Below, piece after piece: positions 1 through 64,000 of a DNA stretch of 64,000 nt. Every line of letters begins with the position of its first letter. Positions within the stretch are counted from its first letter, which is position 1. Source of the stretch: Prorocentrum cordatum (taxonomy: Eukaryota > Sar > Dinophyceae > Prorocentrales > Prorocentraceae); NCBI GenBank assembly GCA_963575745.1, contig CAUYUJ010004581.1, positions 197,967-261,966 of the forward strand. Direction: 5' to 3'. The notes beneath the pieces were generated by a model, which saw nothing but the letters and a program-made list of their open reading frames with translations, was not told the origin of the DNA and did no database searches. Position numbers and translations under genes: made by a program.

Positions 1-59
1 CAGCCCATCAGGATCCTTCAACATTTGCCTCCAGCGCAGGGCAGCTGTCTGAATTCTCA

Positions 60-830
60 TCCTCGGGCTCGGGGGCAGCGCGAGGGCGACTGCATCGGCC
101 AGCCTGAGACGAGCACACTCTGGCAACTTTCATTCCGCTCCACCTGCCCTGCTGGAGGGTAAATTCCACATTCGCACGGCGAATGAAATGGGCGGGCGCC
201 CCCCTTCGCCTGAGAATTTGCATCGCGAAGCCTCGATTGTCAAAATCGAACAAGCTGAGCAGAAGGGGCAACTCCTTTCGATCTTCAGCCGCTGGCATCT
301 CACAGAGAAGCTTGTCCGCCATAAGGCTCAGGTATCGAGGTTTGAAAGTTTTCGACTGACTCCATCGCGCAAGCACACGTCTTCGAAAGCGCCTGTCATG
401 AGCCCCATCTTCGAGGACTCGATATGAAGGACAGCGCGCTTGTCTCTGACTTGCACATGCCGTGGCCGCAGTGCGAGGATCTCGCCTGTTCGCATGACAC
501 TCTCGAGGCCGACGAGCAACGTCGTCGCCAAATCTTCCCAGCCAAGGCCCCACGCGGCAGCAGCCAAGGCTAGGGCGATCTCGGCAGTGAATGGAGTAGC
601 GCGGCAGGGCGTACACTGTCTCTCCCATGTCCTAACCAAGCTCCAGTTCTGCCTTTCAAAGACGGCATCATCCACTGCGGCGCAGCAGCTGCGTTCACCG
701 CGGGGCACGGCGGCTCGAGCTCGGTCCAGCAGGCCTCAATGTATTCGCCGAGCTTGCCGTCGACCTCTCGCAACGAAGACAATCGAACGCTCTGAGCTCG
801 CCGCCAAGCACAAGACGCTTGGCGCAACGA
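60..830 (-). pseudogene. Tyrosine recombinase of the DIRS-like relic, catalytic Tyr lost
   Basis: Tyrosine recombinases integrate DIRS-type circular DNA using an Arg-His-x-x-Arg-Tyr site. Three minus-strand frames are needed. The N-terminal core-binding part (VDGKLGEYIEACW) lies near 760. The central part (SWSLVRTWERQ through LLVGLESVMRTGEILAL) lies near 650-470, with the box-I Arg in RTGE. The C-terminal part (LRRRGAPAHF, then QQGRWSGMKVARVCSSQ) lies near 220-100. In relatives the last motif ends GRW..-RVY; here the position of the nucleophilic Tyr is Cys (codon TGC, one transition from TAC). Frameshifts plus loss of Tyr make it inactive. Confidence 0.65.
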
Positions 831-984
831 GCATACCGATCACGAGTAGGCTAAGTGATCTGGAGGTCTCGCAAGCGCCTGCGCGTGCCTCTCCTGGCGA
901 ACTGAGAACGCGCGCACAGCCAACTTCTGCGCCCGCCGCCCCGCAGTCTCAAGTGGACTCGTTTCGGCGCCATTTCTTCGGACA

Positions 985-2460
985 AGCTCTCGAGCAGGTC
1001 GGTTACTGGGGTCCGACTTCGCGTTGATGTAGCCAATGCCAACGTAGAGATCTGAGCTCCAGAAGATGGCAGAGCACTGACGTGTCAACCCGCGGAGCTT
1101 CCCCGAGGATCTCCGACCTCGCGCCAAGATCGAAGCTACCTCCTGCGATGGGGGGACAAAATGCCGACACCGACGCCAAGGAAGTCATTTGCTCCCTAAA
1201 AATTAAGCATGCGACTTGGGCCAGCGCGAGCCCCTCCCAGTCTTCGGAATCGCGGGGGGGGGGGGGGGGGGCCGGGGGCGGGGAACATCGCGCAGCGCGT
1301 AGGAGGGGGGCAAGCAACGACAAGCGCAGACGAAATGCGATGGTGGGCGCTCTCGGATGACCCAAGACATCCACCCCGCCGCCGCCGTCCTCCGCGCCCT
1401 CTCCCCGCCCGCTTGGCCCCCCTCATTGTCTTTCCCCCTCCCCCCACCCGCCTCCTGCCCGCCCCCGGTCGCGTCCCCGACGCTCTAGAAGCCCGAGGCA
1501 GGCGCCCGACGATTCCGATTCTACCGCCTGCCCCCCGCGCCGGGGGCGGGGAGGCAGGGCTGCCCTGCGCTGCCGGGGCCCGAGAGCACGGCGCTCTCTT
1601 AACCCCGGCCCACAGGCCCTGGCCAACTTCAGAAGTCGGAGAGAGGCTCCGCTCCCTCCACCCGCTGCTCCAGCGGGGGCCTTGGCGCCGGCGTCGGCGG
1701 CCCAGTGTTGTCGGGGGCGAAATGCCGCCGCCGGCGCCAAGATCTCGCTGGGCCCTTTCCCTACGGTGGCAGAGCGGCCCGGCGGGGCCCGCAAAACGCG
1801 AGGTGGCACGGGTTGCTCGCCGCGCTTGCCATGGGGCTCGCGCGGCAAAAAAAAAAACACCCCATGGGGCCCGCGGCAACCTCGGGGCCCGCGGGGCTGC
1901 CATGGTCCGCGGGGTTCGCAAGGCCCAGACACCCGACGCGGCCCCGATGACTCAAGGGGCCGATGGGGGACGCGCGGATCCCCGGGCTCGCGCGGCGCCA
2001 TGGGCCCATGCGCGTCGCGGCGCCCACGTGGCCAACCTTTCTGGGACTTGCGGGGTTCATGGGGATGGCGAGGTTGGCGCGGCCCACGGGCCGCGCGCGG
2101 CCCATGGAAATCACGGAAAGTCCACTGGAGGAACTAGAGAAGGCCCGCGTTGCACCAGCGCGCGCAGGGCTCGCGCCCATCGACGCGGGGCAGGGCGTGC
2201 CCGAAGACGCGGGCGACGGCAGTCAGCAAGGGGCTATGATTCGTTCTTCTCCAGAAGATCTCGGCGTCGGCGTCGGGCTCCGGCGCCCTGGTGCGAGGCG
2301 ACCAGGTGCGTCGCCTCGGCGCTTCTGAGCGACGACGACGCGAGAGCCCCGCGCCGCGGCGCGGCGTTCACCGCCTTCGACTCGAGAGCGTTGATGTGCA
2401 GATCGCGGGCCGCCTCGGCCAGGGGAAAGACAAAGTAGGTCGTCAGCGCCGCGAAGCTGG
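985..2460 (-). pseudogene. Second half of RNase H, split by a GC-rich insertion
   Basis: On the minus strand 2460-2290 reads DLHINALESKAVNA and then a THLVAS stretch, corresponding to the catalytic Glu box and the following Asp box (here Asp to Ala) of retroelement RNase H. The next expected part, GRSSSGKLR followed by SDLYVGIGYINAKSDPSNRPAR, does not follow directly but resumes at 1135-1010. The missing link is about 1.1 kb of GC-rich, low-complexity DNA. Ending with a degenerate NxADxPSR box just before the recombinase is the normal order in these elements. Confidence 0.55.
1150..2280. repeat. GC-rich low-complexity insertion with collagen-like translation
   Basis: This block has G and C homopolymer runs, and around 1790-2110 a short imperfect repeat built on GGG-CCATGG-GCGCGG words. 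In translation it gives long glycine/arginine/proline frames, including a Gly-X-Y pattern, which come from the DNA repeat and not from a real protein. It lies between two halves of an RNase H domain and is therefore an insertion into the older element. Neither end is sharply defined and I found no target duplication. Confidence 0.5.
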
Positions 2461-2639
2461 ATCTCTAAATGACCTTTACCAAGCCTTCGGCCGAAAGGGC
2501 GCGCCAATATCCAATCTGCCCTAGCTGCTGGCCCAGCGGAGACTCTCGGATCGGGCCCTCCGAAAACTCGACGGACTCGCCCGGCAGGTCCTTCACCTCG
2601 AGGCACTGCGTGATGCCGCGGAGGTTCGCGCAATCAGCT

Positions 2640-3600
2640 GGCCGCCCGAGCTCCAGTTCCAGCCTCAGAAACAGCTAGCCCACGGCGCAGCAAGCGAATG
2701 CGCCCCCAAGGAGGCAGCAGCGGTCGGTCTCGACGCTGTCGCGGCTGGAGCCCGAGCAGGCCACGGGCGAGGTGTAGTGCTTGGAGAACCCCATCAGAAC
2801 CTCTCGCTCCATAGGGCGCGCTGGCCTCACGCCCCCCTTGGAGCCCCTTCACGTGCGCGAGCTCATGCTGATATGGTGGATGCGCGTGGCGATCCAGGGT
2901 CCATCTCCGAATGGCCTCTGAACTCGCTGTCGCTAAACCCGCCGGCTTGTGCGGCGCCGTCTTTTCGCGCCGCTGGAGAGGCGCGCAGGCGGGGCCCAGC
3001 GCCGAGATCTTAGACGCCAAGAGGGCAGCCAAGACCCTGTAGGGACCGATGAGACCTTGACAGCCTTGATGAAGTCGAAGATGGCCTTTGCCCTCCCGAT
3101 CACCCCAGGGAGCCTGAAGATCGCCCCCCTCCAAGAACGCCAATGCAGACGCGGGCGCGGGTTCTCTGAAGAATTGCACGCGCCGACGAGCCAACCTTGG
3201 GGGGCGCGGGAGAACCTGCGCTCATGGAGAAAACAGTTTCCACTATCCAATGCACGGGCGCACGCGTGGCTCGAGCAGGGGCGCGCGCCAACTCGGGGGT
3301 CCGCGTGAACAGGCCGCTCCAAGCGGCGAGCGCGCCCTGCCGGCCAGCGTTCGCGCCGCCGGCATCCCGGCACGGCATCTCTCCTGAGACGACCGCGACC
3401 GCAGTTCGATCCTGGAACATGGTCATGGCCTGCAGCTGCTCATCGTGAATTTCCTCAACGGGGCCGAGCTCGATCAGTCCAGGCCAGCGAGACCGCGGGA
3501 TTCGGCTGGCTCCTTCGTCGATATCACTGCCCAGCCCAAGTGGCCGCCGATGACGAAGCCAGCGCGGACTAGCGACGCGGCCCGCGCCCCCTGACCGACA
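2640..3600 (-). pseudogene. C5 cytosine DNA methyltransferase domain inserted in RNase H, relic
   Basis: Cytosine-C5 methyltransferases methylate DNA cytosines through a Pro-Cys nucleophile. Reading the minus strand across frames, I see RSRWPGLIELGPVEEI (motif II-III region), VVSGEMPCRDAGG (motif IV, PC with the usual Q changed to R), APVHWIVETVFSM (motif VI, the usual ENV changed to ETV), RPRLHWRSW, and near 2710-2815 EREVLMGF followed by DRCCLLGGAF (the motif IX-X region, normally LGNSF). Domain order is correct and total length fits a single domain. At least two frame changes and a stop after the last motif show decay. DNMT domains inside dinoflagellate retrotransposons are known; here the domain separates the two halves of the RNase H, as described in the findings. 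Confidence 0.7.
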
Positions 3601-3689
3601 GGATGCGCGGCTTGTTCTCGGCGATCTTAGGCTCGAGGTCCCGGGGCAACTCGACGACGCGCCTGCCAGAATAGCCCGCGACGCGGTGG

Positions 3690-3960
3690 CCCCAAGTCTC
3701 GGGGTTGCCCGTGCTCGCCAGGAAGCCGGGAGCTCCCTCAGTCACACCCACGGCCGTGCACGTGCCAGCGCCGCCCTCGCCTGAATCAGAGCACGACGCG
3801 ACGCCAGTCGTCGCCGCCCCCAGGTTGGTGGGCGCGAGGGGCAGGAGCAGGCAGCCACGCGTCAGCTCGTCTAGGCTATCTCTCGCCAACAGCGTCCTTC
3901 CAGATCCAGTCTGCTCCCAGATCGCATTGAACACCCCGAAGAGCGGCCGTCGGACTTCCA
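3690..3960 (-). pseudogene. RT end and first half of RNase H, relic
   Basis: The minus strand reads RRPLFGVFNAIWE, then DELTRGCLLLPLAPTNLG, then ASCSDSGEGGAG. This follows the layout at the end of the intact RT at 11059-15162, where RRPLLAVFSSVYAF is followed by RRELRWAASLIPLAWADL and ASDASEEGGG. The SDSGEGG stretch is the first acidic box of RNase H. The catalytic part of RT, including the D..D motifs, is absent between gag and this point, so an internal deletion is inferred. Immediately downstream the sequence passes into methyltransferase rather than into the rest of RNase H. Confidence 0.6.
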
Positions 3961-4029
3961 GGGATCGCACCCGGCGGCCCAGAGGAATCAACAACTGGCC
4001 CCCCAGAGGACGGTCGCGGGCCAAGGGCC

Positions 4030-5541
4030 GCGCGGCGAGGCCGCGCAGCTGGACGTCCTTGGTCCTGTTGTTAGCGGCCCTGCGTGATCCCGCCCTCGCA
4101 CAACGCCTGCAGCTCGCGATGGGATGCGCTGGGCGCAGCACGAGGAGAAGACACTTCACCGCCAGCGCCTTGAACTGATCTGAACCCGAGTCGCCGTGAT
4201 CCAAATGCTGGGCCATGTCCTCCATCTCCTTCTCGGCGAGGCGGCCGAGCGACTTGACGGCTGTCCTCTTCTAGGCGGGCCGCCGCGCTGCAGCGGGGCG
4301 CTCGCCTGGCGCGCGATCATCATCGCTCTCGACAGGATCGCCTTCCTCTTTCTTGCGCAAGTGCCCCGCTAACGCTCGAAAGACAGCCTTCGCGTCCGAC
4401 TTGCCGGCCTGGCCGCCCCCCGGCGCCCTGCCCGCGGCGCCGCTCGGCGCCTGGCCCGCGATGCGCGCCGGAGCAACCGCGCCGTGCTTCTGCCGCTTCT
4501 TGCCCAGGGGTTGGCCGACGAGCCCGACGGCGGGATGGCGCCAAGAACAGCGGAGGCCAGCTTGCGCGCCTCCGCAAGCTTCGCGCGCAGCCTGCCGAAA
4601 CGCTCCCGGTTGCTGTCCTTCCCCTCCGCCTTCGTGTCCTCGGCCTTGCCCGCGAGTGCCTGGAACTCGCGCTCTAGCTCCTCGAAGGCCGCGTCGTCGT
4701 CCTCGTCATCGTCGTGTATCTCGACGAGCGCACTGGCCTCGCGGCCCGCAGCATCCGGGCGCATGCGCGCAGGGACCTCAGCCTTGCGGCTGGCGGGGGG
4801 GCCTCGGGCGGAGCGGCCACCATCTACCTCGACCGGAGCCGCCTGTGCGACGTCATGCGGGACGGCGGGGCTATCCTCGCTCTCGCGGAGCATCTCCATG
4901 TGGAAATCTGCTGCCTCGTTCGCCGTGAACTGGTGCAGCATGCGGGCGTGCAGCACCTGGATCCCAGCCCGCGCGCTCTGTACGCGCACTGCGACACAGA
5001 CCCGCGGCACACGTGCAGGAACAACTTGTCGCCCTTCTTCTGGCGCGAGTCGAGCCACCAAGAAAAATACGGCTCGATCGCGCCGAAATACTCCACCTCA
5101 TACGCAGTGCCTCCCGCGCTCTCCGTGGCCAGCCGCCGCACCACGCCAAGCGCGGGGCCGCCGTCGCTCTCGTCCTCGTGGCTCACATGATGGCGGGAGC
5201 AGCGGCCAGGCTTCATGGCCTCCATGAGCCTGCGGCTGGCCTGGACACCAGGCCAAGATCACGGGAACGGCAGGCGTGCGGCTCGCAGGCCTCAAGCTCT
5301 CTCGCCCCGCCCCAGGCTCTCCTGGGGCAGCACCCACTTGAGCCGCACACCTACGGAAAGAGACGGCGGCGCACAACCCAAGAGGCCCAAACGTACCCCC
5401 AACCCCTGAGGTGTTGTTTCGCATCCACGGCGAGCCCTCGATACGATGCAGCAAGACTCGGTGGTGCCAGTCGAGCCCGCATGGGTCCCCAGGGTTCTCC
5501 ACGAACGCGCGTTGCCACTTGCAGTATAGCGCGCGGTCCAT
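4030..5541 (-). pseudogene. Gag-like protein of the DIRS-like relic, frame-shifted
   Basis: Several minus-strand frames must be joined to read this region. A first piece contains WHHRVLLHRIEG (near 5440). A second contains a YFSWWLD motif, a Cys-containing stretch, and then an acidic and coiled segment with many E, D, K and R residues around 4560-4720. A third (near 4190) contains DQFKALAVKCLLL. The order and spacing match the structural (gag-like) protein that precedes RT in dinoflagellate YR retroelements. The intact equivalent in this window is at 15159-16583. No catalytic role is expected; gag-like proteins package RNA. At least two frameshifts are needed, so it cannot be translated as one protein. 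Confidence 0.5.
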
Positions 5542-5639
5542 TTCTACATGGACTCTTTGGCCCGGTTAAGGCTCCTGGTCTCCTGTGGCTCACGCCCGGC
5601 AACAAGATGTCCACTGTGTATTCGAATATCGCCGCGCTC

Positions 5640-5830
5640 GTGAACTCCCGCTTGACTAGGGCTGCGGCCGTCTGAACACCCAAAACGCTCAGGACTAGCA
5701 CTGCGAAACCACTCGCGAAAACGATTATGTACCAAAAACTTGTCTCAAGGCAAATGTCGCCCTCCCTCGACGGCGTCGGCGCTGCACAGAACGGCGCCGT
5801 GCACGCCGGACACGGGACACGCAAGGCAGG
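5640..5830 (-). pseudogene. ORF0-like Cys-rich single-membrane-span peptide, relic
   Basis: This short minus-strand reading frame begins with a Cys pair (CPAC) and then has one strongly hydrophobic segment (FWYIIVFASGFAVLVLSVLG), followed by basic residues. The same plan, Cys-rich head then one membrane span, appears in the small first ORF of the intact DIRS-like element at 16586-16996, which is why I read it as the same kind of 5' ORF. No ATG fits the open frame well. Function in the family is unknown to me. Confidence 0.45.
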
Positions 5831-7555
5831 CTGGCGCTATTCCACAGGTGACTGTCTGTGCGGGGCAGGCTGGGATCGCGGGACAGGGCGGTGCCGTCGG
5901 ACAGCGGGAGAGCTCGGCAAAAACTCTCTGCCACCCCAAGTGCCCGCTGCCACATGCGTTGCTCCAACGCGTAGCGGCGACGCTGCTTCTCCACGTCGGA
6001 CGAGCGATTCAACAGCAATCTAGAATCTTCACTGTTCCTCCCAAATTCCTCATGTACCTCCTACTCTCCCTCCTCCCCCCTCCCCTGCCTTTAATGATTA
6101 TTTGCCCTCCTCCGCCAGCTTCGCTTGCCGCCCTCCTGCTCCATCCTGCTCCTCCTGCCTCCGTCGTTTTGCTCCTCTCCTCCCCGTCCCTCACCATCCC
6201 AGTCCGCCCACCACGCCCGCTCTGCCTCCCATTCCGCTGCCTGGTCACCGCCCGACATTCGGTCGACCCGTCGGGTTCCTCTTGCCATGATACGATAGAC
6301 GACACATTCCAACACATAACGTTCCAATGTTCCACGCCCGCCTGGACGATTGGATAGGGACAAGCGCAGCCGGAAAAAAGGAACAAGAAGCGTAGGATGT
6401 CGGGCGTGACGGGGGCGCATCTCTCCTCCCTTCTGTGCCCTCTCATTCGCTCCCCGCCCCGCCCCCGCACTTACTCACTGTGAATACCAAATCTGCTCTC
6501 CCTCTCTCTCTCTCTCTCTCGCTCCCCTGACACTACGCCGTCGTGGCCACGCCTCTCCCGCGTATGTGTGTTCCCACGCGCACACGATGTCACATTTTTC
6601 CTACGTGCATCTAGGTGCGACTTCGATCTACAGCACTTGTCTGGCAAAGTCGTGGTCTGGCTGCAACGTTGGCCTCATGTCAGGGTCAACGCCTCGCCCC
6701 CGGCTGTTCAGAATGGCCCTCTCGCCCAAGCACGGGCCACATAGATGGTCAAGGGCTGCCCTCCCCCCCATGCCTATGGGTTCGCACCCCCCCCCCTCCC
6801 TGTGGGTGTGCGATGGGGTGGTGCCCCGCCCTCTGCTGTTTGGGGGGGGGGGTCGGCATCGGCATCGTCGCCTCCCCCAACCTTCCTCTCTTCGAAGTGC
6901 AATAAGACGGAAGTTCGTCGTCGTCGTAGTCGTCGTCGTCGTGGTCGTCGTCGTCGTCCCGATCCAACCTGGGGGCGAACGGGGGGTGCAACGGGGCCCT
7001 CGGACCAGGACCAATCCCACCCGGGGGGTGGGGGGCGGAGCCCAAGAGTATATGGGTATGAGTTCTCCTCGCCCCGTTGCCGCCGCGTCATTTCCCCCCT
7101 TGCGCCTTCCCCTCTTGCTGCCTGCGCTCTCCCTGCGCCTGCTACTGCTGCTCTTCCTCACCCCTCCTCTTCCTCATGCTCGTACTCCTGTTCAGTCGCC
7201 ACCTCCCCTTCCCTCAATGTGCACAGCTGTCCTGTCTGATTGCTCATCACCTGTCGGGGTCACCTGGGGTTCCAGGTCCGCTAAGACACCCTTCGGCGGA
7301 TTGAGAACCACATCGGCGCAATGAGACAGGATGAGACAGGATGAGCGTAATTGGCGCGAGCGCACCAAACTTGCCGCACCCCCTCTCTATCCGTTTCGGC
7401 CCAGAGGGAGCTCCTCTGAAGGCCCCAGTGGCAAGCTCCACCTCGTCCCCTGCACCCGAACCTGGCCCCGTACCACCTGCCTCATCGACGGGTCTCCGCA
7501 ACGACAAGGCTCCATGCGTCACGGACGGATGGGAAAGAGAAGACGGAGAAGGGAG
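5831..7555. other. No recognisable gene; C-rich and simple sequence
   Basis: I see no gene here. The DNA is pyrimidine-rich from about 6050, with a (CT)n run at 6490-6523, several C or G homopolymers, and a GTC trinucleotide run at 6916-6958. Reading frames in this stretch are short and of repetitive composition. Confidence 0.5.
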
Positions 7556-8215
7556 GAGAAACAAATTATCCTGGCGAAAGACCCAACCAAGTTGTGAGTA
7601 CCGCAATTGTGAGTATATATCTTCTTCGGTGGCGCTCCCTATGGGGCCACGAGCCGTATGAAGGTGTGCCGAATTGTGTGGCGTAGCCTCTGCAGGGGGC
7701 TTCCCTGGGAACCCCGACGGCAACGCCCGCGCGCCGCGACGTCCATGTCGGCACGCCCCACACGAGGATCGCGCCCGCATCCTCCCCTCCTTTTTCCTTT
7801 CCCTTTGCCCGCGCACTCCAAAGTACAAGGCTGCGGGCGCAGCGCAAGGCGGAGCCCTCGCGACGCGCGCGAGAACGCCTTCGGTGGAGCCTGTATGGGG
7901 CCACGAAACGTGTGCGGGGTGTGCCGAAATGAGTGTGCGGGACGCATGCGGGCACACCCACTGGGACCTTCGGTGGAGCTCCGTATGGGGCCACGAAACG
8001 TGTGAAGGGTGTGCCGAAATGGGTGTGCGGGACGCATGCGGGCACACCCACTGGGACCTTCGGTGGAGCTCCGTATGGGGCCACGAAACGTGTGAGGGGT
8101 GTGCCGGAATGGGTGTGCGGGACGCATGCGGGCACACCCACTGGGACCTTCGGTGGAGCTCCCTATAGGGGCCACGAAACGTGTGAGTGGTGTGCCGAAA
8201 TGGGTGTGCGGAGGA
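7556..8215 (+). repeat. 90-bp satellite array, copy I
   Basis: A leader (AGACCCAACCAAGTTGTGAG at about 7579) is followed by copies of a unit containing CTTCGGTGGAGCTCC and GGGGCCACGAAACGTGTG. The last three units are exactly 90 bp apart (the word GGCACACCCACTGGG recurs at 7951, 8041 and 8131) and nearly identical. The same leader and unit recur at 30255-31375 and, inverted, at 33540-34230. Cys- and His-rich open frames through the array are by-products of the repeat. Confidence 0.9.
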
Positions 8216-8675
8216 GGAGGAGGGGGAGGAGGCAGCGGGAGGAAGGAGTGACGCGGGGCGCTGTCTCTTCAAAACGAGGACCCAACACCACAGGATGGTT
8301 GGGAACAACAGGAGAAGGAGACGGAGGAGGAGAGAGACTGGGTGAGGGAATGGAGGGCTGCAGGAAGCAGGGGTGTGGGAGCAGGTGAAGGAGCGAGCCG
8401 AGAGCTGGAACGAGGCAGGAGAGAGAGGACGAGAAGGAACAATGGAGGAGAAGGAGGACGAGGAGAGGGGAAAGAGGAGGATGGCGTGAGCAAGAGGACG
8501 GATCTGTGACGCAGGGGGGGGGAACATGGAGAAGGGAGCGTCATGAACACACCGAGAGCAGCAGCGTCAGCGGCGGCCTCCGCAGAGGACTCCTCTGGCT
8601 GCTCCAGCGCCATCGCCGGGGCGTGGGCGTGGGGCCGCCCGGGAGCGGCCCGCGTGGCGTCTCCGTCGCTGTGGT

Positions 8676-8757
8676 CGAGGAGGAGGAGGAGGAGGACGCG
8701 GACGAGGAGGAGGAGGATGAGGAGGAGGAGGAGGAGGAGGAGGAGGAGGAGGAGGGG
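8676..8757. repeat. (GGA)n microsatellite
   Basis: An almost pure GGA/GAC tract on the plus strand; the flanking 8210-8500 is purine-rich. Confidence 0.9.
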
Positions 8758-8795
8758 GGGGATGCAGGGGTGAAGGCAGTACTCCAAGCCTGTTG

Positions 8796-8951
8796 ATAAG
8801 CGTCGGGGGGGGGGGCGTCACCCCCGCCGACAGCCCCACATCGACCCCCGTCGCGGGCAGCCACCGCGCGCCGAAGGCGCTCCGACCCCCGTCGCGACGC
8901 GACGACGCGGCGAGGTTGACCCCCGTCGGGGGGGTACCCCCCCACGCTTAT
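8796..8951. mobile_element. Short inverted-repeat element (MITE-like)
   Basis: The left end ATAAGCGTCGGGGGG and the right end CCCCCCACGCTTAT are inverted copies about 156 bp apart. Inside, the word GACCCCCGTCG occurs three times. I found no target-site duplication and no other copy in the window, so this may be a hairpin-forming repeat rather than a transposon. Confidence 0.4.
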
Positions 8952-10141
8952 AAAGAAACCCAGAGTAGCTCGCAGGGGTATGCGCAGGAGTCGAGGTATC
9001 CAGCTCAGAGCGGGTCAGCGAGCAAAGTCCAGCCTCGCTCTCCATTCCATGACATTGGAGGGCCGCCCAGCGCTTGCCACCCTCGAACACACGTATTCAC
9101 ACACGAGCACCTGCCCTCTTACTCATCTCCACTATCATCCTCTTAGATTTATCCTCCTTATCCGCATCATCAACCTTATCCATCCCCCTTTTCCTCCCGC
9201 TCATCCTCCTCGGGTCTTCCTGCTGGTGCGTCTGTTCTTCCTGACACCTCATCCTCCTCATCGACCTCCTGCCACCCTCCTCATCAGCATCCTCAGCCCG
9301 CTCTCCTCATGCCACCCCGTCTCGCCCTCACGCCATTATACCCTCATCAACCTCACTCCCATGCCTCCTCCGCCTCACCATCCTTATCATCTAGCTGTTT
9401 CTCTTCAAATGCCTCCGCTCTTTCCGCCTCCGGCTCTCCCGCTGATTCCACCTCGCATTATCGTTGTCCTCGTTCTCAGGTTCCTCCTCACCCCTCATCA
9501 TCATACCAGTCCTTCGTCCATGAAGTCCTCCTCCTCCTCCTCCTCCTCCTCCTCCTCCTGTTCATCCCAGTCCTAGTCATCCTCCTCCCCGCTCCTCTCC
9601 CCCCTCCTCCTCCTCCCTTTCATCCGCCTTCCCCATCTCCTGATCCTGCACTCCTCAAAATCCCCCATCCAAGATCCACCCTCTGTCTTCATTCCTCCTG
9701 CATGCTCCATAGTCCATTCTTCGTCTTCCACTTTTCATTTCTATCCCCCTTCACCCGTATCCCATCCTCGACCCTCCAAACATCCGTATTGACATTCCAT
9801 GCTCCAACCCTCATCACCCGTATCCCATTCAATCCTTGACCCTCCTCAGCAGACCTAACCTCCGCACGAGCGAACATGTCCTAGACATCCTCCCTCCCCT
9901 CAAATGCCGCTCGCTCAGCTCCTCCCTCTCTTCCTCCTCCCTCTTTTCCTCCTCCTCCTCCTCCTCCTCCTCCTCCTACAGCGCACCCTCCTCCTTGTTC
10001 TGCGCCTGTGTCTGCGCCTCACAGTCCGCCTCCTCCCCTCAACCCTCTCGTCCTCCGCCTCGTGGTTCTCTCCTCTCCTCCGCCTTGAAAGGGCCCAGGG
10101 GCAGATATCGTTTATTATAATTTCTGGGTCTTCTTCTCCCC
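8952..10141. other. Pyrimidine-rich tract, no gene
   Basis: From about 9100 to 10120 the plus strand is dominated by C and T with CCT/CAT words and short (TCC)n runs (about 9526-9560 and 9946-9979). Open frames here are Pro/Ser/Leu-rich artefacts of composition. Confidence 0.6.
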
Positions 10142-10218
10142 CTCCACTTCCCATAGTTTCCTATACTTTCTGAGGGATCGACGATGAATTGCGTCTGTGT
10201 GTTTGTGTCCCTCCTGAA
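10142..10218 (+). repeat. Dispersed repeat, copy near 10.1 kb
   Basis: Shares the order TTCCCATAG, then a GACGAT word, then TTGCGTCTGTGTG and CCCTCCTGA with 57090-57169 in the same orientation. The two copies are diverged, with small indels. Confidence 0.5.
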
Positions 10219-10435
10219 TACTCTCCTCCTCGAGCTCTGCCGAAGACGGCCCCGAGCTGTGGAGCACAACTGCGGCTTCACACCTGTTCCATCACTGCCT
10301 CTTGTTCCCTGGCCCCCCCCGGCACCGGGGCGACCCCATATACCTCCTGCAGTGTCAACTCCAGACATAACACTAGGGTCCTGGTCTTGGTGCTCATGCT
10401 ATGAATGCTTCTGTCGCAAGGCGTCCCCGCGAAGA

Positions 10436-10535
10436 GAGGAGGGGGAGGAGGAGGGGGGGGAGGAGGGGGAGGAGGAGGAGGAGGAGGAGGGGAAAAAGGA
10501 GGAGGAGGAGGGGGAGGAGGAGGAGGAGGAGGAGG
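10436..10535. repeat. (GGA)n tract, left flank of the DIRS-like element
   Basis: GGA/GGGGGA repeats run directly into the left end of the element at 10536. The tract continues in phase on the far side of the element at 17134. Confidence 0.9.
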
Positions 10536-10700
10536 ATGCCTCCCGCCGCCGCTGCCGAGGCCAGAGGACGCCTTTTATCGGGGCGCTGAACGCCCGAGCA
10601 AGCTTCAGCGAAGGTGCACCGGCACAGATGATTGGGCAGCGGGCGGAGGCGAGCCAGACGGCCAGCTGCACGACACTGAGACGAGGGTACAAAATGACGC
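10536..10700 (-). repeat. Split direct repeat B2 (outer 3' end)
   Basis: 165 bp, matching 10841-11005 with one difference (10602 G, 10907 A). Its outer edge abuts (GGA)n. Confidence 0.93.
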
Positions 10701-10720
10701 GCGAGGGAGGGAGGGTTGGG

Positions 10721-10841
10721 AGCGCGAACAATGAGACCTCAAATGGCCATGGAATGGCAAAGGAGTGTGCGCTGATCCATGGCCCTGAAATGCGGCCTCT
10801 CATGCTGCGGCGTCTGGCAATCAACAACGAAGTAGTGAGCA
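10721..10841 (-). repeat. Split direct repeat A2
   Basis: 121 bp, matching 17013-17133 with two differences (10771 G versus A; 10808 C versus T). It joins B1 with one shared base and is separated from B2 by 20 bp (10701-10720). Confidence 0.93.
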
Positions 10842-11005
10842 TGCCTCCCGCCGCCGCTGCCGAGGCCAGAGGACGCCTTTTATCGGGGCGCTGAACGCCC
10901 GAGCAAACTTCAGCGAAGGTGCACCGGCACAGATGATTGGGCAGCGGGCGGAGGCGAGCCAGACGGCCAGCTGCACGACACTGAGACGAGGGTACAAAAT
11001 GACGC
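10841..11005 (-). repeat. Split direct repeat B1
   Basis: Second copy of the 165-bp repeat. It lies just downstream of ORF2, whose stop is at 11059. Confidence 0.93.
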
Positions 11006-11058
11006 AAACCTGCCAAACAATCCTTGGTCATCTCGATAAACTACTGAACCATTCACCG

Positions 11059-14000
11059 TTAAACAAAAAGACTGGACATTGTTATTGTCTTACAGCTGCC
11101 ATGAGCGTGATCGAAACAGCGAGCGAGGGCCTCGCACAAAGCGGGGGGATACTGCTGAGCGGCTTTCGTTTTAAAGCCGCCTCCTTTGGCGAGGCCATGA
11201 ATTGATGTGTGCTTTCTTCTGCTGCGAGAGCAAAGCTTGCCGTGGCACTCACGAGCCACGGGCTGCAGAGAGACGCGATCCCCTAAAATTCGGGCTGGCT
11301 TCTTCCATGGCGCCCCCCATTGGCGCATGTCTGTGTACGCGAGCTGGCTAGTACTCCAGGCAGCAGCTTTTTTGAGACGAGGCAGCAGCCAAAGACGTGA
11401 CCGCGCAGGGTTCTCCAGCGCCACTGGGCGCTGGAGCCAGTGCATCAACTCAAAAATACTGCAACTGAAACGGGCGAGATTATTACCAATTCGAATGGCC
11501 TGCGCATCGACAGGATGGGTGACCGCAGGAAGCCCCATCAGATGCTGGTCGGATCGGAGCCGCGATGGGAGCACTGGTCCAGCTTGACCCCGCTCCCGCA
11601 GCGGCCCTGCGTCCCTGGCCCTTGTCCACGTCTGGCAAGGCGTACCCATGAAGACTCCCCAGACCTGCCCGGCCAGGATCCAGCCTCTCACGAGCTTCCG
11701 GGCCTTCCGTGCTGACAGGTCCCACGCGGGCCCACGGCAGATGTCCCACTCGAGCGCGACGAAGCCCCTCTCGCGAAGCGACCGCGAGAGCCCGCCATGC
11801 CCGCTGAACAACTCTAGAAAGACCTGCGGCTGGACCAGGCGGGCACCTCGGCAGGCCAAGGCGCGAGCGAAAGCCTCGCGAGGCAGATCGGCAGCCGCGC
11901 CGCTGCCTCGACTGCCCTCGCGCGGACGCCTAGGGGCCGCCGCTGCAGCTGCTCGCCCGCGTGCCCCTCCTTCTTGTCGAACTGCCCTGTCCTGCCGCTG
12001 ATCTCCTCCTCGCTCGGGTGCAGCACGATCGCCCGGTTCGCCACGTGGGTCCCCGGCACGGGCGGCACGAGCATCTCGGCGATAAACCGCTGCAGCTCGC
12101 TGGGGCGGAAGCAGCAGTGGACGGCGGCGACCGTCCAGGCCGCCATCGCCCAGAAGCCGGTCAGCAGCATCTCCAGCGCGATCAGCGCGACGACCTCCCA
12201 GGGCAGCGGCAGCCGCGCCCGCCCAGAGGCGAGCCGCTTCCAGCCCTTCACGGCCTGCGCCGGGCGCGGAAGGGAGAGCCCTCCCGACCTTGCGAACTGC
12301 GTCCGGAAGTAGCTCACCGCCGCGAGCTCCTTTGTGCCCCCCTGCGCCAGCTCCCCGAACGAGATCTCCTGGTCCATCCAGCTCGCGACCACGAAGTCTG
12401 TCTCGTCGTCGCTTGGCGCCGACTGCAGGGAGCACACAGCACGCCACCGCAGCCACACGCGGAGGATGTCCTGCCACAGACCGTCGTACTGGCCCACGGT
12501 CTTCGGCGCCACCGACGCCCGCTGCAGCAGCGACCCAGGGCCTCCGAGCGCTGCCCGACGAGCAGCCGCAGCCGCTCCCTGCTCGCGCCTCGCAGCTCGC
12601 GCCATCCTGCGGCTCCGGGCCGCGGGCGGGGGCAGCGTCCGCAGCACCTGGCGCGACTGGGCCGCGACTGCCCTCAGGTGCCGCCCCCTCCGCGGCTGGG
12701 GCCGCCCCGCCAGCGGACCGCCTCGCCGCTGGGCGTGCGGGCCGGCGGGCGCCCCGAAGCACGCCGACGGCAGGCTCGCGGACGGCCAGCTCGGCGAGCT
12801 CGAGGCCGGCGCTGCGGCAATCCGCCTGCTGGCTGCTGCGCCCGGCGCCCCGGACGGCCCACTGCTCGATGCCCTCGGCAGAGTCCGCCGCGCCGTTGTC
12901 GATCCAAACCCCGAGGGGGATGTGGCGGCGCGACGGAGCATCGGCGACGTTCCGCTCAGACGGAATCCAGCGCACCGAGGCCTGCACCGCGCCCGCCAGG
13001 CACCAGGCACCCCATTGCCGGGCGACGCGGAGGACCCCCCCGGCTGAGGAGCGGCCCTTCTCCATAGCACACACGAGCCCCATGTTATCGCAAAGGAAGA
13101 GGATACGCTTACCGAAAGACTTCGAGTCGCGAAGTGCGTGCCTCAGAGAGTGAACGAGTGCCCGACCTTCAAGGACGATGATCTTCTCGGACCGGGCCCA
13201 CCCTCCGCTCGAAACGACCTGCCACCTTCCCCCGTGCAGTTTCTCCTCCACCTCCGGGACGTTCCACAAGTTACCCTCAGGATCCTCCACCGCCTCCTCC
13301 GGCGACACGACGTGCTCCACATTCGGCGACACGACGGAATCGGCGATCGGCTCGACCTTCGCGGCGTCGGCGGACGGCGGGTCGCTCTGCTCGAAGAGGC
13401 AGTCTCGAGGCCTAGAGGCAGTTCCTCGTCGGAATCGCCACCTCTCCCCGTATCTCCCAGCACCGCGAATGGCTCCCAGGTCGGCCTCCTTCTGGCACAC
13501 GCCCCCCCCCTCCTCGCTAGCGTCGCTCGCGTAGACCCTGGGAGACCAGGTAGCCCGGAGATCAGCCCAGGCGAGGGGGATCAGGGAGGCGGCCCAACGA
13601 AGCTCACGGCGGACTGACGGCGGCAGCTTCATCACACGATCGAAGTACTTCCTCGAGAAAGCATAAACAGAACTAAATACGGCCAAGAGCGGGCGCCTCG
13701 ACATAGCAATGAAAGCGAAGTGCCCAGCAATCTTCCCTACTTGTCGTCCCGAAGCGTGCCCACGAGCAAGCAAACCCTGGATCCCAAGACGAAGCCTCCA
13801 TGCACGACGGCTCTTGGGCCTCACAGCTCCACGCTCACCATCGAATACCCAACCCAGCTGCTCAGACACAGAGGCGGGAAGATCAGGATCGTGAAGAGGG
13901 AGCCCCGCGCTGCTCAAGGCCTCTTGGGCCGACCTCAGGAGGGCCGCGGGCCTATCAGGATCCACGCCAAAAGAAATGAAATTGTCAACATAAGCAGTGT

Positions 14001-15162
14001 AGGCCCCGTCCTGGATGTGAGGTGCTGGCATACCGTCGACCAATTCAGGAACGCTATCGAAACCTCCCTTCTGGAGTAAGATATTTCTGTGCACTTTCTG
14101 GCAAAAATCCAGCGCGTGCGTCCAGCCCATGGGCAGGACGGCCAAGCACGGGCGTGCCCAAGCGCGGCCCGGAACTGGGCGCCCGCCCAGCTCACGTACC
14201 CCGAGCTGTGCTGCCCGAAGCCGAGGGAGCGCAAAGAGGTGCCGGAGCTCCGGCGGCAGGCCCATGTTGTAGAAGGCGTCCGCGATATCGACCCCTGCCG
14301 TCCACAGCACCTCGCCCGGCGCAAGCTCGATGGAGCTGAAGCTGCCCCCCGAGGCCAGGCTGGTCTTGTCGGGCTCCGCGAACCTGAAGTTGCTGCCCCG
14401 GCAATCGATCACCAGGCGTTGGCGACCATCCTTCTTCCAAGCGGTGGCCAGTCCGACTTCCTCAAAATCGCCCTCATCGACCCTGAACTCCAGCATGCCA
14501 CCGTCCCTCATCCTCTCGACGAAGGCAAGGTAGGCCGCGGGCTGTCGCAGCACTGGGTCCAGGTAAGGGCGTGCGAAGCCAGCCTCCTTCTTAAAAATCT
14601 CGGCGCTTTGAATTGGCAAAACCTTCGAAGTAATGAACCCTCGCACTATGTCTGGACCGTCGGCCCCCAACAGCTGGCTCAGGGGCACAGGCGCACCGCC
14701 CACAGCTGGAAGAGACACGAGGTCGTGCGCGAAGGGGGCCACCGTGACGGGCTCGCCGTCGGAGTAGCCAGCGCCGACCTGGAGCTCCTGAAGGGCCACC
14801 TCGGTCGACAAGTCTGGAGGAATGGAGCCCATCGCCGCGCAGCTGTCGGCGAGATGCTCCAAGCAAAGCTGCTGCATCCTGTTGGGCTCCTGGCCCGCAC
14901 AGCGAGGCGGGTCATCAGAGCCGGCATCCAGCTGGTTGAGCGCCACAACGAGCTCGGTCACGAGCTCCCCCTGCAGCGTCCCGTTGGCGCGGCGACGCCG
15001 CGCTGTGCGACCGCCGCTGCCGCCCGGAGCGGCCTGCGCGCGGCACCAGTCAGGGACTGGCAAGGGCAGGAGCGACCGCTGCATGTGGTCGTCACTTCCG
15101 CCCACCACCTCTTCTGCATCACCCCCGGGTCGAGGCAGTCCCGGGGGCGGACCCAGCATCAT
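11059..15162 (-). CDS. ORF2: RT-RNase H and C-terminal methyltransferase-like polyprotein
   Basis: 1,367 aa from ATG at 15162, overlapping the ORF1 stop (ATGA). RT occupies about 180-540: RLVIDCRGSNF, motif A VDIADAFYNM (Asp292), LPMGW, and motif C YVDN (391-394), with Asn in place of the second Asp. RNase H is about 541-746 with a complete acidic set: Asp547 (ASDAS), Glu665 (VLEGRA), Asp692 (CDNM) and Asp741 (ADAPSR). From about 780 to 1110 the frame is Ala/Gly/Arg-rich and appears out of frame, because recombinase motifs lie in another frame over the same DNA. From about 1118 a methyltransferase-like domain is in frame: FLELFSGHGGLS (SAM-binding motif I), GTPCQTW (motif IV, Pro-Cys at about 1172), LENPARSRLW (motif VI, ENP). 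It would copy element RNA. Whether the last domain methylates DNA is unknown. Confidence 0.85.
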   Translation of the reverse strand: MMLGPPPGLPRPGGDAEEVVGGSDDHMQRSLLPLPVPDWCRAQAAPGGSGGRTARRRRANGTLQGELVTELVVALNQLDAGSDDPPRCAGQEPNRMQQLCLEHLADSCAAMGSIPPDLSTEVALQELQVGAGYSDGEPVTVAPFAHDLVSLPAVGGAPVPLSQLLGADGPDIVRGFITSKVLPIQSAEIFKKEAGFARPYLDPVLRQPAAYLAFVERMRDGGMLEFRVDEGDFEEVGLATAWKKDGRQRLVIDCRGSNFRFAEPDKTSLASGGSFSSIELAPGEVLWTAGVDIADAFYNMGLPPELRHLFALPRLRAAQLGVRELGGRPVPGRAWARPCLAVLPMGWTHALDFCQKVHRNILLQKGGFDSVPELVDGMPAPHIQDGAYTAYVDNFISFGVDPDRPAALLRSAQEALSSAGLPLHDPDLPASVSEQLGWVFDGERGAVRPKSRRAWRLRLGIQGLLARGHASGRQVGKIAGHFAFIAMSRRPLLAVFSSVYAFSRKYFDRVMKLPPSVRRELRWAASLIPLAWADLRATWSPRVYASDASEEGGGVCQKEADLGAIRGAGRYGERWRFRRGTASRPRDCLFEQSDPPSADAAKVEPIADSVVSPNVEHVVSPEEAVEDPEGNLWNVPEVEEKLHGGRWQVVSSGGWARSEKIIVLEGRALVHSLRHALRDSKSFGKRILFLCDNMGLVCAMEKGRSSAGGVLRVARQWGAWCLAGAVQASVRWIPSERNVADAPSRRHIPLGVWIDNGAADSAEGIEQWAVRGAGRSSQQADCRSAGLELAELAVREPAVGVLRGARRPARPAARRSAGGAAPAAEGAAPEGSRGPVAPGAADAAPARGPEPQDGASCEARAGSGCGCSSGSARRPWVAAAAGVGGAEDRGPVRRSVAGHPPRVAAVACCVLPAVGAKRRRDRLRGRELDGPGDLVRGAGAGGHKGARGGELLPDAVRKVGRALPSAPGAGREGLEAARLWAGAAAAALGGRRADRAGDAADRLLGDGGLDGRRRPLLLPPQRAAAVYRRDARAARAGDPRGEPGDRAAPERGGDQRQDRAVRQEGGARGRAAAAAAPRRPREGSRGSGAAADLPREAFARALACRGARLVQPQVFLELFSGHGGLSRSLRERGFVALEWDICRGPAWDLSARKARKLVRGWILAGQVWGVFMGTPCQTWTRARDAGPLRERGQAGPVLPSRLRSDQHLMGLPAVTHPVDAQAIRIGNNLARFSCSIFELMHWLQRPVALENPARSRLWLLPRLKKAAAWSTSQLAYTDMRQWGAPWKKPARILGDRVSLQPVARECHGKLCSRSRRKHTSIHGLAKGGGFKTKAAQQYPPALCEALARCFDHAHGSCKTITMSSLFV
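11960..12820 (-). pseudogene. Tyrosine recombinase in an alternative frame, truncated
   Basis: Within ORF2 DNA but in the frame shifted by one base, the minus strand reads QSRQVLRTL, then SLLQRASVAPKTVGQYDGLW (core-binding start, about 12480-12560), a helical stretch, PWEVVALIALEMLLTGFW, and CCFRPSEL with the box-I Arg (about 12105), then ANRAIVLHPSEEE and TGQFDKK (about 11970). Relatives continue for roughly 100 residues with an HxxR-type box and GRW..-Tyr. Here nothing similar follows in any frame before the methyltransferase begins at about 11800. The recombinase has therefore probably lost its C-terminal catalytic half. The frame is out of register with both the upstream RNase H and the downstream methyltransferase, so two indels or frameshifts are implied. 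Confidence 0.65.
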
Positions 15163-16583
15163 GACTCAGCGGGAGGAGCGTCCCGGCCGCCCTCGCTGGC
15201 CTTCTGCTCCTCCCTCAGTTTCCTCGCGTTCTTCTTGATGCTGTGGATCAGCTCCAGCTCATTTGACACCAAGTCGAGCAACTCAGGGCACACCATCGAG
15301 GGAGACCTCGAACCTCCCTTGAATGCGAAGGCCTCCTCCAGGGGCATCTTCATGTTGTGCTGCTGCTGCTGCTGCTCCGCACACATGTCGTCCCAGTAGT
15401 GCTCGACGAGCCGGAGCTTCCTGTAGCCGAGCACCGCCCTCGCCAAGTTGTAGACGTCCAGGTGATCGGCCGAGCCCATGGTCTCGATCATCTTGGACAG
15501 GGTCTCGTGCATGTCTACCCTGAAGTCGGTCGGGTTCAGCCTCCGCTTTGACTTCCACATCTCTTGATGGAGGGCCAGGCCCCCCTTCTTCACCTGGAAC
15601 TTGGCGCACCACTGCGCCGTCCTAGGCGGGGCCACGGCAAACCGCGGGACGGCCTCCTCGCGGCACAGCTGCACCACCTCGCGCCACTCCCGAGAACTGC
15701 CGCCAGATGGCCCGGCGTCGGGCGGGATCTCGAGCGTGCACGCGTCGCTCCCGCGGCACTCCTGCGTGAACCACGCGATCTCGCTGTCCCGCAGCAGCAC
15801 CGCACTGGCTCCGCCGCCGCCGGCGAGCGTGAGAAGCCCGCGGCGCCCAGCGCGTCCCACGAGGGTCGCTCCGCCCGGAACCCCGACGGCCACCTCCGCG
15901 CCGAAGGACACGGAGCCGTCGACGTCCTCCGCGGCCACCCAGTGCCAGCCTGGCGCGGGCTCCCCGCTCGGATGCGGCGCGGCCGCCACGGTGTCTGGCT
16001 CCGCCGGCGCCCGACCCGCTGGCGCCGCGGCCGCCCCGGGGGCGAGCGCCACGGCGGCTGGGACCGCGGCTGCCGGCGCCGGCGTGGCCGCGGCCACCGG
16101 TGGGGCTGGCGGGGCCGCCCCAGGGAGTGCCAGCTCACCCGGGGCCGCTGGCGCGGGGCACCTCCCGGCCACGCCGACCAGCGGGGGGACCACGATCGAC
16201 GGGTCCGCCAGCGATACGCTGCCCGCCGGCGCGCCCGCACAGTTCAACGCGGACAGCGTGAGGAGGAAAGGCCCGTCGGGCAGCGGTCCATACCCCGACG
16301 CGGCCCCGCGGCGGAGGGCGCTCCAGACCACGGCCGCCGTGAGCAGGCGGCAAAACCCGTAGACTCGGTTCGCCGGGACGACCCCAGCCCTGCCGCCCTG
16401 CCCGTGCACGAAATGGATCTCCATCACATCCGCGTCTGGATTCGTGGTCTCGCCGTAGTCGTCGTAGTCCGGGGTCATCTCGTACCCCGAACGATATGCG
16501 TCCAGTCGCTCATGGTACAGAGCGGGGCCTCCTACGCGATACCTGGGCAGACGGAATCCTCCAGCCAGCGGCCCAGCAGCCAT
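15159..16583 (-). CDS. ORF1: gag-like protein, 474 aa
   Basis: The chosen start is ATG at 16583 (MAAGPLAGGF), two bases after the ORF0 stop. The open frame extends further upstream to 17006, but there it overlaps ORF0 and has low-complexity composition. An N-terminal part contains YRVGGPALYHERLDAY and a TPDYDDYGE motif. The middle (about 90-200) is Ala/Pro-rich and probably disordered. A C-terminal half contains GWHWVAAEDVDGSVSFG, then a helical region from WCAKFQVKKGGLALHQ through DHLDVYNLARAVLGYR, a short Gln run, and a basic Lys/Arg/Glu tail. This plan matches structural proteins preceding RT in dinoflagellate YR elements. No protease or zinc knuckle is visible. It ends in an ATGA overlap with ORF2. 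Confidence 0.75.
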   Translation of the reverse strand: MAAGPLAGGFRLPRYRVGGPALYHERLDAYRSGYEMTPDYDDYGETTNPDADVMEIHFVHGQGGRAGVVPANRVYGFCRLLTAAVVWSALRRGAASGYGPLPDGPFLLTLSALNCAGAPAGSVSLADPSIVVPPLVGVAGRCPAPAAPGELALPGAAPPAPPVAAATPAPAAAVPAAVALAPGAAAAPAGRAPAEPDTVAAAPHPSGEPAPGWHWVAAEDVDGSVSFGAEVAVGVPGGATLVGRAGRRGLLTLAGGGGASAVLLRDSEIAWFTQECRGSDACTLEIPPDAGPSGGSSREWREVVQLCREEAVPRFAVAPPRTAQWCAKFQVKKGGLALHQEMWKSKRRLNPTDFRVDMHETLSKMIETMGSADHLDVYNLARAVLGYRKLRLVEHYWDDMCAEQQQQQHNMKMPLEEAFAFKGGSRSPSMVCPELLDLVSNELELIHSIKKNARKLREEQKASEGGRDAPPAES

Positions 16584-16585
16584 CC

Positions 16586-16996
16586 TCAATAGGCAGCGGC
16601 AACCGGCGACCTGCGGAAGACCTTCGCCTGCTCCAGCGCGAGGTACGCGAGGTCGCCACCCCCCGGCGAGCGGTCCACCTCCACTGGCGCCGCGATGGGC
16701 CCCGCTGGCGCCCTCGAGCGAGGCCGCCCGGCCCACGAGACGGTCGCGGCCCCGAGCACGCCGCCCAGCAGGAGCGAGAGGCTCGCCACCCAGGCCAGCT
16801 GAGCCCCGTGGCACCCCGGGATGGCCGCGGCTGCCAGGGTGCCCTCGCCGCTGGGGCACGTGCACTGCAGCGGAGGGCAGTGCAAGGCCGGACTGCACCG
16901 GCAGTCCGGGCAATCGGCCACCGAGGCCCGGACGACGAAGGCGGTGGTCAGCGCCTGCCCCACGTCGTGGAGCAGCCCCACCAGCCCGGCCTCCAT
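16586..16996 (-). CDS. ORF0: Cys-rich single-membrane-span protein, 136 aa
   Basis: The first ORF of the DIRS-like element starts at the first ATG after repeat A1 (MEAGLVGLLHDVG). Residues about 20-50 are Cys-rich (CPDCRC, CPPLQCTC), which could bind a metal or form disulphides. Residues about 62-85 (LAWVASLSLLLGGVLGAATV) form one predicted membrane span, followed by a basic R-rich stretch and a charged tail that ends VAAAY. The stop TGA is separated by only two bases from the ATG of ORF1 (TGA-GG-ATG). A similar peptide precedes gag in the relic at 5640-5830, so it looks like a conserved part of these elements. I do not know its function; an accessory role at a membrane is only a guess. Confidence 0.65.
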   Translation of the reverse strand: MEAGLVGLLHDVGQALTTAFVVRASVADCPDCRCSPALHCPPLQCTCPSGEGTLAAAAIPGCHGAQLAWVASLSLLLGGVLGAATVSWAGRPRSRAPAGPIAAPVEVDRSPGGGDLAYLALEQAKVFRRSPVAAAY

Positions 16997-17012
16997 CACC
17001 CGGCAAGGTCTC

Positions 17013-17133
17013 AGCGCGAACAATGAGACCTCAAATGGCCATGGAATGGCAAAGGAGTGTGCACTGATCCATGGCCCTGAAATGCGGCCTCTCATGCTGT
17101 GGCGTCTGGCAATCAACAACGAAGTAGTGAGCA
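17013..17133 (-). repeat. Split direct repeat A1 (outer 5' end)
   Basis: Second copy of the 121-bp repeat. It lies directly upstream of the ORF0 start at 16996, so it probably carries the promoter and 5' leader. Its outer edge abuts GGAGCAGGAGGAGG. Confidence 0.93.
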
Positions 17134-17429
17134 GGAGCAGGAGGAGGATTGTCAAAACCTTGACGCGCACAGAAAGCGCAGTGCGGTGCGCGCCTACTCC
17201 GCGCTGTGCGGATTCTCCGCACCGCCACACACCTGCACATACTAGACAATTCCGGGACAACACCTCCGACAATTCCTACCAAAGGAGGGCGCGAGTCATC
17301 CGCACATGGCCGCAAAAACTCGGACAAACCACCGACTGTTGGGAGCGAGGTGGCCCGACCGGTGTCGACAGCGACGCTCCCGCGACTCTGCGTGCCGAGA
17401 GGCTACTCGAGAGGAAGCTTGGCCTGCTT
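17134..17429. other. Right flank of DIRS-like element, no gene
   Basis: Short GGA remnant, then unique-looking sequence. I see no gene or repeat family member here. Confidence 0.4.
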
Positions 17430-17605
17430 CGCCTGAGACATCCTCGCAACTCTGGGTTCCGAGAAGCTCTGACACGAGCACGTCCGACCCCTCGCCTGAG
17501 ACATCCCTCGCAGCTCTGGGCTCGGGGATGCTGCACGCCAGTTGGTCTGGCATGTTTCGCATGAGGCATCGTTGCACCTCTGGGTGCCTCTGTTCGGGGG
17601 TTGCT
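17430..17605 (-). repeat. Degenerate ~50-60-bp satellite, copy 1
   Basis: Repeated words of the form GAGACATCCTCGCAACTCTG, in reverse orientation to 18330-18720 and 29400-29720, which carry GCGAGGATGTCTCAGG. Confidence 0.65.
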
Positions 17606-17687
17606 AAAGGTGCCCGTGAGTGGGCCATGGGGGTCATCAAACTTTTCTGCCCCCCCCCCCAAGAACCTGTAATTACCTCCTTCCCCT

Positions 17688-17815
17688 CCTCCTCCTCCTC
17701 CTCCTCCTCCTCCTCCGGTTCCTCCTTCTCCTCCTACTCCCCTTCCTCATCCTCCTCCTCCTCCTCCACCTCCTCCTCCTTCTCGTCCTCCTCCTCCTCC
17801 TCCTCGGTCTTCCTC
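17688..17815. repeat. (TCC)n microsatellite
   Basis: Interrupted TCC tract of about 125 bp on the plus strand. Confidence 0.9.
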
Positions 17816-18329
17816 CTCTTCCTGGTCCGAATGTTCAAAGGATTGCCGCCCTGGAGACGTGGCCCTCTGGAGCCGCCCTGGGCGACCCAGCAACTGGGGC
17901 GCCCTGCTGCCCCCGCCAAAATAGCCAGGAACAATCCACACCAGCAGCCTACAGTGGAAGCCAATCCGCGAGGTCGCCAAATCCGTGGACCGGGGGAGGT
18001 GCTCTCCCCAAGATGCGGCCGGTGCCGCCTCGTTCGGCGGCGGAAATCCGCGATTTCCCATGGAAACGGGACCCGTCGCTAATCCACGCCCCCTTGATCC
18101 ATGTTTGCGATCGCCTGACACAAGAAACCCAACCATGAGACCCCAGGACGTCCATTGACTTTTGGGTTGGGAACGTCACGCTTTCCATCGCAGAACCATC
18201 GCAACCCAAGAAACCCAGGGAACCCTGGAGGGAAGCAGGGTGTTTCTTGGCATGGGCCCCGACTGGACTCGTCTACAGCAACTACGCTATCGGCCAGGTG
18301 GCACAGACTTTGTCGGGAGGTCATTATTT
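17816..18329. other. No gene; unclassified sequence
   Basis: Moderately complex sequence with a small inverted motif (ACCCAACC near 18128 and GGGTTGGG near 18163). No coding family is recognised on either strand. Confidence 0.35.
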
Positions 18330-18720
18330 GTCCTCCTCTTCTGGGCCGCACGAGAGAGACCATCTCGCGCGCAGCATCTCCAAGCCCAGCAATGCGAAAA
18401 CTTCTGAGGCTACACAGGCCGAACCACATGTGCATCCCAGGCCAGAAGTGTGAGTATGTGTCAGGCGAGACAGGTCGGAACGACTCTCGCGCGGCATCTG
18501 GGAGCTTAGGGTTGCCAGGATGTTTCATGCGAAGTGGACCAGACCACCTCAGATCAGGTCCTGTCGGGGAATGGAATCGCGAGGATGTCTTAAGCGAAAC
18601 GGGCCAACAATATTTCTTACCGCAAGTGGACACGGGTCATCACTCCGGTTCACAGAAAAGCGAGGGGTCTTGCTGAGATGTCGTGTGACTCTGGTGAGAC
18701 CTTGATTGCATCCTCGCAAA
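18330..18720 (+). repeat. Degenerate ~50-60-bp satellite, copy 2
   Basis: Recurring GCGAGGATGTCTTAAGCG, CAGGCGAGACAGG and GACTCTCGCGCGGCATCT words show the same family as 29400-29720. Confidence 0.6.
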
Positions 18721-18984
18721 CACCATGCCCCCCGTAGTTGCGGCACGTGACGGCTGAGAGTGAAGGCGGCGTGGTCGTCCGCAGTCAACGAGGCTCGGAG
18801 GACGCCTGCCGCAGGCGCAAATATTTTACAAATCACACAACGAGCCCTCCGCAAGAGCCGAATTTTCGCCAAACCGATGTATATAGTTCGCGGTTGGGTC
18901 GCGGGTTGGCGCGGGGGGGGTCGCGGATGGGTCGCGGGCGGGTCGTGGGCGAGGACGACGATGACGACGACGACAACAACATTT

Positions 18985-19158
18985 GAGACTGTTCGCTCTA
19001 CTTGATCGCGTGCCACTCAACACGTGTATCCAAAACCCTCGATACCCGCCCATTTCGTCTTCGACCGTACCCCCTCGGGGGTATATCTTCCTCACTTGCC
19101 ACGCACATTTAGCGCAGCCCCTAAAACAGGGGACGAGAGGACGGATGGGGGAGGGAGA
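18985..19158 (+). repeat. Repeat flanking the 140-bp array, left copy
   Basis: Contains CCCTCGATACCCGCCCATTT, TTCGTCTTCG and CACTTGCCACGCACATTTAG. A second, diverged copy of the first half follows the array at 20165-20312 (CCCTCGATACCCATCCC, TTTCGTCTTCG). A GAC/CAAC trinucleotide run precedes both. Confidence 0.55.
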
Positions 19159-19159
19159 A

Positions 19160-20060
19160 GGATAGAGCACGAGAGAGGGCTTCTCGGAGTAACTCGTGAG
19201 GACGTATCGAGCGGGAGCCCTTGTCATCGTGGCTGCGCCTCCACCAACTTGACTGAATTACGAGGAAGTCTCCAGCGAGAGCGCTGTTCCCGCGTTCGGG
19301 AAGGACCTCTCTGGCCAGGGCCTCTTGAAGTAAATCGCGAGGAAGTATCGGGCGGGAGTCCTTGTCGTCGTAGTTTGGACCCTTGACGTCGTAGTTTGGA
19401 CCCTTGACGTCGGAACCCTGAATGAGCAGCGTGCTGGGGTCTCTGTGGTTCGGGGGCCTCTCTGGCCAGGGCGTGTTGGAGTATATTGCAAGGGCCTGTC
19501 GAGCGGGAGCCCCTGTCGTCACAGGTGGGCCTCTGGCACCGCCAGTGAATTTCAGCCTTTGGCCACGAGGCTTCGAAATACAGATTGAGGAAATGTCGAA
19601 CGGGAGCCCTTGTCGTCGCGGCTGGGCCTCCACCAACTTGAGTGACTGACGAGGGAGTCTCGAGCGAGAGCGCCACTCTTGAGTTCGGGGGCCTCTCTGG
19701 CAAGGGCCTCTGCGAATACATCTCGAGGATGTATCGAACTGGAGCCCTTGTCGTCGTCGTTGGGCCTCCACCAATGTAACTGAATCGCAAGAAAAGCTCG
19801 AGCGCGAGCGCCGTTCCTGAGTTCCGGGGCCTTCCTGGCCAGGGGCTCTCGGCGTTAATCGTCAGGAAGTATCGAACTGGTGCCCTTGTCATCGTGGCTG
19901 GGCATTCGCCAACTTGACTGAATTTTGAGGAAGTCTCGACCGAGAACGCCGCTCCTGAGGAGGGTGTCTCGGGGTAAATTGTGAGGAAGTATCGAACGGG
20001 AACTGTTGTCGTCGTGACCAGGTCTCCAAGAGCACACATTCACACTCAAGCCAACGCTCG
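19160..20060 (+). repeat. ~140-bp tandem repeat array, copy I
   Basis: Six to seven degenerate units, each with GGGGGCCTCTCTGGCCAGGG, a GAGGAAGTATCGA-type word, GCCCTTGTCGTCGT and GGGCCTCCACCAACTTGACT. Spacing of the CTCTCTGGCC word is about 140 bp. A second array of the same family is at 51840-53060. Confidence 0.8.
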
Positions 20061-20164
20061 CGCGGAAGCCTCGCTATCAGAAAACATGTAACCGGCATCG
20101 AGGCGAGAGCGCGCGGAACCGCTCCCATAAACCAACAATAGTTATCCTCTACAAGTGAGTACTC

Positions 20165-20312
20165 AACAACAACATCATCGTTAACAACAACAGTGAGTTT
20201 AATATTGTTCGCTCGTATCTGCCGACGTGTCATTCAAGATGAATAAGCCAAGCCCTCGATACCCATCCCTTTTCGTCTTCGCTTCAACCCTTGCCACGTA
20301 AACAGGGAAAGG
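20165..20312 (+). repeat. Repeat flanking the 140-bp array, right copy
   Basis: Partner of 18985-19158 in the same orientation; the pair brackets the array. Confidence 0.5.
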
Positions 20313-20589
20313 GAGGGAGGGACGAATACATGAACGAACGCCAGAACCGTGCGCGCTCGGAGAAGGAGCCTGCTCGTGCCCAGAAAGGGCATGGCGTGGA
20401 GGCCGTGGCCTCAAACATGTGATACGCAAACAAGTTCACGTGAAAGCCACCACTCCCTGCTCCCTGCCGCCGATGATCATCGTGGGTCGTTTGTGCCGTG
20501 TCGCTCGTGGAAGGAGGGGGGAAGGAAAACGGGGAAAGAGGAGGGAGGACGAAAGAGATCCGCTGGAGAGGGGGCTGGGAGCAAAACAA

Positions 20590-20960
20590 CAAGCGGCAAA
20601 GCCTTCCTCACCTGCCACGCGCGGTTGGCGCAGACCCTGAAACAGGGGAAGGGGGGGAGGAGGGAAGGGAAAAGGGGCACGAGGAATACGAAGGGGGCTA
20701 CGAATCAGGAGAAAAACGGCAAAACCTTCATCGCCTGCCACATGCAATCGGCGCAGCCCACAAAACAGAGGAAGAGAGGGAAGGAAGGGAAAAGGTGAAG
20801 GAGGAGGGCGGAGGACGCGAGAGATCCACAGGGGGGGGGAGGAAGAAGAAAACAACGGCAATGCCTTCTTCTTGAAACAGGGGAAGGGAGGGAGGAGGAA
20901 CGGGAAAACGGGGAGAAGGATGGAGGACGCGACAGCCGCAGGAGGGGGGCTAAAGAGCGA
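20590..20960 (+). repeat. ~130-bp degenerate tandem repeat
   Basis: Units contain CCTCACCTGCCACGCG, TTGGCGCAG, AAAACAGGGGAAGGGAGG and GACGCGAGAGATCCGCAG. The same units recur at 24826-25105, so the LINE at 21400-24800 lies between two blocks of this array. Confidence 0.7.
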
Positions 20961-21399
20961 GCGAGCGGCCTGCGTGCCAGCTCCCGGAGGAGCGGCCCCC
21001 TTTTAAGGGCAGGCGGCACCAAGAAAATAGTGGAAAGCCTGCGCAGTACGTCCGAAGAAACAGACGAGCACGCGCGGGGGTCCGTGCCCCGTGACATCAA
21101 CAAAGAGCGAAAGCAACAACTGTGGTGGGATCAGCGCAGGGGAAAGGCGGGAGAGGAGGACGACGAGGAGGACGACGAGAGGAGAAGAACAACAGCTACA
21201 TATCAAGACGAATACATATGTCACACATCATCTCGCCAGCGGAGGCGTGGTCTTCCTGGTCGACGACCCGCCGAACAGCGATGCCAAGGGCGCCAGCGAA
21301 GTAGCCGGTAGATCAATTTGTCTGCGTTGTCGTTCGCCACCTTGGCGGCGAAGTTTCCTTCCTTCAAGGCTACGTGATGGCCCAATTATTGAATCCCCA
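20961..21399. other. No recognisable gene between array and LINE 3' end
   Basis: Mixed sequence with a GGAGGACGACGAGG run around 21150. Nothing recognisable is coded. Confidence 0.35.
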
Positions 21400-21439
21400 A
21401 TGTGCACATCTTGTCTCCGCGCGCGCAATTGCACGCCGC

Positions 21440-23034
21440 ACGTAATCTACCCGCGATTATCCGTCGCCACGTGGGGTGCGAAATCTATTCCGCGTCATCT
21501 TCCGCCACGTCGCCCGCAGCATCCGGTGACTGTGCACGTTGTGCGTCCAACACTCGCCGTCATCCGTGCATCGTTGTTGGCGTGGCCACTGCATCAAAAG
21601 AGTTGCATCCTTGACCGAAGCGGGTAGGATCTCGAAGAAAGCACGTCCTTAAATTTCGCGGAGCGACGCCAAGCTCCATTCATCCTGTTGGACAATTCGG
21701 ATTCGTGATAACTTCCCATGTAAAGGTGACACCCCAAATGCTTATCGTACTTCGCCGGTGGGACAATGTCTACGCCAGCCCCTTCAATTTTGATGCATGC
21801 GGGCGAATTGAAAGAGGCACTCGTGAGTGTCTTCGTCTTTCTCATGTGCACAGCAAGCCCATCTTTCGTGGCCTCCTTCTTCTTGGGAACGCCCTACTCG
21901 TTCATAACTACCAACGCGACATCGTCTGCGAACCTGAGATTCGTTAAAAAGTCTCCTGGCGTATCCACCACCATTGGGTAATTGCATCCCCGTCTTCGCT
22001 TGCTGAAGCTATTCCACAGCTTTTCGAGATTCCGAAAGCAAGCTTCCATCGCGGCAATGAACAGCGACGCGCTTATAGGATCTCCCTGTTTGACTCCACG
22101 GGATAATGAACAACTCCTCGATGTGCCCCCAGCAGAGACCGATGCAGCTCGATGCCGGCGCTGCTTCTGGAGCAGCGCAAGACACTCAAGAACGCGAAGA
22201 ACCCCCCGTATACTCGAATGCTCAACCGCATCGAACGCCTCCTCGAAGGCCGCCAGTCCCAGCCATAGGTCCTCGGTGCACTCTGCGCAACCTTTCAGCA
22301 ACGAGGTGGTTGACAGCATGTGGTCAGTCGTAGAATGCCCCTTCCTGTATGCCGCTTGGTCCGGCGACTGTTGCGGGATGGCGCTCGCTCGCAGGCGGTC
22401 GCCGAGTATCCGCGCAAAAAGCTCGCGCAGAACAGGCAGCATTGCGATTGGGCGGTAATTATCAGGGCATCGAGCGCCAAACTTCTTGAACAACACCGCT
22501 ACGCGCGTCTTCCACTTATCTGGGATATCCGCGTCAGGCCGCAGAGCGTCGCTGAATAATCTCGCACCGAATGCTCGGAAATGCCGCCCGCTATATTTGA
22601 GCACCTCTGCAACCGCCCCTGGCTCGTCGCAACATCGGCCTTTTTTTCATATGAGGTAAATCCAACTCCGCCATCGCGAAGTCTGGAACGGCTGCGGCCC
22701 TGAGAGCACCGCCATGATCTGGGCGCCGTGCTGCGTGTAGCTTTTCGTAGAACTTGGCGAACACGTCTGTGGTTTCGTCCTTCGACGCGTGATCCGTGCC
22801 ATCCCCGCCAACGGTGCTCGGTTCATGCGTCCTCTGCCGCGGCCGCCCCGCTGATGAAATGGGGGGCAAGACGCGGAAGCCGCCGAGGATTGACAGGATT
22901 CGTTTTTTGTTCTCTTCCTTGAGTCTGCAGGCGACCAGCTTGTTGATGCGTCTGCCAAGCTCCACCCTGCGATGCTTCTTTCCTGAAGGAGTCAAGGCGC
23001 GCTGTCGCCTGAGGTGCCGGCGCTGGCGGATCAA
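21440..23034 (-). pseudogene. LINE reverse transcriptase, relic
   Basis: A linker (VFAKFYEKLHAA, about 22770) leads to RT motifs in one long frame at 21894-22604: NYRPIAMLPVLRELFARIL, PDQAAYRKGHSTTDH, FEEAFDAVEH (motif A, with the first catalytic Asp changed within the LxxFDxxF pattern), RGVKQGDPISASLF (motif B), and LRFADDVAL (motif C, both Asp kept). The thumb continues in another frame (KYDKHLGCHLY, MNGAWRRSAKFKDVL, about 21750-21640) and a tail (RMLRATWRKMTR) ends near 21490. The FADD box and QGDPISASLF place it among APE-type LINEs. It is broken by frameshifts on both sides of the central frame. Confidence 0.8.
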
Positions 23035-23239
23035 ATCGTCGATGTCTCCACGCCCCGCACAGCGTGGTATCTATTTCTTTTTGTCCGGCAAATCGGTCAA
23101 GAAGGCGTTGACCATCGCCTTCTTGATGTTGGGCGTTCGCTCCGTCGATTGTGGTTCATTCGCGCCGCTCCCCACGAGGCCGGCATCTAGCTTCGCAGCG
23201 TACTTTGTTCTTATCAACTTCTGGTTCCCATGTTGGCGT

Positions 23240-23999
23240 TCGTTTCTTCATTGGTTTATCCGGTGAACGCGATGCCGCGCTGAAGTGCAATCGGGTCGCC
23301 TGGTGGTCAGAGCCCGCGTCGAACCAGCTTGCAACTCCACATTCGCATCCGTATTTAATACGATGTCTCTCGAAATTAAGTAGTCGAGCTGCTTGCGCAA
23401 GGCCCCATTCGAATACGTCAATGAATCATCGTCGTAGTCGTCTGTGAAGTACTTGTCAGCAGGAGCTCCTGATAAACGCGCCATTGGAACAACGACTCCT
23501 CCCTTGCATTCTGGTAACGGATGTTGTTCGCGCCCATCGTGTTTTTGTTCTCGTTCGCAACGCGTGGACCGACTTCAAGATGACAGTCACCTGCCAACAT
23601 CAGCGGTTTCCCTTGCGACTTCGCCGTGGTGACCACTTCATCCAGGATTAAATGCATAGTTCACCAACCCCCTGTGGGTCTTCACGTCTTCGTCTCTAAG
23701 GGCACGCCGTTGACGTCGATTCCGAACGCGGCAAGTCGATCGCACACTGCCTTGAACGAGATGTGGGTCCATTTCTGGTGCATGATCATGCCGATGCTGT
23801 CGCGCCCTGTGCTGCCGCCGCTGCCGAACCACGTGTGCCCCCTCCCTCCACGTCTCCACAAAAATACCCCAACTGCGACCCCCAAGCTCGCTTAAGGCAT
23901 GATCCAGCCGGTCCGAGAAGAACATGGGCGCGTAGATGTTGCAGGCGAAAAATCATCTTAGTTTCCATTGCAATCGAAGTAATATGAAAAGACACAAGC
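23240..23999 (-). pseudogene. LINE apurinic-type endonuclease, relic
   Basis: The EEP-family endonuclease nicks target DNA to prime reverse transcription. Readable pieces on the minus strand are GSGGSTGRDSIGMIMHQKWT, RLAAFGIDVNGV (about 23730), KPLMLAGDCHLEVGPRV (about 23590; the usual GDxN has become GDCH), YQELLLTSTS, and RKQLDYLISRDIVLNTDANVE (about 23370), followed by a degenerate C-terminal DHR box. The order of motifs is normal. Three frames are needed and stops are present, so no active enzyme can be made. Confidence 0.65.
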
Positions 24000-24720
24000 A
24001 CATCCCCCGACATAGGGGCATACACCCCTCGACCTCCTCCGGCACCACGTGCACAAGCAGACGGATTGCCGGGCCCACCTGAAATTAGTGAGCGTGTCTT
24101 GAATTGGGTAATACTCGTAAGGGTACAGTTTCCTATGCGCGCAGATGCGCCCCCTACTCCCTGTTTTGCCTCTTCCCCCACCATTCACCAATCCCTTCCT
24201 CGACTGCTGTCTTCACCTCCTCCGCCGTGTATTCATAATCAGTTCAGCGTCGTCGTTCCCAGATTACCTTGGTCATCTTCAGACTCGCAACGCCCCGCTG
24301 CCAATTGATCTGAACATCTTTCTGAAATAAGCCAGACTGCTCAACCAAATTGTGTTTGATCAACCCCAGGGTCTTGTCTCGGACCCTTTGCTCGCAAGTC
24401 CGAGTGTTAGTAAGCCGTGGTATGATTCCACCGGCAACATTTTTAGATGCGTTTTCAATCTTCCTGCAGAAGCCGATCTTCGCGGACAGGGGCTCGAACT
24501 GGATGGCGCCAGAATCCTTGATGGGTCACTGAAGGTACAGACCCTGTCAACAGCGCTGCGACGGGAACCCTCAGCCAAGAAGCCCTCGATGGTTTGAACA
24601 ATGTGATCCTCGTCCGTATCCACGTCGAACCCACTGCAATGATCTGTAACTCTCTGCTGACTTCGCTTTCGCTTCCAATACGTCCTCCCCGCTCTCCTTG
24701 CCTGTGCTGCTTCGCGCCCT
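24000..24720 (-). pseudogene. LINE N-terminal region (ORF1-like), relic
   Basis: Minus-strand frames read MTKDAVKEMILDLLPGIK near 24790, then SRELQIIAVG, then DTDEDHIVQTIEGFLAEG and VDRVCTFSDPS near 24610-24530, and LGLIKHNLVEQSGLFQKDVQ near 24370-24310. The TFSDPS and KTLGLIKHNL motifs match what I remember of the leading region of dinoflagellate LINE ORFs. No known catalytic site is present; it may be an RNA-binding fold. At least two frame changes and stops show it is dead. Confidence 0.5.
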
Positions 24721-24825
24721 GGCCGTGGGAATGCTTGATGCCAGGCAACAGGTCCAGGATCATCTCTTTCACTGCGTCTTTCGTCATGCCCGCAGGGGGG
24801 GTGGGGTTAGGAGCAAGAAAACACG

Positions 24826-25105
24826 CGGCGAAACCATCATCCTCTGCCGCGCGCAGTTGACGCAGCCCTAAACATAAGGGAAGGGAGGCATGAGGGAATG
24901 GGAAACAGGAAAGAGGATGGATGACGCGAGAGATCCGTAGGCGGGGGGGGCTAAGAGCAACAAAACAAGCGGCAAAGTCTTCCTCACCTGCCACGTGTAG
25001 TTGGCGCAGTCCCTAAAACAGGGGGAGGGAGGAGGGAATGGGAAAAGGGGAATGAGGAGGAGGAGGAGGGAGGACGCGAGAGATCCGCAAGAGAAGGGGC
25101 TAGAA
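24826..25105 (+). repeat. ~130-bp degenerate repeat, block 2
   Basis: Two units matching 20590-20960 (CCTCACCTGCCACGTG, TTGGCGCAGTCCCTAAAACA, GAGAGATCCGCAAGAG). Confidence 0.65.
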
Positions 25106-25189
25106 TTGGGCCGGGCAATGCCCCCTGCAGGCGGATTCTGGAAGAAGAATGACATGATACCGGAGAGAAAACCCAATCACATTTGTGTT

Positions 25190-25482
25190 GGGGCTATGGG
25201 GCTATAGGACTATAGGCCTATAGGGCTATGGGGCTACAGGGCTGTAAGGGCTATATGGCTATAGGGGTATAGTGCTATAGGGCTATTGGGACTATAGGGC
25301 TCTAGGGCTATAGAGCTATAAGGCTATAGGGCCATACGTCTCTTGAGCTATAAAGCTATAGGGCTCTAGGGCAATAGGGTCATAGAGCTATAGGGCTATA
25401 GGACTATAGGGCTATTGGGCTATAAGGGTATATGGGCTATTGAGCTATAGAGCTGTAAGGCTATATGGCTATAGGGTGCCCG
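25190..25482 (+). repeat. GGGCTATAG-type minisatellite
   Basis: About 30 imperfect copies of an 8-10-bp unit (GGGCTATAG with variants GGGCTATGG and AGACTATAG). The unit contains the self-complementary CTATAG, so the array is rich in short palindromes. It is much more AT-rich than its surroundings. Confidence 0.9.
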
Positions 25483-25536
25483 AACACCCCCGGGCAACTC
25501 CGGGCACCCCCGAGCACTCGGGCACCCGGCCACCGT

Positions 25537-25759
25537 GCCTGTTTTTCTTTGGACTCGGGCAAGTTTACTTGCATGGACGGGGGAGGGGGGCTGAGTTTGA
25601 AGCAAGCCGAAAACAATTCGACGTGCGGGAATCACGCAAGTCGAAAGGCGCTTGCACGCTCGTGTTCGATCGAAGAGGGGCGAGGGGGGAGAGGGGGGGG
25701 GGGGGGGGGGGGGCGAACGCCATGCAAATAAGCTTGCCTGGATCTAAAGAAAAACAGGC
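25537..25759. mobile_element. Short element with 40-bp inverted ends
   Basis: The 40-bp arms 25537-25576 and 25720-25759 (beginning GCCTGTTTTTCTTT and ending GCAAATAAGCTTGC...CAGGC) are inverted copies, 34 of 40 identical, and all six differences are transitions. The core is purine-rich with a G run. CACCCGGGCAC repeats flank both sides. MITE-like, but no target duplication is distinguishable inside the repeated flanks. Confidence 0.6.
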
Positions 25760-26584
25760 TCACCCACGGGCACCCGGGCACCCAGGCACCCGGCCACGGG
25801 CCGCCGAAATCCTGGGGCACCGGGCGCCCCCGGGCACCCCCGGGCACCCAGGCACCCAGCCGCCGGCCACCACATCGGCGCCGCACCTCACCTAACCATA
25901 TGAATCCGCTAGGACCCCTACAGAGGCAAGCTCTGATTGGGGAACAGAATCTCAGCATTCAACCAAATCAGAAACACCAGAAACTCGTTCCCAGGCTATC
26001 TTTTGTCTGTTTTTGAATACTCCTCCTGTAGAGGGTCATGCCCAACTTAAGGCTACATGCAGGAGCAAACAGACAGACGGTAAAACTAGACGCGCGGGTC
26101 GGCCAGGCGGGCCCTGACGGGCGGGTCGGGCGGGCGGGCCCCCGGCCCGGTCGAGCGGGCGCGTCGCGCAAGCGTCGGTCCTGCAGGAACGGCGAGGAGG
26201 TCTCAGGCGACAGGGCGATTCCCAGATAATCCCTGAGGAGAGGACCGCCAAGTACGCTACAGGCTTCAGGGCGCCTGAGCCCATCTGTAAGGATGGGGCG
26301 ACCCGCAGAGTTCGGTGATCCACGACCGCTTGGACGTCTCATCCTTAAAATCCTGAATTTGTGTGGTGCGATAAGTGCTCGCATGGGGAAAGGCCGGGGT
26401 CGCATGCGAACGCGCCCCTCACAATGCGGAACATGCGTGCTCCACGCTCTGGTTGATAAGCCCCCTGGTGTGGTCAGCACGCCGAAATGTCCGGCGGACA
26501 CTTACGTGCCCGCACGCGTTCCTCACATGTACTTGCGAGTACGGTGTCCAAAGCCCCCTCCTCCTACTTCCTCTCATCCCCTCC

Positions 26585-26617
<33 letters not shown>

Positions 26618-27640
26618 AAAAAAAAAACAAGCAAAAACGCGGTCACTGGGAGGCTGCAGCGGGCCTCCGGGGAAGGCGGAATACCCCCCATGGGGCTGGC
26701 GTGAGAGCAGCGTACCCACACGCGTACATGCTACCAAACATCTCTGCGGGGACCTCGGTCGGCATGGGCCACCAGCCCCGCGAGGTGAACCGATCCGCAG
26801 ATTGCGCAAACAGCTGCAGGATGGGACGAAACTTTTTTTCCACAGACCGCAAACGACCCAGTGAGCATCAAGGCGAAAAGAGGCCAGAGCGGGGAGACGC
26901 TCGTCAAGGCAAAAGGCCGGGCCAACTTTCGAGTTGGGGTGTTGACCTCTGGCAAACCTGTCCCAAGAAAGCTTTGCGCCATTGGAAGGGAAACCGCGTC
27001 CTGGCGGGCATTCTTTACCCCAAGAACGCAAAGCGCCAATTTCAGAGTAGGCGCCGCACTTGCCGCATATAAACAGAACGCCGTGGGAATTGTTCGCTAC
27101 GTGCAATATGTGCCCCCTTGGGTTGGCGACCGGAGCGGACAGGGCTGCAATGTACCCGCGGCACGGCGACACGTTTGGCGAGGGCTTACGGTCGCTCGTG
27201 ACAAAGCGCAAGCGCTGACACGCCCAGCGGGTGCGACGCCAAGCCCACGCATGCCCTTTCTGGGTTCGCTGGAGCAGCTGCTGAAGTTGCCGCTTCGGCC
27301 GGGAGCGGGCCTCCAGCGAGGGCGGAACTTGGGGCTTGAAGGTGCCACGGATTACCCCCCAGGGGCGTTGCAAGAAACTGTGGCCCTTTTGTTGCCCCCC
27401 ACCGTCTCCCCAAGACCGCCCGCGACCCGTGAGCAATGTGGCCCCCGCCCCGCAAGCCGTAACCAGCCAAGCGAGGGCAAGCACCACCTGGCCCCCCATC
27501 GACCCCAGCGTCGGCGATTAGGGTCGCAACCGTGCGACAATTACAGAAGATGTGCTAAGCCGGTCCAACTTTCGAGTTAGGGTGTTGTCCAGCCGACAGG
27601 TAAGGACCCGATCCCCAGAAAGGTAAACCAATGATGCGCG
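25760..27640. other. No recognisable gene; mixed low-copy repeats
   Basis: CACCCGGGCAC repeats continue to about 25865. A GGGCGGGTCGG-rich stretch lies at 26090-26165 and an (AGAG)n run at 26585-26620. Two sequences recur at about 640 bp distance: CAACTTTCGAGTTGGGGTGTTG (part, near 26930) and CAACTTTCGAGTTAGGGTG (near 27570). Overlapping open frames on both strands at 26290-27580 have no recognisable domain and are probably not genes. Confidence 0.4.
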
Positions 27641-27650
27641 GGTGCCTGAC

Positions 27651-29200
27651 AAAGACCAGCGAAGAAAACGAAGTGCAGAAGACGAACCAATCGTTACCCT
27701 GAGATTGCCGTGGTGGTGCGTGGCGCCTTGAAGACGCAAGCAACCGACAACCGACAAGGGCGCCTACATAGGCCACAGTGTGCACAGCAGTGTCCACCGT
27801 TTGGGGAGAGTCCTTCGGGCCAGAGGAACAGCCCGAAGACCCCCCCTGATTTGTGGCGCCTTGTTGGTGCACCCAGAACAGAAAATGACCGCTCGTGGTG
27901 GGAGCTCTGGCGCGGGGGGGGGTTCTCCGGGCCAAGGGAACAGCCCGAACAAACCACCTGAGTGGCGGTTCCTTGACGACGCTCTTAAGCATTCAACGGC
28001 GGGGCCGTCAGGAGACAAAGCTTCCCTGGTGGCGCGTGGAACCTTGATGGCGCAACCCACAGCAAACGGGGGCGCCTGCGCAGGCTGCAGTGAACATGGT
28101 GTTGGACTCCGTTTTGGGGGGTCCTGGGGACTAAGGGGCCAGCCCGAAACACCCCTTCTGGTCTGTGGCGCCTTGTGGGCGCACCCTGAACACAGAACGT
28201 CCGCCCGCGTGGTAGTGGCTGCATTGACGGGGGGGGGGTGAAGGCTAAGGGAACAGCCCGAACAACCCCCGTGACCTTAATCATCCGACAGCGGGGCCGT
28301 CGTGAGCCACGGTTGCCGAGGTGGTGTACAGCACCTTGATGGCGCAACCGACAACCGACAAGGGCGCCTACGTAGGCTACAGTGCGCATGGTGGTGGACA
28401 CCGGTTTGGGGGGGTCCTTCGGGCCAAAGGAACAGCCCGAACACCCCCCCTGATTTGCGGCGCCTTGTTGGCGCACCCACAAAGGAAAACGACCGTAGTG
28501 ATAGCCCCGGTGCTGGGGGGGGTCTTCGGGCCAATGGAGCAGCCCGAACAAACCACCTGGTTTGTGGCGCCGCGGTGGCGTACCCAGTACAGAGCCGACC
28601 GCCCAGGCGACCTTTCAAAGGGGGTACTACGGGCCAACGGTTGTGGCGCCATGTGAGCAAGTTGTCACCATATTGTATGTGCATGGGGTGGCGGAGCCCC
28701 ATTGGGGGGTTGTTTTTGTCTTGGGGCCAGCCCGAATGACCCCCCTTGGCCTGTGTCGCCCCGGTGGCGAGACCACAGCGAGCTCAAGGGAGGTGCTCAT
28801 CGGAGACTGTGTGCTCAGACAAAGACCAGCGAAGAAAACGAAGAGCAGAAGACGAACCGATTGTTACCCTGAGGTTGCCATAGTGGTGCGTGGCGCCTTG
28901 AGGACGCAAGCAACCGACAACCGACAAGGGCGCCTACATAGGCCACAGTGTGCACAGCAGTGTCCACCGTTTGGGGAGTCCTTCGGGCCAGAGGAACAGC
29001 CCGAAGACCCCCCCTGATTTGTGGCGCCTTGTTGGTGCACCCAGAACAGAAAATGACCGCTCGTGGTGGGAGCTCTGGCGCGGGGGGGGGGGTTCTTCGG
29101 GCTACAGTGTGCACAGTGGTGTCCACCGTTTGGAGAGGGTCCTTCGGGCCAGAAGAACAGCCCGAAGACCCCCCCTGGTTTGTGGCTAAACCGGGGGCCA
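27651..29200 (+). repeat. Tandem and segmental repeat, ~270-bp units
   Basis: Four or five related units carry CCGACAAGGGCGCCTAC, CCGTTTGGGGAG, CCTTCGGGCCAGAGGAACAG and TGGCGCCTTGTTGG. 27651-27920 and 28821-29092 are nearly identical, implying recent duplication or conversion; intervening units are more diverged. Confidence 0.8.
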
Positions 29201-29399
29201 GGGGCACAATCTGAGGCTTAGGACTTTTCCTTGTACGAAACAGGGTGCGAGCTCCGGGAAAAGCACTTCAATTTTAAAAACACAGTGGGCACCGAAGGGG
29301 AGGGATCAGCAAACATTATTCTTTAGAACTGGAAATTCAAGAGGAATCTGCGCCGCGAAATCTCACTTCAGCCACGCAACCAGGACAGGTGTAAGTTTG

Positions 29400-29720
29400 C
29401 TCGGCCCTCTCACTCTGACAACATCCATGTGTCGCACAGCGCCCCCCGACATCTCTGAGCCCAGAGTTGCGAGGATGTCTCAGGTCACTGCGTCTCCAGT
29501 CCTGGAACTGCGAGGACGTCTCAGGTGAACTTGGCCCGACCACCCCTGACGGCATCCGGCATCTCAGGTGAGCTTGGCCAGACCACCTCTGACGGCATCT
29601 GGCAACTCAGAGTCGCGAAGAGGCCTCGGGCCAAACGGGCTGGACCACCTCGGATCTGGCCATCTCCGAACACAGACCTGTGAGGAGCCCCCCGAGGCCA
29701 GACGGGCAGGGGCCCTCTCT
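29400..29720 (+). repeat. Degenerate ~50-60-bp satellite, copy 3
   Basis: Successive GCGAGGATGTCTCAGG, GCGAGGACGTCTCAGGTGAA and CATCTCAGGTGAGCTTGG words. Confidence 0.7.
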
Positions 29721-30254
29721 CACAGCCTGGAGAGCGCCTCGAGGCGCCAGTCCCTCTCGGGTGGGAACCATTCCGACAGCGACACTGCCCCCCGGGCACC
29801 CGCCTGCAGCCCGGGGCAACTCCAGAATAGGACCTCTCTGACGGGAGCAGCCCAGAAACTCCAACATGGTGAGAACGATGACAGCGGCAGCGAGCGACGG
29901 CTACACCAGCTCTGCTGTCATGCAAGCAGCGGGGCACCCTTGACTTGCTCCATGCCGCATGCCGCAGAGACTCATCGCGGGTCTCGGCCAGCGTTAGGCT
30001 GGGCAATCGGTTCGCGCAAGGAGGCCTACGGAAGAGCTGGCAGCTGGCCTTTCAGATGATTCAGCACCTCGCTGGGGAGGGCGTGGGATGCGCGAGCTGA
30101 GGACGCCTCCTCATCGTATTTACCTTCCTCCTCCGCCTCACTTGGTCTGCGCATGATTAGGTGTGGACCGCTGGAACACACGGGCAAGAACAACATTATC
30201 TCTTGTTCGTGAAAAGCTGGAACAACGGACCTGATCCGGACAACACATGGAAAC
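29721..30254. other. No recognisable gene
   Basis: Complex-looking sequence without identifiable coding or repeat family. Confidence 0.35.
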
Positions 30255-31375
30255 CAAAATAGAAAATAGCCTGGCGATAGACCCAACCATATGCAACTGT
30301 GAGTGCCGCACTTGTGGGTACCGTCTTCGGTGGAGCTCCCTGTGGGGCAACGAACCCTGTGAGGGGTGCGCCGACATGAGGGTGGAACTGTATGCGAACG
30401 CTGCCACTGGGGCCTTCGGTGGAGCTCCCTATGAGGCCACGAACCCTCTGAGGGGTGCGCCGAAATGAAGGTGGAACTGCATGCGAACGCTGCCACTGGG
30501 GCCTTCGATGGAGCTCCCTATGGGGCCACGGACCCTGTGAGGGGTGCGCCGAAATAAGGGTGGAACTGCATGCGAACGCTGCCACTGGGGCCTTCGGTGG
30601 AGCTTCCTATGGGGCCACGAAGCCTGTGAGGTGTGCGCCGACATGAGGGTGGAACTGCATGCGAACGCTGCCACTGGGGCCTTCGGTGGAGCTCCCCATG
30701 GGGCCACGAACCCTGTGAGGGGTGCGCCCTGCTGCTGCCACTGGGGGGGTGCGCACGAACCCTGTGAATGCGCCGAAATGGGTGGAACTGCATGCGAACG
30801 CTGCCACTGAGGTCTTCGATGGAGCTCCCTATGGGGCCACGGACCCTGTGAGGGGTGCGCCGAAATGAAGGTGGAACTGCATGCGGACGCTGCCAGTGGG
30901 GCCTTCGGTGGAGCTCCCTATGGGGCCACGGACCCTGTGAGGGGTGCGCCGAAATAAGGGTGGAACTGCATGCGAACGCTGCCACTGGGGCCTTCGGTGG
31001 AGCTTCCTATGGGGCCACGAACCCTGTGAGGTGTGCGCCGACATGAGGGTGGAACTGCATGCGAACGCTGCACTGGGGCCTTCGGTGAAGCTCCGTATGG
31101 GGCCACGAACCCTGCGAGGGGTGCGCCGAAATGAAGGCATGCGAACGCTGCCACTAGGGCCTTCGGTGGAGCTCCCTATGGGGCCACGAACCCTGTGAGG
31201 GGTGCGCCGAAATACTGGTGGAACTGCATGCGAACGCTGCCACTGGGGCCTTCGATGGAGCTCCCCATGGGGCCACGAACCCTGTGAGGGGTGCGCCGAA
31301 ATGAGGGTGGAACTGCATGCGAACGCTGCCACTGGGGCCTTCGGTGGAGCTCCCTATGGGGCCACGAACCCTCTG
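30255..31375 (+). repeat. ~90-bp satellite array, copy II
   Basis: About twelve units with CTTCGGTGGAGCTCCCTATG, GGGGCCACGAACCCTGTGAG and GTGGAACTGCATGCGAACGC. The leader (CCTGGCGATAGACCCAACCA, about 30268) is shared with array I at about 7570. One unit near 30720-30790 is rearranged. The array ends abruptly in a (TGTA)n tract. Confidence 0.92.
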
Positions 31376-31406
<31 letters not shown>

Positions 31407-31680
31407 TGTATGTATGTATGTATGTATGTATGTACGTATGGGTGTCCGTATGTATGCATGTAGGTGGATAGGAAGGTAGGTCGGCAAGGCCAGTGTGTAT
31501 GAATGTATGTATGCATGCATGCATGCAATTGTGCATCTGTGTATGCTTCGATGCGTGAAATTGTGCATGCATGTATGTATGCGTGCACGCATGTAGGTAC
31601 CTATTGATGTATGCATGCATGCATGTGAATGTATGTAGGTAGGTAGGTAGGTCGGAAGATAGGTACAAATATAGATGTAT
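31376..31680 (+). repeat. (TGTA)n / (TGCA)n microsatellite
   Basis: Pure TGTA to about 31435, then degenerate TGTA/TGCA/TAGG words. It resumes at 32842 beyond the inserted TIR element. Confidence 0.93.
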
Positions 31681-31688
31681 GTATCTAT

Positions 31689-32841
31689 GAGAGAGCGTCA
31701 TCCACCGCCGCTTTACTGTGGAAAATTGCCCACCTTTTCCTCCGGAACCCGGGGGTCTCCCCCCCCCCCTCCGAATCCCCCCCTCCCCTGCCGGAACCCC
31801 TCCCCCCCCCCCCCCCTCCCTCCCGGCAAAACCCCCCCCTCCCCTAACCCCTCCCCCCCCTCCCCCTCCCCCTCGAAAACCGGGGGGGGGTCACTACCGG
31901 TTCGAACCCCTCCCCCCTCCCCCCCCCCCCTCCGGATCCGGAAAACCGGGGGGGTCACTACCGGTTGGACCCCCCCCCCCCGAAAACCGGAGGGGGGTCA
32001 CTACCGGTTCGACCCCCCCCCCCCACGCACCGCCAGCAAACGACTCCCGGTCCCTACCACCGCTCGCATCACATCCCCCACTGTTGTTCCCAGCACCACT
32101 ATCCTCACCACCACTGCCCCCACTGGTTCCACCACCGTCCCTATTGTCCCCACCAATGCCCCCACCACTGTCGCACTGTCCCCACTGTTCCCACAACTGT
32201 TCCCACCACGGTTCCACTCTCCCCACTGTCTCCACGGACCCAACCACTGCCTATCCCCACTGTCCCCACTGTCCCACTGACTCCTCCGCTGTCCCACTGA
32301 GCTGTCCCACTGTTTCCACCACTGTCCCCACTGTCCCCACCACTGTCCCCACTGTACCTCTGTCCCATTGTCCCACCGCCGTCCTCGCCACCGCCTTTAC
32401 CAGTGTCCCCACCACCATTGTACCCTCCACTGTCCCAGTGTTTCCACCTCATTCCCACTGTCCCCACACCACTGTCCCCACCACCACCGTTCCCACCACT
32501 GTCCACTGTCCCCCCTGTTCCCACCATTGTCCCCACCACTGTCCCCACCACTACCGTCCCCACCACTGTCCCACTGTCCCCCCACTGTCCCCACCACTGT
32601 CCCGCTGTCCCCTCACCACTGTCCCCACCAACACCGTCCCCACCACTGTCCGCACCCCCACTCGGTTTTCGAGGGGGGGGGGGTTCGAACCGGTAGTGAC
32701 CCCCCCCCTTTTCATGATGAGCTGGGGGGGGGGGGGGAGGGGTTCGAACCGGTAATGACCCCCCCCGGTTTTCCGGAGGGGGGGGGGGGGGAGGGGTTCG
32801 AACCGGTAGTGAGCCCCCCCGGTTTTTCGCCACGCTCTTTC
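31689..32841. mobile_element. 1.15-kb TIR element with 8-bp target duplication
   Basis: The ends GAGAGAGCGT and ACGCTCTTTC are inverted (9 of 10) and are flanked by the direct repeat GTATCTAT at 31681-31688 and 32842-32849. Inside, the motif ACCGGTTCGAACCCC next to GGGGGGGTCACT occurs about three times on the left (31880-32030) and inverted about three times on the right (32685-32815). The centre (about 32060-32650) is a CCCCACTGTCCC/CACCACTG minisatellite. It encodes no transposase, so it is non-autonomous. An 8-bp duplication suggests a hAT-like or related integrase, but the ends are too short to assign. Confidence 0.65.
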
Positions 32842-32914
32842 GTATCTATGCATGCATGCATGCATGCTTGCTTGCTCGTATGCATGCATGTGTGTGTGTG
32901 TGTGTCGCTCCCGT

Positions 32915-33430
32915 GCGTTGTCACGCGGTGCGCAACATGACCTTGTAATCCTTCGCCCTAAGATGCATTAATATGGTGTCCGCCCCCCCTCCTGCGTTGC
33001 CATGTGCCGGATTGAACACATATGCATATGTTTCGTCCCTCTGGGTTGCCACATGGCGAGCAGAATGGCTGTTTGTCTCCCCCCCTGCATTGCCACCTGA
33101 CGAATCGAATAGGATAGTATGTTCTCGATCGCGTTGTGGTTCCACGCGACGAAGAAGTGGGATACTCGGCTTCGCCCTCCTGGATTGCTACGTTGCGAAA
33201 ATATTTGAACTGCTTTGTTTTGCCCCCCCTCCCGCCTTCTACGTTGCCACGTGACGGACTGGCGTCCCAAAATGGAGTCGCACGTCTCCATCCCCTTGCA
33301 TTGCCACGTTCCGAACCGGAATCCAATCGTATGTGTGCAGCCTATGTGCGTTGTCACGTGATGTGTAGCGTAGATTTGTGTTGGTTGTCGCACCTCTATG
33401 CTGCTATGTGGCGGCTGCAGTGAAACGTGT
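32915..33430 (+). repeat. ~60-bp satellite with CACGTG core, block 1
   Basis: Degenerate units carry GCGTTGCCACGTGACG-type words followed by an AT-richer stretch (AATAGGATAGTATGT). The same family, in the same orientation, continues at 34290-34725 after an inverted block of the 90-bp satellite. Confidence 0.7.
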
Positions 33431-33539
33431 TTCCTATACCGTCATGTGGTGATGGGCCATCGTTTTGAACAAGACGGCGCCCCGCGTCACTCCCGCTCCT
33501 CCTCCCTTCTCACATTGCTGCGCACATTTCACGCGTTTC

Positions 33540-34230
33540 GTCACCCCATGGGGAGCCCCACCGAAAGCCCCAGTGGGAGGGTTCGCATGGCTCCCTCACA
33601 TGTTTCGAGCCCCAATCGGGAGCCCCACCAAAAGCCTCAATGGCGCCACCGTGCCCATTTCGGCACACACCTCATACGCTTCGTTGCCCCATAGGGAGCT
33701 CCACCGAAGGCCCCAATGGGAGGGTTCGCATGCCCCCACCGCGCCCATTTCAGAACATCCCTCACGCGTTTCGTGACACCACAGGGGGCCCCACCCTGGC
33801 AAGGTTCGCATGGCGCCACGGCGGCACACCCCTCTCACGCTTCGTGACCCAATAGGGAGCCCCACCGAATGCCCCAGTAGCAGTCAGTCAGGGTTCGCAC
33901 GGCGCCACCGCATTCATGTCGGCACACCCCTCGCACGCTTCGTCGCCCCCAAAGGAGCTCCACCGACCGCCCCAGTGGCAAGGTTCGCATGGGACCACGG
34001 CACCAATCCCAGTATCCCCCTCACACACTTCGTGGCCCCGTAGGGAGCAACACCGAAGGCCGCAAAGGCAGGGTTAACATGGGACCACCCCGCCCATTTG
34101 GACAAATGCATCACACGCTTCGTGGCCACAGGGAGAGCTCAACCGAGGGCCCCAGTGCCAGGGTTCGCACGGCGCCACCTCGCCCGTTTCGGCAAACCCA
34201 TCACACGATTCGTAGCTCCATATGGGACTG
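33540..34230 (-). repeat. ~90-bp satellite array, copy III, inverted
   Basis: Units read on the plus strand as GGGAGCTCCACCGAAGGCCC, GTTCGCATGG and CACGCTTCGTGGCCCC, the reverse complement of arrays I and II. Units are more diverged than in array II. The block is bracketed by the CACGTG-core satellite. Confidence 0.85.
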
Positions 34231-34289
34231 CCCCTCTTTCGTACCATCTTTTTGCGGTCCTCGCACCCGCAGATTGCTGAGATGTCTTC

Positions 34290-34725
34290 CAACGTTAAAT
34301 TTCGCCCACCTGCATTGCCACGAGACGAGAACTATTGAGTCGTGTTTTGTTTACCCCCCCTGCGTTGCCTAGTGGCGAGCCAAGTAGAAACGGTTGTCCA
34401 CACCACCCTGAAATGCTACGTGACGAACCAACTAGAGTAGTATTGCCTCGTCCATCTTCGCTGCGACTCGAATTGCAGAGATGGTTCGCCCCTTGCGTTG
34501 GCGCGTGACGACCAACGTATATTTGTACTTGTTGAGAGGCCTTGCGTTGCTCCGAGGCGGGCACAATGTGGTAAAACTTGTCATGCCAACCGGCTTTTGC
34601 CGCGTGACGGGTATGATGAAACAATATGTTTTCCGCTACTGCGTTGCCACGTGACGTGTAGCGTAGATGTGTGTATGTGTGTGTGTTTCGCTTCCTTGCG
34701 CCGCCACGTGGCGGATAAAACCAAT
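34290..34725 (+). repeat. ~60-bp satellite with CACGTG core, block 2
   Basis: GCATTGCCACGAGACGAGAA, GCGTTGCCACGTGACG and similar words. It is followed by an ACCAA/CAATCAA-rich stretch to about 34860. Confidence 0.65.
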
Positions 34726-34954
34726 AAACAAAAAGACCAACCAAACAACCAATCAATCAACAACATAACCGGCCAACGAGCCACCGAATCAACCAACACA
34801 TCTTGCAAACAACCAACCGTTCTGCCTCACGACCAATCAACCTGTCAACATGTCCTGGCCAATGAACAGATTTCTGAAACCCGAATATGTTTGAACCCTG
34901 AAATGGAAGCACGAAAGCTGACTTTACAACTTGTTCGAACCCCTCGCCGCAACT

Positions 34955-35112
34955 CATCCTGCTCCTGCTCCTGCTCCTGTTCCTCCTCCTCCTCCACCTT
35001 CTTCCACCCTCCTCCTCCTCCTCCTCCTTCTCATCATCACCATCATCATCATCACCACCAACAACATCATCATCACCATCATCATCGACATCGACATCGG
35101 CATCGACATCGA

Positions 35113-35189
<77 letters not shown>

Positions 35190-35632
35190 CCACCACCATG
35201 ATCACCATCAACACCGTCATCGTCATCATAATCGTCGTCATCGTCATCATCGTCATCATCCTGTTTGCACTCGTCCCCCTCACTTCACACGCTCCTCCTC
35301 CTCCTCCTCCTCCTCCTCCTCCTCCTCCTCCTCCTCCTCCTCATGCGCCTCCGCCTCCGCCTCCGCCTCCGCCTCGTCCTCCTCCTCCTCCTCCTCCTCC
35401 TCCTCCTCCTCCTCCTCCTCCTCCTCTTCCCTTGGCGGAGCCAGTGGAACCATGCGTCGACGCGGGCTGGCCTGGAACCCCGGGGCGCCCGAGCAGGCTC
35501 GAATCGACGCAGCGACAGAGGGAGAGGAGGAGGAGGAGGAGGAGGGAGGAGGAGGAGGGAGGAGGAGGAGGAGGAGGAGGAGGAGTAGGAGGAGGAGGAG
35601 GAGGAGGAGGAGGAGGAGGAGGGGGAGGAAAC
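34955..35632. repeat. Compound microsatellite: (TCC)n, (CAT)n, (TCC)n, (GGA)n
   Basis: (TCC)n at 34960-35030, (CAT/CGTCAT)n at 35036-35262, (TCC)n at 35291-35431, and (GGA)n at 35520-35632. The last two are inverted with respect to each other across about 90 bp. The (GGA)n lies at the 3' side of the LINE copy at 35640-39471. Confidence 0.93.
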
Positions 35633-36395
35633 ATTCCCTGGACATTCCCCTGACGACATGGTCGAGAGTCGCCGCACCGCCGCCCGCCCACCTCAGGGCG
35701 TCTTCGAGGCGGCGGCGTCGGCGTCGGCGGCTCGCGGGCGGCCTGGCCCCGCGCCTGGGTGCGCGTCGGGCCGCGCCCGCGGCGTCCGCTGCGCGAGCCC
35801 GCAGCAGGGCCCTCCTCCAGCGGGCGAGGCGTGCCTCGCGCGTGGCGGCCCCTGGGCCAGCCGCTCGCCTGCGGGCGCTCCAGGCGGGACGGGCCGCCGC
35901 GCGGGTCGCCGCGCCCCCGCTGGCGGCTGGGGCGGCGGCGTGGAGCCCGCCAGGAGCTGCCTCAGCGTCGCCAGCGGCAGCAGCGCCTCAGTCCTGGGCG
36001 GGCTGCCTCTCCTGGCTGGCGTGGCCGTTGGGCTGGACCTCGCTCTCTCCCTTGCGGCCTCCAGCGCCCTCCTGGCTTCTTCACGTCTCCTCTGGCTGGA
36101 GTCTGTCTCGTACTGCTTGAGCTGCTGGTCGGGCTCCCTCAGCTGGCACTGCCTGACTAGTCCTCTCGGCGTCGCCGCCGCTTCCAGCAGCCGCGTCGCC
36201 CTCGCCTCGGTCTCCTGCTCGCTCAGCTTGGGCTTGGGCGGTCGCGGCGGGGAGCGTGGAGCGGCGTCGGCAGGTTCCTGTCTCCGGTCAGCTCGTCGCT
36301 CAGCTTCACTTCGCCTCTGGTGGAGCCTGCCGTGCCTGTCCAGCGCGTCTGTCTGCCCCAGCGTGCGCCCCGCGGCGCGGGACGTTCCCCTCCCA

Positions 36396-38599
36396 TTATC
36401 CCTCTTGGAAGGGCCTCTGGGCACTCCTGGACCCAGGGGTGGGAAGGGGGTCCTCGCGCGGGGGAGCCATGCCGCTGTCGAGCACCGCGGCGTGGTCGTC
36501 GAGCGGCTCCTCATCAGATCTTGCCGAACTTGGGAGGCCATCCCCAGGGTTCGCATCTGACGTATCCTCACACGCCCTTGCAGCGCCTGGGGGGCTCTCC
36601 CCAGCCATCTCGTCTGACTTGTCTCCTGGCCACGTCCTCCACTCCTCTGCGTCTGCGAGCTTGGTCCAGCTCTTCAGCAAATGCCTCCTCGACTCGCAGG
36701 TGGGGCGGAGGCGGCAGGGTGCCTGCAGCTTGTCCGAGACCATCTCCGTGGCGGAGCTCGCACAGAGCGTGCAGAACCAGCGCCTCTGGCGGCCCAGTGG
36801 GTGGGAGAGGTGGCCGTTGAACTCGATGCATCTGCCTGCCGCTGGGGGCGGGCCTCCGCACTTCTGCTCGAACCACCCCTTAATGCTGGTGAGGGCCGTC
36901 ACCGACGTGACCGACTGGTTGCAGCACTTGCACCTCCACCCTCGTCCTCGCCTGAGCTTCACCAGGTCGCGGGTGGTGGCTGGCCGCCTGTGGGGGTCGT
37001 GCGTGAGGAAGTCCGCCTTGACCTTTCCCAGCGCTCTCCTCTGCATGGCCGGGCGCCACCTCGCCACCTTCAGCTCTTTGTTCTCTGTCGGCCTCCGCTC
37101 CATGGCGTCCTGGGTGCAGGCCGCAATGCGCGCCCTTACCAGGCTCGCCGTCGCCCGCACCCATTCGTCGCAGCCCATCTGGTTCTCGGGGATGGCGTGC
37201 TGCTTGGCCCCTGCGCCTGCCAGTCTGTCTGCTTCTCGGTTCCCTTCCCAAGCCTCCCTTGGGATGTGCTTCTCCTCCGCCTCCGTCTCCGTCAGGTGGC
37301 TGTTCAGGTGGAACATTGCGATGGTCTCTCTGCCTCCTCCCCTCGCGGCGATGGCCTTCCACGCGCGGCGCCAGAGGCCGCAATTGGCTGCTCCGTCTGG
37401 GCGCTCATCGCGCCGTGCGTGCCAGCCGACGAGGGTGATCTCGCTGTCCGTCCAGAACGCCAGGCCCCCGCACGTCGACTCCAGGCAGTTGGTGGATGAC
37501 CAAAGCCCCGCCCTGTTGTTGGACTGGCGCGCGCCTGGCAGCGGGCCGAACTTCGCGGCCCTGGTCGGGAAGCATCTGGAGCGCCCGCTGGTGTCGAGCA
37601 TCACCCAACTCCACCCGCATCGCCTGCACCTCGCGTCGCTGCTGTACTCGCCTCCTGAGCCGCCACCGCTGATGGCAAGCTGCTCTCCCTCTGGGGCCTG
37701 CAGCCTGCCTCCCTGGGGGCACTGCCCCAGCGGCGTCTCCTGCTCCTCGGTGCAGCACGGGGGTGGCACCGCCCAGGCCTTGGGCGTGAGCCCTCTGGGC
37801 CAGAACGCTGGGGCTCCCGCCACGCCCTCTTCGGCTCTCGCGACGAGCCCTGCCGTCTGCTCGACCACCTCCAAGGGCTTCCTCGCAGGGCATGCTCCCC
37901 AGATGCGGTGGCAGTCGTCCTCGCGCTGCCCGCGCTCGCAGGTCTCGTCGCCAGTGTTGAACTCCTGGCGCTTCCTTGCATGCGTCCAAGTGCCTGCGCA
38001 CGCTGCCGCCAGCAGCGCGCCGTAGGTCTGGTGCTTGCCGCGCTCCCTAAGGGACTCCATCCAGGTGCTTGATCATATCCGCGCAGTCCACCCCGTGCTC
38101 CAGGCCAGCGCCGTTGTGGTGAGCTGCTGCCTGCCTCCACAGCTGCCACCTCACGCTGTCCAGGAGCGCCTCTATGATGTCCTCTGGGTCTCCGTCCTCC
38201 TCGTCCTCTGGGAATCGCTATTTGCTGCCGTCCTCGTCGATCCAGATGTCTGGCCCCCATCGGGTCCCAGCCTAGCTCCCAGAGCAGCAAGATGATGCTG
38301 CCCATCACTCCTCGCCTCTGCTGCCAGCGCCGACTCGGGTCCGTCTGCAGGAGCCTGAAGTATACCCTGGGCCAGGCTTTGCGCGCCTGCTCCCGCAGGT
38401 CCTGGCTCTTGGCCCACAGGTCGAACCAAGCTCTGAGCTGGCCCCGCGTCATGGCGATCGCTGGGTCGACCCCTTCTAGCGCCAGGAAGGTGGTGGGGCA
38501 GCGGCCAGGCCACGCTCTCTTCAGCGCCTGCGCATACCTCCTCCTCGCGTGCCTGAGGGCCCACGGTGAAAGCCCGTGGGCGGCAACCCCGTACACCAA
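36396..38599 (-). pseudogene. LINE linker, RNase H and zinc-finger tail
   Basis: A linker (VYGVAAHGLSPWALRHARRR through GSIILLLWELGWDP) occupies 38599-38200. After a frame change a zinc knuckle CERG...DDCHRIWGACPA lies near 37890. RNase H follows at about 37690-37160: GGGSGGEYSSDARCRRCGW, QSNNRAGLWS, FWTDSEITLVGWH, LNSHLTETEAE, and GNREADRLAGAGA. The first catalytic Asp (DGSGG in relatives) and the Glu (RAEL) are both Gly, while the later two Asp remain, so the RNase H is inactive. Two Cys-rich motifs (WRCKCC near 36925, WFCTLCASSAT near 36770) close the protein as in other dinoflagellate LINEs. Confidence 0.65.
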
Positions 38600-39449
38600 C
38601 GAGGCTGATGGTCCTGGTGGGCCACTCCTCGCCTCCTCTTCAACATCAGCTTGCGCAGCTTGCTGCCGACCGCTCCGAACCTCTTGTGCGCGTCCTTGGC
38701 CCTCCTCGCATGCGTGAGCCTCCTGGTAGTGCCTCTTGCTGCTCGATCAGCTCCGAGGTCCCTGCCTTCTGTCACCGCTTTGACCTTGATCCCAAGCCTG
38801 CTGAGCCTGGTCTGCACCTGGAGCGTGGAGCCAAAGTCCGAAGTGAAGATCGGCGTCTTGTCTGCCAGGCTGAGCCCGTGCTGCTCCAGCCCCCGCTTCA
38901 GCTTGCTCGTTGCCAACGTGAGCTGCTCCGTGACCGCCCCCTTGCTTCCGACGACCTCGATGCTGATGTCGTCGAACCAGGCCCGCGGCATCGGCTTGGG
39001 CAGCGCCGAGGCGACGTCGACCATGTGGCTGAGCACCGCGCAGACCACCGTCTTGGCCACGTTGTTGGAATGCCTCGAACCCGCTAGAATCGATCTGTCC
39101 GCCAGCATCGGCTCCGAGCACGAGTTCTTGCACCTCAAGATGCGGGCCCCCGAGTGCTGCAGCAGCAGCATGGTGGGGGGCCTCGGGCAGAAGTTCAGCT
39201 TGAGCGCCTCTGGGATGAGGGTGTCTATGCGCAGGCTGTCGTAGAACTTCTCGATGTCCGCCAGCGTGCAACCCTGGAAGATGCCGAGCGCGTCGCAGCA
39301 CTCGTCCGAGAGGATACGCCTCAGCGCCTCCCTCTTGCAGCTGTTGCCCGCCACCGCCGCGCCCCGCGCGCGCTCCTGCTGCTTCGCCCACGCCCTCGCC
39401 GCGGGCTTGTGGAGGAGCTCCCAGCTAATCAAAGCTTGAGCCAACATGG
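38520..39449 (-). pseudogene. LINE RT, C-terminal two thirds
   Basis: The frame directly after the leader relic reads LISWELLHKPAARAWAKQQ, LADIEKFYDSLRID (motif A, Asp kept), PRPPTMLLLQHSGARILRC, AGSRHSNNVAKTVV (motif B region), RAWFDDISIEVVG (motif C, FDD), then the thumb TRLSRLGIKVKAVTEG and DLGADRAARGTTRR. The fingers and the endonuclease are absent. The frame is open for about 300 codons, so decay is modest. It then shifts near 38600 to the linker. The first ATG after the leader is at 39448. Confidence 0.7.
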
Positions 39450-39471
39450 CTCGAGCCAAAATGGCCACGGA
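39435..39471 (-). other. Tandem DinoSL relic (22 nt + 15 nt)
   Basis: 39471-39450 matches the 22-nt DinoSL at 20 positions (core GGCCATTTTGGCTC; A6 and A20 are both G). It is immediately followed at 39449-39435 by CCATGTTGGCTCAAG, the last 15 nt of DinoSL with one mismatch. The shorter piece starts exactly after the CCGTAG of the leader, the place where a leader already in the gene is used as acceptor in a second round of trans-splicing. Confidence 0.85.
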
Positions 39472-39572
39472 GGAGGGGGGGGAGGAGGAGGGGGAGGAGG
39501 AGGAGGAGGAGGAGGCGGAGGAGGAGGAGGAGGGAGGGGGGAGGAGGAGGGAGGAGGAGGAGCTCGGCAGCG
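39472..39572. repeat. (GGA)n tract = (TCC)n upstream of LINE copy
   Basis: About 100 bp of GGA/GGGGGA on the plus strand. On the minus strand it is a pyrimidine tract ending right at the leader relic. Confidence 0.9.
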
Positions 39573-40379
39573 GCTAGGAAGGTGCCACTACATTAAACAT
39601 GCATCACAAGGCAGCCAAACTCCAACGAGTTAGAACGGGCCGATATCCTCCTCGGGCGGCACAACCTGCCGTCGGCGCTCCCGCGCTCGAAGACCGAGAG
39701 GCTCAGCCTCCCCCCGAGATCGGAACCCAAAAAGAAACAGGCCTCGTTGAAGGTCGACCCCGGTGCCCGCCCACCGCGCCGCCCCCCCCCCCCCCCGAGG
39801 AGAGGCAACCAGGGGGCCTCTTGACGGCGGCGGCGCAAGCGACGGAACGGCGTCGAGAGACATCTTCGACGCCAAGAAATCTCGAGCGGGGTCCGACAGA
39901 ACGGACGCTCGGGACACGCGAAAGCTGCTCTTTGACGCGCGGCGGCCTTGCGAAATCCAAGCCAACTGCCGCTCGCGGCCCGACGATCGGTGCCCGACGC
40001 AATCCGACGCGAGAGCTGTCGTTCCCCCGGGTCCTCCTGCAGCGCATGCCGAGCCACAGGTCGTTCGGAAAGCGATCGAACCTCGATCGCGGCCATCCGC
40101 ATCTTGAACCTGCGCCACAATGACCGCGAGCCCCAGAGCGGGCCAAGCCAAAAGCTCTGGCCACCCGACAGGAGCGGCCGCATCCGGGCCCCCCTCTCCG
40201 CCCCCAAACTCCGACCGCGCTCCCCTCCCAGCGCCAGGGAGGGAGAGAGAGGGGCAGCAGGGAGAGGGGGGGGGGTCAAGGGAGATGCGACGGAGCCACT
40301 CGAGGCCGACATGATCAAACCCCTGTCGATCGCCAATCCGAGCCTCTTGCTCCGCCGAATACTCGCACAAAAGACGGGC

Positions 40380-41374
40380 CAACTCATGGCGCCCCATCGA
40401 CTGCAAGCCTATCGGGGTCGGGGATCCCACCAAGAGCGGCCCCTTTCTTTGCAAACGCAGCTGCCGCTCGATCCCCTGAGAACTCGAGCCTACTGGGCTC
40501 GCCGTTAGCAGCATCTCGCACGGTGGAATGGGCGGGGGCCTTGCGCCACGAGACCCCATCGAACTTATCGCGCACGTGCTGCCACAAGTGAGGCCGAGCA
40601 TCATCTTCCCGCCGCCCTGCGAACGTCAGGGCTGACCACGTCCCTTCTCTAGGGGGAAAACAAACCTACCTCGCTTTTGACCACCCTCGCTTCCAAGAGA
40701 TACCAAACGATGCCAAACTACGGCCTGTGCGGGCCAGGCCGCTTGACGAGGAGGCGCGTGGTATGACTTGGTTTTGCCTGGAAGCGAATGCGGGGTAGGT
40801 AATTCACGCTCTGATGAAAACCACGTTCGAAACGACGGTGGCACATGGTCCCAGGGGCGGCCTGGCGGGCCGGGCGCACGGGGGAAACATCCTGACAGGC
40901 ATCGCGAAACCTCTGCTGACGCCAATGCCGATTCGCAATGAGGCTGCGCAAACAATGCCGGCAGTGATCCGACCAGGTGGGTGAACTCTGCCTCGAGAGG
41001 AGATCGAGCGCAGGTTTGAGGCACATCGGGCCTCTCCACTCAGGCCCAAAATCACTCTGCCGATCCTGCTCATCGATAACGACGGCCTCCTCACACGCCT
41101 CCCGAACGCGAGGACAGAAACAGGCGCGAGAGAACTCATCTAGGCTCCACGCTCTACCTGCTTGGTCAATCAAAACTGCAGTGGGAACATCCAGCCGCCA
41201 ACCTATGCGACCAGGCGAGAGCACGCGAGCCGCCGCGGGTTGCTTAGCCGAGCTCCACGGCTTCGCCTTGTAGGCCGTCTGGGGCGCATCTTCGAAAGCC
41301 GACTGGGGCACCTGCTTGGAGACGGTGCGATGCCGCTCAAACGAGACGAACGTCTTGGCGGCATCCACCGCCAC
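40380..41374 (-). pseudogene. LINE zinc knuckle and RNase H end, relic
   Basis: Minus-strand pieces GWRLDVPTAVLIDQAGRAW (about 41200), HWRQQRFRDACQDV (about 40930) and a degenerate knuckle GTMCHRRFERGF (about 40840) are followed, in a different frame at 40587-40384, by VSWRKAPAHST and GDRAAAAFAKKGAALGG, the C-terminal box of RNase H (GN..AD..AK..GA in relatives; Asn to Asp and Asp to Ala here). The first half of the RNase H is not readable. 39575-40380 is a GC-rich tail without a clear domain. Confidence 0.5.
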
Positions 41375-41499
41375 ATAAACAAAAAGGTCTCGCTGCGGGG
41401 CCCCAGAGAAGAGGAAGGTGAGGCCAGGGGAAGACCCGGGCTGAAGGGGGCCGAAGGACCTGGCCGAGGCAACTCTGAGGGCCCTAAGGGCCGAGTTCC

Positions 41500-42943
41500 C
41501 TAGACCATTGATGTGCGCCCCCCGCGCGGCCTTAGCGACTGGCCCAGCCCTGCGCGCCCGAGAAGCCCCCCCCCCCCCCCAATCCTGGAGAGCCGAGTCG
41601 CCGAGGCCGACGCGGCTGAGAGGCGCTGATTCTGCACAGGCAAGCGGCGCGCTCTGCCATCAGAAGCGCCACCGCCCAAGTCACGATGGGCGCTGGCCAG
41701 AAAGCTCTCGCCGAGTGGCCAGCCCTCATCGCCAAGCAAGGCCTCCGGCAGCTCTTGGCATGAACAGGGGAAGCACGTCTCGGCCAGGTTGAGCGGCAGG
41801 CCCAGCTTCTCCATCTCGGTCGAGACGGTCACCGTAGTCCTGACGAGCTGCTGTGCCACCGTACGCAGCGTGCCAACCGCGTGGATCTTCAAGTCGTCCA
41901 CAAGGTTCAGCGACCGACGCGCTGGCGTATCAATCGCCACAGTTCTGAGAACGCACGAGCTTCACGATGCCAGTCGCGCAGCTGCGGCCAGCGATGCCCG
42001 TGCCATTCGGCAGCACTTGCCGAGAGGTAGCCCCGAGCCAGCGGGCCCTCCGCGGTCCTCGGTCCACCGCGCACAGGCACTTCAGCAGCTGCTCGTCGAA
42101 GCCGCAGTGCCTGCCAGCTGCGCGCGTGGCAGCGTGAGAAATGTTATCGTGGAGCTTCCGCGCATCGTAGTACAACGTGCCACTGACGAAGTTGCGCCTC
42201 TTCGCGTGGACCAACAACAGGTTGTGGACGTAGGCCGCGCGAGCCGCGGCGGTGTCGCCAGACTTGCCCCAGAAGAAGCTGGCGTCCACGCTGACCTCCC
42301 ACGCGCGGACAAGAGGCTGCCGAATTCTGGACCACACTCGGGGCCATGAGGCCAAAAACCCAAACGGCTTGCGCCCGACATCAGGGGGCGCCTTCGGGGT
42401 GAACACCATCATAGTGGCCCAGAGCTCAGGAACGCTCGCCATCCTCTCGGACTCGCCAAGGATGGCCGCGAAGCGCGAGACCATCGCGTCCGAGGGCTCG
42501 TCCAAGGGCCTTGGGCGGAAGTTGTCCCAGCCAAGCCCTTTGCGTCGGCCAAACTAGAGCGTCGCCGCGCGAACTTGCTTCGCACTGATCGGCCCCAGCG
42601 CGTGCTCCACCTGCCAGGGCGCCGCTGGAGGCTCCAGAGCCCTGGCATCTTTCGCCCAGAGCGGCAGCCACTTCTGCAGCACGGCCTCCACAGCCAGCGA
42701 GCCAACTTGCGGCAGCGCCTCGATATCCTCTGGAAAGACAACGGGCTGCGGCTCGATTACTTTCGGCTTGATGAGCTTGTGCGCTATGCGTCCAGGCCCA
42801 GCAAAAGCCGATCTGCGAAACTCACGCCATAGCTTCGCCTTAGCCGCCGCGTCAGCTCGCCTGCGCACGGCTAGCTCAGCGACCAGGAGCTGCGAGAACC
42901 ATGGCGCCAAAGGGCTGTCTCTCTTTCTGCCAAGCCGAGCCAC
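41500..42943 (-). pseudogene. LINE ORF2 reverse transcriptase, frame-shifted
   Basis: A pre-RT linker (RRSAFAGPGRIAHKLIKPKV, about 42820) is followed by DEPSDAMVSRFAAIL, VPELWATMMVFTPKAP, GFLASWPRVWSRIRQPLVRAW, and SGTLYYDARKLHDNI (motif A, Asp kept) at 42505-42170. LLKCLCAVDRGPRRARW and NGTGIAGRSCATGIV (motif B) follow. After a second frame change near 41940, LNLVDDLKIHAVG carries motif C (VDD), then a thumb with LGLPLNLAETCF and HRDLGGGASDGRARR. The order is complete, and both catalytic Asp of motif C remain. Two frameshifts prevent expression as one protein. Confidence 0.72.
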
Positions 42944-44832
42944 CTATCAACGGCCACGACTCCCAAGGCCTCGGCTCCACTGACAGCGGCTGGAAGCGTT
43001 AGCTCATGAGCTTCAAGAATTTGAAAGAGGCGAGCACGAACCGCCTGCCGCTTGCCACGAGAGCCTCGAGCTGCGCGGCCCCATCGGAGCATAGCCTGCC
43101 AGATGCGGCAAAAGCTCCACCGGGCCTCCGGGCCCGAGGAGTCGTGATGCCGCTGACGCCGCGCTTGAACTTCCAGGAGAGGCTTCTCGACTCGTCGAAT
43201 GCCTTTACCACGCCCACGGTGCAAATGCGCAGCCGTAACATCAACTTGCCGTGCTCGCATCAGCGCCGACTCAGCCAGGTGAAACCACCGAGCAGAGGCC
43301 ACCTGAATACAAGAAATGTGCTCCATTAGCTCTGCATGTTCAAGCTGGGACTCAGCAGCCGGCTGCGGCAAAACAACTTCATCGCCCTTGGCCACCCGTT
43401 TCGGGCGTCGAGTGCCCTCTACCCACACGGTCGGCCGATGCCATATCTGCCCGCGGGAGCAGCGCGCCCGGTCGCGCGTCCCTGCAGGAGTTCCAGCGTA
43501 GGCGAGAGGCGTTTGCACAAAGTGCGCGAGCGAGCGCGACATCGCGAAGTAGTCGAACTCGTGATCACCGCAAGTCGGCATGCCAGCATTCACGACGATG
43601 GCGTCCACCTCCTCGCACCAATCGCTGTCCTGCAACTCTTGCGTTTCAATGTTCCAATCAGCCCCTATGATGATGGGAGTCGGGTGCTGACGACCGACGT
43701 TGCTGGCCACTGCTGACAGGAGCGCCAGGTTGTCCCCCGTTAAGCCGATCGACGTGACCACGTAAGGGGACATCGCCAATCGCACCGAGCCGTCTCCAAG
43801 ACGCAGCCTCCTGGCCGCGATTCGGTGGCCCCGCTCATCAGGGGCAGGGATGCCGCCAACGACGCCAATGTGCATGCCTACGCAGATGCCCGCACCACCA
43901 GAGACGGCAAGGCGATCAGACCCTGTGCACCGCGGCGGGCCCAACGCCAAGTGGCGACTCTGGCTGAGGCACCGCTGCCGCGCGCCACCAGCCACCTCCA
44001 GGTCGGGGAGCCTCGTCTCCTGGATGAAAGCCACGTCGAACCTGCGTCCCGCCGCCGCGTTCCATTCCAATGCAGATCTAGCCCCTTGCCACGTGTCACC
44101 GTCGAACGCGACGAGGCGCAGGGAGTCCGATCGCGCGTCCAACGGCGCGGGAACCAACTAAGCAAGAGAGATCGCGAGCGAGCCGCTGCCCTGCTGCTCG
44201 CCATCATCCGCGCCGCTGCCTTTGACGAGTTCCAGCGACGGGTCACTAACATCAGTGTCGCAAAGATCCTGTGCAGGGCCGGGCTGCCCCGCAACGTCGG
44301 AGGGGGCCGAGGGCTCCGCGGTGCCAGCCGCCACTGCGGTAGGGCGGGTGTCGGGTCCACGCCTCGCGAAGAGGGGCTCTCCGACGCACGGGCCCGCGCC
44401 TCCAAAAGGAAGGGGCGCGCCGTCGCCCGCAAGGCTGGCCTCCACTGGGCAATCGGGTCCACGCCTCACGAAGAGGACTCGCCGACGTTCGGGCCCACGC
44501 CTCCAGCGGGGAGGGACGCGCCGACGCCCGAGGCGAGGAACAGGCGCCGTGGAGCCTGGGCCCGCTGCGCTGACCCTGCCGCGGCGCGTGGGCAGCCCCC
44601 AGGGGTGAACAGAACATCTCCGCGAGATTGTCCAGCATCCGCCAGTGTTCATTGACGCAGGCAGATTCCAAATCCAGCGACCAGCCCAGGAGGCCAAGTC
44701 GCCCTCCATGATGATCCCCCCCTGGTTGGGGTCAGGCAGGGGAGGCCTGGCCAGTCCAGGGGGCGGCAACCCCACGTCCCTGGGCTGGTTGTCAAAAAAG
44801 CCTGACAAGTCGAGGCGCTGCCAGTCGCTCAT
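42871..44832 (-). pseudogene. LINE ORF2 N-terminal part with endonuclease; one in-frame stop
   Basis: ATG at 44832 (MSDWQRLDLSGFFDNQP) starts 49 bases after the ORF1 stop. The frame is open to 42871 except for one TAG at 44158-44160. A ~100-bp internal duplication (GGGTCCACGCCTC..GAAGAGG words) lies at 44346-44530. The endonuclease follows: LVAFDGDTW, DVAFIQETRLP (catalytic Glu), SGGAGICVG, TPIIIGADWNIETQEL (D-x-N), and EFDYFAMSRSLA. It would nick target DNA. After a linker with VWVEGTRRPKRV the frame shifts near 42900 into the RT part. If the TAG is read through, protein up to RT is possible. Confidence 0.7.
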
Positions 44833-44880
44833 CGTAATGAAGTAGAAGCCACAATGATCATTAGCAGCGAGGCCAAGGTC

Positions 44881-45717
44881 TTACATAAGCGAAAAGGCCA
44901 GGCTGGCCTGGCCTTGGGGCCTGCCAAAGGCACACCGCAGCTGAGAGTAAAGGGCACGAGCTGCTTTATCACCTTCGGGGGCTGACACTCCCCCTGCAGC
45001 AATCTCGGCACGCATCTGCTCCAGGCTGGGGCCAGGGGCAGCCGCCGCGGGCAGCGCTGGGTCTGCAGCCGCTGAGCCGCCCTCCGGCGCTGTGGCCGCT
45101 GCGCCCGCCAGCGCCTGCCCAACCGGCGCCTCGAGGCGCACCAGTGCTTGCTGCGAGCAGTGCGGGGCCCGCTCGCGCAGCTGGACGGCGAACTGCGACA
45201 AGTCGGGCACCTGGACGCCAAGCTCGTCCAAGCCCTGCACCAGCAGCTGCCGCACCTTCTCCGAGTCGAGTTGCAATCTGGGCGCCACTGCTGTCCCGCC
45301 TTGCGAGGGCGCCGCCGTTGCCAACACCACGCTCTGAGCAGCCATCGCGGCTTGCTGGGCCTTGAGGCGCCCAAGGATCTGCTCGTTCTCCTGGACTCGG
45401 AGATTGGCCTGCTCAGCGGCCTGCTTCGCGGCCACCACGCGCCCACGGCAAGTCTCCGGGTGCTTCTTGCCTTTGACCAGCTGGCGCTCGGTCTCGCCGA
45501 TCTTGTGCAAGAGGGCGCGGAGCCGAGTAGCGACAGGCTGGGCGTCGAGGGGCCGCTGCTCGAGCACCTGCCGCTCAGCCCGCAAGTACCCTTGGAGCTT
45601 GGACCAAGTCGGGCCGTCAAGGCTGGCGATGGTACGGAGCTCCACCTCGATCGCCGCCAGGCGGTCCTGGTCCGAGACAGCCTCGCACTCGTTGCCGACG
45701 TCCCACAGCATGGAACC

Positions 45718-45765
<48 letters not shown>

Positions 45766-46255
45766 CGCCTTCTTGAGCTCGCCCTCAAGACGCTTGACAT
45801 GCGCCTGGTACTTGGCGACGAGACCTCCATCCCCTGCCGAGGCGCCCGCGGGCTCCGACTTCTTGAGCCAGGGCGCCCGCTTGGACGGCACGGCTGGAGC
45901 GGCGTTGCCTCCGAAGCAGACAATCCTTCGCGAGGCCGCAGCTGAAGCACTTCCTGTTCTCCGCGAAGTTGAGAAAAGGGCTGGCCAGACTTCGGGCGGC
46001 GGCAGGTCTTGCAGTGCCACTTCTGGGGCTCTCCATCCTCCTCCTCCTCCTCCTCCTCCTCCTCCTCCTCCTCCTCCTCCTCCTCCTCCCTTGCGACACA
46101 GGAGGGGCTCGCCAAGCCGCACGGCGCACCGAGGACCCCCGCGTGGGCTGCTGATCCCTCGGAGCCCGCGGGACCCCAGAAGCAACTGGAGGACTGCCGC
46201 GGACGAGCGGCATCCCTTCAAGCACGGAGGCGCGGAGCCCCCCAGGTGCAAGCAT
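44881..46255 (-). pseudogene. LINE ORF1: zinc finger, poly-Gln, coiled coil
   Basis: ATG at 46255 follows the leader with no spacer. Three frames are needed, changing around the expanded (TCC)n at 46030-46090. Pieces are KWHCKTC (about 46020) and NFAENRKCFSCG (about 45955), which together make a RanBP2-type C2-C2 zinc finger (W-x-C-x2-C...N...C-x2-C). Then KYQAHVKRLEGELKKAK precedes about 15 Gln (CAG repeat near 45720-45766). Next is a long helical, heptad-like region (LAAIEVELRTIASL to QENEQILGRLKAQQ, about 45670-45350), then an Ala/Pro-rich tail ending at 44881. It resembles LINE ORF1 proteins that bind RNA and form coiled-coil oligomers. The 585-codon frame that includes the coiled coil is otherwise intact. 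Confidence 0.65.
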
Positions 46256-46277
46256 CTCGAGCCAAAATGGCTACGGA
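46256..46277 (-). other. DinoSL relic at LINE 5' end
   Basis: 22 nt with a single difference from DinoSL (A20 to G, giving CTCGAG at the end; core CCGTAGCCATTTTGGCTC exact). It directly abuts ATG at 46255 on one side and (TCC)n on the other. A leader in genomic DNA at the start of a retroelement shows that a trans-spliced RNA was reverse-transcribed. Confidence 0.88.
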
Positions 46278-46308
<31 letters not shown>

Positions 46309-46495
46309 AGGAGGAGGAGGAGGAGGAGGAGGAGGAGGGAGGAGGAGGAGGGGGAGAGGAGGAGGAGGAGGAGGGAGGAGGAGGAGGAGGAGAGGAGGAG
46401 GAGGAGGAGGAGGAGGAGGGAGGAGGAGGAGGAGGAGGAGGAGGAGGAGGAGGAGGAGGAGGAGGAGGAGGAGGAGAAGGAGGAGGAGGAGGCCG
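46278..46495. repeat. (GGA)n tract = (TCC)n upstream of LINE leader
   Basis: Over 200 bp of GGA with occasional GAGA slips on the plus strand. Confidence 0.95.
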
Positions 46496-47125
46496 TGCCG
46501 CCTCCTGGGAGGCGCCGCGCCTCGGAGCGACCTCTCCCGTGCGAGGCGGGCGGCCCCCCCCGGAAGTGCGGGCTCGGGCCGCCCGCCTCGCCCAACGGCG
46601 CAGACGATACGGTCAGCCCCTGTAAGGACGCACGGCATCGGCGGCGAGCGAGAGGTTCGAAGGCCTCGGCCGTGTTCGTCGGTTCTCGGCGGTTGTCTTG
46701 CCTCGGGATGCGTTCCAGCGCCTGCGCCCCGCCGAGAGCGTTCCGGGGGTGCCAGGATCGTCCCGAACGGCCCCCAGGGACCCGAGGTATGACGGCGCGC
46801 CCAGGGGAAGGGCGAGGAGAGGGCCTTCTCGGACGGCGGCAGGACTTCCCAGAAGTCCGCGCGCCTCCCGAGGAGAGTCTTGCGTCCTCAGGGAAAGCTT
46901 CGAAAACTTCTCAGAAGGCCGGGGGGACATCTGGACCCTGAGAAGGCCCGCCCCTTTTCGCTTCCCCCTCTGGGCTCGCCGCCGACGAGAAGGATGCGAG
47001 GGCCTTGGAAGGCCATGTCGACACTCTGCGAGCGGGGCGCGGCCAGCGAAAGCGGAAACGGATGGGCCGAAGGGGAAGGAGGCAATGGCACCCTCGGAAA
47101 GTCGCTCATCCTTACTAGTTATTGG
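46496..47125. other. No recognisable gene; includes a 16-bp perfect inverted repeat
   Basis: GCGAGGCGGGCGGCCC at 46541-46556 pairs perfectly with 46576-46591 across 19 bases. Open frames on both strands at 46620-47130 match nothing I recognise. Confidence 0.45.
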
Positions 47126-47289
47126 GTCGGGCATGTCCCCCTACAGGCGAATTCTGGCGGAACAATTAGAAATAGCCCCAAACATGTTCACAAAAATGGT
47201 CAACAATCATGGCCAAACATAAACAAGAATAGTCCACCGACGATTTCTAAATTATTTTTGAATATCTCCTGTCGAGGGACAAGCCCGAC
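47126..47289. mobile_element. 164-bp MITE-like element with imperfect ~30-bp TIRs
   Basis: The left end GTCGGGCATGTCCCCCTACA and the right end, inverted, GTCGGGCTTGTCCCTCGACA share about 75% identity over about 30 bp. The AT-rich core lacks coding capacity. The left end closely matches 25106-25135 (GGGCAATGCCCCCTGCAGGC) and the right end matches 26010-26045, so this is a family. No clear target duplication. Confidence 0.55.
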
Positions 47290-47428
47290 TTGATACTACG
47301 TGCGCGGGTCGACTGTGCACCAGCCTGCAGCGATCCTGGCCGGGCCGATCCCTGGGCCCAAGGTGCGGCGGAGCCCTCCCTTCCTGCCTCCCCTCGGAGG
47401 CGTGCACGCCGATCGATCCTGGGCGGAG

Positions 47429-47548
47429 GCAGAGGAGGAGGAGGAGGAGGAGGAGGAGGAGGAGGAGGAGGAGGAGGAGGAGGAGGAGGAGGAGGAGGAG
47501 GGATGAGGAGGAGGAGGAGGAGGCGGAGGCGGAGGAGGAGGAGGAGGA
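47429..47548. repeat. (GGA)n microsatellite
   Basis: Near-pure GGA, 120 bp. Confidence 0.93.
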
Positions 47549-47984
47549 AAACTCTGGAGACTCTGGATGACGACGAGGCGTGCCGAGAACGTGATACTGG
47601 TGGTTGGCACCCCCCGACCCTGGGGAACAAGGGTGGGGACTGCCCCGCCCCTCCTCTCCCGCGAGGCGTTCCCGCCCCCCTCCAGTAGGGTGTGTGCTTG
47701 CCCTGCGATCGTCCAATTACTGGACGCCCCGACCCAGGGGGCGTCGGTGGAGGCCGCACGCACGGGTTGTCAACACGGCAGTGTGCTGACAACAAATGTC
47801 GCTCAAATTAAAATTGCGTCGGATGCTGGCTTTGCCCGCATCGCAACCTCGCACAGACGGAGGTGGCCCAGCAACGCTTTTCCGGAACATGGGAATGTTC
47901 GCCAGCGCGGACCCTAAACAGGAAGTTGTTGCAATGTGGATGTGTAAGCCATGTGGAACGAGCTGAGTGGTGTAAGCTAAAGGC

Positions 47985-48470
47985 GGCCACGAGGAGGCCA
48001 CGGGCGGCAACGTGGCGGAACCTCGCCAGAGCCACACATCGCACGAAGCAGCCACGAGTAGGAAGGGGCGAAAACGTGACGAAACCTCGCCAGAGCCACC
48101 GTGAGCACGAGGCGCCCACGAGGCGGCCACGAGGCAGCAACGTGGAGAAGCCTCGCCGGAACCACCAAGCGCACGAGGCGGCACGAAGCGGCCAGGGGCG
48201 GAACGTGGAGGAACCTCTCCGGACCCACCCAGCGCACGAGGCGGCCACGAGGCGGCAAGATGAAGAGAACTCCCGACGGGCCCACCCGGCGCACGAAGCG
48301 GCCACGAGGCGGCCGCGGGTGGCGAACTCCCGCGGGGCCCGCCCAGCGCACGAAGCGGCCACGAGGAGGCCACGGGCGGCAGCGTGGCGAAGCCTCGCCC
48401 GGCCCACCCGGCGCACGAAGCGGCCACGGGCGGCCACCTGGGAGATCCCCGCCGGACCCATCTGCCTCCT
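47985..48470 (+). repeat. ~60-bp GC-rich tandem repeat
   Basis: About seven units built from GCGCACGAAGCGGCCACGAG, GCGGCAACGTGG and AACCTCGCCAGACCCAC words. It runs directly into the first copy of the dispersed repeat at 48508. Confidence 0.8.
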
Positions 48471-48507
48471 CAGCGACGCAAGTAAGAGCCCCCAAGGTGA
48501 ACGTTTT

Positions 48508-48735
48508 TGCCTTCGGCGTCTCGACATTGGGTAGAAGGGGGGGGCAGGGGGGGGGGGGTCTGGCTCTGGACCTCTGCTTGGTGCGACTGTTTGGGACCGT
48601 GCGGCCTCTGGGGGACACACCACCCGCTCGGAAAAGGCGCCAAAAAACAGCCAAAATCTTCTCTATGGGGGGGGAGAGGGGAGGTTGCGAGGGCCCGCGC
48701 CGATCGGCAAAATAATGAATAAAAAACGGTCACAA
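48508..48735 (+). repeat. ~215-bp dispersed repeat, copy 1
   Basis: Carries TCGACATTGGG, a G run, CCTCTGCTTGGTGCGACTGT, GGCGCCAAAAAACAGCC, GGGCCCGCGCCGATCGGCAA and an A-rich end (AATAATGAATAAAAAACGG). Three copies lie in direct orientation within 2.3 kb. Confidence 0.85.
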
Positions 48736-49513
48736 ACGCAAGCACTGTCTGGTCAATAGCACTCGCATCCGGGGTCCCCCGTAACTCTGCGGCCTCGGCG
48801 GCAGAATCGGATCGCAAGGTCAATCGACCCTGATCTGACAGACCTGAACTGGCGACCTGAAATGACGCTCGCGCATGGTCCAGCGAGCCTGAATTGACGA
48901 CGGCCATGGGCGTTGAAGAATTGTCAGAACGACTCCGAGTTGACGACCTGTGTTGATGATATCGAACTGGTGAATCCGATTGGCTCATTATGTTGATCAG
49001 GATCCTTCCCTACGCGAAACCTATTCGTGGCACGAGCTTGACTGTTGATGGAAACGGCCGCACTTGACCATCCCAACAGTTCTTCAGCTCTCTTTGTATA
49101 TTATTGATTACCGAATGTTATCCACCACTGACTCGAGACCGTCATTGTCTTGAGGTTGCGTCTACTGGTCGTCGCCAATCTCGGCGTGTGAGCGCTCGCA
49201 AAATCATGCGTGATAACTGGCGCTATGTTTTCCAGCTGTGTTTTCCAAACTCGGTTTTCCGTGGGATGTCGTAGTGCAAGATCCACACACCACACAAGAC
49301 GGTCGGGGATGTGGCCCCTGAAAACAACCGAATGAACACGTTTGTTGGACAATGCTTTGCGACGAACTCGCTTTGTCAGAACAACTCGCACATGCTACCG
49401 AGCTGCGGCTCTGCAGTTCGGCGGCGTGGAGCTCACCAAGCGGAAACGCATCCCCGATCTCATGGCCTGGCCCTTTCTTACGATTCCACCTCCTTCCCCT
49501 CCACCTCCTCCTT
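48736..49513. other. Lower-GC spacer, no recognisable gene
   Basis: TGACCTG/TGACGACC words recur around 48820-48950. Otherwise unique-looking. Confidence 0.35.
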
Positions 49514-49725
49514 CGGCGTTTCGACAGTGGGCGAGGGGGGGGGATCTGGCTCCGGGCCTCTGCTTCGTGCGACTGTTTGCAACAGTGCGTCATATGGGGA
49601 AGGCTCCACCTGCTTGAGACAGTCGCCAAAACACAGCCGAACATCTACTCCAGGAGGGGGGAGGGGGGATCCGAGGTCCCGCGCCGATCGGAAAAGCAAT
49701 GAATCAGAAAACGATCACGTTCTCA
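49514..49725 (+). repeat. ~215-bp dispersed repeat, copy 2
   Basis: Same blocks as copy 1 (TCGACAGTGGG, CTCTGCTTCGTGCGACTGTT, CCGCGCCGATCGGAAAAGCA), with the same A-rich right end. Confidence 0.85.
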
Positions 49726-49926
49726 TACGAGGATCTCTCGGACGAGGCGAGACGCTGTCGGAGGAGGACGCGATGGTGAGCGGCAGGCGCGGGTTGGCCT
49801 CGCGGTGAGCGTGCTGACACCCATCGGGGTGGCCAGGCCGCAGGCTCGTGCCGTTCGTGCGCCGAGGGGTGCAACCAAAAGGAAGGCTGCACCGACTGGA
49901 AAAAGCAATTGCCGTGAAGGTAGTAA

Positions 49927-49970
49927 TCATCATCATCACCACTTCCACCACCATCATCATCATCATCACC

Positions 49971-50002
<32 letters not shown>

Positions 50003-50109
50003 CATCACCATCACCATCACCATCACCAGCACCATCACCATCACCATCACCACCATCATCATCATCATCATCATCGTCATCATCATCATCATCGTCGTGG
50101 TCGTCGTCG

Positions 50110-50142
<33 letters not shown>

Positions 50143-50205
50143 ACATAATCATCATCACCATCATCATCATCATCATCAGCATCATCATCATCGTCATCGT
50201 GTGTA

Positions 50206-50256
<51 letters not shown>

Positions 50257-50294
50257 ATCATCACCATCACCATCACCATCACCATCACCATCAC

Positions 50295-50384
<90 letters not shown>

Positions 50385-50385
50385 T
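49927..50385 (+). repeat. (CAT)n array, ~460 bp
   Basis: CAT with phases of CAC and CGT interruptions; a pure run lies at about 50300-50383. Met-, His-, Ile- or Asp-only open frames through it are artefacts. Confidence 0.95.
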
Positions 50386-50577
50386 GCCGTGGAAGGAAGT
50401 CGGCAGCTGAGGGCGGACCGGAACAGGAAACTCCTCCTCCCACTGCCTTGCTTGCCTCCCGCTCTCCCTCCGCCCTCACCTCGTCGTCTGCGCCCTCCTC
50501 ACCCAGCTCCTCCGCCAGAGCGTTCCTTCTCCGACCTTTTCATCTCAGCTCCTTCCGGGTGAACTTATTCTTTGTAG

Positions 50578-50790
50578 CGGTTCGACATTGGGCGGAAGGG
50601 GGGAGAGGGGGGGGGGCTCTGGCTCCGGACCTCTGCTTAGTGCGACTGTTTGTAACAGTGCGTCCTACGAGGAGAGACTTCACCTGCCCGAAACAGGCGC
50701 CCAAAACAGCCAAGATCTACTCTAGGGGGGGGGGGACGCGAGGGCCCGCGCCGATCGGCAAAACAATGAACAAAAAAAAGATCACCAGGC
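50578..50790 (+). repeat. ~215-bp dispersed repeat, copy 3
   Basis: Same blocks (TTCGACATTGGGCGGAAGG, CTCTGCTTAGTGCGACTGTT, CCGCGCCGATCGGCAAAACA) and an A-rich end (ATGAACAAAAAAAAGATC). Confidence 0.85.
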
Positions 50791-50999
50791 TGCATGCCTG
50801 CTTCTTGATCCAGGCGCGGCCATGCGGCAGATAGTCGCCCCCGCGCGCATCGTGGATGAGGCAGACGATGTCCTGTGCCCAACGTGCCCGCGCAGCGGCG
50901 AGCAGGGAGGAGACGCATCGAGCAGGAGAAGGGATGGTGGAAGAGACGGGTGTGCACGGTTTCCCCTGGGGCCGTACGCGACCCGAGGAGGAGGAGAGG

Positions 51000-51136
51000 G
51001 ATGAGGAGGAGGAGGAGGAGGAGGATGAGAAGGAGGAGGAGGAGGGGGAGGAGGGGGAGGGGGAGGAGGAGATGGAGGAGGGTGAGGAGGAGGAGGTGGA
51101 GGAGGGGGAGGAGGGGGAGGAGGAGGGAGGAGGATG
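51000..51136. repeat. (GGA)n tract
   Basis: GGA/GGGGGA/GGTGA purine tract. Confidence 0.9.
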
Positions 51137-51167
51137 ATGATGAGGAGTAGGAGTGAAGGAGTAGAAC

Positions 51168-51212
51168 GACGGGTCGCCTAAGCCCTTCAGAGAAACCCTC
51201 CAGACGGGTGTG
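51168..51212 (+). repeat. GACGGGTCGCCTAA element, copy 1
   Basis: GACGGGTCGCCTAAGC followed by TTCAGAGAAACCCTCC. Two further copies at 58718 and 58759 also lie just 3' of a (GGA)n tract. Confidence 0.7.
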
Positions 51213-51840
51213 GATGGAGCAGCAAGAAGGATGGAAGGAAGGTGCGGGAGAGAGGTGAGGCAGATGGAGGCGAGCGGAGGATGAAGCGATGCGGGAGGAA
51301 CGAGGAGAGCAGCAAAAGCACCAACAGCGAGGACTGCGGCGCTCGGTGTCGGGCGACTCTCGCTCACCCCAAGCATGAGACACCCTGCTGCTAAAATCCG
51401 AGCTGTATTTCTCCCCGGAACGTCCGTTACGGGGGTGCGGACCCCCATGGCGGGGTAACAATAATATGGCAAGCGCGGCATGTAGCAACCGTATAGAAGC
51501 AACATGAGCAGTAACAGCAGATCCGGCAGCGGACATGACGACGACGACAACGACGACGGCAGGCGGCGGCAAAGGCAACGACAACGACGACGACAATATT
51601 GCGTTTGTGTGATCTGACAAGCTTGGTTGACCTTTACATACTTCTCCCTCCCCATTGTCGCCTCCCTTCTGAGGGGTTTCTTTCCATACTAGCTCCAGGG
51701 AGAAGAATTCCGCAATGCACTCAATTTATACCGCACTGCGCCGACATGGACGTCATGCGAGCTAACACGCCCGCGTGCAACTTACAAGCTTGAACGAAGT
51801 GCAAGGGCGTTTAGGTGGAGAGCTCCGTCCCTGAGGTTTG
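51213..51840. other. No recognisable gene
   Basis: Includes a GACGACAACGACGACGG trinucleotide stretch at 51536-51596. Confidence 0.4.
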
Positions 51841-53060
51841 GGGCATCTAGGGCGTCTCAGAGCGAATTGTGAGGGAGCGGGAGCCATTGTCGTCTGAACT
51901 GGGCTGTCACAACATCGAATGAATTATAAGGACGTCGCTGGCGAGAGCACCATTCCTGAGTGCGATAATGCATCTGATCGGGTCGTCTCCGAGTACATTG
52001 CGTATTTGTTTCGAGCGGGAGCCGTTGTCGTCGCAATGGGGCCTCCAAGAACTTGGCTCGATTCCTGAGTTTGGGGTCCTCTGGCCAGCGCGTCTTGGAT
52101 TGACCTGTGAATATCAGGCGGGAGCCATTATCGTCGCAATTGGGACCCCAACGTGTTGACGCAAGTGCGAGGGGCCCAGTCGTTCCTGAGTCTGGGGCCC
52201 TCTCTGGCCCCTGTGCTTCGGAGTATATTGTGAGGGCGTATCCAGCGGAACCGTTGTCGTCGTAGTTGGGTCTTCCCCAGCTTGCCTGACTTGCGAGGAA
52301 ATCTCGGGCGAGAGCACCGTTCCTGCAATGTGGGGCCTCTCTGGCCAGGGTGCCTCGGAATACATTGAAACCATGTATCGAGCGGGAGCCGTTGTCGTCG
52401 TAGCTGGGCCTCCAGCAACTTGACTCCAATGCCATGGTGTATCGAGCGAGAGCGCCGTTCCTGAGTTTGGGAGGCTCTCTGGTCAAGGCGCCTCGGAATA
52501 ATTTGTGAGCACAGATCGAGCGGGAGCCGTGATCGTCGCAGTTGGGCCTCCAGCAGCTTGACCCAATTGCGAGACTGTCTCCAGCCAGAGCGCCGTTCCC
52601 GAGTTTGGGGGCCTCTCTGGCCAGGGCACCTCGGAGCAATTTGTGAGCAAAGGTCGTGCGGGAACCGATGCCGTCGCCGTCGCAGTTGGGCCTCCAAACG
52701 CTGGACTCCATTGCGAGGTTGTCTCGAGCGAGAGCGCCGTGACTCAATTTGGGGACCTCTCTGGCCGGGGCGTCTCAGAGTAAATCGTGAGTCCTCCTCC
52801 TCCTCCTCCTCTTCCTCCGCCTCGTCCTCATCCTTCTTCTTCTCCTCCTCCTCATCCTCCTCCTTCTTCTCCTCCGCCTCCTCCTCCTCTTCCTCCTCCA
52901 TTTCCTCCTCCTCTCAGCAACGATTGGGCAGGAACCGATGCCGCCGCACTTGGGCCTCCAACGCGTTCACGGAACTGCGAGGACTCTCGAGGGACAGCGC
53001 CGCCCCCGAGTCTGGGGACCCCTGTGGTCAGGGCGTCTCGGAGTAGATACTTAGTGAGCG
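51840..53060 (+). repeat. ~140-bp tandem repeat array, copy II, with embedded (TCC)n
   Basis: Eight or nine units of the family at 19160-20060 (GGGGCCTCTCTGGCCAGGG, GAGCGGGAGCCGTTGTCGTC, TTGGGCCTCCA). One unit is split by a (TCC)n expansion at 52793-52916, after which the unit resumes. Confidence 0.85.
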
Positions 53061-53216
53061 CGCGTCGAACGGACGTGGTTGTCGTCGCAGCTGGGCCTCC
53101 AACACGACACACTGGTCCCCGAGCCCGCGCTCGAGCGGGAGCCTCGGTCGTGTCGAGACAAAGCTCAGCTAGTGTCGAGGCGAGAGCTCCCAGAGCCGAT
53201 CCCAGAGATCAGCAGT

Positions 53217-53590
53217 ACCCGTCCGTCGGTCGGATGGCGTGGGTAGAAGCATGAAGTAGGAAGGTGTGAAAGTAGAATGAGCGTCCGCCCGCACCCTCAG
53301 GACGACCGAACAAAGGAGAGCCAGTCGATCCTTGAAGTAGGAAGGTGCCCAAAGTGAGCTGGAACCTGAGAACACAAAAAACCCACGTTCAACGATCGAT
53401 GGGTATCTTGTCTCTAGGGGTGGGTATTCGACGACGACGACGGCGACGGCGAAGTTCCAGGGGCATCGAAGTCGCCTGAGAACGCCGCATCATGCTTGCG
53501 AGCTCTAGAGCATACCCGTCCGTCGGACGAAGTTGGTAGAAACATGAAGTAGGAAAGCGTTGGGAGTAGTTTGGGCTTCCGCCCGCCACC
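53217..53590 (+). repeat. Duplicated ~80-bp motif
   Basis: CCCGTCCGTCGG, GGTAGAAGCATGAAGTAGGA and TCCGCCCGC recur at 53217-53305 and 53513-53590; a partial copy (TTGAAGTAGGAAGGTG) lies near 53332. Confidence 0.6.
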
Positions 53591-53859
53591 TGAAGAGGAG
53601 CGAAGAGGAGAAAACGATCTGCCGACCCTGTCGGCGTGTGCGAGGGGTTTGTCTGTTCGAATCGTCGTCTCCGTCAATCGTCGTCTGCGTCGTTCACTGT
53701 CCCTGCCCCCTTCTCTAGCATCTCAGCGAAATAAGAAGCCGGCAATGCCGTAACCGAATCGAATAGAACCATTTGATCCCTCCCCCGTCGGGGGTCTGGG
53801 GTGGTGTGGGGGGGTCAGATACCTATCCCCCCCTGGGGATCCCAGGGCTGCAAAAAGTA

Positions 53860-54475
53860 CCCAAATAAAGCCCCGAGTGCCCGAAGAGGCCCCCGAGACG
53901 GTCCAAGAGGGCCCCCAATCGCCAAACGATCTGTCCAAACCGCCTTAACGCTCCCTGCCCAGGACACCTCCAACACGCCCCAACAAGCCTCCAAAGGCAC
54001 TCCCTAGAGGGCCACAAGAGGCACACATCAATGATTTCCCTTAAAGTGTTGGCAGATTTGGGCGTTCTCGCCTTTTCCGCTGCCCACCGCTCCAAGACGG
54101 CCGACGAGGCCCTCAAGATCGCCCCAAGACGTCCCAAGAGGCTTCCAAGAGCGCTCCAAAACATCTCAAGAGAACCCAAAGCCCTCCCAAAACGCCTCCA
54201 AGACGGCCCACGAGGCCCCCAAAACCGCTCCACGAGCGTGCCTTGACTGGGAACCCGAACTGACATTTCGAGCCCTCGGCCCCGAGAAGCTCCCAGGAAG
54301 CCCCAAGAGGTTCCCAAGAGGCCCCAAGAAGCCCACAAGAGGCCCCCAGGACACCCGAAAAGGCCCCCAAGAGGCTCCCAAGAGGCCCCCACCAGACCCC
54401 AAAATTCCTCCCCAGAGGCCCCAGAGAGCCTTCCCAAGAGACCCCAAGAAGCATGCCTGAGGACTCGGGCCCACA
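53860..54475 (+). repeat. CCAAGAGGC-type minisatellite
   Basis: Very degenerate 10-20-bp units (CCCAAGAGGCCCCCAAGA). Related DNA is at 55860-56045. Confidence 0.65.
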
Positions 54476-55859
54476 TCAACGTCGTCTTCGTCGCCACCGC
54501 CACCGCCGCCGTCGTCGTCGACGTCCGCCTTCATGGTCGGCGGCACCGGCCGCATTGCCTTCGCAATAGGAAGGCGCCTGAAATAGATTGGGATCTTGGA
54601 ATCCGAAAATTCCTCCTGTGAGCACCACGCCGTACCTGTGGGGGAGCCAGCAAACCCTGCGCATACGTTCGGTTCTTCTTGTTTGTTTTTCGGGCGGGGG
54701 GCACTCTCCATAACGGACGATACGGGGTCACGGACCCCACACATTCAAAATTGCGGCGTGTCAAGTATCACTTTCGAAACATTTGTGGAGTACAACACGC
54801 AACCTGAAACAACGTCCACTTTGGGCGCATCAAAGACAAGCGCTTCCAATTGTTGTTGCGAAGGCGGAAAGCCAACCTTAGCTCCAGCGTAGCGCTAAAC
54901 ACCACTTCGCAAATCTGTGTAATAGCCCGCTCAACTACGCCACACCCGTATGCCAGTATGCCAGAGAATCCGTGCGCAACAGAGCTGTGGACATGTCTGC
55001 AACAAGGCTTAGGTGTCCCACAAACCATCCTGTCGACGGCCCGCAGAAAGATGCGAGAATATCTAACAGCAGGCAGGGGCCCGAATATGTATTCGCCCAG
55101 CGGTCGTAGCATGCGTGTCAAGTGCGTGTGCCCCCAGCGAAGACGGCATCCAAGACCCGTCCCTCGACGCAGCCCCTGTCAAAAAACGAGGGCGGCCAGT
55201 GCGAATGGCATTTCGGCCGCACTCCTCGCGCCCTGGCTGCTTGGCACAAATATGCCAGACAACGCGACCCGTGCAAGCCTGGCCGCGCGGAGCGATCGCC
55301 CAAGCGATGCGACACAAAACAATACAAACGAAATGTGCTCTTCACACGTCCTGGAGTGGGTCCCAACAGCGGGCTCACTTACCAAGTTACCACTTCCTCC
55401 GCGGCAGGATATATTTCCCCTAGCAAAATCATAGCTCAGGTGGCCCACGGGGCTCCTCCGCTCCCTCCCCTCCTGCCCTCCTTCTCCATGCTGCCCATTC
55501 CCCTTTCACTACCCTCTCCCCCTCCCACTTTTCAATTTCCGGCATGACACCCGCCCCGCACGTGTGCAAGCCTGCAGATCGTCGACGAACTGCCACAATT
55601 CCTGTACCGAGGCGAAAAAAGACAAAGCGGAAATAAGTGGGCTCCATGTCTAACATCATGACTGCCATCTGCTCCTCCTCTTCCTCCTCCTCCTCCAAAT
55701 ATTCGTCCTCGTCCTCCTCCCGACCTCCTTGTCCCCCTCTCCTGATCCATCCCTGTCACTCATCCGCCACCGTGCCGCGACACACTGAGTGGAGTGATTA
55801 CCCGATGTCCGGTCTAGAGAGAATTCTAGACGGCCCAATCTGACCCGAAGATGGCTCTA
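54476..55859. other. Unclassified, lower-GC and complex sequence
   Basis: 54760-55430 has ordinary codon-like complexity and open frames on both strands. A minus-strand frame at 54768-55121 contains RYSRIFLRAVDRMVCG and RLAFRLRNNNWKRLSLM, but it has no ATG start at its boundary and no domain I recognise. 55440-55760 is pyrimidine-rich. Confidence 0.3.
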
Positions 55860-56045
55860 CGAAAAATCCAAGACGACCGCCGTGGCCTCCAAGAGGCTCC
55901 AGGAGGCCCTCCGGACGGCCCCAAGAAGCGACCGAGAGGGAACCCCCAATCTGCCCTAACATGCCCACCCCCCCGCCCCCCCGCGAGGCCTCCCAGAGGC
56001 CCCCCTCAGAAACCTCTCGAGAGGCCCCCAAGTATCGGCGGTGCA
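55860..56045 (+). repeat. CCAAGAGGC-type minisatellite, second block
   Basis: CCTCCAAGAGGCTCCAGGAG and CCTCCCAGAGGCCCCC words. Confidence 0.55.
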
Positions 56046-56654
56046 CAAACCTCACTTTAGTAAACCTCCCCTCAATGAAAACGGCCTAGGACCGAAACCG
56101 ACGGACCTGGACCCGCAAAAATGACGGTCCCGACGCCCTCTCGCGAACCGAAAACGGCCAATTCCTTAATCGACGTGTCAAGGTAGGCGGTCTATCAACC
56201 TCCGAAAGAAGCCCAGACGAGTCTTCCAGGAGGCCCCCCCCCCCAGAAAACCTCCGCACGCGTGCGCTCTTCTCGGCGAGGCCCGCGGCGAGCCTTGCGC
56301 GCCTCCACCCGGGAGCCTCGCCGAAGGCGGCGGGCCATGGACGCCGAGGCTCTCGCGTGGCACTGCCTGGGGTTCAGCTCCGGCTGTCATGGGACGCACT
56401 TCAAGGACATACTAATGCTATGTGTCTGCCTTGGAGGCGCGCGTCCGACCCGAACAGATCGTATACCCTTGTAGTACATCGTTTCCCGAGCGGTGTGGCC
56501 AGAAAGCGCCCACCACGAAGCATACACTACACGATTTCTCGGTGCGCGCGTCGCCCCTGGTGGGCGACGCACATATCGTAGAAGCATGTTGGGGTGACGC
56601 CGATGTCACTCGGCTGGACGCGTGCGGCATCTTCGCCGTCGGGCCCCTGCACCT

Positions 56655-56848
56655 TCGGGAGCGGCCAAGAGGGGGGTGTCCAAGAGGGGGGGGTGCAAAT
56701 CATGACAGGCGGCATGTGCGCGGCCCAGCGGGGGGGCCTGGGACGTAATAAAATAAGAAGAGGCGCCATGAAATCTGAGGAAAAATCATGGCCCGCGCCA
56801 TGAAATCCCCCCCCCCCTAGTCATCACCCCCCTCTTTTCCGCTCCCGA
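56655..56848. mobile_element. 194-bp MITE, copy 1, TSD CACCT
   Basis: Ends TCGGGAGCGGCCAAGAGGGG and, inverted, TCGGGAGCGGAAAAGAGGGG. Direct duplication CACCT at 56650-56654 and 56849-56853. The interior contains a near-palindrome ATGGCCCGCGCCAT. It matches 62829-63022 over its full length and in length exactly. No transposase. Confidence 0.88.
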
Positions 56849-57089
56849 CACCTCCAGAGCCTCTGCCCACGACCCGGGCACGACGGCGGGCTGGACCGAC
56901 GAGCACTGCATAGGTGCGTCCAGCGCCGCTCCGTGGGCACCGAGGGGAGCGCCCCACGGCCCCTCAAGAATTGAGGGGCCCGAGGACACACAGACAACAT
57001 ACACACGAATCCCAGGATTCCCCACGCTTGTCGCATGTGTATATATTTATCCATACGTGTACAGATATGTATTAGATGCTCGTCTCACC

Positions 57090-57169
57090 CCCATTCCCAT
57101 ATTTTCCCATAGTTATCTTCCTGGGAATGGACGATTGATTGCGTCTGTGTGCTTTGTTTCCCTCCTGAC
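57090..57169 (+). repeat. Dispersed repeat, copy near 57.1 kb
   Basis: Partner of 10142-10218 (TTTTCCCATAG, GACGATTGATTGCGTCTGTG, CCCTCCTGA). Confidence 0.5.
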
Positions 57170-58300
57170 AGAGCCCTCTGCAGCGCGTGCCTGTCAACCT
57201 CCGAAGATGCACATGCCAGGAACATCGGCATCGCTGCCTCCTTCCGCACCTTGCGAAGGAAACTCGTTCCCGAAACCAAGCAAGAGCCCCGCCACAATCC
57301 GAAATTCATTCCCGAAGCCAATGCCCGAAACCAAGCGAGGGGAGGGGCGCGGGACGAACCACCTCCTTCAATCCGAGCCTTCTCTGACGCGCCACCGATG
57401 CTGTCACTGGTGCCGCCGTGGATGGTGGTGCTGCCCTCCTTCGGCCCAACGGTGATCTGATCAGTTGCTACAAGCCTGGACTTCTGAGCTGCAACGTCTG
57501 CCCGAACGGACCCCAGATGATGGTTGTTTTGATGAGGGGAAGGATGGGTTTTGCGTCTGGAACAAACCTTGCACTCTTTGCCTCAGCCAGCCGTCAGAGA
57601 GAAACAAGTGAACGGACGGGCAGACTTAAGAAGTGCCTCCTCACGCCCGACCGCTGTTCCGTCCAACGCTCTCTCTCAGTAGGCGTCCCGCTCACTTAGT
57701 AAGAGCACGCGGCACGCCTCTCCCAGGGAGAGCTTCACGTTGTGAGGATGTCTGCATCGGCGCAGGAGCGAGCGACGATACTCGGCGGTGAGGTTGGCGG
57801 GTTTACCATCGCACGCCTGGGCCAGCTTGCACCCCCGCTCGCACCTGAGAACACCGCACCGATCGCAGAAGGTAGAGCGGAGGGATGGGGAACCAGGGAG
57901 GATGGAGGAGGAGCCAAGTGGACGCAGCCTCCAGGGAATACTTGGCCGTGGCCTTGTCGGCGTGCTGCATCTTCAGCGCCTGGAGCGCGGGCGCGCGCCC
58001 GAGTGGCGCGGAACGCTGAGCACGGCGGGACGGGGCGAGGGTTAGAAAGGGGAGAGGGAGGGGGGAAGGAGGCAGAGAGGAAGGGACGCGGGGGGGGAGA
58101 AAGGAGGCAGAGGGGAAAGGAAGGGGAGGAGGGAGGGGGAACGAGATAGAGGGGAAGGGGCGGAGGGAGCGAGAACAGGGGGGGCGAGACGGGAAGGGGA
58201 GGGAAGGTAGGAGGGACGGGGACAGGAGGGGCAGGCGAGGACGGAGCCGAGGCGGACGACGAGCGGACGACCAGTCGTGCAACTGCCACTGAAGGAAGAC
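57170..58300. other. No recognisable gene; purine-rich from 58030
   Basis: A short repeat of TTCCCGAA-CCAAGC lies at 57260-57345. 58030-58240 is a G/A-rich tract (GGGGAAGGAGG). Nothing recognisable is encoded. Confidence 0.4.
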
Positions 58301-58362
58301 ACGGGCCACACTGTGGGCCCTGCCTGCCTCGCCACTCAACCACCCCCCTCCTCCCTTCCTGT

Positions 58363-58713
58363 CCCTCCCTCCTCCTCCTCCTCCTCCTCCTCCTCCTCCT
58401 CCTCCTCCTCCACCTCTTCTCCTTCCTCCTCCTCCTCCTCCTCCTCCTCCTCCTCCTGCTCCTCCTCTCTCCTCCTCTCCTCCTCCTCCTTTTCCTCATT
58501 CTCCTCCTCCTCCTCCTCCTCCTCCTCCTCTCCTCCTCCTCCTCTCCTCCTCCTCCTCCTCCTCCTCCTCTCCTGGAGGAGGAGGAGGAGGAGGAGGAGG
58601 AGGAGGAGGAGGAGGAGGAGGAGGAGGAGGAGGAGGAGGAGGAGGAGGAGGAGGAGGAGGAGGAGGAGGAGGAGGAGGAGGAGGAGGAGGAGGAGGAGGA
58701 GGAGGAGGAGGAG
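58363..58713. repeat. (TCC)n followed by (GGA)n, hairpin-forming
   Basis: A pyrimidine tract (58363-58574, TCC with a few slips) meets a pure (GGA)n tract (58575-58713) with almost no spacer (CTCTCCTGGAGGAGG). The two arms are inverted complements. Confidence 0.95.
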
Positions 58714-58717
58714 CAGG

Positions 58718-58803
58718 ACGGGTCGCCTAAAGCTTTAGAGAGGGAGGAGGAGGAGGAGGACGGGTCGCCTAAAGCTTTCGGAGAGACCCTCCCCCCCGGG
58801 TCG
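58718..58803 (+). repeat. GACGGGTCGCCTAA element, copies 2 and 3
   Basis: Two copies 41 bp apart, separated by a GGA run; compare 51168. Confidence 0.75.
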
Positions 58804-60244
58804 AAGGGAGGATGGGGGCATGTTGTCAGAAGGAGGTCGGGGGGACGGTCTCGCATTGAAGAGCTAGGGAATGGGGGGGGAAGTTCTGCCGCAAGACTCG
58901 TCTCCCCCTCCTCGATGACTAACTACCCCATCCAAAACAAACAATCATTGTCGAACTTGCGTTTGGCCACGATACCCGCAGAGACATGACAGAAGCCACA
59001 CCGCGTGCAAACCATGGCCTGCTGGGTCACAAAACCTCGGCTACACGCATAAGCGACCCCCGGTACGAGCGGCTTCCGGTGCGCGGCTTCCCGGGGGCCG
59101 CGGGGGGACCAGACGCCACCGCGCAAGGATCTACTATCGCACCGCGCCTGGCGATCGGGGGACCCCTGTGACACCTGTGAGCCCGCACCAAAGGTCACTC
59201 CGGCGACGGGTCACTTGCACGTGAAGTCGAAAGCCGTGGCGCCCTCGGAGCTCGACGATATCCTCGGCCGGCGGCGGCGCGGACGATCTGCACTGCGGCG
59301 CCCTCGTGGCCTACTCAAACACTTCCGCTGCGTGCTCGGCGGCCCCTCGAAGGGCCGCCTGAAGCGCGCCGGGCTGAGCTCGAGGAACCGCCTGCAGTCT
59401 CTGGTACGGTTTGGCCCTGGGCCTCTGCTGGAAACGGGGCGCTCGCGCGCGACAATCTAGAACGGGTATTGCGCGAGACGACATAAGATCTTTCCGCGGC
59501 GGCTCACGCTGGCCGCCAGCGCGGCGCGCTACATTGGAAACGAAGGCGCTTCCGCGCGACCTTACGGCTGATGTAAACAGCAGAACAACCACCCCCAGAA
59601 TAAGCACCACGTCAAGCGAAACCTTCCAGCAAACGCACCCAAGGATGGAATCGAACAGGGCGGGGCTGCTTAGTAGAGGCCCGGGGCCGTCTGGCAAACG
59701 CCGAAGGTCGGGGTCGGAGCGGTTTTTCGTGGTTCGCCATGGATCGCAGCGACCCCTCTTTTAGCCGTACCGTGCTTTATGCGTGCGCGCGAGCTTGGGA
59801 CAACATTCGGTCAGGGGCCTGTACAACACATCAGGGCGGCCGGACTCACGATCTCGATGCGCGAACTTGCAAGCGGCCCATCACAATAACTTAGCCTTGA
59901 GCTGGGCAGTTCGCAGCAGGAGCGTCGTCGTTAAATCGGAAGGAGGCCCCTTCAATTTGATCAATCCCCTGCCAGGAGTGGGGGGTGAGGAGCGGGGGGG
60001 GGAAGTGGTCATAATGTCACAATACCTCCCCCGAAAAGTCCCAGGGGGAGGTCGCCAGCGGGGTTCCCGGTACAAGTCCCGCCTTCAGGGTCGGCGGCGC
60101 TGGCCGTAAGGCCTGTGCCATAGTTATTTGCAATAAGGAAGCACTTGAGTTGCTCAAGCTTCGGCCCACGTCGGCATGGGTCAGCAAAAGGGGACCCAAG
60201 ACTTCGTACTCTCATCTTCTTTTGAAGAGCATCCCCTTGGTCCC
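58804..60244. other. No confident gene
   Basis: A minus-strand frame at 59311-59697 has one membrane-span-like stretch (VCWKVSLDVVLILGVVVLLF) after a Cys, reminiscent of the ORF0 peptides. It lacks an ATG at its open start, and no gag or RT follows. The rest is unclassified. Confidence 0.3.
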
Positions 60245-60485
60245 AGCAAGAACTGAGCTGCCGTGTGGGGTGGGGGTGCGGGGGCGCGGTGGAGGCGGGG
60301 GGGGGGCCCGGGCGTGGTGGGGGCGGGGGGAGGCGTTGGTACGTTCCGGGCGAGAATATGTAGGTTGGGGGGTCCCAAGAAGAGAGCTGCCGTGGGGGGG
60401 TGGGTGCGGAGGGGCCGTTGGTAGGTTCCAGGTGAGAATTTGTGGGTTGGGGGGTCTCCAGAACAGTGCTGCCGTGTGGGGGACC
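60245..60485 (+). repeat. ~85-140-bp G-rich tandem repeat, three units
   Basis: GAGCTGCCGTG(T)GGGG, GGTTCCGGGCGAGAAT and GTAGGTTGGGGGGTC recur near 60255, 60385 and 60465. Confidence 0.7.
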
Positions 60486-61195
60486 GCCCAAGCCCCAGTG
60501 AACCAGGAGGAGGAGGAGGAGGAGGAGGACCCCCAGAGCTCCCCTGGGAGGGGAGCTCTGCGGGGGCTTCCAGGCCACCTGCTGCTCCTCTTCGCCGCGA
60601 GTGCGCTGCTTGCCTGTTGGGGCCGCTGGGCGAGGACAGGTTGCGGGACGTTTCGAATCGGCAGTCGGAGAGATCCTGGGGGGCTCCAGATCGTCGGCGG
60701 TGCGGCGTAGGCCACAGAACCATGCTTCGATCGCACCGCCGTCTGGGATACGACAGCAGCTGCCGGCGAGGATGGGTATGCAAATCATGCAACTAATTCA
60801 GCTTGAACGTGGCCCAATCGGGCCATCTGTATTTGCCCTCTGCCAGGTGTCGCTCCGTTTTCGAGTGCACGTCGAAGGCTCAACACATATCTGATAGGGC
60901 AGCAAGAGGCGTCGGCCTATCGAAACACTCTGACAACGCCTGTTTGATCTTCGTCTTAACTAGTCGCTGGTCACCAAACCAGCCTCCAGCCCGTATGGTC
61001 AGTCAGGTCGTGAAAACTAAAATGTCACAGTCTTCACAATCCACAAGCTCGGTCGCCTCCTGCTCACACTGGAAGGGCCCAACAAGAGCGGCTGGAAACC
61101 ATGCTTAAACTTGGTAGCATGAAGGGCAGAACTCGTCCACCAGATGTCCCACAGGTAGAGTTGTGGATGCCACGACAATGGACACCCCAACAGTC
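60486..61195. other. No recognisable gene
   Basis: A (GGA)n run lies at 60505-60530. The rest is unique-looking on inspection. Confidence 0.35.
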
Positions 61196-61204
61196 CTACC
61201 CTTG

Positions 61205-61280
61205 AAACTGTCGGAACATGTTCTAAACATGGTTTAAACATGCTTTTACATGTTTAAAGCATGTTTAACCCATGCTTTAG
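61205..61280. repeat. AT-rich cluster of ACATG/TTTAAA palindromic words
   Basis: Overlapping copies of AACATG, CATGTTTAAA and GCATGTTTAA, forming several self-complementary arrangements. Confidence 0.7.
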
Positions 61281-61679
61281 ACATCTGGAAATTAGTTGGC
61301 AGCATGCTTCCTCTCCATTGATCGTCCTCCACAAAGGAAGAGCACCTGGATAAGTGCCCAACCCACAGCAGGTCACGGTCCTGATGCGGTCCCTGACCTG
61401 GGCTGAGTGCCTGCGTACCGCGAGGCCCTCGAAGACGATGTCGAAACACGGGCTGGTCCCTCCGTAGATGCCTACAAGATGGCCCAGGGCTGAACCTAAG
61501 CGGTGTGACTCGGTTTCGTTGTGTTCGTTTTCCCTCGTGTTGTCTTCAATCCGCCTTTAACGCAACACAAGCTCGAAACGAAAACGGCCCACGAAATCGC
61601 CGAAACACCGTTCAGGTCCACCCCTGAGATGGCCTACACAAGTTCTCGAGGAACCCCAGGGACGTGAGAGCACAACACC

Positions 61680-61715
61680 AGGGAGGGAGGGAGGGAGGGA
61701 GGGAGGGAGGGAGAG
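61680..61715 (+). repeat. (GGGA)n microsatellite
   Basis: Nine pure GGGA units. Confidence 0.95.
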
Positions 61716-62244
61716 GATGGGGGGCGGTTTGACTGCAGTCTCGCAGTTGCATGGGCATGACGTCGGGCAAATGCGTGAGGAGGAGGGGAAGGGGGGAAGG
61801 GACACGGGAAAGGAGAGTTCAGGAAGAGGAGAAGAGCAGGACAAGGATGAGGAGCGGAAGCAGGAAGACGACGAGGAGGGCAAGGATAGGAGAAGGCAGG
61901 ACGAAGGAGAACCATTACCAATGCCAAGAGGAGTACACACGAGCAAACGGGGAAGGATCAGATGCCACCTCCCTCCATCCTCCCTGCTCCTCCACCCTTC
62001 CTCCCTCTTCCTTCTCCTACGGCCTCGCCTGCTCGTACAGCTGGCACAGGCCGTCCATGCCCTCCGAGAGCGAATCATACTCCAAATACCTCAAGGCGGC
62101 GACTCCGTGGCCATCGCACGGCGTGCCCAAAAGGAGGAGGCCAGAGGCAGGAGGAAGAAGATGAGGCAGAAACAGGACGAGTACGAGGGCGATGACGAGG
62201 GACGAAAAAGAACGGGGACGAAGGAGGAGAAGGAGAAACATAAT

Positions 62245-62585
62245 GACGAGGACGAAGGAAGAGGAGGAGGAGGAGGAGGAGGAGGAGGAGGAGGAGGAGG
62301 ACGACGAAGGAAGAAGAGGAGGAAAAAGAGGAGGAGGACGAGGACGAAGGACGAACAAGCGGAAATGTTATGCTGCCTGGGGTATTCTGGAGGTGCTTGG
62401 TCTTTCCGGGTCGCCCTGGGGGCCAGGGGATTGAGGAGGAGGAAGGGAGAAAGGAGGACGAGGAGGAGGACGAGGAGGAGGAGGAGGACGAGGAGAAGGA
62501 GGAGGAGGACGGGGAGGAGGACGAGGACGAGGAGGAGGACGAGGAGGAGGACGAGGAGGAGAGAAGGGAAAGGAGGACGAGGAGA
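62245..62585. repeat. GGA/GAC-rich tracts
   Basis: (GGA)n at about 62258-62300 and GAGGACGAGG repeats at 62455-62580. Confidence 0.85.
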
Positions 62586-62639
62586 AATTACTAGCCGGCC
62601 GATCTGCGGTTGATCGGGAGTTTCTGTAAATGGAGGGAG

Positions 62640-63310
62640 GAGCGCGCGCTTCTGGGCGAGAGGTGAATGAGCGGGACGCGGTGGGGCGGCGGGTGAGGAT
62701 GAGGAGGGTGAGGATCAGGAGGGCGAGGCCCGCGAGGAGGAGGATCAGGGTCGTGCGGGTGAGGATCAGGAGAGCGTGGGGCAGGTAGGTGAGGGTGTGG
62801 AGAATGAGGGACAGGAGACTGAGGATGATCGGGAGCGGCAAAGAGGGGGGCGCCAAAGAGGGGGGGGTGCAAATCATGACCGGCGGCATGTGCGCGGCCC
62901 AGCGGGGGGGCCAGGGACGTAATGAAATAAGAAGAGGCGCCATGAAATCTGGGGAAATATCATGGCCCGCGCCATGATATCCACCCCCCCCTAGTCATCA
63001 CCCCCCTCTTTTCCGCCCCCGAGATGAGAAAAAGAAGATCAGCAGGGTGAGGACCGGGCGAGTGTGCAGGAAAGGGAGGATCAGCAGAGTGAGGATCGGC
63101 AGAGTGAGCATCACGAGGAGAGCGAGGATCAGGATCATGAGAATGAGCATGAGAAGGGTGAGGATCAGGATCGTGAGGCAGGAGGGTGAGGGTGAGGAGA
63201 GCGAAAATCAGGAGAAAGAGGATCATGGGGGTGAGGATCAGAAGGGTAAGGACCAGGAGGGTGGTGATCAGGAGGGTACGGTGAGGATCAGGAGGGCGGG
63301 ATGAGGCTGA
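62640..63310 (+). repeat. GAGGATCAGGAGGGT minisatellite, split by a MITE
   Basis: 12-15-bp units (GTGAGGATCAGGAG) at 62690-62828 and 63023-63310, interrupted by the 194-bp MITE. Confidence 0.85.
62829..63022. mobile_element. 194-bp MITE, copy 2, TSD GATGA
   Basis: Ends TCGGGAGCGGCAAAGAGGGG and, inverted, TCGGGGGCGGAAAAGAGGGG. Direct duplication GATGA at 62824-62828 and 63023-63027. Same length and interior as 56655-56848, with scattered substitutions. Confidence 0.9.
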
Positions 63311-63384
63311 GAGGGGACGTCGAGGATCAAGACGTCGATGACAACGAGGACCCAACGCACGCGGGCGGAGAAGGTGGCAAGGCG

Positions 63385-63770
63385 CGCTGGATTGGGACAC
63401 GCCCTGCGCTCCCGGTGCATCCCGGGAAATTGTCCCTAGGGCCGCGCCAGGGGCCCGTGGGGCGATTTTTGCGAGGGACACGCCCGGTGCGCCCTGTGCA
63501 TCCCCGGAAATGGTCCCTATTGGGCCGCTCCAGGGGCCCGTGGGGTTTTTGCGAGGAGGTCTCGAGCGAGGGCGCCAGACAAGCCCGGTGCGCCCGGTGC
63601 ATCTCTGGAAATGGTCCCTATAGGGCCGCGCCAGGAGCCCGTGGGGTGATGTTTGCGAGGAGGTCTCGAGCGAGGGCGCCGGATTGGGACACGCCCGGCG
63701 CGCCCGGTGCATCCCTGGACATGGGGTCTGGGCGTGCGCTGGGAGGCGACGTTCTCGCGCGCCGGGGGTC
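63385..63770 (+). repeat. ~120-bp tandem repeat, about 3.5 units
   Basis: GGTGCATCCCTGGAAATGGT, CCCTATAGGGCCGCGCCAGG, CCCGTGGGG, and GCGAGGAGGTCTCGAGCGAG words recur. Confidence 0.85.
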
Positions 63771-64000
63771 AGGATGACGTGAGTTCCACAGAAACTCCCT
63801 CATATAAGCAGACTCTTAGGGTTTCTCCTACATCATCCGCTTGTTCCGTGGGCTCCCCTCTAACTATCGTCCCTCCCTTCCTCCCTCTCATCTCCCGCCC
63901 TTTTTTTTCCCTCCCCTCCCTCCCCTCCCACAAGCTGAATGCCTCTCCCTCTCCTTGCCACTGGACTTGCACAGAGATGACAAACAACACCAAACAACAC
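63771..64000. other. No recognisable feature
   Basis: Pyrimidine-rich stretch at 63855-63960. Confidence 0.4.

Follow-up and report, generated by a model that had tools for sequence, protein, structure and literature searches.

The DinoSL tandem and the LINE fragment behind it

We analysed a window of 64,000 nucleotides (the whole stretch of DNA, from Prorocentrum cordatum contig CAUYUJ010004581.1). On its minus strand, two pieces of the dinoflagellate spliced leader (DinoSL) lie in tandem directly before the reverse transcriptase (RT) sequence of a decayed LINE, here called LINE2.

39450..39471, minus strand: outer DinoSL relic, full 22 nt, TCCGTGGCCATTTTGGCTCGAG; acceptor AG now GG
39435..39449, minus strand: inner DinoSL relic, the last 15 nt of the leader, CCATGTTGGCTCAAG; a T to G change creates an in-frame ATG
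38524..39447, minus strand: open frame of 308 codons from the ATG in the inner relic; its RT region contains DIEKFYDSL, SILAGSRHS and FDDIS
37095..38506, minus strand: remainder of LINE2, frame-shifted and containing a stop; linker plus RNase H-like region (by eye)

Read on the minus strand, T plus CCGTGGCCATTTTGGCTCGAG occupies 39471-39450 and CCATGTTGGCTCAAG follows without a gap at 39449-39435. Directly 3' of the inner relic is CTTTGATTAGCTGGGAG, then RT coding sequence; the strand continues after CCATGTTGGCTCAAG as CTTTGATTAGCTGGGAGCTCC. A sequence-only reading of this DNA had described a near-complete leader, a gapless 15-nt relic and then LINE RT, and its coordinates proved exact on the minus strand. 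The outer leader matched the DinoSL reference DCCGTAGCCATTTTGGCTCAAG at 20 of 22 bases, with T at the D position; both changes were A to G, one in CCGTAG and the other in CTCAAG. The inner relic matched 14 of 15 leader bases (one change, T to G). It starts directly after the CCGTAG register, as that reading had also stated, and this register is the one of published 15-nt relics.

We observed that 33 of the 36 scored bases of the 22+15 tandem matched (3 mismatches). The best tandem scores in first-order Markov windows were 13-15 mismatches (n = 20; at most 23 of 36 matched), the other strand of the window gave 14, and the expected number of 36-nt tandems with ≤3 mismatches was 2e-12 at the window's composition. 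A chance match of the tandem was rejected on the Markov scores and this expectation. The 21-mer of the leader (≤3 mismatches) matched twice in the window and never in 100 dinucleotide-preserving shuffles. A looser scan (≤6 mismatches of 21) gave four placements: the two full leaders, the register of the inner relic, and a weak hit at 33649 (6 mismatches), which no tract accompanies.

The frame through the inner relic stays open to 38524. Its RT fragment (P0001) had no Pfam RT match, and a search of 5.8 billion proteins returned a single relative, P0002 (E 2.7e-19, 32% identity), whose RVT_1 match (E 5e-4) was below the Pfam cut-off. P0002 led to P0003, which matched RVT_1 above the cut-off and matched the window by tblastn (E 2e-23). 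Aligned with these two proteins, the window retains DIEKFYDSL, SILAGSRHS and FDDIS, which we take to be RT motifs. The BLAST alignment begins at residue 217 of P0002 and residue 55 of P0003; the RT sequence that these relatives carry before the aligned part (216 and 54 residues, respectively) is missing from LINE2.

Further downstream, matches of LINE2 to P0003, P0004 and P0005 (a protein named as Prorocentrum cordatum) continue as far as 37095; the frame shifts along the way, and one stretch contains a stop. In the RNase H-like region, recognised by eye, LINE2 has GGGSGG and RAGL where P0004 has GDGSGG and RAEL and P0005 has GDGSGG and GAEI. The two altered residues are presumably catalytic in RNase H, and on this comparison LINE2 would have lost both. 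Pfam matches for these regions in the relatives were below the cut-off (zf-RVT in P0003, E 6e-4; RNase_H in P0005, E 0.19), and the window's own ORFs had no Pfam match for a zinc-binding linker or RNase H. A PDB sequence search gave 2 matches, both with E > 1. No close or parental copy of LINE2 was found in the window, in viral contigs or by the protein search; in the viral contigs an RT pattern hit 7 stretches and a P0004 pattern 4, none of them a relative. We recognised no poly(A) tail or target duplication at LINE2. Judged from its sequence, LINE2 is a dead, 5'-cut LINE.

The frame is open through the leader, which would fit the idea of a chance resemblance, with ordinary LINE coding sequence making up the 15-nt piece or even the whole 37 nt. 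The BLAST match to P0002 starts at 39447, inside the inner relic, and reaches four codons into it. MAFFT sets AMLAQALIS, which is mostly leader-encoded, opposite AVPAQHLLS in P0002 and AWPHQHLLS in P0003, the three peptides sharing A, Q, L and S, and opens a gap of ~24 columns after it; this alignment counts for ordinary coding. However, the BLAST alignment is gapless, pairs W and RAW of both proteins 3' of the junction, and has one identity (L) in the leader-encoded part, and the match to P0003 starts only at 39396. What lies upstream is CTC repeat, not RT. On the DNA tandem statistics and the weak alignment of the leader part we rejected ordinary LINE coding, and we give it almost no probability. 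BLAST and MAFFT thus give different alignments here, both weak over the leader part, and the start of RT homology at the junction is not fixed to the codon. In our judgement the DNA match to the leader is decisive. The leader abuts retroposed coding sequence, and RT similarity extends to the junction, give or take several codons.

The T to G change in the inner relic yields the ATG that opens the 308-codon frame; decay downstream argues against function. The same change is present in a reported non-canonical Polarella leader that a later search did not recover, according to the available text of PMC7245778, and the change may therefore be an old variant.

A second leader and the (CTC)n tracts

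Beyond the sequence-only reading, we observed a second full leader, and (CTC)n tracts at both leaders and on the 3' sides of both LINE regions.

46256..46277, minus strand: second full DinoSL, TCCGTAGCCATTTTGGCTCGAG; CCGTAG acceptor intact
40700..46255, minus strand: decayed LINE1 region, headed by the second leader; 3' limit approximate
39466..39564, minus strand: (CTC)n pyrimidine tract up to the outer leader, whose first bases fall within the scanned tract; borders the LINE1 region on its 3' side
46269..46497, minus strand: (CTC)n tract of ~220 nt immediately 5' of the second leader, whose first bases fall within the scanned tract
35509..35634, minus strand: (CTC)n tract bordering LINE2 on its 3' side
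10532-17133, minus strand: 6.6-kb split-direct-repeat element, order A1 - ORFs - B1 - A2 - B2

The second leader (21-mer CCGTAGCCATTTTGGCTCGAG at 46276-46256, search with ≤3 mismatches) is single and lies on the same strand, 6.8 kb from the tandem. Behind it, the LINE1 region has RT sequence at 42598-42140 that is similar to P0002 (E 5e-8) and contains a stop; zinc-finger-like and endonuclease-like stretches were recognised by eye but found no confirmation in Pfam, the best match being a RanBP zinc finger (E 0.076). The window holds a one-leader and a two-leader stage on one strand. The possibility that the two leaders are copies of one duplicated locus was rejected: their sole mutual match is leader plus repeat (39450-39562 versus 46256-46367).

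Both full leaders share a CTCGAG end. It may mark an SL variant of the host species; the string CCATTTTGGCTCGAG had 0 occurrences in the literature searched, among the matches listed. The two full leaders together carry 3 changes, each of them A to G. Mutation bias or RNA editing before copying could account for this, 3 being too few to judge.

Each leader starts where a (CTC)n tract ends, with 59 and 60 pyrimidines in the preceding 60 bases, and the leader's TCC start is in phase with the tract. Such tract ends account for 213 of the 128000 strand positions (0.17%), and the chance of finding 2 of 2 leaders at them is ~3e-6; under a looser rule (95% pyrimidine before, nothing required after) the share of positions is 0.78%. 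The association is defined by 2 of 2 leaders in one window.

Exact leaders outside the window comprised 4 copies on 3 contigs. One (L002) lies after a (TCA)n repeat reaching the contig edge, and 3 are preceded by no simple repeat, which counts against the leader-tract link. L002:1-52 belongs to a Dehalococcoidia MAG contig that opens with (TCA)n, then an exact DinoSL, and is probably dinoflagellate contamination. L001:2746-2913 holds two exact DinoSL copies 147 bases apart in a 22% GC contig of a viral collection; this contig may derive from a leader-using protist rather than a virus. Within the viral contigs, a looser leader pattern found L001 alone and a tandem-leader pattern found nothing.

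The window contains 20 tracts of ≥60 nt (12 on the minus strand, 8 on the other). Three are at the end of a LINE region and 1 is at the split-repeat element; no element end was recognised at the remaining 16, within the part of the window surveyed for LINEs. The LINE2 region, with an approximate 3' end, lies between (CTC)n at 39466-39564 and at 35509-35634, and the LINE1 region, its 3' end likewise approximate, meets the tract before LINE2 at its 3' side.

In the split-repeat element, the repeats lie at 17133-17013, 11005-10837, 10841-10721 and 10700-10532, with identities of 98.3% over 121 nt and 98.8% over 169 nt. We take the repeat order to be that of PAT/Ngaro-like tyrosine-recombinase retroelements. 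Its two frames (623 and 1368 aa) had no Pfam matches; by eye, the 1368-aa frame has RT, RNase H and methyltransferase-like regions. A CTC tract lies at its 3' side and a short CTC stretch (15 of 20 pyrimidines) at its 5' side. Other repeats in the window include two related satellite arrays with units of 89-90 bp (30325-31376 and 7877-8211), a degenerate relative of this satellite on the opposite strand (33513-34226), and a ~200-bp dispersed repeat with 3 copies on one strand at 79-82% identity (48521-48733, 49535-49718 and 50582-50785).

Two accounts of the tracts were weighed. The tracts could be landing pads that sustain retroposition, with trans-spliced RNAs, LINE RNAs included, inserting there and the leader's TCC joining the repeat. 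Landing in (CTC)n would give a copy, in one step, a long pyrimidine tract before its leader's own CCGTAG. If so, site choice would favour re-spliceable copies, which would explain leader stacking. We put this forward tentatively and think it rather improbable.

Alternatively, the elements themselves may have made the (CTC)n, through LINE 3' tails that received the next copy or by slippage at the leader's TCC end. There is precedent in RTE elements of Lepidoptera for LINE 3' ends that generate simple repeats, as described in the accessible part of PMC2887409; the TCC start is in phase with the tract, and the tract between LINE1 and LINE2 could be a LINE1 tail. The counts above speak against this origin, with 3 of 20 tracts at a LINE-region end and 16 at no recognised element end, as does the split-repeat element, which is of another kind, so that its CTC flank is no LINE tail. 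Element-made tracts are a possibility that we take seriously but doubt; they would leave the history of the leaders unchanged and are compatible with two cycles.

Probable repeated passage of the LINE fragment through RNA

We think it likely that LINE2 is a retrocopy of a LINE fragment that went through RNA at least twice, landed in (CTC)n and has since decayed. We favour this reading because the 22+15 tandem is in the published register, far beyond chance, because the upstream RT of the relatives is missing, and because a one-leader stage with an intact CCGTAG lies 6.8 kb away.

In a first cycle, trans-splicing of a LINE-containing RNA would have used an AG inside the RT region and joined a leader to the RT fragment, and the product would have been reverse-transcribed and inserted. 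The presumed acceptor AG would lie immediately before CTTTGATTAGCTGG in the parent LINE, of which neither a copy nor a transcript was seen. In a second cycle, this copy would have been transcribed and trans-spliced at its own leader's CCGTAG, leaving 15 nt behind a new 22-nt leader, as the 22+15 register suggests. The product would then have been reinserted into the (CTC)n repeat at which it is now found. The repeat places a pyrimidine-rich stretch directly before an AG, and such copies could be re-spliced. After insertion, the element decayed.

Against two cycles, the outer leader, which should be the younger, has 2 changes in 22 bases and the inner relic 1 in 15. The expected age gradient is absent, with numbers too small to decide.

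The claim of at least two cycles, made earlier from the letters alone, is the standard reading of a 22+15 arrangement, but a single splice from a tandem-SL gene has also been proposed in print (PMC6616646, available text). On that proposal, a tandem-SL RNA gene was the donor, one trans-splicing added all 37 nt, and one reverse transcription followed. Tandem-SL loci exist in Fugacium kawagutii, where stacked leaders are read in this way (PMC6616646), and decay is similar in the inner and outer pieces. However, the second leader in the window is single, and transcript relics are reported to start with CCA and to lack CCGTAG (PMC6616646), which splicing at CCGTAG explains likewise. No SL RNA gene was seen in the window: the Rfam search returned 0 matches, although DinoSL may not be included in Rfam. 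No GT or GC donor lies directly 3' of the leaders (CTTTG after the tandem, CCATG after the outer leader, ATGCT after the second leader); therefore, neither leader resembles an SL RNA gene. An SL RNA gene at the tandem site itself was rejected on the missing donor and the Rfam result. The tRNA scan of the window gave 0. Overall, we consider a single cycle unlikely.

Local slippage could also have duplicated the last 15 nt after one retroposition with a single leader, and short tandem duplications would be common in simple-repeat surroundings. However, slippage would need a repeat unit whose two limits coincide precisely with the base after CCGTAG and with the leader end, and the same leader-relic joint defines the retrogenes of PMC12014239 in its available text. 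These points make slippage very improbable, and two cycles remain our preferred reading.

The sequence-only reading further stated that GTGG in the outer leader would block a third cycle at that site. The CCGTGG site indeed has no AG, but downstream of the tract the earliest AG is the one ending at 39450, where the outer leader also ends, followed by one ending at 39435. Splicing at 39450 would swap the outer leader and give a leader plus the same 15-nt relic. Because this would rebuild 22+15, relic counts are lower bounds. Trans-splice acceptors in Amphidinium are described as AG without a simple surrounding consensus (PMC2488372, available text), so that we only assume a pyrimidine tract to be required. 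In the second leader, CCGTAG itself supplies the first AG beyond the tract, ending at 46271.

Comparison with known systems

Slamovits and Keeling reportedly described DinoSL-DinoRL retrogenes and mRNA recycling in 2008. The tandem resembles these retrogenes in having a leader followed by a 15-nt relic that starts after CCGTAG, attributed to repeated trans-splicing and reverse transcription (PMC3229502, PMC6050394, PMC12014239). The passengers in the available text of these sources are mostly host genes, whereas the passenger here is a decayed LINE cut in mid-RT, and the leader here adjoins a (CTC)n tract.

Among 6544 retrogenes identified from transcripts, 6213 had a leader plus one relic and the remaining 5% had at least two (PMC12014239). 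A one-relic transcript needs one genomic leader. The genomic 22+15 belongs with the 5% class, since splicing at CCGTAG would yield two transcript relics. Relics are reported in 61 of 238 full transcripts of Alexandrium, with more than one cycle in 17 of 238 (PMC6050394, PMC3229502), and Polarella transcripts carry up to four (PMC7245778). Two Symbiodinium genomes have leader relics at genes, plus RT genes (PMC8045281). The accessible parts of PMC10666404 and PMC11453091 added nothing deciding.

The stacked genomic leaders also resemble the tandem-SL and SL-like genes of Fugacium kawagutii in the available text of PMC6616646; unlike those, the leaders here have no GT or GC donor and are followed instead by protein-coding LINE sequence. 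Endogenous dinoRNA-virus genes are similar in that a leader relic marks the retroposition of a non-host message, and one such locus has a LINE RT ~17 kb upstream (PMC10235124). The LINE is a proposed helper in the available text of that work, whereas here it is the retroposed message. The element that copies dinoflagellate messages is called unknown in the accessible part of PMC6050394, which favours LTR elements, not LINEs, as the copying machinery. The leader-tagged LINE suggests that LINE RNA entered the trans-splicing cycle.

Waldo, Mino and Dong are LINEs tied to microsatellites. LINE2 and LINE1 appear to share with microsatellite-tied LINEs (RTE, PMC2887409; target-specific non-LTR elements, PMC4640811; available text of both) element ends that adjoin simple repeats. 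The 5' joint here differs in carrying a spliced leader, and specific targeting here is putative.

Among the matches listed in the literature searches, we found no description of a leader relic joined to the middle of a LINE or of leaders next to (CTC)n, and no rule for where retrocopies insert. Our comparison suggests that the stacked-relic retrocopy belongs to a known class, with a LINE passenger and a (CTC)n setting that we did not find described. If general, the leader-(CTC)n joint would offer a directly testable rule both for the landing sites of retrocopies and for the renewed copying of some of them. As in the known retrogenes, stacked leaders record and count RNA-to-DNA recycling in dinoflagellates.
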